A stretch of 31,633 nucleotides of DNA from a virus. Where the stretch lies: positions 1 through 31,633 of the IMG/VR virus record IMGVR_UViG_3300044998_000799. One strand, written 5' to 3'. The position numbers and the translations under genes are program-made. Positions 1 through 31,633 of the stretch are shown one piece after another (position 1 is the first letter of the stretch; the number at the start of each line of letters is the position of its first letter). The notes under the pieces were generated by a model. The model was not told where the DNA came from and did no database searches. It saw only the letters and a program-made list of their open reading frames with translations.

Positions 1-71
1 TAAGTCCCCTGTCCCTTAAGCTTAAAGCGCGTACGCGCGAGCGCGCTCCCGAACGTCGCATAATTAGAAAG
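1..71. other. Upstream non-coding stretch with GC-rich palindrome
   Basis: No gene is visible here. The stretch holds a perfect 12-base palindrome (GCGCGTACGCGC, 27-38) followed by another GCGC-rich run to 46, and an AT-rich octamer just before the first start codon. The first three bases are TAA and could be the stop of a gene to the left, but this cannot be tested from the window. The palindrome lacks a following T-run, so I do not call it a terminator. Confidence 0.4.
59..66 (+). promoter_or_regulatory. Candidate -10-like octamer before the first gene
   Basis: CATAATTA ends 5 bases before the ATG at 72; its hexamer CATAAT ends 7 bases before. No convincing Shine-Dalgarno precedes the ATG (only AGAAAG directly abutting it) and no -35 box is seen. 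It is listed because similar octamers sit at almost the same distance from other start codons in the window. Confidence 0.25.
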
Positions 72-563
72 ATGAAGGACGACGCGGCTTTGAAGGCTGT
101 TATCGACAGTCTCGAGCGTACCCTGAATCGCATCCAAGAGAAGCTTAAATCGGCACACGTCCTCAACGGCGGCTTCGATCGACTGATGGAAAAAGTCGAT
201 TCGATCGAAGGTACGCAAGAAAAGATATTGGGAGAGCTCAACACTGTCAAAGCCACGATCTACGATCCCGATACGGGCATCTACTCTCGTATCAAGGCGG
301 TCGACGCCAGAAACGATGAGCGCGCTCGCGCAATCGACAAGTCTATCTCTGAGATAAAAGTGTCGCAAGAGAAGATCGCTGAGACTACCAAAAACCACGC
401 AGACGAGGTTCAGAAGGTCAAAGAACTTGAGAAGAAGGTCGACGACCTGTCCAAGTGGAAAGCCAATGCCAATAAGATCGTCTGGGCCGTTGTCGTACCG
501 GTAGTGACGACTTTCGGTAAGATCATCTACGATTTTCTAGCCGCGCATGTACAACTGAAATAG
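72..563 (+). CDS. Coiled-coil protein with C-terminal membrane anchor
   Basis: The 163-residue product is unrecognised at family level. Residues 1-60 and 80-130 are charged and helical with heptad-like spacing, so coiled coil is likely. A central DPDTGIYSRI stretch (66-75) breaks the helices; I have the impression that a DPDTG-(L/I)-Y-x-R motif occurs in other phage proteins of this layout, but cannot confirm it. Residues 135-156 (IVWAVVVPVV onward) form one hydrophobic segment followed by a short polar tail, suggesting a C-terminal transmembrane anchor with most of the protein on one side of the membrane. There is no N-terminal signal peptide. A holin or lysis-related role is possible but a single C-terminal segment is not enough to claim it. 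The next gene starts 20 bases downstream in the same direction. Confidence 0.75.
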   Translation: MKDDAALKAVIDSLERTLNRIQEKLKSAHVLNGGFDRLMEKVDSIEGTQEKILGELNTVKATIYDPDTGIYSRIKAVDARNDERARAIDKSISEIKVSQEKIAETTKNHADEVQKVKELEKKVDDLSKWKANANKIVWAVVVPVVTTFGKIIYDFLAAHVQLK

Positions 564-582
564 TTTCGATGTACAATTGAAG
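547..582 (+). repeat. Short tandem direct repeat around a gene junction
   Basis: ATGTACAACTGAAA (547-560) and ATGTACAATTGAAG (569-582) match at 12 of 14 positions. The first copy is the 3' end of the membrane-anchor gene and the second ends one base before the next ATG at 584. TGTACA in the first copy (548-553) lies 18 bases before TACAAT in the second, so the pair could form a -35/-10 arrangement. Confidence 0.45.
572..579 (+). promoter_or_regulatory. Candidate -10-like element of the GroEL-like gene
   Basis: The hexamer TACAAT (572-577) ends 6 bases before the ATG at 584. With a normal -10 to +1 distance the transcript would start at or next to the ATG, giving a leaderless mRNA. TGTACA at 548-553 matches TTGACA at four of six positions with an 18-base spacer. 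This is inference from sequence only. Confidence 0.3.
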
Positions 583-583
583 G

Positions 584-1708
584 ATGAAAGCCCTTACGGC
601 ATTCGTCAAAGCATCGGGAACTCGTACAGTTTTAGGCTCGGATTCGAAGGTCATTTCGGATGATCTGCAGAAATTTCGTCACTTTCGTTCGATGGTCGAA
701 CCTATTGAGCGGCCCAAGTATGATAGCCTTGTATTGCATTGGTACGTAGCTGAAAATACAGCTCCCGATGCAGGAGAACTATTTTGTCGAATGCTCGAAG
801 GAAAAAAGATCGAGTGCGAATTTTCGGGTAAGATCAGAAAGTCAGAACTCAAAGGATTGCTACCTGATGATCCGGATCTGGACATTTTGATGACGTGTTA
901 CGATCTGATCGGAGTCGAGGGCTCGATCGAAGTGAACGCCGGGAAGGATGATCGGATAGATGTGCATGACAGTTATCGGTTTGATCTGAATGCTTCGATC
1001 GAGACGAAAGCGTGGATCCGATCATCGGCCAAAGTCATGTTGGTCGACGGCTACATCGAACGCGTTTCTGAGATTCATCACGTCTTGCAAAAGTGCAGCG
1101 AAAGTAAGGTACCGATCATCATATTCGCTCGAGGATATTCGGGGGATGTCTTGAATACTATTAGCGTCAATGTGACGAGACAGACCATCGACATTCTGCC
1201 CTTTACCATCAAGCTAGATCTTGGGCAAGTCAACGATTTTTACGATTTGAGCATCCTAACGGGAGCTCAAGTCATTTCTAGCGAAAAGGGCCAGCTAATA
1301 TCATCTTCAAAATTTGAAGAGTTACCCTCCGTGACGTATGTCAGATACAGCCCATATGAAAAGATGCTAGTCATGAGGAATGATTCTACCAAACCTCAGG
1401 TCATGCAACACCTCAGAAAGCTGAGGGAAAAGTTGGAATCGACGGATGCTTATAATTTGAACGAGCTCACTGGCCGAATTAGAAAGATGACCAGCCTGGT
1501 TTGTATGGTGACGCTCAAAGATGATTTAGGATATCAGATCCGAAAGGATTTCTTCAAGAGAGCGAGTCGGTTGATCGATCATTATTCTAGATTCGGCCGT
1601 GTTCGGACTTCTGTCGGAGATTATCCCAAATCTTCTTATGATATTGCGGCGCGCCACGCGTCGGACGCGCTAGAAAAGTTGGAATCGACCGTTACTTTGC
1701 GTTTTTGA
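584..1708 (+). CDS. Truncated GroEL-like chaperonin with degraded ATPase site
   Basis: The 374-residue protein aligns by eye with GroEL over the intermediate and apical domains. GVEGSIEVNAG (110-120) matches the GKEGVITVEDG region, followed by DVHDSYRFDLNAS for DVVEGMQFDRGYLS. Residues 152-184 (MLVDGYIERV, VPIIIFARGY) match LLVDKKISNI and RPLLIIAEDV, and 214-234 (ending SILTGAQVISSEKG) matches the DIATLTGGTVISEEIG helix and strand. Residues 272-338 match the descending intermediate segment. Family knowledge: GroEL is about 548 residues and hydrolyses ATP in its equatorial domain. Here the N-terminal equatorial part is shortened to about 70 residues, GDGTT becomes roughly APDAG (60-64), the position of catalytic Asp398 falls on K325/R326 in my alignment, and the C-terminal equatorial half is absent. 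I infer a chaperonin-derived protein without ATPase, perhaps a substrate-binding decoy, a host GroEL partner or an assembly scaffold. It overlaps the convergent minus-strand gene by 17 bases. Confidence 0.7.
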   Translation: MKALTAFVKASGTRTVLGSDSKVISDDLQKFRHFRSMVEPIERPKYDSLVLHWYVAENTAPDAGELFCRMLEGKKIECEFSGKIRKSELKGLLPDDPDLDILMTCYDLIGVEGSIEVNAGKDDRIDVHDSYRFDLNASIETKAWIRSSAKVMLVDGYIERVSEIHHVLQKCSESKVPIIIFARGYSGDVLNTISVNVTRQTIDILPFTIKLDLGQVNDFYDLSILTGAQVISSEKGQLISSSKFEELPSVTYVRYSPYEKMLVMRNDSTKPQVMQHLRKLREKLESTDAYNLNELTGRIRKMTSLVCMVTLKDDLGYQIRKDFFKRASRLIDHYSRFGRVRTSVGDYPKSSYDIAARHASDALEKLESTVTLRF

Positions 1709-2651
1709 CGAGGTAATCGTAGAATCGCTTGAAAGTATCGACGGTCTTCTTATTGGCAGGATCATTCAGATTCTGAGCGCCGATAGCTGTCATGGCCGTC
1801 TGAAAATCGGGAAAAGTTTTGGCCGTTTTTTGTCCCTTGTATTTTTGAGTCGAAGCGGGAGTATTTGCCGTTCCAAGTCCCGTCTGCTGAGCTTGCGTGG
1901 GTTGTACTCCAACAGATTTGCCTGAGGCGTCCTTACCCGTCGTCTGCTGTTCTTGTCCGCCGGCCATTTGATTGGCTGCTTGAGCTGGATTAGCCTGAGA
2001 TATCATCTTAGCATCTTGGCTAGAGATAGGTAGTCCAGGCGCGGACTTGGCACGATTAGCCAGCTGTTCCATCTCAGCAGGAGTCAAATTGAAGAATTCG
2101 GTAGCCATCAAGCCAACGTCCTTGACAAAGGGCATCTTCTTGTTACCGAATATTCCGCCGGGAGGAGTGAAGGCGTTTTGCAAGACTTTGACGATTTGGG
2201 TACGATTGGCAGGAGATTTGGCAAAAGCCTGACTGAGGGGCTGATCGGCTTGCGGACCCTGGGCCTTCGGATCTACATTCATTTTCTTCAGGAGAGAAAT
2301 GACTGTCGGCATCGCCCTCAAACCCTGAAGCATGCTAGCTTCGAAGGTGATGAAATCTTTTAGATCATCGACGATCTTGTATTTGTCGTTGACATTTTGC
2401 GCCAACTTTTTCCAGAGCCCGCCTTCCCCTGATAGCTTTTGTGCTGCTAGCTCTTTGGCTTGATTGATCGCCTGATTCAGCTGAGGTACTTTGTTACGGA
2501 TAGGAGCTATCATGCCCTCTAACGTACCGATAGTCTGGACCATCTGCTGCAGCTTCTGCTGGTCCAGGGCCTCCAGCAACCTCTTCTGATCATAAAGTTC
2601 TTTGAGCGTAGGAGACATGTTTAACGCTCTATAAGTATGTTTTACATTCAT
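1692..2651 (-). CDS. Gln/Ala-rich hypothetical protein on the minus strand
   Basis: The 319-residue product is unrecognised. Residues 12-110 are helical and charged (KELYDQKRLLEAL, LQQMVQTIGTLEGMI), 160-215 contain a mixed helical part, and 220-280 are a Gln/Ala/Thr/Gly-rich low-complexity linker before a short helical C-terminal domain (FPDFQTAMTAIGAQ to FKRFYDYLVKNAK). This resembles a two-domain protein with a flexible linker. No signal peptide or membrane segment is seen. Two starts are possible: the one given, or Met12 (ATG at 2616-2618), which would leave a 44-base divergent intergenic space instead of 11. Neither has a strong ribosome binding site. It is one of only two minus-strand genes in the window and converges with the GroEL-like gene, overlapping it by 17 bases. 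Confidence 0.75.
   Translation of the reverse strand: MNVKHTYRALNMSPTLKELYDQKRLLEALDQQKLQQMVQTIGTLEGMIAPIRNKVPQLNQAINQAKELAAQKLSGEGGLWKKLAQNVNDKYKIVDDLKDFITFEASMLQGLRAMPTVISLLKKMNVDPKAQGPQADQPLSQAFAKSPANRTQIVKVLQNAFTPPGGIFGNKKMPFVKDVGLMATEFFNLTPAEMEQLANRAKSAPGLPISSQDAKMISQANPAQAANQMAGGQEQQTTGKDASGKSVGVQPTQAQQTGLGTANTPASTQKYKGQKTAKTFPDFQTAMTAIGAQNLNDPANKKTVDTFKRFYDYLVKNAK
2630..2637 (+). promoter_or_regulatory. Candidate late-type promoter octamer (TATAAGTA)
   Basis: TATAAGTA differs by one base from TATAAATA, the T4 late promoter consensus, and lies 25 bases before the ATG at 2663, a normal leader length. It overlaps the start of the divergent minus-strand gene if that gene begins at 2651, but not if it begins at 2618. 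No -35 box is visible, as expected for a T4-late-type promoter. Confidence 0.3.
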
Positions 2652-2662
2652 GTAAGAGTCTC

Positions 2663-2917
2663 ATGAGCAACCAGAAACTGAAGAATGATCTAACCAAGTC
2701 GGCTTGGACCCTGTCGACCACGATCAAAGATGTCGTTGCAAGGAACTTACTGAAAGCGATTTCTAGCAAAGAGATCGTCGTTCCCCAAGAGTATCAGACG
2801 AAGCTAATTTACCTTGTTCAGGCTTCTGTCGATTCGGCGTTCGAAAGTTCTGTCAAACAGTTTCAAAAGGATATTGACAAGGCTTTCGTCGCAAACGAGG
2901 ATGCTAAAAAAAAATGA
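2663..2917 (+). CDS. Small helical hypothetical protein
   Basis: The 84-residue, lysine-rich protein appears all-helical, with two amphipathic stretches (about 8-35 and 45-75) and a basic KKK end. No family is recognised. The ATG follows AAGAG at a 4-base spacing. It starts the rightward run of small genes leading to ClpP and reads divergently from the 319-residue gene. Confidence 0.65.
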   Translation: MSNQKLKNDLTKSAWTLSTTIKDVVARNLLKAISSKEIVVPQEYQTKLIYLVQASVDSAFESSVKQFQKDIDKAFVANEDAKKK

Positions 2918-3083
2918 TGAGCCCGTCGACATTTCGACGAGTCCTGAGCTGGATGGGAATTTAGTAAATGTTGTCGGGCCAGAGACACTCGATCCGGTGC
3001 AATTGCATCCTAGCTCAACACATGAGCCGCAAGGACCCGCCCCTGTTTCATTTCGTGGTTTTTTCCGTCGTCGAAGACGATAG
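2901..3083 (+). CDS. Possible 60-aa overlapping small protein with basic tail
   Basis: An ATG at 2901, inside the end of the preceding gene, opens a 60-codon frame. The product is acidic and Pro/Ser-rich at first (DEPVDISTSPELDG) and ends in FRGFFRRRRR. It fills the 104 bases between neighbouring genes that would otherwise be empty in a tightly packed region. Against it: GAGG abuts the ATG with no spacing, and the 3' third overlaps the next gene by 62 bases in another frame. It may be real, or an open frame by chance. Confidence 0.35.
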   Translation: MLKKNDEPVDISTSPELDGNLVNVVGPETLDPVQLHPSSTHEPQGPAPVSFRGFFRRRRR

Positions 3084-3423
3084 AGTTAAACCGAAAATTG
3101 TCCAGTGTCCAAATTGCGGAGTCTTGCATCGTATCCTGGATATCGGTCGATCTAAGATATTGACCGGCAAGGAAGAGTCCAAGTCGTTAGTGACGTTTGA
3201 TGATATCAAGTCGTCTGTGCCGCCTAATCTTGCAAAGATACTAGAACAGCATGACTTGGACATGACTCAATGGGAGGCCGCCCAATTTATCGTTGAGAAT
3301 CAAAGGTGGGGAGAGCACGTCGTTTTATCCGACGAATCTGTGGACAAGATCAGATACGTCAAGTACGTTAGGATCTTGGGCAACGAATTGTATCGAGTCG
3401 ACACGCAAGAATTCGAGGAGTAA
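3022..3423 (+). CDS. Hypothetical protein with CPNC zinc-type motif
   Basis: The 133-residue product has an N-terminal beta-like segment (FHFVVFSV, 9-16) leading to KPKIVQCPNCGVLHRI (23-38), a CxxC knuckle at Cys29/Cys32 with a nearby His36. No second CxxC pair exists, so zinc binding would need other ligands or dimerisation. The rest is mixed alpha/beta and acidic. I chose the ATG at 3022 rather than 2968 because the extra 18 residues of the longer frame look unlike protein and the segment from 3022 reads directly into the domain. The gene overlaps the possible 60-aa gene at its 5' end and shares a TAATG with the next gene. No function is assigned. Confidence 0.7.
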   Translation: MSRKDPPLFHFVVFSVVEDDRVKPKIVQCPNCGVLHRILDIGRSKILTGKEESKSLVTFDDIKSSVPPNLAKILEQHDLDMTQWEAAQFIVENQRWGEHVVLSDESVDKIRYVKYVRILGNELYRVDTQEFEE

Positions 3424-3680
3424 TGCAAGACGAAAAGAAATTTTACGGCACTCTTGGCGTCGACAAGGATGCCAAAAGGATGAATGACTGTCGAGATATC
3501 GTCAGGTCTATCGTCCAGTTTGGAGTAGATGATCAGCAGATCCTGACCATCATTAGATTGTTGGCACTAGAGATGGAAGATCACGAAGCTCACGTTAGAA
3601 TTGTGGAGTTGTTGAAAGATATCGGAAATAGTTGCTTTTTGATCGAAAGGACGGATGTCGATGGGCAGAAGAGTCAGTAA
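3423..3680 (+). CDS. Small hypothetical protein upstream of ClpP
   Basis: The 85-residue, mostly helical product is of unknown function. Its start overlaps the previous stop (TAATG) and is preceded by GAGGAG, so translational coupling is likely. A later start at Met20 (ATG 3480) is also possible. The first residues (KKFYGTLGVDKDAK) look like the beginning of a J-domain, but the HPD motif and the helix pattern are missing, so I do not call it DnaJ-like. Its 3' end overlaps the ClpP-like gene by 26 bases in another frame. Confidence 0.65.
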   Translation: MQDEKKFYGTLGVDKDAKRMNDCRDIVRSIVQFGVDDQQILTIIRLLALEMEDHEAHVRIVELLKDIGNSCFLIERTDVDGQKSQ

Positions 3681-4260
3681 TGCGGCCCGTCCGGCCGAAA
3701 AAAACAGTTCGGACTCAGAGCTAGTCCTCGTCAGTCCCGAAAATTCGAACGACCGCATCGTCTTCCTATCTGGAGACGTCAATGAGCATTCGATCTCTAC
3801 TATCATTATTCAGCTGATCAGTTTGGCTAATCAGAATCCGTCATTTCCCATTTACTTGATCATTAGCACGTACGGAGGCTCCATCGATGAGATGTTCAGC
3901 CTATACGATACGATCAAATTTTTACCCTGTCCTGTGCACACAGTGGCCCTAGGAAAAGTCATGTCCGCCGGCGTCCTTCTGCTGTCAGCCGGAGTCAAAG
4001 GAAAGAGGCTAATAGGAAAGAATGCTCGTATCATGATGCACGCCGTCTCTACTTCACACTCAGGTAACGTCTTTCAGGTCATGAATGATGCTCAAGAGAC
4101 TCAGCGTTTGCAAATGTTGATGGTCGAGTCTTTGTCTAAAGAGACAAAAATGACAAAAGAGCATGTCCAGGAAATCATGATCAAAGGGCACGATCATTAC
4201 ATGACTCCCATGGAAGCCATCAAGCTCGGCATCGTTGACAAGATTATCGGTTCTGGTTAA
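3655..4260 (+). CDS. clpP: ClpP-like serine peptidase
   Basis: The 201 residues match the length and order of ClpP: STYGGSIDEM (71-80) is the usual oxyanion-side motif, GKVMSAGVLLLSAG (100-113) carries the nucleophile Ser104, ARIMMHA (124-130) carries His129, and GHDHYMTPMEAIKLGIVD (178-195) carries Asp180. The Ser-His spacing of 25 residues equals that of E. coli ClpP. Family role: a self-compartmentalised protease that degrades unfolded proteins with a Clp ATPase; phage versions may use host ClpX/ClpA or act in capsid processing. No Clp ATPase is seen here, and the gene is not beside capsid genes, so I favour host or phage protein turnover. Residues 1-25 are a polar, disordered extension. 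ATGs at 3655 and 3661 are both possible starts after AAAGGA. Confidence 0.93.
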   Translation: MSMGRRVSNAARPAEKNSSDSELVLVSPENSNDRIVFLSGDVNEHSISTIIIQLISLANQNPSFPIYLIISTYGGSIDEMFSLYDTIKFLPCPVHTVALGKVMSAGVLLLSAGVKGKRLIGKNARIMMHAVSTSHSGNVFQVMNDAQETQRLQMLMVESLSKETKMTKEHVQEIMIKGHDHYMTPMEAIKLGIVDKIIGSG

Positions 4261-4310
4261 TTCGTGCGCGAACTACAGAACATTTATTTTTACAGTCGCC
4301 CAAGGAGCGA

Positions 4311-4318
4311 TATATTTA
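4311..4318 (+). promoter_or_regulatory. Candidate promoter octamer of the H1-like gene
   Basis: TATATTTA lies 36 bases before the ATG at 4355, in a 94-base gap that follows the ClpP stop. It is flanked by GATAT and ATATC, an imperfect inverted repeat. The gap otherwise holds no gene. The gene it would serve has its own terminator, so an independent transcription unit is plausible. Confidence 0.3.
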
Positions 4319-4340
4319 TGGATATCCAATCAAAACGATT

Positions 4341-4347
4341 GGGGAGG
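4341..4347 (+). promoter_or_regulatory. Strong ribosome binding site that sets the H1-like start
   Basis: GGGGAGG sits 7 bases before the ATG at 4355, the strongest Shine-Dalgarno in this part of the window. It shows that the start is 4355 and not the in-frame ATG at 4235, which lies inside ClpP. High translation of a small basic DNA-binding protein fits. Confidence 0.75.
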
Positions 4348-4354
4348 TCATCTC

Positions 4355-4573
4355 ATGAGTGATAATGATGCAGTTCTGTCGAAGTGGTCCGATCTGAAGA
4401 AGCTGATCGAGGGTCTCGATCTTGACGTTCACAAGAACGCTGCCGGAAATGCCGCGGCAGGTGTGCGGGCTCGTAAGGGTCTTCGTGCTCTGAAGAAGGC
4501 GACGGGGGATCTTGTGAAGCAGAGCGTCGCTCTCGATAAGGGTAAGAAGGCCGCTAAGGCGACCGCCAAGTGA
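4355..4573 (+). CDS. Histone H1-like basic DNA-binding protein
   Basis: The 72-residue product has an N-terminal helix (LSKWSDLKKLIEGL, 8-21), then a core NAAAGVRARKGLRALKKATGDLVK (32-55) that matches the AAGTRARKALQELKK type of bacterial and phage Hc1/histone H1-like proteins, and a Lys/Ala-rich tail (KGKKAAKATAK). Family role: nucleoid-type compaction or transcription modulation by non-specific DNA binding. The small size, high basic charge and strong ribosome binding site suggest abundant expression. It is flanked by its own candidate promoter and an intrinsic terminator, so it probably forms a one-gene unit. Binding specificity cannot be read from the sequence. Confidence 0.8.
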   Translation: MSDNDAVLSKWSDLKKLIEGLDLDVHKNAAGNAAAGVRARKGLRALKKATGDLVKQSVALDKGKKAAKATAK

Positions 4574-4600
4574 TCTTTTGACCACGAGGCTATTAGCTGC

Positions 4601-4628
4601 CAACGGCCCGCAAGGGCCGTTGTCTTTT
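4601..4628 (+). terminator. Rho-independent terminator after the H1-like gene
   Basis: A perfect 9-bp stem CAACGGCCC/GGGCCGTTG closed by a GCAA tetraloop is followed by TCTTTTA. The hairpin begins 27 bases after the H1-like stop codon. It separates that gene from the next unit. Confidence 0.9.
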
Positions 4629-4675
4629 AAAGTGATCGGATCCCAGAGAGGACCTACTTATGATACGAGGAATGC

Positions 4676-4990
4676 ATGTCAACTAGAGCAGTAAGAACTG
4701 AAATCGCTCTGCAAAACCTTGATCCTCGATTGCCCCACAATAAGGTCGACAAGAAGGGTCGACTAGTTCCACGCGGAACTGGTCCCGGTCCCGGTCCCGA
4801 ACCTGTTATGGCTACGGTCGTCGTCGACGAGCTTAAAGTAAAGAATGCTCTCGTTCAACTCGAACCTGAAGAGACTAAGACTGAAGTCGAAGTCGTCGAG
4901 GAATCGAAGCAAGATGTGACTGAGTCCGAAGAGACTTCTAAGAAGAAGCCTGGTAAGAAAGAGAAGAAGGTTGTCAGTACAGATCCTTGA
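4676..4990 (+). CDS. Small low-complexity charged protein
   Basis: The 104-residue product has an ordered-looking N-terminal third, a GPGPGPEP linker (36-43), one beta-like stretch (MATVVVDELKV, 45-55) and a long Glu/Lys-rich tail that moves from acidic (EVEVVEESK) to basic (KKKPGKKEKK). GAGG precedes the ATG at a suitable distance. No family is recognised. The charge pattern suggests an intrinsically disordered, possibly DNA- or protein-coating protein. It converges with the sigma-like gene and overlaps it by 17 bases. Confidence 0.65.
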   Translation: MSTRAVRTEIALQNLDPRLPHNKVDKKGRLVPRGTGPGPGPEPVMATVVVDELKVKNALVQLEPEETKTEVEVVEESKQDVTESEETSKKKPGKKEKKVVSTDP

Positions 4991-5240
4991 TCTTTCGACT
5001 GATATTCTTCTCGATCTGACAGATCCGCATCCTAGTAAGTCCGAAAATTTTGCCAACGTCCTGAAGGGTCTTAGGACCGTCTTGAGCGGCGATGATGGCA
5101 CAGTTCTGTGAATCTTGATGATCGATCCAGTTACGACAGTCTTTTCTCTGACAGGCGACGCCATACTTGGCTTGGATCGAAAAACATGTGATTCCTTCGA
5201 CTACATTGTCTTGGATGACTGCTAGCTTTTTGCCTTCCAT
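4974..5240 (-). CDS. Small sigma-70 region-4-like HTH protein with Cys cluster
   Basis: Residues 55-86 of this 88-residue protein (GPKTLQDVGKIFGLTR, then MRICQIEKNISRKI) match sigma-70 region 4, the helix-turn-helix that reads the -35 box (family pattern TLEEVG-x-x-F-G-V-T-R-E-R-I-R-Q-I-E). Upstream lies a Cys-containing segment, Cys19, Cys30, Cys35 and Cys47 (with C-x4-C and an NC), which could bind zinc. Regions 2 and 3 are absent, so it cannot be a full sigma factor. It could be a phage transcription regulator, an anti-sigma or co-activator-type protein, or a DNA-binding repressor. It is on the minus strand, divergent from PhoH and convergent with the small charged gene. A weak AT-rich ATATC lies just before its ATG and no Shine-Dalgarno is evident. 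Confidence 0.8.
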   Translation of the reverse strand: MEGKKLAVIQDNVVEGITCFSIQAKYGVACQRKDCRNWIDHQDSQNCAIIAAQDGPKTLQDVGKIFGLTRMRICQIEKNISRKIKDLY

Positions 5241-5314
5241 GTGGATATAGCTTTGAATGTACTGCGCTTATTGATCCTGTACAGATTATTGAAGTGAATG
5301 AAAGTAGGAATATG

Positions 5315-6646
5315 ATGGAAAAAACGTATGTTCTTGACACGAATGTCCTGATCACCGACAGCAACGCGATTTACGCATTTGAAAACTGCGAGATCGTGAT
5401 TCCGTTGATCGTGCTCGAGGAATTGGATCGTCTCAAGAATTACCCCGATGACAGGGGACGTTCCGCCCGTCAAGTCAATCGATTGCTAGATGATCTGAGA
5501 AAGGACGGCAATCTAAGCAAGGGAGTCAAGATCGAAAGGACGAAGAGCATTCTACGTGTAGCATCCGTCGATCAGAAAGCCATCAAAAAGCTGCCTCTCG
5601 AACTGCAAGATACATCTCGTTGCGATAATGTCATTATCGCAACTGCCCTTCAAGAAGCTCAGAAAACCGTGAGGGGCAAACCCCGAGACGTTCGCATGAT
5701 TAGCAAGGACATCAATGTCCGAGTTAAGTGCGACTCTCTCGGCTTGCCTTCCGAAGATTATCTCAAGGCTCGTCCTGTTAGCGATAGCTCGGCTTTCTAC
5801 ACCGGTTACGATACTATCGATGTCGAAGATGATGTCATCGACGCGCTGTGCGAAGAAGGATGGGTTCAGTATACTCACGATTTCTTTCCTAACCACTATG
5901 TCAATCTGAGAACTCACAGCGATCCTAGCAAGTCTGTTCTGGCCCGGGCCAAAGAGCCCGGGTTTCTGGTCAAGATCAAAGATGTCGATCAAGCCTTTGG
6001 TTTGAAGCCTCGAAATATAGAGCAGCGGTTTTCTCTAGATCTGTTGTTCGACAACTCTGTCAAGCTCGTTACTTTGTGCGGTGCCGCCGGCACAGGAAAG
6101 ACCCTTTTGGCTGTCGCTGCAGGTATGCAGCACGTCCTCGAGGCGCCGGCAAAATACGATCGATTAATCATCACTCGTCCGGTGCAGCCTGTCGGCAGGG
6201 ATATCGGCTTCCTTCCCGGAACACTGCAAGAAAAGATGGATCCGTGGATTGCTCCCATCAAGGACAATCTCGATCACCTTTGTCGAGCTAAAAAGACGAG
6301 AAAGGATGAGCCTTATCTCGATCTGCTATTGAGAAATAGAAAGATCGAAATCGAAGCCATCACCTATATCCGAGGTCGATCGATTCCCAATTCGTACATC
6401 ATCATCGACGAGGCGCAGAACCTATCGATGCATGAGCTTAAGACGATCATCACGCGCGCCGGCGAAGGATCCAAAATCGTGTTGACGGGAGACATCGAGC
6501 AGATCGATAATTCTCATCTTGACATGTATAGCAACGGACTGACAAACGCAGTCGAAGCTTTCAAGGGCTACTGCATCTCTGGACACATTACATTGAACAA
6601 GGGGGAGCGCAGCCAATTGGCAACCCTTGCCAGCAAAATTCTCTGA
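5315..6646 (+). CDS. phoH: PIN domain-PhoH ATPase fusion (PhoH2/YlaK type)
   Basis: The N-terminal PIN nuclease domain spans about 1-145 of 443 residues, with acidic residues Asp8 (VLDTNVLI), Glu36, Asp104 and Asp132 (ISKDINVRVK). After a linker, the PhoH P-loop ATPase runs from about 235 to 443: Walker A GAAGTGKT (256-263), GRSIPNSYIIIDEAQN (354-369) with Walker B Asp365-Glu366, TGDIEQID (391-398), and the C-terminal KGERSQLATLA. Length and order fit the PIN-PhoH family (PhoH2/YlaK), linked to RNA unwinding and cleavage; phoH genes are frequent in marine and other large phages. All catalytic residues appear intact. In-frame ATGs also lie at 5294 and 5312; I chose 5315 because AGGA lies 5 bases upstream and the product then begins right at the PIN strand. 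It may act in phage control of RNA. Confidence 0.95.
   Translation: MEKTYVLDTNVLITDSNAIYAFENCEIVIPLIVLEELDRLKNYPDDRGRSARQVNRLLDDLRKDGNLSKGVKIERTKSILRVASVDQKAIKKLPLELQDTSRCDNVIIATALQEAQKTVRGKPRDVRMISKDINVRVKCDSLGLPSEDYLKARPVSDSSAFYTGYDTIDVEDDVIDALCEEGWVQYTHDFFPNHYVNLRTHSDPSKSVLARAKEPGFLVKIKDVDQAFGLKPRNIEQRFSLDLLFDNSVKLVTLCGAAGTGKTLLAVAAGMQHVLEAPAKYDRLIITRPVQPVGRDIGFLPGTLQEKMDPWIAPIKDNLDHLCRAKKTRKDEPYLDLLLRNRKIEIEAITYIRGRSIPNSYIIIDEAQNLSMHELKTIITRAGEGSKIVLTGDIEQIDNSHLDMYSNGLTNAVEAFKGYCISGHITLNKGERSQLATLASKIL
5943..5962 (+). other. Terminator-like hairpin inside phoH
   Basis: CCCGGGC (5943-5949) and GCCCGGG (5956-5962) form a perfect 7-bp all-GC stem with a 6-base loop, followed by TTTCT. It lies in the codons just between the PIN linker and the PhoH ATPase domain. 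It could pause RNA polymerase or ribosomes at the domain boundary, but may be coding coincidence. Confidence 0.35.
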
Positions 6647-6672
6647 CTCTTTCTGAGTTGCCTACTTTAGCG

Positions 6673-6680
6673 TATAATTG
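6673..6680 (+). promoter_or_regulatory. Candidate -10 element before the broken endonuclease gene
   Basis: TATAAT (6673-6678) is a perfect -10 hexamer and ends 6 bases before the GTG at 6685. No good -35 is seen at 16-18 bases. The gap between the PhoH stop and this GTG is only 38 bases. It is the nearest candidate promoter upstream of the long structural operon. Confidence 0.35.
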
Positions 6681-6684
6681 AACT

Positions 6685-7262
6685 GTGAAGTTCAAAGTGT
6701 ACGTCGACTATACGAAAGAACCCGATCCGAGACCCTTCTACCTAGGAAAGGGATCTGAAGGTCGGGTTCGTGATTTAAGAGGAATGATTTACACGAATCG
6801 ATAACGAAAAAGTATGGAATCAATCGTTGTGTCGAGTTTGAAACAGACAACGAACAAGAAGCCTTCGAAAAAGAACGAGAGTTGATTGCTCGATATAAGA
6901 CGTTCATGAATCATGAACCCGGACAATAGGGAGCTAACTTTACGCAAGGAGGAGACGGAACTTCTGGGTGGCAACCTTCCGAAGAAACCCGAAAAAGAAT
7001 AGGAGATAATCAACGAGGCTGGCATCACACTGACGAGACAAAAGAAAAATTAGCTAAATCTGCCGTTCTCATCCACACTGGGCGCAAACGCTCTGAAGAG
7101 ACACGTCAAAAATTAAGCGAAGCTCGTAACGGAAAGCCTCCTTGGAATAAAGGAAAGAAATTGGGAAAGCGAGAAGTTCCCAGAGTGTTCTCAGAGCAGG
7201 CAAGAAAGAATATATCAGAAAGTTGCAAAGGACGCAAGAAGCTAGTTAAAGAAAGCGTGTAA
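6685..7262 (+). pseudogene. Broken GIY-YIG/NUMOD3 homing endonuclease
   Basis: A GTG at 6685 opens FKVYVDY and RPFYLGKGSEGRVRD, a GIY-YIG variant with PFYLGKG, but this frame stops at 6802-6804. The remaining family sequence continues in the frame one base back: KRNDLHESITKKYG, FEKERELIARYKTF, then an in-frame amber TAG (6927-6929) where Trp would fit (GQ-W-GANFTQGGDG), then three or four NUMOD3 DNA-binding repeats (SEETRKRI, TDETKEKL, SEETRQKL, SEQARKNI) to a stop at 7260-7262. The lesions are therefore a one-base insertion (or two-base deletion) near 6771-6785 and a probable TGG-to-TAG change. GIY-YIG endonucleases with NUMOD3 are mobile phage genes. The remnant occupies the whole 615-base gap between phoH and the structural operon and ends in the TAATG that starts the first array gene. 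Confidence 0.88.
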
Positions 7263-8560
7263 TGGCTACTCTGATACAGTCCATCAATCACTTCATGACC
7301 GGGTCCATCAAGGCCTCGGCCGAAGTGTTTGCTTCTATCTTTTTTCTGCTTGACGAGTACGGACCTAAGGTCGGCATTCGAAGAGTAGCCTACAACACCG
7401 GAAGCTATCCTTTCGGCGCGGGTATGTATTATGGAAATACGGAAGCATCTTCAAGCAACAACGCTTGGGCCTGCTTTTATTGGTCGAATGCCGAAAATCC
7501 GTTTTTCATGTTGCTACAGTATGCAACGGCATCCGTCGATTCGTTTCCGTTCGGAAATCTTGAAGATGGAGCCCAAGGTACGTTGATGGGAAACGCTCCG
7601 TCCGTCAGTCGAGGCGGCGTCGGAATTCAATTTGCGGCCCTTCCGTACAGCTTGGCGCGCCTCGGAGAAATTGATATCTGGAACGGAAGCAGATTCTCCA
7701 ACGGAAAAGACAGAAAAAATGCTCCGTGTCCCTGGAACACGGCATCCAATGACGTCGTTATCTTTCCTCGTTCGAACAACGATGTTCCGGGTCGCGATCG
7801 AAATGGTTTGGTTTATAGCGCTCCCGGGTTTAATCAGAGGTGGGCCGCGGGCGCCGCCGAGCATGCCGTTGCTCGATCCCAGTATTCCTGCATCGTAGCT
7901 CAAAAAGATATTCAGAGTTCGAGCCAGCAGCTGCTGTGGCACATAATGGCCGACGGCGATGCCTTCATGTTCATCAAGAACTTCGGCACTGCCAGCAATT
8001 CATTCAATTATTCCGGAATGTATTTCGGGCCGTATGAAGAAGCTGTCGGCTTCAATTCGAAGATGAGATATGTGATGATCAATCACCTATCGGGTCCCGT
8101 CGGAGATCCTCCTTTCTCCCCCTTGTCTTCGGGTTCGTATTACGGCGATAGGATGGGAACATCGTCTTTTGACGGTGGCGTCGCTTTTCCGACATGCATC
8201 AGCGGTTGCTTCGCTGCCGCTCTCGAGATCCCGACATTCATCAGCGATTCCAAATTCACACCCGCTCGTTTGTTTCAATCGGCGGCCAATTATCCTATCT
8301 ACGATGAATTTCCTTGGGGCTTGGCCGCGTACGATCCCGAAGGCCAGACCTTTGGATTCTGCGGCAGCATTCGATTCATGCGAGCTCTTTGGGGAGTCAG
8401 CACCCACACCGTATTTTCCGAAAGCCTTCGATGTGCCTTCGGAAATTCAGCTACTGGAAGCGTCAAATTCACCGTGCCGTGGCTTACAGGATCTCTTTTC
8501 ACTCCAGGAACTCGGTTGAATGTGACGGGCACGCAGCTAACGTTTACGACTACTTATTGA
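7262..8560 (+). CDS. Array paralog 1, putative virion surface protein
   Basis: The 432-residue product has GIRRVAYNTGS (38-48), NNAWACFYW (66-74), PFFMLLQY (80-87), a modified NGKDRKNAPCPW (147-158), VIFPRSNN (166-173), a YFGPY near 255 and a C-terminal TVPWLTG. It shows the array motif order, but the Asp-Thr-Lys core is altered and a region with DIWNG replaces PW-GT. The ATG overlaps the stop of the broken endonuclease (TAATG) and lacks a clear Shine-Dalgarno, so its expression may once have been coupled to another upstream gene. No signal peptide or membrane segment is seen. A tail-fibre or surface role is inferred from the operon context only. Confidence 0.72.
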   Translation: MATLIQSINHFMTGSIKASAEVFASIFFLLDEYGPKVGIRRVAYNTGSYPFGAGMYYGNTEASSSNNAWACFYWSNAENPFFMLLQYATASVDSFPFGNLEDGAQGTLMGNAPSVSRGGVGIQFAALPYSLARLGEIDIWNGSRFSNGKDRKNAPCPWNTASNDVVIFPRSNNDVPGRDRNGLVYSAPGFNQRWAAGAAEHAVARSQYSCIVAQKDIQSSSQQLLWHIMADGDAFMFIKNFGTASNSFNYSGMYFGPYEEAVGFNSKMRYVMINHLSGPVGDPPFSPLSSGSYYGDRMGTSSFDGGVAFPTCISGCFAAALEIPTFISDSKFTPARLFQSAANYPIYDEFPWGLAAYDPEGQTFGFCGSIRFMRALWGVSTHTVFSESLRCAFGNSATGSVKFTVPWLTGSLFTPGTRLNVTGTQLTFTTTY

Positions 8561-8566
8561 GTACTC

Positions 8567-9811
8567 ATGGCAACCATTGGATTCATCGAAAATAGGATCA
8601 GACCGACTCCGAGTCCGGGCACTGATTATTACATGACGATATTCCAATTCCTGTCTAGCAGCTATGCTGTCGGAGAAGGAATTGAACTTCTTGCCTACAA
8701 TACGGGTACTCTTTCGTCTCCGGGTATCGGAGGCATGAATTATTCTGATGAACCGAACAGAGTGGGAAACAATTCCATTGCTCTTTTTCGGTTCAACATG
8801 GCGAATCCGCCCTTCTATGTTTTGCTGCAGTTTTCGTCAGGATCTGTCTTTGGTTCAAATGAGCAGGCTTTTGCTCCGGCCACCTCGACGACGCTAACAG
8901 CATCTCTCTACGGTAACTCTATCGGTCCGACGGGAAACGAAAGAATTCTTACTCCGGGATTTCAACACATACATGGAGCCACGGCTATAGCCGTGGCTTG
9001 CAGAGCCGATGGTGGTAATCCGTGGAACGGGACCATGACCATCGGCGGAGCCGTTAAGGGAAATCCTGTTTGGATATCCGGATCATCACAGCTTTGCGTC
9101 TGGCCTCGCTCAAATGGTCAATCGGGAAGCTTCGATGTGACAAGTTCGGCATTCAATCCATCTGTCAATTATAGACGTCACAATATGTTTCCTCTCGTGT
9201 CGAATAACTCGATGGCAGGCAGGCACTCTACAGTTTCCGTTGTTGCCAATCGAGAAAATCTCCTGATCGTCACCGACGTCGGCAATTCAGGTAGCTCAAC
9301 ATTTTGGTATTTCGGTAAATACAATGCTCGCCCCGGGCTGGTTCCTGAAGTTCCGTATGTCTGCTTGTGTACAACAGGCAGTAATAACGATCCGCCCTTT
9401 AAGATCAGACCACACAAATTTGGTACGTTAGACGGAACTCCAGAAGAAGGAGGCGTAGCCCACCCAGTTGCTGCCTTTGGAGTAAGGCAATGTTCTCTTG
9501 AATTGATGAGAACGTTTGTCAACACTGTCAATTTGCATCCCAATACGATGTTTGGATTTCCGCACAAGTTTGATCAATTTGTCTACTTCTTGCTTTTGGA
9601 TGAGGATCCCAACCAATACGGTTACCTCGGTACGATCGACTTCTTCAGAATAGTCTATGGAACAGTGCCTCGAGGCGTCTCAAGAACGAGACAGTGGGCT
9701 ATTTTTGGTAGCACGACGCCGTATACGGCCAAGCTTTTGATTCCCTGGGATAATTTGTCTCCCGCCGGTTCGGGAGGAAACAGAAGAGGAAGGATATTTT
9801 CACGTGACTGA
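8567..9811 (+). CDS. Array paralog 2, putative virion surface protein
   Basis: The 414-residue product carries GIELLAYNTGT (38-48), GNNSIALFRF (67-76) in place of NNAWA-F-F, PPFYVLLQF (81-89), ATAIAVACRADGGNPWNGT (138-156), NPVW (166-169), VWPRSNG (178-184), YFGKY, a late GGVAHP, YGYLGTIDFF and a final IPWDN. The IAVA strand codons contain a perfect 22-base DNA palindrome. The start is 6 bases after the previous stop. The 3' end overlaps the next GTG start by 8 bases. Confidence 0.72.
   Translation: MATIGFIENRIRPTPSPGTDYYMTIFQFLSSSYAVGEGIELLAYNTGTLSSPGIGGMNYSDEPNRVGNNSIALFRFNMANPPFYVLLQFSSGSVFGSNEQAFAPATSTTLTASLYGNSIGPTGNERILTPGFQHIHGATAIAVACRADGGNPWNGTMTIGGAVKGNPVWISGSSQLCVWPRSNGQSGSFDVTSSAFNPSVNYRRHNMFPLVSNNSMAGRHSTVSVVANRENLLIVTDVGNSGSSTFWYFGKYNARPGLVPEVPYVCLCTTGSNNDPPFKIRPHKFGTLDGTPEEGGVAHPVAAFGVRQCSLELMRTFVNTVNLHPNTMFGFPHKFDQFVYFLLLDEDPNQYGYLGTIDFFRIVYGTVPRGVSRTRQWAIFGSTTPYTAKLLIPWDNLSPAGSGGNRRGRIFSRD
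8977..8998. repeat. Perfect 22-bp palindrome within array paralog 2
   Basis: The half-site AGCCACGGCTA is followed immediately by its exact reverse complement, so the 22 bases are fully self-complementary with no loop. It lies in frame over codons for Ala-Thr-Ala-Ile-Ala-Val-Ala, the conserved IAVA strand of the array family. It could be a protein binding site or a recombination feature, or chance in an Ala-rich strand. Confidence 0.6.
9785..9794 (+). promoter_or_regulatory. Ribosome binding site supporting a GTG start
   Basis: AGAGGAAGGA ends 9 bases before the GTG at 9804. It lies inside the previous gene and supports a GTG start for the 69-residue protein, which has no suitable ATG nearby. 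Confidence 0.6.
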
Positions 9812-10013
9812 ACCGCTTTATGCAGGCGATTACTTTACGACTCTTTTGCCGGCGTTTCCTCCTGTCGTCTTTGGGGTCAAAGATTATAATCTAGATAGGG
9901 AACGCTTCCAGAAGGTATATTCGTACATTCGAGCCAAGCAGATTTGGGTCTTTAGAGTGTCAGATGATCCGCCCATTCCGGACGCGTACCAGGGTCGATT
10001 GAGTCCATACTAA
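9804..10013 (+). CDS. Small protein inserted in the paralog array
   Basis: The 69-residue product starts at GTG and is not a member of the nine-copy family. Its middle, PPVVFGVKDYNLDRERFQKVYSYIR (21-45), resembles the tail of the 184-residue protein that closes the array (PPPVGPYDMNRFRKTYTHVR), with shared PP-V, Y, RF-K-Y and R positions. It may be a chaperone, linker or short adaptor for the neighbouring array proteins. It overlaps paralog 2 by 8 bases and shares its last base with the ATG of paralog 3 (TAATG). Confidence 0.65.
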   Translation: MTEPLYAGDYFTTLLPAFPPVVFGVKDYNLDRERFQKVYSYIRAKQIWVFRVSDDPPIPDAYQGRLSPY

Positions 10014-11725
10014 TGCCGACGTATACCGTTCAACTAGACGGTCTGTTGACGACCACGAATTCGACTGAAGGACCGCTAAATGAAGCGTTGTTCTCTCAGA
10101 TAAAGAATTTTCTGCTTAATAACTCGTCTTCTTTGGGTACGCAATTGGTTGCGCAAGGAGACGGATTTACGTATTCCAATCAAAGGCTGCAAAACGCTAC
10201 TGGACCCGCCGCTGCAAACACAATCCAGGATAATTTTAATCCTGCTGACCCGGGCTGCGCCGGCGCCAACTCTTCTCGAAAAGGGTATGCCTTTTATGTC
10301 TGGGATATCGTCCACGGAGGAACTTCTGGACAATGGTGCTGCATTCGTTTTGCTTCTGCCTCGATTCCTTTTGATGTTTTTCTTCATTATTTTAGCGGTT
10401 CTAGAACGCGTGAAGGTCGTCCACAAGCGACGTGGACAGGTGATACGACAGACTCTATCTCTAGTCAAGCCGGCTACAGAACGAACACGCAGCAGGTCGC
10501 GATCGGCGCACCGACCAATATCGACTGTCCGCCTTCAGGAGCAGGGGGAAATGATTACGCATTGCGAACCCGAACAGAAGAAGGAATTCCCTCTTCTTTT
10601 ACAGAAGGGGATTACACAATCTTTGCCCGAACAGGTTTTTACTATCTTGGTTCGAGTAGAACAACGGGCGGTGACCAGCGTATGCGCGGCGGCGGATTAG
10701 GCATCCAGATCGCGCAAAGAGCCGATGGCGGTCCGGCATGGAATTTGGCAACGGGTAGTCAGACTGGCCTGTTTATTCCCGCCGCGCAACAAGGAATTGC
10801 GAGCGCGAGCCAGGCAATTCCTAACTTTTCCTATCCGTGGACAGCGGGTTCGAGTACTTTGGGAGTTTTTCCTATTTCGAACGCCGCTTTGTCTTCTTAC
10901 CCAACGACAGCCTCGCTTGGAGGACATCACGCTACTTCTTCTAACAATCTGTTTCCTGTGTCTTTTGACAGAGGAACGGCACAGTCGACTTGGCATATGC
11001 GCTATCATTTGTTGGCCGATCCGGATAATCTTCTGATTGTGTCCAGCGACCCGCAGGCCGCAGGATTTACGTCGCAATACAGGTTTTGTTACTTCGGTAA
11101 GTACATTCCGCTAAAGGAAGTTCGTCCCGATTACCCGTGGACGATGCAAGTCCCCTACGTGTTTTTGGCAACCATGGAAGGGGCTCGTAATGAACCCACG
11201 ATTCCTGTCGGTAGATCCATTATCGACTCAGTCTTCGTCGAACCGGTTGTATGGGGTAGTTGGCAAGGATTCAACGCTTGGGAAGGCGGATCTTGGTATC
11301 CGACCGCGTCTCAAGGCGTATCGTCTGTCATGCTCGATCTTCCCAATAGATCTCGAGATCCGGATTTGAACCCAAATCGCTTGATCGGCAATGGGACTCC
11401 GCAATATGATCGATATCCGATCGGCGTGTGGTTGACAGGATCAGCCGGTCGGTCGCATCCCGGCATCTCCTATTTAGGAAGGTTGAACGATCTGATAAGA
11501 GCTGTCTCGGGTCTAGCATCTCACGATCAGACATCTGATCTGAAGTATGCTGTGGTCGGTAACGCCGGCACGACCGGATTGGGATCGAATCTTTCGGTCG
11601 ATCTTTCGGATCCGTTCTCATTTTTGAGACAAAAGATGGTCATCCCTTGGAACGGCACCACTCTAATTGGAACTAATTCGTCCTCCTCTGGGTTGACAGG
11701 AAGCATTACGACGGTCGCGACATGA
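10013..11725 (+). CDS. Array paralog 3 (longest), putative virion surface protein
   Basis: At 570 residues it is the longest and most divergent member. It keeps WCCIRFASASIPFDVFLHYF (about 108-127, matching AWACF-F--A--PF--L-Q), GIQIAQRADGGPAW (about 230-243), LGVFPISN (about 283-290), YFGKYIPL near 361, PYVFL, a GGSWYP in place of GGV-HP, and MVIPWNGT near the end. It lacks the G-DTK--PVW element. Extra sequence of about 100 residues (around 128-228, Ser/Thr/Gly/Arg-rich) lies between the first and second motif blocks. The final 20 residues are Ser/Gly/Thr-rich. It overlaps the next gene by 4 bases (ATGA). Confidence 0.7.
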   Translation: MPTYTVQLDGLLTTTNSTEGPLNEALFSQIKNFLLNNSSSLGTQLVAQGDGFTYSNQRLQNATGPAAANTIQDNFNPADPGCAGANSSRKGYAFYVWDIVHGGTSGQWCCIRFASASIPFDVFLHYFSGSRTREGRPQATWTGDTTDSISSQAGYRTNTQQVAIGAPTNIDCPPSGAGGNDYALRTRTEEGIPSSFTEGDYTIFARTGFYYLGSSRTTGGDQRMRGGGLGIQIAQRADGGPAWNLATGSQTGLFIPAAQQGIASASQAIPNFSYPWTAGSSTLGVFPISNAALSSYPTTASLGGHHATSSNNLFPVSFDRGTAQSTWHMRYHLLADPDNLLIVSSDPQAAGFTSQYRFCYFGKYIPLKEVRPDYPWTMQVPYVFLATMEGARNEPTIPVGRSIIDSVFVEPVVWGSWQGFNAWEGGSWYPTASQGVSSVMLDLPNRSRDPDLNPNRLIGNGTPQYDRYPIGVWLTGSAGRSHPGISYLGRLNDLIRAVSGLASHDQTSDLKYAVVGNAGTTGLGSNLSVDLSDPFSFLRQKMVIPWNGTTLIGTNSSSSGLTGSITTVAT

Positions 11726-12918
11726 CGCTAGTAGCCTCTATTGAACACAGATATACTTCTCGTCGAGTCTATCAAGAAGCTTTTGTCAATCTTTATAACT
11801 TCTTGAGTAGTACTTGCGCCCCGATCGGAGTTCAACTAATCGCTAATAATAGCGGATCTAACGGCACAGGATTTGGATTTTGGGACAGTCCGTTGTCTGC
11901 TAGTCATAACGCATGGGCTTGTTTCAAATTTGCTTCAGCCACTGTGCCCTTTTACACTCTGATTCAATATACAGAGAACGTTAACTTTGGTACGTCTCCG
12001 GGTAACCCTGGCCTGGCTGATGGTGCCGCCGGGCAGTATCGTATAGCTGTGGCCGTCGCATTTTGTTCGGGCGGTGCCAACGCGTGGGGCGGTACGACAG
12101 CTAGTAATGGAGCTGACACTAAAAGCACGCCCGTGTGGACATCCGCGTCAGCTCCGCTTTTTGTTTTTCCTCGTTCGAACAATCCGACAGGAAGTCATCT
12201 AACTAACAAAGAAAATATGATGACATTCTTCAGATCGACTAACTACTCACAGGCCGATCTATTCAATATGACGACTGAGGGCGGTACGGGAGCCGTTACT
12301 CATTTCTTTGCTGATGAGAACAATTTCCTTTTCATGGCTGATCCCGGGGCACTGGGCAATTATAGCGTCATCTATTTTGGGAAATATACGTCTCGTTCCG
12401 ATATCACTCCGGATTTTCCGTATGTCAGCATGGGTCTGTATACAGATTCAACCGATAGAGCTCCCATGACATATACTGCCGATTATGGATCCACGGCCGG
12501 TACTTTGACGAATACGACGTTTCCGGGAGGAATTGTGCACCCATCGTCATCTTTTGGAGTTCGAACCTGCAAAGTGTTGTTGAACGCACTTTTCATGCAG
12601 TCTCGATATCATCCTAACAAATCGATGACGACGGCATCCAATCGTTATGATCTGCACCGTCCCCAGTTGGCGATTTTCGAAGATCCCAACCACTATGGCT
12701 ATTTGGGAATGATCAACTTCTTCAGGATGGGATGGGGAATTCCAACTGCCGCCGTCTCATCTTCTGGAGATTATGCAGCTTTCAATGTGCATCTTGCGTT
12801 TACAATGAATCGACCTTGGAACACGTACCTCAAGATGATCGTTCCGTGGACGGGATCGGTGCAACCTTATTCATTGACTAGTCGACTTGGCGTCCAGTTC
12901 ACGAGGTCTTTTGTCTGA
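11722..12918 (+). CDS. Array paralog 4 (shortest), putative virion surface protein
   Basis: This 398-residue member shows the family pattern most compactly: FVNLYNFLSS (21-30), HNAWACFKF (62-70), TVPFYTLIQY (74-83), IAVAVAF (108-114), AWGGT (121-125), NGADTKSTPVW (129-139), FVFPRSNN (147-154), YFGKY (218-222), PYVSM (233-237), GGIVHP, YGYLGMINFF and MIVPWTGS. It makes a good reference for building a profile of the family. It starts in ATGA overlap and ends in TGATG overlap with its neighbours. Confidence 0.72.
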   Translation: MTLVASIEHRYTSRRVYQEAFVNLYNFLSSTCAPIGVQLIANNSGSNGTGFGFWDSPLSASHNAWACFKFASATVPFYTLIQYTENVNFGTSPGNPGLADGAAGQYRIAVAVAFCSGGANAWGGTTASNGADTKSTPVWTSASAPLFVFPRSNNPTGSHLTNKENMMTFFRSTNYSQADLFNMTTEGGTGAVTHFFADENNFLFMADPGALGNYSVIYFGKYTSRSDITPDFPYVSMGLYTDSTDRAPMTYTADYGSTAGTLTNTTFPGGIVHPSSSFGVRTCKVLLNALFMQSRYHPNKSMTTASNRYDLHRPQLAIFEDPNHYGYLGMINFFRMGWGIPTAAVSSSGDYAAFNVHLAFTMNRPWNTYLKMIVPWTGSVQPYSLTSRLGVQFTRSFV

Positions 12919-14399
12919 TGGCCCGAAAAGGTCTTCTCAACTGTTATATCGATGGGCATGGTCAACATCATCCCTATCAGACAGATATTTCTCCCATTCT
13001 CAATGAGTTGAGAGGTTATGGTAACGCGTACATCTCACAAGAGATGTTTGTCACTCTGTTCAACTATTTTAGTAGCGCAGATGCTCAGAGCTTAGGAATT
13101 CAAAGAAGGGCTTATTTTCGCGGAGGTCAGACTCCAAATCTATGCTTTCCGATGCCTGAGGAGACGACCGGCTCGGCCGCCGGCACGGGCACAGCGTATT
13201 GGGATCAACCCAATCCCATGGGAAATCACGCTTGGGCGGCCTTCGAGTTTACGCAAGGATCTCCTTCTTTCTGGATTTGTATGCAATGGGGAGCGGCTTC
13301 GACGAGTGCTGCATTCAACACTGAATATGGGTACACTCTCGCAGCTCCAGGTTTTGGTCTCAGCGGCTCGGGCGGGCAAGCTAGCGGGTCGATCGGAAGC
13401 CCCTATACTAACGCGTCGGTCAATGCCGCCAATATTTCAATGCTTCAAGCGTCGAATCATAGTCGTCTCGCCGGTGTGGGTATCTCTGTAGCATTCATGA
13501 ACGATGGTTCGTCTCCTTGGAATGGAACGACGAATAACGATGGAGCCGACACGAAAGGGGCTCCGCTGTGGAAAAACAATGCGATGGTTTTTCCTCGAGC
13601 AAACAACGATCGAGGAGTTTTTGCCTCAAACAAAGATCTAATGTTTGGTTTGCTCTATGAGCAGAATTGCGTGTTTCGAGCAGGTATTGGCGACGGCCTC
13701 GCCGGAGCCCCTCAACGAAGCTTTGCTAGCATTGGGATTGATGCGGGATACGCGAAATACAACGACGATGCCGCCGTACTGTATCATACGATTCTCGAAG
13801 AAGACAAATTTTGTATTCTAATCGATCATTCGGGCGTCGGTCTCTATTCAATGCTTTATTACGGACCATATGTTCCGTACGTATCCAGTTCGATCGCACC
13901 GCGGATCGCTCTACACAAATATTGCAATAACAACGATGATGCCGGCATCTTGTCTATCGGCAACAATCAAGTGTACGGCGGATTTGACATGGGACAGATG
14001 ATCTCATCAAATCAGTATGCAGATCAGACTATGGGAGATACGTGTTATCATCAAGGAGGAGTGACTCATCCGACATCTGCTTCTGTAGTAGGTTGCAGCC
14101 TCGATGCATTTCCTTATTCGAATTTTGACAGTCCTAGAAGGTTTCAAACCGACATTAGGGGACCGTGGTTGACTAGCTATCCGCTAGTGTATATGAATGA
14201 ATTCCCAGAGCGTCGATCTCTTCTCGGAGAAATTCGTTGGTTTTCCATCATCTCTAATTTGCCGAGCAATGCATTGCTCAATACGGGGTCGCTGGCGGCG
14301 TTCGGTAATCCCAAGATGGGAACTTTCAAAGCGGTCGTTCCGTGGTTCACAGGAACGCAACCAGGTATTTATGGGTCGAGGCTGGGACAGGCCCGTTGA
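12918..14399 (+). CDS. Array paralog 5, putative virion surface protein
   Basis: The 493-residue product starts with KGLLNC (4-9), an N-terminal motif shared with the next two members. It has NHAWAAFEF near 102-110, SPWNGTTNNDGADTKGAPLW near 199-218, FPRANND near 224, YYGPY near 314 in place of YFGKY, GGVTHP near 380 and AVVPWFTG near the end. Extra Gly/Ser-rich sequence (roughly 130-180) separates the first two blocks. It shares one base with the previous gene and ends 6 bases before the next. Confidence 0.72.
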   Translation: MARKGLLNCYIDGHGQHHPYQTDISPILNELRGYGNAYISQEMFVTLFNYFSSADAQSLGIQRRAYFRGGQTPNLCFPMPEETTGSAAGTGTAYWDQPNPMGNHAWAAFEFTQGSPSFWICMQWGAASTSAAFNTEYGYTLAAPGFGLSGSGGQASGSIGSPYTNASVNAANISMLQASNHSRLAGVGISVAFMNDGSSPWNGTTNNDGADTKGAPLWKNNAMVFPRANNDRGVFASNKDLMFGLLYEQNCVFRAGIGDGLAGAPQRSFASIGIDAGYAKYNDDAAVLYHTILEEDKFCILIDHSGVGLYSMLYYGPYVPYVSSSIAPRIALHKYCNNNDDAGILSIGNNQVYGGFDMGQMISSNQYADQTMGDTCYHQGGVTHPTSASVVGCSLDAFPYSNFDSPRRFQTDIRGPWLTSYPLVYMNEFPERRSLLGEIRWFSIISNLPSNALLNTGSLAAFGNPKMGTFKAVVPWFTGTQPGIYGSRLGQAR

Positions 14400-14405
14400 C
14401 TCATC

Positions 14406-15824
14406 ATGCCCAAAGGTATTCTCAATTGCTCAGCTGAAGGTCGGATGTTTCGTCGATATGTTTCGGGCTATACCGGCGAACATACGTTTAACATCAGCAT
14501 CATCGACATTTTTACGAACCTAGTCACTGCCTTCGATTCTTCGATGGCCTCGAGTTATGGTATTGTTCGTCGGGCCAGCAATTTTGGTCTGACAGGAAAC
14601 GCTTCGAATAACATCTCTAGATTTTCTGAAGCGAATATCATGACTAATCCAGGAAATGGTCTGACGAGGTGGGATGCGGGATCTCCTCCTGGAAACAACG
14701 CGTGGGTACTGTACGAATTCACTCAAGCTACCGTACCGTTCTGGGTATTGATTCAATTCGCTAAGGAATCTATAGATTTCAACTATCAGAGGTTTGGAGA
14801 GCCTCCCGGTAACCCTGCCTCGACTCAAAGCATTATGACGAATGCTGTTCCGACTAGTCAAAATAGGAATAACGGAGTCAATATTGCTATAGCATATATG
14901 CTCGATGGAAGTTCTCCCTGGACGGGAACCACGAATAACAATGGAGCTGATACAAAAGCACAGCCCGTTTGGTTAGCTGATGCTGTTAAGTTTCCTCGGA
15001 CAAATGATCCGGGTGGCTGGGAATTTTTGACCGCCAATCGAATGATTCCTATCATTCATGAAACGTCGATAGTATACAACCCAGGATATAATACGACGCA
15101 GCACAATCCTAATCCGTCCGCTTTGCCTTTTGACGCTTTCAACATGCTGTATCACGTCATGTTCGATCAAGACAACATATTGATTTTTTTTGATGTTAAC
15201 GGCCAGGGCAATACGGGTAGTCTTTTCTATTACGGAAAGTTTAAGCCATATCACGCTGACAATCCGGCTCCTTATGTTTGTCTTTATCGAAACAACTGCT
15301 ATGATGACACTAGCAAATCGCTGATTCTAGCAGAGAATTTGCAAGAGCAGTACACACCATACGGTTGTGTGCAAGCAAATTCGACATCGACAGTTACTAG
15401 CAATACGACTAACAACTTCATGCAACCGTATCTGAATACGGGCCCGCGCCAGGCGATCAACGGAGGCGTCTATCATCATGCTCGTCGTCACAGTGTTGGA
15501 TGTCTGCTTGGGATTCCGCCTCACATGAATGATGATCTTAAGCAGATTCCCAACATGCTAATGATCCACGATAATTCGGGAAATTTCAAACACCTGACTG
15601 TCTATCCGGATGTTCTAGGTTTCGAGTATCCGAGTCGCTATGGCTACATGGGACGTCTGACATTCTTCAAAATCGCTAAAAATGTCAGACACGGTCATTT
15701 CTTTTCGGATTCTGAACTTATCATCGGTAATCCCGCTACCGGCACAAATAAAATGATCATCCCGTGGGACCCCAACACCGAATATGGGTTGTTTGGGAAT
15801 CGATATGGAACGGTGTGGGTATGA
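14406..15824 (+). CDS. Array paralog 6, putative virion surface protein
   Basis: The 472-residue product begins with KGILNC (3-8) and carries NNAWVLYEF (about 97-105), TVPFWVLIQF, SSPWTGTTNNNGADTKAQPVW (about 169-189), FPRTND (about 195-200), an F-D-Q-D-N-I-L-I block, YYGKF (about 275-279), GGVYHH (about 353), YGYMGRLTFF and MIIPWDPN. A Thr/Asn-rich insertion lies before GGVYHH. Its SSPW-GTTNN-GADTK block is nearly the same as that of paralog 5, suggesting that the two are recent duplicates or exchanged sequence. The stop overlaps the next ATG. Confidence 0.72.
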   Translation: MPKGILNCSAEGRMFRRYVSGYTGEHTFNISIIDIFTNLVTAFDSSMASSYGIVRRASNFGLTGNASNNISRFSEANIMTNPGNGLTRWDAGSPPGNNAWVLYEFTQATVPFWVLIQFAKESIDFNYQRFGEPPGNPASTQSIMTNAVPTSQNRNNGVNIAIAYMLDGSSPWTGTTNNNGADTKAQPVWLADAVKFPRTNDPGGWEFLTANRMIPIIHETSIVYNPGYNTTQHNPNPSALPFDAFNMLYHVMFDQDNILIFFDVNGQGNTGSLFYYGKFKPYHADNPAPYVCLYRNNCYDDTSKSLILAENLQEQYTPYGCVQANSTSTVTSNTTNNFMQPYLNTGPRQAINGGVYHHARRHSVGCLLGIPPHMNDDLKQIPNMLMIHDNSGNFKHLTVYPDVLGFEYPSRYGYMGRLTFFKIAKNVRHGHFFSDSELIIGNPATGTNKMIIPWDPNTEYGLFGNRYGTVWV

Positions 15825-17233
15825 CGTTCCGAGGATTACTCAATTGCGAGGCCGATTATCGATCCCCGTGGTTCGATAACGCACTGTCGCTCGGAGCGAT
15901 GGGCACCATCGACCAGCAAATCTTTGTGACGCTCTTCAAATTTCTGTCAGGTAGCGCAGGTCAGAGTCTAGGAATCAGACTTAGGGCTCACAATTACGGC
16001 AGAAATAATGATCTTCTATACAACTACGGGTGGAGATCAGGAGGTAGTTCTTCTATGGGCTATTGGGACGAGGCTGCCCCTGCAGGCAATAATGCTTTTG
16101 GAGTCTTTGAGTTTACGAATTCGACTCCGCCCCTGTGGATTTGCTTACAGTTTCACGGCTACAGTTATAATGCTGGATTGAATCCAAGCAGTTTTCCAAC
16201 TAACCCGACATATCCGCAGTCTGTTGGAGGCCCAAACGTAAACGAATCAGGTGTCTTCATCTCATGCGCTTTTCGACAAGACGGAGGAAATCCGTTTGGT
16301 AGCGCTTCGATGCCAAACAATGGTACCGACATCAAGCCTACTCCTGTTTGGAATAGCGGATCTGTTATATTTCCTAGAGCCTCGGGAGATGGAGGAGACA
16401 GAAAAGCAGCCGCAGATGGTGTCATGAGATTGACTCCTCGTGCCGGTAGGGTTAGAGGTCAGACGGGAGGCGAAGATTCGACGTTTGCCCCAAACCCATC
16501 GGCTTCTTATGACAAAAATTCCGGAATTTATCATGTCATTGCTTCTGAAGATTCATTGCTTTTTGTCATGGATCCGAAAGGCATCGGAAATTATAGCTGC
16601 TTCTTTTATGTCGGCAAATATGATCAGATTCGAACGGCCTTGTCCGAGAGTTTAAATTGGTGCAACTACGTGTGTCTTCAACTGATGAACACGGATAGTT
16701 CTCCCAATCGACCTATCCTTCCCCGTTATGGAGAATCCATTGTTGGATCGATTAGAGCCTTTGGAGAAAGGTCGATCCAGACGACAGCTTTTGCATCGTC
16801 TGGATCATCCGCCAATCCGGATCACGGTCTCAATGAAACATGGATCGGAGGAGGTGCCAACAACGTTTACACGAATCGGGTCGAGGCTGTCATCATCGAC
16901 AGAAATCAACTGATGGAGGACACGAATCTTTTGACGCCCGTCTATCTCAGACATCCTAATCGAGCTGTTTCCGAACCAACAGGTCGAACTCCCGGAAAAT
17001 TCGATATGTTTACTGTGCCTATCGCATGTTTTGGAGATCATTTTGGTTACGGCAAACTCGGAGAAATCAGTACTTTCTACATGGTCTTCGGTTTACCATC
17101 TAACACGACCATCAACAATAAGCAGTGGGCCGTCGTCGGAGATGCGCAAGTGAATTCTATCAAACTTGCCATTCCTTGGGACGGCGTATCTGATCCCGGC
17201 ACAGCTGGTGGTCGGGGAGGAATTTCTTTCTAA
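15821..17233 (+). CDS. Array paralog 7, putative virion surface protein
   Basis: I place the start at the ATG at 15821, which overlaps the previous stop (ATGA) and gives RGLLNC at residues 4-9 as in paralogs 5 and 6; the in-frame ATG at 15764 would add 19 residues encoded inside the previous gene. The 470 residues show NNAFGVFEF (about 90-98), PPLWICLQF, NNGTDIKPTPVW (about 166-177, Asp-Ile-Lys instead of Asp-Thr-Lys), FPRASG (about 184-189), YVGKY (about 262-266), YGKLGEISTF (about 409) and LAIPWDG (about 448). The GGV-HP block is replaced by a longer loop with GGGANNVYTN. Confidence 0.72.
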   Translation: MTFRGLLNCEADYRSPWFDNALSLGAMGTIDQQIFVTLFKFLSGSAGQSLGIRLRAHNYGRNNDLLYNYGWRSGGSSSMGYWDEAAPAGNNAFGVFEFTNSTPPLWICLQFHGYSYNAGLNPSSFPTNPTYPQSVGGPNVNESGVFISCAFRQDGGNPFGSASMPNNGTDIKPTPVWNSGSVIFPRASGDGGDRKAAADGVMRLTPRAGRVRGQTGGEDSTFAPNPSASYDKNSGIYHVIASEDSLLFVMDPKGIGNYSCFFYVGKYDQIRTALSESLNWCNYVCLQLMNTDSSPNRPILPRYGESIVGSIRAFGERSIQTTAFASSGSSANPDHGLNETWIGGGANNVYTNRVEAVIIDRNQLMEDTNLLTPVYLRHPNRAVSEPTGRTPGKFDMFTVPIACFGDHFGYGKLGEISTFYMVFGLPSNTTINNKQWAVVGDAQVNSIKLAIPWDGVSDPGTAGGRGGISF

Positions 17234-18612
17234 TGCCAATGGCAGGACTAGTCAACCAAGGGTGGAGATACGCGTCGTCTCCTGACCCATACTATCCGTC
17301 CCCCGCAGCTCGTTTGATCGTATACGATCACACGTTCATCAATTTCTTTAGATTTTTGTCGGGCACATGCGCCCCGATGGGTGTGCGTTTACGAGCTTAT
17401 CATACAGGTTCTGGATCTCCAAATGGAGGTATGAACACAATTGATTCGGGATACAAACCCCACGGCGAGCGTGCGTGGTATACTTTTGAATTTACGCAGG
17501 CCGATCCTCCTTTTTGGTTGCACGCGTGGTGCGGATTTGATGGAGGGTCTGACACCGGTGGCGTTGCTGCCCCCGCCCTATCAGACGGAGGAACTAGCGT
17601 AAATAATCGTCACTGGTCGATCGCTATCGCTTGTCGTTCTGACGGAGGTTGTCCATGGAATGGATCGACATCTAGCAGTGGTATCGACACTAAAGGCACG
17701 CCTGTTTGGTCAGCTACTGCCGGCGGAGGATCAGGTACGCTCTACGTTTGGCCTCGTTCTAACAATCCCGGCGGCGCCCATAATACAACCAAACAAAACT
17801 GTGCCGGCGCATTTTCTGATAACGTAGAAGATTTGACTGTATATGATAGCACGTTCGAACCCACATCGTTTGCTCATTTTTTTGCCGGACCCGACTGGTA
17901 TATACTTCTCAATGACGCGGGCGGCAACGGCATATGCTATTGGGATCACTTCGGAAAGTACGTACCGATTCCGCAGTTGAGCGGTACGTGTCCACACTAT
18001 TTCATGGCCAACTTCAAAGGACGAATGTCCAATGGCCACGGCACGTACGATTCATTTATGCATGAAGTTGCCGGGTTTCAAGGCTTTGGGTCTCTTAATG
18101 GCGGCCAAGTCGATGCATCGACTTTTGGTGGCTTAGCCGGTTCTGATTTTGCAGTTAATGGAGTCAGCCAAGGAGGAATCGCCGTCAATCCATCAGCTTC
18201 AAGCAGCCCAGTACGTTGTATGCATTGGTCCATGCCTTCTATCTTCCCGTATACGATCCATGGCATGTCAGCTGGAAATGTTGCTCAACCTTCGGGATCG
18301 GCCTGGATTGATGAATGGACCCCTTATCTTTATGTAGGAGAAAATTCGTACGGCACCGGCGCTGCAGGATATATCGGAGTCGCCCGAGATCTTAAGATCG
18401 TCGGCGGCGGGATTCAGCATTATTCTCTTAATGCTCAGAAAACCAAGGCAGCGTTTCATTGTTATCCGTATCTGTTTGGAAACGTGTTAGACGGTACTAC
18501 AAGTTACAATGCTTTCAACCCGGTTCATATTTCGATCGTGACTCCGTGGACGTCTTCTATCTATCCCTATCACGATGTGACATATGACGGCACGCCATTC
18601 TACATTCCCTGA
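17233..18612 (+). CDS. Array paralog 8, putative virion surface protein
   Basis: The 459-residue product starts with MAGLVNQG (3-10), a variant of the G-L-L-N motif. It has GVRLRAYHTGS, ERAWYTFEF (about 79-87), PPFWLHAW, SIAIACRSDGGCPWNGS, GIDTKGTPVW (about 152-161), VWPRSNN (about 172-178), HFGKYVPI (about 239), a GGI block and a C-terminal VTPWTSS. It is richest in Gly/Ser among the members. TAATG joins it to paralog 7, and a second ATG (17239) is another possible start. It ends 6 bases before the last member. Confidence 0.72.
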   Translation: MPMAGLVNQGWRYASSPDPYYPSPAARLIVYDHTFINFFRFLSGTCAPMGVRLRAYHTGSGSPNGGMNTIDSGYKPHGERAWYTFEFTQADPPFWLHAWCGFDGGSDTGGVAAPALSDGGTSVNNRHWSIAIACRSDGGCPWNGSTSSSGIDTKGTPVWSATAGGGSGTLYVWPRSNNPGGAHNTTKQNCAGAFSDNVEDLTVYDSTFEPTSFAHFFAGPDWYILLNDAGGNGICYWDHFGKYVPIPQLSGTCPHYFMANFKGRMSNGHGTYDSFMHEVAGFQGFGSLNGGQVDASTFGGLAGSDFAVNGVSQGGIAVNPSASSSPVRCMHWSMPSIFPYTIHGMSAGNVAQPSGSAWIDEWTPYLYVGENSYGTGAAGYIGVARDLKIVGGGIQHYSLNAQKTKAAFHCYPYLFGNVLDGTTSYNAFNPVHISIVTPWTSSIYPYHDVTYDGTPFYIP

Positions 18613-18618
18613 GGAATC

Positions 18619-19863
18619 ATGTCTTTACACGGAACAGTAAATCACACGATCTGGCGACCTGTTACTAATCAAGAGGTTGAAGTCAGACATGCATTCAACG
18701 ACATGTTCGTCGCGACCTATCGCTTTTTGAATTCTCCCACGGCGGCAGCCATGGGCATTGTGCGTCGGGCATGCAATTTTAACAATCAGGCGTCCGATTG
18801 CGATTACAAATACAGAAAGTCGTCTCCGCCTCCTGGTAATAATGCTTGGGCTCTTTTCGAGTTCACTAGCGCCAATCTTCCGTTTTGGTTATTGATCCAG
18901 CAAAGCGATTCTTCCAACAACGCATCATTTGGTATCGGCGCCGGAGAACCCGCTGATAACGATTGGTCTCGCAAAATCAGCGGATTTTGTTTTTCAATCG
19001 CCGTGAGAGAAGACGGAGGTAATCCCTGGGGAGGAACGACTCTCAATAACGGATTTGATTCTAAGTCTAGACCCGTTTGGACTCCGGGCCCGTCGCGCTT
19101 AGCCATGTTCCCTATCAGCAATCAGCCACGAGGTGTTTGGAGAGTCGATCGTTCTGGTATGCATCCTGTTTCTTTGTGGATCGATTGGAACAATACAAGA
19201 ACTAGATGCACGCTGTTTCACTTTATTGCCACAGAAGATAGCGTCACCTTTTTGATGGGTCATGATGGCGGAACGAATTACGATGTCTCGTACTTTGGAA
19301 AATACAATCCAATCGATCAGTCAACATCCTCGACTGCCTACTGTTTTTTTGGAGCATTGACGAATAATCTAGGATTTAACAATACAGACTATTCTGACCT
19401 GATATGGCCATGGCACGGCGGAGGCGGTGTATATGGTCTACGTCACTTCGGAAACAACACTGAACGTATGACGTATGCTGGGGTCAACTCGGCTACCGGG
19501 CAAGATTACTACTGGACAGGAGGAATCTTAGACAGATCAGCATTTCAGGCCGTGCCCTTAGCTTTGGGGCTGCCTCTGCAAATTCATTATTATCGGTATT
19601 ATGCGAGAAGAATAGTTTTGAATCCCGCATTGAAAAAGATAGACGTCTTCAATTTTCCAGTCTATATCGATGGGTTGGGCCGCGGAGTCGCTGGAGAAAT
19701 CAGTAATTTGAAGTATGTTCACACTCTTCCTAATCACGCTACGATTCATGGTAGGAAGTTTGCTGTGTTCGGTCGGACCCATTCCCAAGGCAAGATCATG
19801 ACGCAGTGGGCTCCGAATATTCCACCTGGCAGATATACTAACGTCTTCGGAGAGCAATTTTAA
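18619..19863 (+). CDS. Array paralog 9, putative virion surface protein
   Basis: The 414-residue product begins MSLHGTVNH, a variant of the G-(L/I)-(L/V)-N motif. It has GIVRRACNF, NNAWALFEF (about 73-81), LPFWLLIQ, IAVREDGGNPWGGT (about 127-140), NNGFDSKSRPVW (about 143-154), FPISNQ (about 164-169), a D-S-V-T-F-L block, YFGKYNPI (about 225) and a degenerate end (MTQWAPN instead of IPW-G). GAGGAAT before the ATG is one of the better ribosome binding sites in the array. Its stop overlaps the ATG of the 184-residue gene. Confidence 0.72.
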   Translation: MSLHGTVNHTIWRPVTNQEVEVRHAFNDMFVATYRFLNSPTAAAMGIVRRACNFNNQASDCDYKYRKSSPPPGNNAWALFEFTSANLPFWLLIQQSDSSNNASFGIGAGEPADNDWSRKISGFCFSIAVREDGGNPWGGTTLNNGFDSKSRPVWTPGPSRLAMFPISNQPRGVWRVDRSGMHPVSLWIDWNNTRTRCTLFHFIATEDSVTFLMGHDGGTNYDVSYFGKYNPIDQSTSSTAYCFFGALTNNLGFNNTDYSDLIWPWHGGGGVYGLRHFGNNTERMTYAGVNSATGQDYYWTGGILDRSAFQAVPLALGLPLQIHYYRYYARRIVLNPALKKIDVFNFPVYIDGLGRGVAGEISNLKYVHTLPNHATIHGRKFAVFGRTHSQGKIMTQWAPNIPPGRYTNVFGEQF

Positions 19864-20417
19864 TGGCTCTCGTTCTGATGGTGACTCAGTCTCTTAACGA
19901 CGGGTACAGGATATCTCCTGAGACCCTGTCGGCTCATGTGAGTTCGTCTGATTACGTGTCATCATCAGTGGGTTACATCTTTTCGACGACAGATTATCCC
20001 GAGTCGATTTGTACTATCATTTCTTCGTCTTTTTCCACAGAGATTTATGGAGAGATATTCGAAGCTCATTCACCCGTATACAACGCCACTACTCCGCTTA
20101 TTCCGTTTGAGATGCTGATTGCTGACGCCGGCGCCTTCGTACCTCGTCGAAACTATTACGTCTCTAGTTCATTCGCTGATGATTCTACGCAAGATGTTTC
20201 GACCTTCATCGCTCGATCTTCTGACTATACGGGCCTGACAGCTAGTATTTCTACGTTGGACACCATCGAATTGGGCACGACATCCAACGTCGAACCCGAT
20301 GAACCTCCTTTCCCGGATCCGCCCCCGGTCGGACCCTACGATATGAATCGATTCAGGAAGACGTATACCCACGTCCGCGTGCGACCTAGAATCAGGAAAT
20401 ACAGTTCGTCTCCGTGA
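19863..20417 (+). CDS. Ser-rich protein closing the paralog array
   Basis: The 184-residue protein is Ser/Thr-rich (runs such as SSSDYVSSSV) and appears mainly beta-structured to about 140. A Pro-rich linker (EPPFPDPPPVGP, 146-157) follows, then a basic tail with RFRKTYTHVRVRPRIRK. It is not a member of the nine-copy family. The tail resembles part of the 69-residue array protein. It probably belongs to the virion with its neighbours; no specific role can be given. A TAATG overlap joins it to paralog 9, and a 24-base gap, the longest in the operon, follows. Confidence 0.68.
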   Translation: MALVLMVTQSLNDGYRISPETLSAHVSSSDYVSSSVGYIFSTTDYPESICTIISSSFSTEIYGEIFEAHSPVYNATTPLIPFEMLIADAGAFVPRRNYYVSSSFADDSTQDVSTFIARSSDYTGLTASISTLDTIELGTTSNVEPDEPPFPDPPPVGPYDMNRFRKTYTHVRVRPRIRKYSSSP

Positions 20418-20441
20418 CCAACTTCTTACTTATGGACAACG

Positions 20442-21422
20442 ATGGGGCTGCTTGATTCCAAGACTAGAATTCTAGACACGCAAGTGACACTTGAGGGTCG
20501 CAGGCAGATCTCTACCGGTAGATTCAAGATCGAATGGATATCTTTGACCGACGGAGCCACATTTTACGAGGCCGATGCAGTCTCGGGATCCTCTGACGCG
20601 ACCAAACGAATCTATCTAGAAACTTGTCACTTGCCGCAAGATCAGATCACGTTTGAGGCTGATGATTCTGGCAAGCTAATGCCCTTCCGAAACGACAAGA
20701 ACATTCTTGTCAAAAGCGGCAAGCTTTTCTCAGGCAGCATCAACATCACCGGATCTTTTGCCAACGATTACGAGCTCATCGAAAATGAGCAATTTGCCAG
20801 TCTGGCATCCTCCCTGCTTTCTTCTTCCTTGGAAAATTTCAAGAAATGTCGAATGATCGGCACGATAGATCCGATCTTCGAGAACGATCTTTTCCTCGCC
20901 GGTCCATCAGATATCGAGTTTGTAATCACGGATGAAAATCCTATCGACGATGTTCGAGCTCAATCGGCCAATATCAATCACCTGGAATCGTTTTTCCAGG
21001 ATCGTAGGATGATGCATCTAGATAACTTCATGTATCTTCCACCCGTCATGAAGACGGAGGATCCGGTGGATCTGACCAATCCAGACCAGGCCAGAATATT
21101 CCGAATCGGAGAGTATGCAGCACTTGGCCCGACAGATAGATCTGATTATTCTGAGTTCGAAGAGGAACTATTGACGGCCGAACGAACTGGGTTTTGTAAG
21201 ACAGTTCGTTTCGATCCGACTAGCCGCAATAATAGGATCGGAGCCCAATTTTTTGAAATCAGAAAGAACGACATTCTGAAGCTTGAAGCCATCGACTTTG
21301 GCACTCACAGGACTGATGATCCCGATCACCCGATCAAAAAAGTATACTTTCTGGGCAAAGTCATGGTCGATGACAACGGAAATTACACTTTCATCCATCT
21401 TTTTACGTTGGTGTTTGACTGA
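20442..21422 (+). CDS. Putative structural protein, MGxLD-type N-terminus
   Basis: The 326-residue product begins MGLLDSKTRILDTQVTLEGR, then G-R-F-K-I-E-W-I-S-L-T-D-G. The gene at 31374 begins with the same pattern (MGFLD, T-x-x-I-L, L-T-x-x-G-R, F-x-I), so the two share an N-terminal domain. The remainder is mixed alpha/beta with an acidic middle and no membrane segment. The position at the head of four large structural-type genes suggests a virion or tail/baseplate component. Its TGA overlaps the ATG of the next gene (TGATG). Confidence 0.72.
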   Translation: MGLLDSKTRILDTQVTLEGRRQISTGRFKIEWISLTDGATFYEADAVSGSSDATKRIYLETCHLPQDQITFEADDSGKLMPFRNDKNILVKSGKLFSGSINITGSFANDYELIENEQFASLASSLLSSSLENFKKCRMIGTIDPIFENDLFLAGPSDIEFVITDENPIDDVRAQSANINHLESFFQDRRMMHLDNFMYLPPVMKTEDPVDLTNPDQARIFRIGEYAALGPTDRSDYSEFEEELLTAERTGFCKTVRFDPTSRNNRIGAQFFEIRKNDILKLEAIDFGTHRTDDPDHPIKKVYFLGKVMVDDNGNYTFIHLFTLVFD

Positions 21423-23908
21423 TGTTTGCAATTCCCCCGCGCACAACCAAGAAGATAACTCTTGACGAAGATTTCGCCGAGCTGGTCGACGTGACCAGCG
21501 ACGGCAGCTTGGTCTTTCAGATCACGTATGGAATCAATCAAAGCGAGGTCATCGCTAGCGGTGTTTCGACGATCAAGGTTAGCGTGTTTGCCACTCGAAA
21601 GAGAGAGGTCTCGATCTTTGAAAATAGAAAAGGACAACGTGCTTCCGCCGCCGAGATAATTGCAAACATTCAAGGATTGCAGCGAACGTACAGAAGTATT
21701 GCCAAGTCTAATGAACAAAATTTGTTAGCGCATGCGATTTCTGACGCGACTTCTCGAGTCAACAATCAGCTTGTTGCTTTCATTAGGTCTCCAGCATTTC
21801 AAAAGACTCAGAACTATACTTCTAGAATCACTCAGCTTTATAAGACAAAAGTCTTCTTGAAGGAAGTAGCTGCCGTCGAAAATGACGAAGATCTTGAACA
21901 TCCGATTTTGCAGACAAATCGTAATTCCTTGCCTGATATCGATTATCAGTCGACGGTCAAGCAATCGATCAAGAGCATGATGCTCAAGAAGAGCGTCGAT
22001 CCATCAAGCGTTGTCAACTTGTCACGAGATAGAGTTTCGGCTATAGCCAATCTTAGAGGGGTCTACATCAAGCCCAACCGTCCGACAGGATACAGGTGGG
22101 GAGACGATGAGAATGCTAACGTCGTTCGTCAGACATTCACCCAAATGGTGCCTAACACGACGCTCAAGGTCACGACTTCTAGCGCTATCACCACTGAGAA
22201 ACTCATTCAAGTCATCGAGACAGTGCCGCAAGATAAGATCAAGGTGCCTGTCACTGTTTCTATATCAGCAGAAAAAATGAGTTCTCCTCGAGGCTCTATC
22301 AGCACATTCTTCGTTAGGCTGGACGTCGTCAACAAGTGCGGAGTTATCGTAGATTCGATCGAGCAGGAGATCGATGTCGCTTTTCATTTGAGGATGTTCA
22401 ACACTCCCAAAATTGCGCCCGAAGTGAAGTTTGCTCGTTACGATTCCTTTAGCAAAGGTACGCTGCAAGTCTTTCAACAGGATCCTCGAGCTACTAGCGT
22501 GCGAGTATACAAGAAGTTCGTTTCTCACATATCCAATGAGCTAGACGATTATGTCTTGATCGGAGAATTTAGCGTCGCCAAGGGAGCGGGGTTTGCTAGC
22601 ATTCCCATCGATATTGCTAGAAAGGATACTAGCGTCTATCGAGTCATCCCTGTCAGTTCGGATGGAATTCCTGGATACGAATTTACGAATATCGTCATCA
22701 ACCCGCCCGGTGGCAATAAGAACAAGTATCGGTATGTTTCGTTGACATCGAAAATTGTTGAAAATGGAGTGGCTCTTGATGTCAGAGAGTTGCCTCCCGA
22801 CGTCGTCGCTTTTCGAATCCTAAGAAGAAACAAGACGATTTTTGAGTCGACTCCCACTACCGTCGGAGATGATGTCATCTATGTCGATCGCTCGCAAGAC
22901 GACCAAGTTTACACTATCGTCGACAACCAGGCGAAGTCAGATAACACATATGAGTACACCGTCGATCTGATATACCGAAACGGTACTTCCGATATCGCTG
23001 GTTATGCTATCGTCGAATATCTGCCACTAGTAGAAAACCTGGTCGATACCAGAATCGTCGATCTGCAAACGTCGACCGATCCGATCAACCCGGACGTGAC
23101 GTTTAGGATCGAATCTAAGCTGGTCGACGGAAACCTCGACGCTGTCAAAAATCTGCTAGAAAAGCAGGGACTCTCTCAGTTCTTCTCCGATAGCATTCTC
23201 AAAGAGAGAGACAAACTCAAGAAGTTGATCGCCCATCAAGTGACCCGTGTCAACTTGACGACCGGTCAACGCGAAAGTTTTGGAGTGGTGACGTCTGAAT
23301 TCTTTACAGATTCAGAGCTAGGAAAAATTAACTCGGTTCAACCTCTCCGACCGGGCTATCGATATCGATATGATGTTAGCACTTTGCTTCGGGCACCCGA
23401 GACTCTATTTGAAACCGTCGACAAGTCTGCTATCGACCCTGTGACGAAGAAGCCGTATTCGTATAAACCTTCCAAATTTCTTCACCCCATTACGCTCAAG
23501 AAAGGCAATATCTTGGAAAGAGAAGCTCAGCTTTCTCGTTATGCAAAAGATGATATGTCATTTGGAAATGTGGGAGACCAGGTCTTTACGGAAGTATCTT
23601 TCGCCCAAGAGCAACTGACACTAACAGATGTCAGAGCATTCAAGTATGACCGCCACCATGTGCTTTTGCAGTGGACTCTCGATGGAGCAGCAAATCTTAT
23701 TGAGAACTTCATTATAGTGCTCGAAGAGAACGGAATGTCAGTTCCTATCGGCAAAGTCCATGCCATCGACGAGAAGAGGAAATACGAGTTTATCCATACT
23801 TTGTCAGCAAACGATGTTGGTAACTACGTATACAACATTACTCCGGTCTTTACGAATTACTCTATGGGACCTGAAGTGAAGTCGAATTCTGTAGTGGTGA
23901 CTCAATAA
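21422..23908 (+). CDS. Large structural protein with FN3-like repeats
   Basis: The 828-residue protein has a beta-rich N-terminal part (1-60), a helical part to about 180, and then about four fibronectin-III-like or Ig-like segments: roughly 328-430 (SVRVYKK with VYRVIPVSSDG), 435-535 (FRILRRN with YEYTVDLIYRNG), 540-665 (YRYRYDVSTLLR) and 730-828 (HHVLLQWTLDG with YVYNITPVF). The recurrent pattern is a hydrophobic strand, a V-x-R strand and a Y-x-Y-x-V strand. Such repeats are common in phage tail and fibre proteins, where they mediate assembly or weak surface contacts. One-base overlaps couple it to both neighbours. Confidence 0.75.
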   Translation: MFAIPPRTTKKITLDEDFAELVDVTSDGSLVFQITYGINQSEVIASGVSTIKVSVFATRKREVSIFENRKGQRASAAEIIANIQGLQRTYRSIAKSNEQNLLAHAISDATSRVNNQLVAFIRSPAFQKTQNYTSRITQLYKTKVFLKEVAAVENDEDLEHPILQTNRNSLPDIDYQSTVKQSIKSMMLKKSVDPSSVVNLSRDRVSAIANLRGVYIKPNRPTGYRWGDDENANVVRQTFTQMVPNTTLKVTTSSAITTEKLIQVIETVPQDKIKVPVTVSISAEKMSSPRGSISTFFVRLDVVNKCGVIVDSIEQEIDVAFHLRMFNTPKIAPEVKFARYDSFSKGTLQVFQQDPRATSVRVYKKFVSHISNELDDYVLIGEFSVAKGAGFASIPIDIARKDTSVYRVIPVSSDGIPGYEFTNIVINPPGGNKNKYRYVSLTSKIVENGVALDVRELPPDVVAFRILRRNKTIFESTPTTVGDDVIYVDRSQDDQVYTIVDNQAKSDNTYEYTVDLIYRNGTSDIAGYAIVEYLPLVENLVDTRIVDLQTSTDPINPDVTFRIESKLVDGNLDAVKNLLEKQGLSQFFSDSILKERDKLKKLIAHQVTRVNLTTGQRESFGVVTSEFFTDSELGKINSVQPLRPGYRYRYDVSTLLRAPETLFETVDKSAIDPVTKKPYSYKPSKFLHPITLKKGNILEREAQLSRYAKDDMSFGNVGDQVFTEVSFAQEQLTLTDVRAFKYDRHHVLLQWTLDGAANLIENFIIVLEENGMSVPIGKVHAIDEKRKYEFIHTLSANDVGNYVYNITPVFTNYSMGPEVKSNSVVVTQ

Positions 23909-26900
23909 TGGCTCTTCTGAATACGCTCTCATTCAAATCGATTGCGGTAGCTCCTAAGCTGTCTATTCAACCCATTTCGAGCAAGACTTCTATATCCTCC
24001 ACTGTTCCCAAAGTGGTAGCTAGCCCATCGTTGTCAGCGGGGTCCGTCGTTGCATTCAAACCGATTTCTTCTACCGCTTCGATATCTTCAGACTTGGGAA
24101 AGTCTAATCTGCTAGCTAAATCTTCGCTAGCATCCATTTCGATCAATCGTTTTCCTATCGCTGAGATGGTTAAACCTTTTCGATTGATTCAAACTCGCCC
24201 GCTAGCTCCGCTTATCACGGTCACTACAACCAAATCAAGAGCGAACAGAGATTCTGATCAGAAGGCTTTTTCTCAGAAATTCCAAGCCCTTGACAAGAAA
24301 TTTTCTCCATATGAAAACTTGACGGGACTCTCGAGCCAGCGTCCCGAGCTCATGATGCTGACGGAATTCAAACCGATTTTCAATGAAAATTTCGACAAGC
24401 AAAGCGTTAGTACGTTTACGGGCAAGGACTTTGTGTCAGGCCTCAACGATTACGGAGACTTCATCGATATTCAGCTGCAGGTCAAGAACTTGTATCACTA
24501 CAATATCGCTAAGATGATCAAAGAGTTGAAAGAGAAGGATCCGGATATTAAGAAAGATCTCGAAGAGAGAGAAGTAGCATTTCTTGAAGCGATGGAGGCG
24601 ACGATCAGAAACGTCAATCATCTCTATGATTTGTCTAGGGCTCTCGAAACGAATAAGGATTCCTTTAATCTCAAATCGGATACGTTCAACATCTCTTGGG
24701 AAACAATCGTCCGAAACTACTTCTACGATTATTATGCGTGGTTCGTTCCCTATCTGGGAGTCTCGCGAAACTACACGTATATGACTCCTTCGAAGTTTCT
24801 AACGAAGTTTGGATATCAGTCTCAAGGAATCGCTAGTTTTGCTAGCACGAAGATATATCTGCAGTTACTAGCCGAATTCCGGAACCTCATTTCGAATTAT
24901 TCGGCTAAGCTGCTGAACCAATCGATCGATAGGCAAAAATCGGATTTCAAAGCCGTCAGCATCAACACGAATGCCAACAATACTTGGTACGACGTAAGTC
25001 GAAACGCTACCGATATTGAAAGCCCAGTCTACAATGATATCGCTCGGCTCAACGGTCGATCCGTAGGAGCCGCCGTCCCCCGTCTGGCTAGTTTCTTCGA
25101 GCAGATTGAAAAATCATTTGCTCCCGCTTTTTCTCGTGCCGAAGACAAGATATCTTTCTACACCCACTTTCTCTCCAGAGAATTCAGATACTCATCCGCT
25201 TTGTCTAATTCAGATACGCAGACGTTTCTGGCTCAGACGTATGGATACACGGTCAACAATCAAGGATCGAATTTCAACATATTCGATTTCATGATTGGTA
25301 GAATCGGTACCAAGATCACCGACGCTTTTGCTAATTCAGCTGGTGGATCCAACTCCATCGTTTCTCCTGCTCAAATTCAGAACGGAGACATTTTGGTGCT
25401 TCCGTTCGAAAACAAATATCTGGAACTCGATGGATCGATCTTTACACCCGGCTCAGAATATCTGATCGATTCTATTTTCGAAAATGCGCAAACTGCAAGC
25501 CCAGATGGTTCTCCGCTCGATGTTAGCAAGCTAGAGAATTATGCAAACACGACAAACCAGGTTGCCAACAAGTTCAGCGAATTTGTCGATAGAATGAGAT
25601 TCTTCTACCAGGTTCCGTCTGATGGATTCTCGCACTACTATCGTCTGTCTTACAACAATCGATCGACGATGGAATCACCACAGCGGTTTGTAGAGGTTAT
25701 CTACGATTCTCTGTTGTCTGGTAGGCAGGTTCCGAAGTATGAGATTGCCAACGATCCGATGTCGGCTCTCCTGAATCTGGCTTATAAGGACAAGACTCTT
25801 AAGGCTCTGCTTTACATGTACGTAATCATTTCGAATTCAGGCAATCCGTCTGTTTCGAATGTAGGCCAGGCCGAGATTCGTCGACAGATCAATTTTTCCC
25901 TGGGAACTTCCCTTTTTGTTAACAACGACCAATCGGCACTGGACAGAATCATTCAAGAGATTCAGACGAGGATGGCAGCTCTTGTCACTACTCGCTTCAA
26001 CTACCTCTACAATGACATCTTTAACGTCTTTGGTTTCTACACGACGCAGTTTAAGCCGTACTACTACACCTCGACCATGCAGACCTATCGAGATGTCAAG
26101 TTCGGATCAAGCTTTAATGAGATCACGGCCGAAAATATCGCCAACAGCCTCCGCCGTGGATCTCCTGCTCTCAACTTCTTGAAGAACACCATCGCTTCCA
26201 TCCAGAAAGCCTTCAAGAGTAATCAAGCTTTTGTCGATACTAGAACCCGTTACTCCGACATAAATGATTCTCTAGTGGTCGCTCTGGCCATGGAGCTGTG
26301 TCTGACGGTTTTCGATAATCATATCAACACAAGATTCCTCAACCGATTTATCACCCGCGGCTCCAGCTCTGTTGGTAGAGAGTATTACACGATCTCTAAC
26401 AAGCAGACTAACACAGGAGCTAGCGTCAGCTTGGTGCAGACAAAGATAGCCGATGAAGTAGATTTGACGATTCAATGCATCATAGGAATTACAGCGATGC
26501 TTCGAAGAGTAGTCGATTCTTCGCTAGTAATCGTCAATCGAGTTAGGAATCGAGAGACCGTTAGAGTCTTGAACGAAGTCATCTCTACGTTGGGAGACCG
26601 AAGTTATCTTGGAAATCTGATGAATGAGCAGCAACTCATTCTAGCCAAAGCTAGTACGGATGAGGTTCGCTTGAAGCTTTTTTCGAAGGCCAGAGGAGCC
26701 GATGTAACTATCGGAGCAGCCAAAGCTCGCCAGGCCACGGATGACCTTTCTATCCTCGACGATACTACTATTTCAGGCAATCTTAGAAACGCTTTTTACG
26801 CGTTCTTTGCTCAAGACAGATTTGCTAGCAAGAAATCGTTCAACAGTAGGATCCTCACTGTAGGCGTACCCAACGGGTTCACTCAAAGCATCAGAGAAAA

Positions 26901-27900
26901 GATCCGCCTAGATAAGCTTGACAAGAACTACAGCAAGAAGCAGGTAGATGTCGTCAATTTGACTTGCTACAAGATCGATGTCGAATTCCAGGATGTCATC
27001 TTCAAGCCTCAAAAGTTCCTTTTTGAGATGTCTCGTTTCGTTCTCAAAAACGAATATGATATCGCTCCGGTGGGTATTGATGCCGACATGAGATCGATTG
27101 TGCAGGCCGTGCCTACTCGAGATTATTCGGTAGAGGTATATGACCAGGTCGATCTTTTGAACAAGAAAGCCCTCGAAAAGACTCCGCTGTTTACCGATCC
27201 GCAGTACTCGTTCCTCTCTCCCGAACAGAAGATGAGCATGCTGCAGAATCACATCGGCAGCCACTTTCTCGAGATCTATCTCAGAATGCTAACGGGAGTT
27301 GCAACAAATGAATTCTCCTTTGAATTGCTGATGAATCAAAATGATAGAGTGGGCGATAAGCACACCATCGAAGAGCAGTTCATGAAGAAGCTCATCACGT
27401 CAAGGGTGCAATCTCGTGTCAATCGTACAGTGACATGGGAAGACATCGCAGCCGCGGGATTCTTCGAAGCTTATTCTCGAAAGAAAGTCAACATCATCCA
27501 GAAGGATGTGCACACCGTGCAGGATCTAGCGAGAGTAAGCACTGTCGTTTCCAATCCAGACTATGAAGCTCGTCGTCTGCTGAGGCCCAAGGAGTTCGAA
27601 AGAATATTCCACGTAGTCATTGACCCTGATGATTTTGAGATCGACGTGCAAGAGACGCAGAAGACGGCCCAGGGACGAGAGGCCATGGCTAAGCTTCTGA
27701 AGCAGAAGATCCTCGTCGACATCGACGAGAATTCCATAGTTACAAGCGACAGGGCATATGTCGACAAGCGGTATAAGATTGTCGACAGGCTAGTGAGCGA
27801 AAACAATCTCATCTTCGAAAAGTACTTCGTCACATTTGAGACTGTCTTGCCGAGCACTATCGATCCCAACGATCCGTCGAGCATCAAGAAAGACAAATGA
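23908..27900 (+). CDS. Very large structural-type protein (1330 aa)
   Basis: No family is recognised. Residues 1-110 are Ser/Pro/Ile-rich low complexity with an internal repeat: IQPISSKTSISSTVPK (20-35) and FKPISSTASISSDLGK (50-65), 30 residues apart. The remainder is largely helical and Asn/Tyr/Phe-rich, including DYYAWFVPYLG near 275, and ends with a mixed charged part (DPDDFEIDVQ, DPNDPSSIKKDK). No membrane segment or enzymatic motif is visible. Length, position and lack of enzyme motifs fit a tail, neck or baseplate protein. It overlaps the next gene by 4 bases (ATGA). Confidence 0.72.
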   Translation: MALLNTLSFKSIAVAPKLSIQPISSKTSISSTVPKVVASPSLSAGSVVAFKPISSTASISSDLGKSNLLAKSSLASISINRFPIAEMVKPFRLIQTRPLAPLITVTTTKSRANRDSDQKAFSQKFQALDKKFSPYENLTGLSSQRPELMMLTEFKPIFNENFDKQSVSTFTGKDFVSGLNDYGDFIDIQLQVKNLYHYNIAKMIKELKEKDPDIKKDLEEREVAFLEAMEATIRNVNHLYDLSRALETNKDSFNLKSDTFNISWETIVRNYFYDYYAWFVPYLGVSRNYTYMTPSKFLTKFGYQSQGIASFASTKIYLQLLAEFRNLISNYSAKLLNQSIDRQKSDFKAVSINTNANNTWYDVSRNATDIESPVYNDIARLNGRSVGAAVPRLASFFEQIEKSFAPAFSRAEDKISFYTHFLSREFRYSSALSNSDTQTFLAQTYGYTVNNQGSNFNIFDFMIGRIGTKITDAFANSAGGSNSIVSPAQIQNGDILVLPFENKYLELDGSIFTPGSEYLIDSIFENAQTASPDGSPLDVSKLENYANTTNQVANKFSEFVDRMRFFYQVPSDGFSHYYRLSYNNRSTMESPQRFVEVIYDSLLSGRQVPKYEIANDPMSALLNLAYKDKTLKALLYMYVIISNSGNPSVSNVGQAEIRRQINFSLGTSLFVNNDQSALDRIIQEIQTRMAALVTTRFNYLYNDIFNVFGFYTTQFKPYYYTSTMQTYRDVKFGSSFNEITAENIANSLRRGSPALNFLKNTIASIQKAFKSNQAFVDTRTRYSDINDSLVVALAMELCLTVFDNHINTRFLNRFITRGSSSVGREYYTISNKQTNTGASVSLVQTKIADEVDLTIQCIIGITAMLRRVVDSSLVIVNRVRNRETVRVLNEVISTLGDRSYLGNLMNEQQLILAKASTDEVRLKLFSKARGADVTIGAAKARQATDDLSILDDTTISGNLRNAFYAFFAQDRFASKKSFNSRILTVGVPNGFTQSIREKIRLDKLDKNYSKKQVDVVNLTCYKIDVEFQDVIFKPQKFLFEMSRFVLKNEYDIAPVGIDADMRSIVQAVPTRDYSVEVYDQVDLLNKKALEKTPLFTDPQYSFLSPEQKMSMLQNHIGSHFLEIYLRMLTGVATNEFSFELLMNQNDRVGDKHTIEEQFMKKLITSRVQSRVNRTVTWEDIAAAGFFEAYSRKKVNIIQKDVHTVQDLARVSTVVSNPDYEARRLLRPKEFERIFHVVIDPDDFEIDVQETQKTAQGREAMAKLLKQKILVDIDENSIVTSDRAYVDKRYKIVDRLVSENNLIFEKYFVTFETVLPSTIDPNDPSSIKKDK

Positions 27901-29861
27901 GTATCTCTCTACCGTCCAAAGAAGTCATCGTAGTAGATGTCCCTGAAGTCAGGGAATTCAAGGCGGCGTTTGTCTACAACTTTCACGTGCCTGATGAACT
28001 AGTTTCAGAAGATGCCACCAATATTCCGGCTAGCATCCTGTCTAAACCCGCGGAGCATTTCGATGCAGAATACATCGACTTTGTCAAGACGAGGATTCCT
28101 CGTCATGTTAGGTTCGATTTTTCTCCCGTCTTTATGCAGAATCCGACTTTGGAGCTGACCGACGAACAACGTCGCGACGTGTCGGCCAATAGGAGGATCC
28201 ATCAAGGAGATTTGCTAAGGAAATTCTATGATCGGATCATAGGAGAGCAAGAGTTCGCCAGTCTTTCCTACAACGTCGTCAATTTCACCGATCAAGGAAT
28301 CGAAAAGAAGTTGTATGACTTTGTCTCAGGATCTCTAGAGGTCATCCTAGAAGATGCGGACATTACCGTCTCCGCCAAAGGAAAGAAAGAGGCGGACTAC
28401 AAGAAAGAGTTGCAAGCCAAGAGGACGAAGAATCGAAAAGACCTGCAGACGATGCAGCGTAAGATCTCTTATGCCAATCGTCTGACTGGGAAAAATATCG
28501 GCATCGACTTCTTGCAGAGAAGCATGACTCAGCCTCGAGAAGAGGGCGTGTACTTCTTGGAGAATGACGGAAAAAAGCTGACCGATCGAGATGTATCTGT
28601 CGACAACCTGAAGAAGGTCTCTCTCAAGTCTCAGATCAATTCCAAAGTGTACGATACGATCGTCAAGACGGCGTTGTATAATCCGACCCACACGATTTCT
28701 TCTGAGATGGTCAAGCTAGCTTCCGTCTCGGAAGCTCGACAAAAGGAAGCTCGTTCAGAGACCACCCAGATCTCTCAGACTGATTATATGACGATCGTGC
28801 AGCCTATCGACATCTGCACGACTCCGACCATCACAGTTACTTCTGCTAAAAAGAGAATCGTTGGGTATGTGATCGATAAGTGGGAAATGCTTCCCAATGG
28901 AGATCTAAGCGCGAAAGAACCCATTCTTCTTGAGAATCCGTATGTGTCGACAGCTGTCGACTACAAGGTCAAATACGGCGGGAAATACGCGTATCAGGTG
29001 AGAACCGTAGCCGAATACACCATGCCGGCTATCACTCAGGAGGATCATCAGCTAGTCGTCATCAAGCTTTTGATCTGCTCTAAGCCCACCAAAAAGATTT
29101 TCGTGGAATGCTCAGAGGCGGTTCCACCGCCCTTCCCAACCGATTTGGACTTTGTTTGGGATTACGAGAAGAATAATCTAGTCGTGACCTGGACCTTCCC
29201 ACCCAATTCTCAGAGGGACATCAAGAAATTTCAAGTATTTCGTCGCCGGTCGATCAAGGAACCGTTTCAGCTTCAGAAGATGTATAACTTCGACGATACC
29301 CTACGACCCGAACCGTTCGTCGATGTCGATCCCGAAAATGTGCCCGATGATTTCATCGAATACATGACCAATCCCAAATTGACGTATGTCGATACGGACT
29401 TCAAAAAGGATTCGAGTTTCATCTATGCGGTTTGTTCCATCGACGCTCACGGCTTTACGTCGAATTACTCGACGCAGATGCAAGTGTCGTTTGATCGATT
29501 TGCCAATCGTCTGGTAAAGAAGCTGATCTGCATCTCCGACTGCCCTAAGCCCTATCCAAACATGAACTTGGCTAGCGATACATTCGTCGACGTCATGTAT
29601 CATGAAAACGGCTCGAGGATGAAAGTCTATTTCACCCCTGAGTATCTCGAGCTCTATAACAACGAGAATCAGATCATTCCGATCCTTAGCACCAACCAAA
29701 AGGATGCCGAGTATCGGATTCAGATCATCAACCTCGACGCTCAAAAAGAGCAAACCATCAACATCCAAGTCGAAGATCGTCGACGATATGACAAGACAAA
29801 GGAGGAGCTCTACAAGGGCTCTGGTCTGAAGTCGGTCGATCCGGATCGGTTTAAGCTCTAA
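27897..29861 (+). CDS. Structural protein with two FN3-like domains
   Basis: The 654-residue protein has a helical, charged N-terminal half (1-290; KGKKEADYKKELQAKRTKNRK near 161-181 may be coiled coil) and two fibronectin-III-like domains: about 310-405 (YVIDKWEMLPNGD, KYAYQVRTVAEYT) and 410-533 (NNLVVTWTFPPNS, IKKFQVFRRRS, TYVDTDFKKDSSFIYAVCSIDAHG). The second is the clearest FN3 match in the window. A further mixed region (540-654) ends the protein. It is the last gene of the long structural run; a 23-base gap without an obvious terminator follows. Confidence 0.75.
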   Translation: MSISLPSKEVIVVDVPEVREFKAAFVYNFHVPDELVSEDATNIPASILSKPAEHFDAEYIDFVKTRIPRHVRFDFSPVFMQNPTLELTDEQRRDVSANRRIHQGDLLRKFYDRIIGEQEFASLSYNVVNFTDQGIEKKLYDFVSGSLEVILEDADITVSAKGKKEADYKKELQAKRTKNRKDLQTMQRKISYANRLTGKNIGIDFLQRSMTQPREEGVYFLENDGKKLTDRDVSVDNLKKVSLKSQINSKVYDTIVKTALYNPTHTISSEMVKLASVSEARQKEARSETTQISQTDYMTIVQPIDICTTPTITVTSAKKRIVGYVIDKWEMLPNGDLSAKEPILLENPYVSTAVDYKVKYGGKYAYQVRTVAEYTMPAITQEDHQLVVIKLLICSKPTKKIFVECSEAVPPPFPTDLDFVWDYEKNNLVVTWTFPPNSQRDIKKFQVFRRRSIKEPFQLQKMYNFDDTLRPEPFVDVDPENVPDDFIEYMTNPKLTYVDTDFKKDSSFIYAVCSIDAHGFTSNYSTQMQVSFDRFANRLVKKLICISDCPKPYPNMNLASDTFVDVMYHENGSRMKVYFTPEYLELYNNENQIIPILSTNQKDAEYRIQIINLDAQKEQTINIQVEDRRRYDKTKEELYKGSGLKSVDPDRFKL

Positions 29862-29872
29862 AGAGAAGGGAA

Positions 29873-29880
29873 TATATTAC
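29873..29880 (+). promoter_or_regulatory. Candidate -10-like element before a GTG gene
   Basis: TATATT (29873-29878) ends 6 bases before the GTG at 29885, the same distance as at 584 and 6685. The only Shine-Dalgarno-like run (AGAAGGG) lies about 14 bases from the GTG, further than usual. It would start a new unit after the structural operon. Confidence 0.28.
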
Positions 29881-29884
29881 TACC

Positions 29885-30070
29885 GTGAGTAGCATTGAAA
29901 TTCCAGCTCAACTTGATGAATGTCCAATATGTGCTTCGGCATACGAGAACATCGGACATCCACTTAAGCCAGGGGTCATCATGATGCGCGTCTGCAAATG
30001 CAAAGTCACTGTGCAGACCACTCCGAATGGAACGATCACGATTTTAACCTCTCCCGAAGAAGACAAATGA
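29885..30070 (+). CDS. Small Cys-rich, zinc-ribbon-like protein
   Basis: The 61-residue product starts at GTG and has CPIC (13-16) and CKC (37-39), four cysteines in a C-x2-C ... C-x-C arrangement that suggests a small zinc ribbon. The rest is short strands with a Thr-rich end. No specific family is recognised; such proteins often act as adaptors or nucleic-acid binders. It overlaps the next gene by 4 bases (ATGA). Confidence 0.65.
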   Translation: MSSIEIPAQLDECPICASAYENIGHPLKPGVIMMRVCKCKVTVQTTPNGTITILTSPEEDK

Positions 30071-30330
30071 TAGAAATTCATCACATGTCGGCTTCAAATA
30101 TCTGTTTTCAGACCACTCCCATCGTAAGCCATCCTAGCTTTATCCAGGTAGTGAAAGACGGAAATATCTTAGGAGAAGTCAATGCAACGTTCGATTTTTC
30201 CAATTTGCCCAACGAGCATCACATTTTGGCTCTGAGTCTTTTGAACGGTCATCGAATCGTGATTCCGACCGATCGACCCGTCTATCACGACACTAAACCT
30301 CCAACGAGACCATGGTGGAAGATTTGGTGA
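30067..30330 (+). CDS. Small hypothetical protein with Trp-rich C-terminus
   Basis: I place the start at the ATG that overlaps the preceding stop (30067), giving 87 residues; the in-frame ATG at 29998 lies deep in the previous gene. The product is mainly beta-type (FIQVVKDGNILGEV, HRIVIPTDRP) and ends PPTRPWWKIW. The exposed aromatic/basic end could insert into membrane or bind a partner. Function is unknown. Confidence 0.62.
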   Translation: MIEIHHMSASNICFQTTPIVSHPSFIQVVKDGNILGEVNATFDFSNLPNEHHILALSLLNGHRIVIPTDRPVYHDTKPPTRPWWKIW

Positions 30331-30334
30331 CGTC

Positions 30335-30664
30335 ATGAAAAGTATGCTAAGAATCACACGCAAATTTTGGCGCCGCTCGGCGCAAGACGAAAAGAATATT
30401 TTAAGCGCTAGTATCAGCGATAAGCAGCGCCCTGGGCTATGGCTGGAGTTCGAAGAGACGTGGGAATGTCCTCGAGGAGTTGATATTGCACGAAATAAGA
30501 AGCGTGTCTCCCAGAGCGCTACCGGAAAAGTCTATAGATTTTTGGATCATGTTACTCCCGAGTTTTTGGAAGATAACGCAAAAGAGAGACGACGTTCCAA
30601 AAATTGTTTAGTATTGATGCTAGCGGAGGACTTTAGCTGTCTGAGGCTTCTCAAAGTAAGATAG
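30335..30664 (+). CDS. Small basic hypothetical protein
   Basis: The 109-residue product is basic (RITRKFWRRSAQDEKN at its start, KERRRSKN near 83-90) with a conserved-looking centre (GLWLEFEETWECPRGVD). No family is recognised. It starts 4 bases after the previous stop and ends 3 bases before the homing endonuclease. The endonuclease may therefore have landed directly behind it. Confidence 0.55.
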   Translation: MKSMLRITRKFWRRSAQDEKNILSASISDKQRPGLWLEFEETWECPRGVDIARNKKRVSQSATGKVYRFLDHVTPEFLEDNAKERRRSKNCLVLMLAEDFSCLRLLKVR

Positions 30665-30667
30665 GAC

Positions 30668-31360
30668 ATGATCGTCTACCTAGTCGAGAACAAGAGGAAC
30701 GGGAAGCGCTACGTCGGATTGACGAAGCACGATCTGGAGACTCGTTGGGGACAGCACGTCAAGGACGCTCTGTATGAACGCTCCAACATGCTGCTGCACA
30801 AGGCCATTCGCAAGAACGGTGCCGACGGCTTCGTCCGTACCGTCATCGATACGGGAGAGTCCGAGGAACAGTTGCGCCAGCTCGAGAAGGATTGGATAGA
30901 GGTCCTGGGCACGCATGTCTCTCGAGGCGGCTATAATCTGACTCTGGGAGGAGACGGCCTGCTGGGATACAAGCACACCGCCGAGACCAAACGACGGATG
31001 AGCGAGTCTCGTAAGGGTGAGCAGAATCCGAATTTTGGAAAAGATTGGGGCTTCAAATGGGTCGATCATTCCGAAAAGTTGAAAGAATTTTCTGAGTCCA
31101 GGGTAGGAGAAGGTAATCCCTTTAAGGGAAAGCACCATTCTGAAGAAGCTCGAAAGAAGATTGGTGAGGCTACTGCGCTCAATAAGAGAAAGAGTGTAGC
31201 GCAGTATACCAAGACCGGCGACAAGGTCGCTATATTTAACTCGATGAAGGAAGCCGCTGCTGCTATTGGAGCCCCGGGCTTGCAAAAGATTTCTGATTGT
31301 TGTAACGGCCGCTGTCGTTCGTATAAGGGATTCGTTTGGAAGTTTTTGGAGAAGGCGTAA
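30668..31360 (+). CDS. Intact GIY-YIG homing endonuclease with NUMOD3 and NUMOD1
   Basis: The 230-residue product has an N-terminal GIY-YIG nuclease: VYLVENK (3-9) and RYVGLT (14-19), Arg26, and the probable catalytic Glu73 in QLEKDW. GGYNLTLGGDG (87-97) is the usual linker. NUMOD3 DNA-binding repeats follow (HTAETKRRMSESRKG at 103-117, HSEEARKKIGEA near 157-168), with a related HSEKLKEFSESRVG segment between, then a C-terminal NUMOD1/IENR1-type domain (VAQYTKTGDKVAIFNSMKEAA, 177-197 and SYKGFVWKF near 218-226). Such enzymes cut a target site and copy themselves into it. It is free-standing, with no intron or split neighbour seen, and lies just before the partial MGxLD gene, a candidate target neighbour. 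Its GIY-YIG subtype differs from that of the broken copy at 6685. Confidence 0.93.
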   Translation: MIVYLVENKRNGKRYVGLTKHDLETRWGQHVKDALYERSNMLLHKAIRKNGADGFVRTVIDTGESEEQLRQLEKDWIEVLGTHVSRGGYNLTLGGDGLLGYKHTAETKRRMSESRKGEQNPNFGKDWGFKWVDHSEKLKEFSESRVGEGNPFKGKHHSEEARKKIGEATALNKRKSVAQYTKTGDKVAIFNSMKEAAAAIGAPGLQKISDCCNGRCRSYKGFVWKFLEKA

Positions 31361-31363
31361 AGG

Positions 31364-31371
31364 TATAATAA
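31364..31371 (+). promoter_or_regulatory. Candidate -10 element before the last, partial gene
   Basis: TATAAT (31364-31369) ends 4 bases before the ATG at 31374, in a 13-base gap with no Shine-Dalgarno. It may be the start signal of the gene behind the homing endonuclease. No -35 is visible. Confidence 0.3.
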
Positions 31372-31373
31372 CA

Positions 31374-31633
31374 ATGGGTTTTCTTGACCACTCGACCAAC
31401 AACATACTCCTTGACGCCGTTCTGACGGATACCGGTCGTCAGTTCCTGGCTCGAAACGATGGTTCGTTTTCGATCAACAAGTTCGCCCTGGGCGATGACG
31501 AGGTCGACTATACGATCATCCAAAAATATGGTCGGACCGTCGGCAAGGAAAAGATCGAAAAGAACACACCCGTCTTCGAGGCTCTGACTAATCAGGCTTA
31601 CGCTCAGAAATTCAAGCTGATCAGCATCAGCAA
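31374..31633 (+). CDS. Partial structural-type gene, MGxLD N-terminus (runs off the window)
   Basis: Only the first 86 codons are present. The start MGFLDHSTNNILLDAVLT, then GRQFLARNDGSFSI and KFALGDDEVDY, parallels the 326-residue protein at 20442 in MG-x-LD, T-x-x-I-L, L-T-x-x-G-R and F-x-I. The two are likely paralogous virion proteins. The C-terminal part and length are unknown. Confidence 0.78.
   Translation, partial: MGFLDHSTNNILLDAVLTDTGRQFLARNDGSFSINKFALGDDEVDYTIIQKYGRTVGKEKIEKNTPVFEALTNQAYAQKFKLISIS

Follow-up and report, generated by a model that had tools for sequence, protein, structure and literature searches.

Why does this viral sequence carry nine consecutive genes for versions of one protein, and what might their products build together? 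The window (the whole stretch analysed, which is an entire IMG/VR record) is a linear fragment of 31,633 bases, and its + strand holds, from 7262 to 19863, nine full-length paralogous ORFs of 398–570 aa, arranged head to tail. Our preferred reading, to which we give a probability of roughly two in three, is that the nine genes encode baseplate-attached fibre-arm subunits that are co-expressed, probably co-assembled and bind a structure on the host surface. This reading builds on what could be computed: paralogy, a fold match, the baseplate context in relatives, operon coupling and old duplications. The features discussed below are as follows, G005 and G006 being related viral contigs.

7262–8560, +: p1, 432 aa, family member by BLASTP/HMM
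8567–9811, +: p2, 414 aa, family member by BLASTP/HMM; groups with G006 copy 2 (tree support 96/83)
9804–10013, +: 69-aa ORF that begins at GTG and overlaps both p2 and p3; contains the motif YNLDRERFQKVYS, common to other small array-associated proteins
10013–11725, +: p3, 570 aa, enlarged by long loop insertions; its core takes a JBD30 gp47-type fold in the model (8rk3_K, Z 17.3)
11722–12918, +: p4, 398 aa, the most central member; modelled with a JBD30 gp47-type fold (8rk3_K, Z 17.4)
12918–14399, +: p5, 493 aa, family member by BLASTP/HMM
14406–15824, +: p6, 472 aa, family member by BLASTP/HMM
15821–17233, +: p7, 470 aa, family member by BLASTP/HMM; start set at ATG 15821
17233–18612, +: p8, 459 aa, family member by BLASTP/HMM
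18619–19863, +: p9, 414 aa, family member by BLASTP/HMM
19863–20417, +: 184-aa small protein at the array end; C-terminal motif MNRFRKTYTH, common to small proteins of the G005 array
20442–29861, +: four large conserved proteins (326, 828, 1330 and 654 aa), syntenic with G005 (29–47% identity)

The nine paralogs and their operon

BLASTP joins every pair of the nine proteins, either directly or via other copies, with the best pairs (p5–p6 and p2–p4) reaching E 1e-48 to 1e-51 and the weakest direct pair (p3–p5) E 0.3. Identity among the paralogs is 21–31%. They align in a single motif order (NAW..F.F, DGGNPW.GT, NG.D.K..PVW, FPRSN, H..AD.DN, YFGKY, PYV, GGI..P, G.LG.I, PW) with 14 invariant columns, and length variation is limited to defined loops (p4 positions ~45–48, 82–113, 157–194 and 234–269). 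An HMM made from the nine sequences matches exactly these nine proteins in the record. The earlier note's description of nine divergent paralogs with one motif order was thus borne out by BLASTP, alignment and HMM.

The longest exact DNA word common to any two copies is 17 nt. This rules out a collapsed or duplicated assembly, an artefact that the earlier note had raised, as the source of the copies, which are therefore real and old. In a tree of 25 family members, the nine window copies are intermixed with those of G005 and G006 and do not form one clade; the window label changes five times, with at least three of these changes forced by well-supported branches. Most of the duplications are therefore older than the split of these phages, and the array did not arise in a recent burst. 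Because branches are long, one-to-one partners can seldom be assigned clearly; the closest pair is p4 and G005 copy 4 (38%).

We set the start of p7 at ATG 15821, which forms an ATGA overlap with p6, instead of at the first-listed GTG 15764. Stop/start overlaps then occur at p3 (with the preceding 69-aa ORF), p4, p5, p7 and p8, whereas p2, p6 and p9 follow the previous stop after a 6-nt gap, so the overlapping starts that had been claimed for the array hold for only some of its genes. Between p2 and p3, what looks like a 201-nt gap is occupied by the 69-aa ORF (9804–10013), which overlaps both. Stop/start coupling in one operon and one orientation implies that all nine proteins are produced together in the cell.

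Many tandem variants of one protein could also constitute a switchable or diversity-generating cassette array, with one variant in use at a time, but here the copies are all complete, identically oriented and coupled, and with a longest identity of 17 nt homologous recombination between them is unlikely. We found no inverted repeats of at least 20 nt in window 6600–20500 and no reverse transcriptase (RVT_1) in the window or in the records of six relatives, which, together with the coupled operon, makes it unlikely that the variants are used singly. We therefore consider such a cassette array very improbable.

Directly 5′ of the array (window 6650–7261) lies an apparently broken homing endonuclease of GIY-YIG/NUMOD type, spread over two frames with stops, and an intact GIY-YIG endonuclease is found at 30668–31360.

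Predicted fold and its relation to JBD30 gp47 and gp48

Sequence searches gave the family no match: none for the nine paralogs in Pfam and PHROGs (the best was EB_dh, E 0.098, for one copy), none for three members against GenBank phages by tblastn, none for the family profile among PDB sequences, and none for the family-profile HMM in Atu_ph07, phage G and ACP17. Structure prediction was more informative. AlphaFold models were made for two of the nine copies, p4 and p3, both from one set of 23 sequences. The p4 model (pLDDT 82.5, pTM 0.87) matched JBD30 baseplate chains in Foldseek (8rk3_G, E 2.8e-5; 8rk3_K, E 1.2e-4), and its VIA-align comparison with 8rk3_K gave Z 17.4 over 264 residues at rmsd 4.2, with the next best entry at Z 3.8. 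For p3, the most length-variable copy, the model is weak (pLDDT 60, loops unresolved), and its single match was again 8rk3_K (Z 17.3, next best 3.5). The models of p4 and p3 thus agree on a common fold, and on their evidence the family is predicted to carry the gp47/gp48 fold. The earlier note had called the family unrecognised and proposed structure prediction as a check; the description holds at the level of sequence, where neither Pfam nor PHROGs gives a match, but fails at the level of fold.

The 8rk3 chain lengths of 317 and 305 fit gp47 (318 aa) and gp48 (307 aa), and we assign chain 8rk3_K to gp47, the assignment of K and G being made from chain lengths. In JBD5, a relative of JBD30, the two genes directly after the tape measure (318 and 307 aa) match the 8rk3 entities of the same lengths. 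The gp47 and gp48 proteins have similar folds and form three lateral arms, each of three gp47–gp48 heterodimers (PMC11445458). The arms embrace the type IV pilus, although the pilus complex was obtained at 26 Å only and the residue contacts come from AlphaFold-Multimer (PMC11445458). That paper also labels gp47 a nitrilase; we have not adopted this label, and the nine paralogs have no Pfam enzyme match above threshold.

The window family resembles gp47/gp48 (PDB 8rk3; phrog_687 "structural protein", from Casadabanvirus and related siphophages) in its predicted fold over 264 residues, in encoding proteins of like fold from neighbouring genes of one operon, and in a core motif of the type (H/Y)..AD.DN....YFGKY. 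A tail/baseplate position is a further likeness, drawn for the window family from the context of its relatives. The differences are also considerable. JBD30 has a non-contractile tail and two copies, whereas the window family belongs to contractile-tailed phages and reaches nine; identity is ~12%, there is no phrog_687 HMM match, and the proteins are longer, with large loop insertions. The JBD30 genes lie between the tape-measure and distal-tail genes, a position in which the window array is not placed. Side-by-side pairs of phrog_687 genes of such size occur in annotated siphophage records (JBD5 and eight others, a count that leaves out Vibrio phage GH32, a phrog_687 record without annotation).

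By sequence, gp47 and gp48 both match phrog_687 and each matches the other's profile (97.4%), whereas a phrog_687 search of the window and its relatives was empty, placing the nine paralogs outside that family. Separate comparisons of the family profile with gp47, gp48 and phage G gave low probabilities (18.5%, 1.5% and 1.2%), and all converge on one region, that of the core motif. When the family profile (A2) was compared with a merged gp47, gp48 and phage G profile, the score was 38.2 (hhalign probability 43.5%), while the maximum among 60 block shuffles was 18.9. We take the relationship, as it appears in these profiles, as distant homology and not as phrog_687 membership.

Tandem paralogs with related predicted folds also occur elsewhere. 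Bacillus phage G has three (gp371, gp372 and gp373, 29–36% identity), and gp371 is both a Foldseek match of the p4 model (E 5e-4) and a phrog_687 match (E 2e-7). These genes (phrog_9130 "virion structural protein") resemble the window array in being tandem paralogs of a jumbo myophage, but they number only three, encode compact proteins of ~285 aa and do not match the window family significantly by sequence. Another tandem duplication lies upstream in the same tail region of phage G (L074 2051–8183), where gp363, gp364 and gp366 all match phrog_10667 and phrog_17517, and gp364 and gp366 both match phrog_10080. The p4 model is also matched by three consecutive UniProt accessions, A7KUT2–A7KUT4 (E 3e-4 to 1e-3), which we take to be proteins of Bacillus phage 0305phi8-36, their tandem order being read from the accession numbers alone. 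Phage 0305phi8-36 is a myovirus with curly baseplate fibres (PMC2147016). A limited literature search found no paper on jumbo-phage tail fibres assembled as heteromers of several paralogs.

Relatives, copy number and baseplate neighbours

A related-locus search with p4 returned nothing, and one with the neighbouring 326-aa protein returned no confirmed relative. Searching with degenerate DNA patterns built on the conserved motifs did locate relatives, which lie in IMG/VR and on a single MAG contig binned as Myxococcales and were confirmed by HMM. This profile and metagenome search, which the earlier note had suggested, found the family on 16 further contigs, 15 viral and one from a MAG, each carrying 1–7 copies. 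The window has nine copies and G005 seven; G006, G001, G019 and G020 have three each; G022, G028, G026, G024 (which also has a third short piece) and G027 have two; and G003, G014, the MAG contig, G021, G023 and G025 have one (at the contig end in G021 and G025), these counts including likely near duplicates (G022/G028 and G024/G027) and several relatives that are fragments. The MAG member (CANJCO010000109.1, L048 3017–4210) is alone on a 9.2-kb contig that could be a prophage or else phage sequence placed in the wrong bin. Nine copies are the extreme of a family mostly arranged in tandem and, since relatives carry 1–7, the top of a range. The earlier note had called nine tandem paralogs unusual; the count is the highest seen, but tandem arrangement is normal for this family.

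Copy number turns over among relatives while flanking gene order stays constant, which, alongside the strong divergence of the copies (21–31% identity) and the restriction of length variation to defined loops, would suit a receptor-binding repertoire. In such a repertoire, each paralog would assemble into a separate homo-oligomeric fibre of distinct specificity, and the virion would display these fibres side by side for a wider host or receptor range. We find this doubtful, since gp47 and gp48, the fold relatives that have been characterised, form heterodimers rather than homomeric fibres, and since the duplications predate the phage split, with no recent burst. Co-production through stop/start coupling is compatible with both readings.

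The window array sits between PhoH and the 326-aa protein, and a PHROG search around it recognised no baseplate gene. In three lineages of relatives, however, family genes lie beside baseplate-wedge genes. They are near wedge genes (phrog_6/43/219) in G014 and in G028/G026: the latter have a phrog_6 wedge gene, one or two small genes and then the family copies, downstream of hub-like genes (and, in G028, sheath genes), while in G014 one small gene separates the family copy from gp25-like and gp6-like wedge genes. In G001/G006, the array closes a module opened by wedge genes. The copies of G020 and G024 are surrounded by genes without recognised tail function.

The closest syntenic relative, G005 (IMGVR_UViG_3300005683_000047), has the genes that flank the window array in unchanged order on either side (27–66% identity) and likewise has two small RFRKxYT-motif proteins; it differs in having seven copies rather than nine, with few clear one-to-one partners. 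It also encodes a T4-type major capsid protein, portal, TerL and two sheath genes, and these, together with the sheath in G028, indicate contractile-tailed phages. The two G005 sheath genes are large adjacent paralogs (1006 and 997 aa; L031 807–6874). The G005 PhoH (L033 59143–60936) has ~140 extra residues near the Walker A position of the window PhoH, possibly an intein, and the window encodes a 374-aa protein (584–1708) with a GroEL-like match (phrog_5725, E 4e-14) that is conserved in G005 and G006.

Downstream of the window array, the 326-, 828- and 654-aa proteins had no informative PHROG match, the 1330-aa protein matched nothing in GenBank phages, and hhalign matched none of the four to baseplate proteins of G001, G006 or G028. 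Large conserved partners of this kind, and the lack in Pfam of a catalytic signature or known carbohydrate-binding domain, would be in keeping with a non-adhesive decoration, in which the paralogs would sit on the baseplate or tail as a passive collar or spacer and make no receptor contact. We think this unlikely: the only solved relatives touch the host pilus, and hypervariable loops and copy-number turnover are probably marks of host-facing proteins.

Proposed role of the nine subunits

A structural, baseplate-level role, as the earlier note had guessed, is supported by the JBD30 tail-fibre/baseplate fold and by the relatives' wedge neighbours. Of its two more specific ideas, a hetero-oligomer is better supported than a library of receptor-binding variants, because gp47 and gp48 are adjacent, similar in fold and heterodimeric and because the nine genes form one coupled operon. 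The lattice that it had envisaged found no support, and neither switching nor diversifying machinery was found for the library.

We therefore favour fibre arms built from subunits of one operon. The nine subunits would be translated together and would attach to the baseplate of a large contractile-tailed phage. By analogy with the gp47–gp48 heterodimers, the paralogs most likely pair with one another through their conserved core to form lateral arms, leaving the length-variable loops to face the host and contact a structure on its surface, for example a pilus or other filament or a polymer. No family member matched a protein proven in a virion and a fold by itself is no proof of function; virion presence, hetero-assembly, adhesion and the receptor are parts of this reading that we infer. 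More tentatively still, and with odds we would call low, each subunit might occupy a fixed place in one arm, making it an addressable heteropolymer with a specialised paralog per position and with copy number setting length or valency.

This gives a function hypothesis for a protein family without a Pfam or PHROG match, brings large contractile-tailed phages into the range of the JBD30 pilus-arm fold, and finds the gp47/gp48 fold repeatedly in tandem (2, 3, 7 and 9 copies). It also raises the questions of whether phages assemble adhesive arms out of numerous distinct paralogs and whether host range or arm size is set by the number of copies.

Two other groups of array-associated proteins are worth recording. 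Directly upstream of three-copy arrays are giant proteins of 1744–2216 aa (G001 6213–11447, G006 71889–77513 and G019 9915–16565), which align with one another in shuffled segments, a pattern that suggests internally repeated, fast-evolving fibre proteins. At the other extreme of size, proteins of 69, 184, 95 and 116 aa share the motif Y-x-[LM]-[DE]-x-x-R-[FY]-[RQ]-K-x-Y-[TS] near the C terminus (window 9804–10013 and 19863–20417; G005, L033 49514–49801 and 53517–53867). A regular expression for this motif had no other match in the stretches of the window and of six relatives that were examined, and the motif could be a docking tail for fibre proteins.
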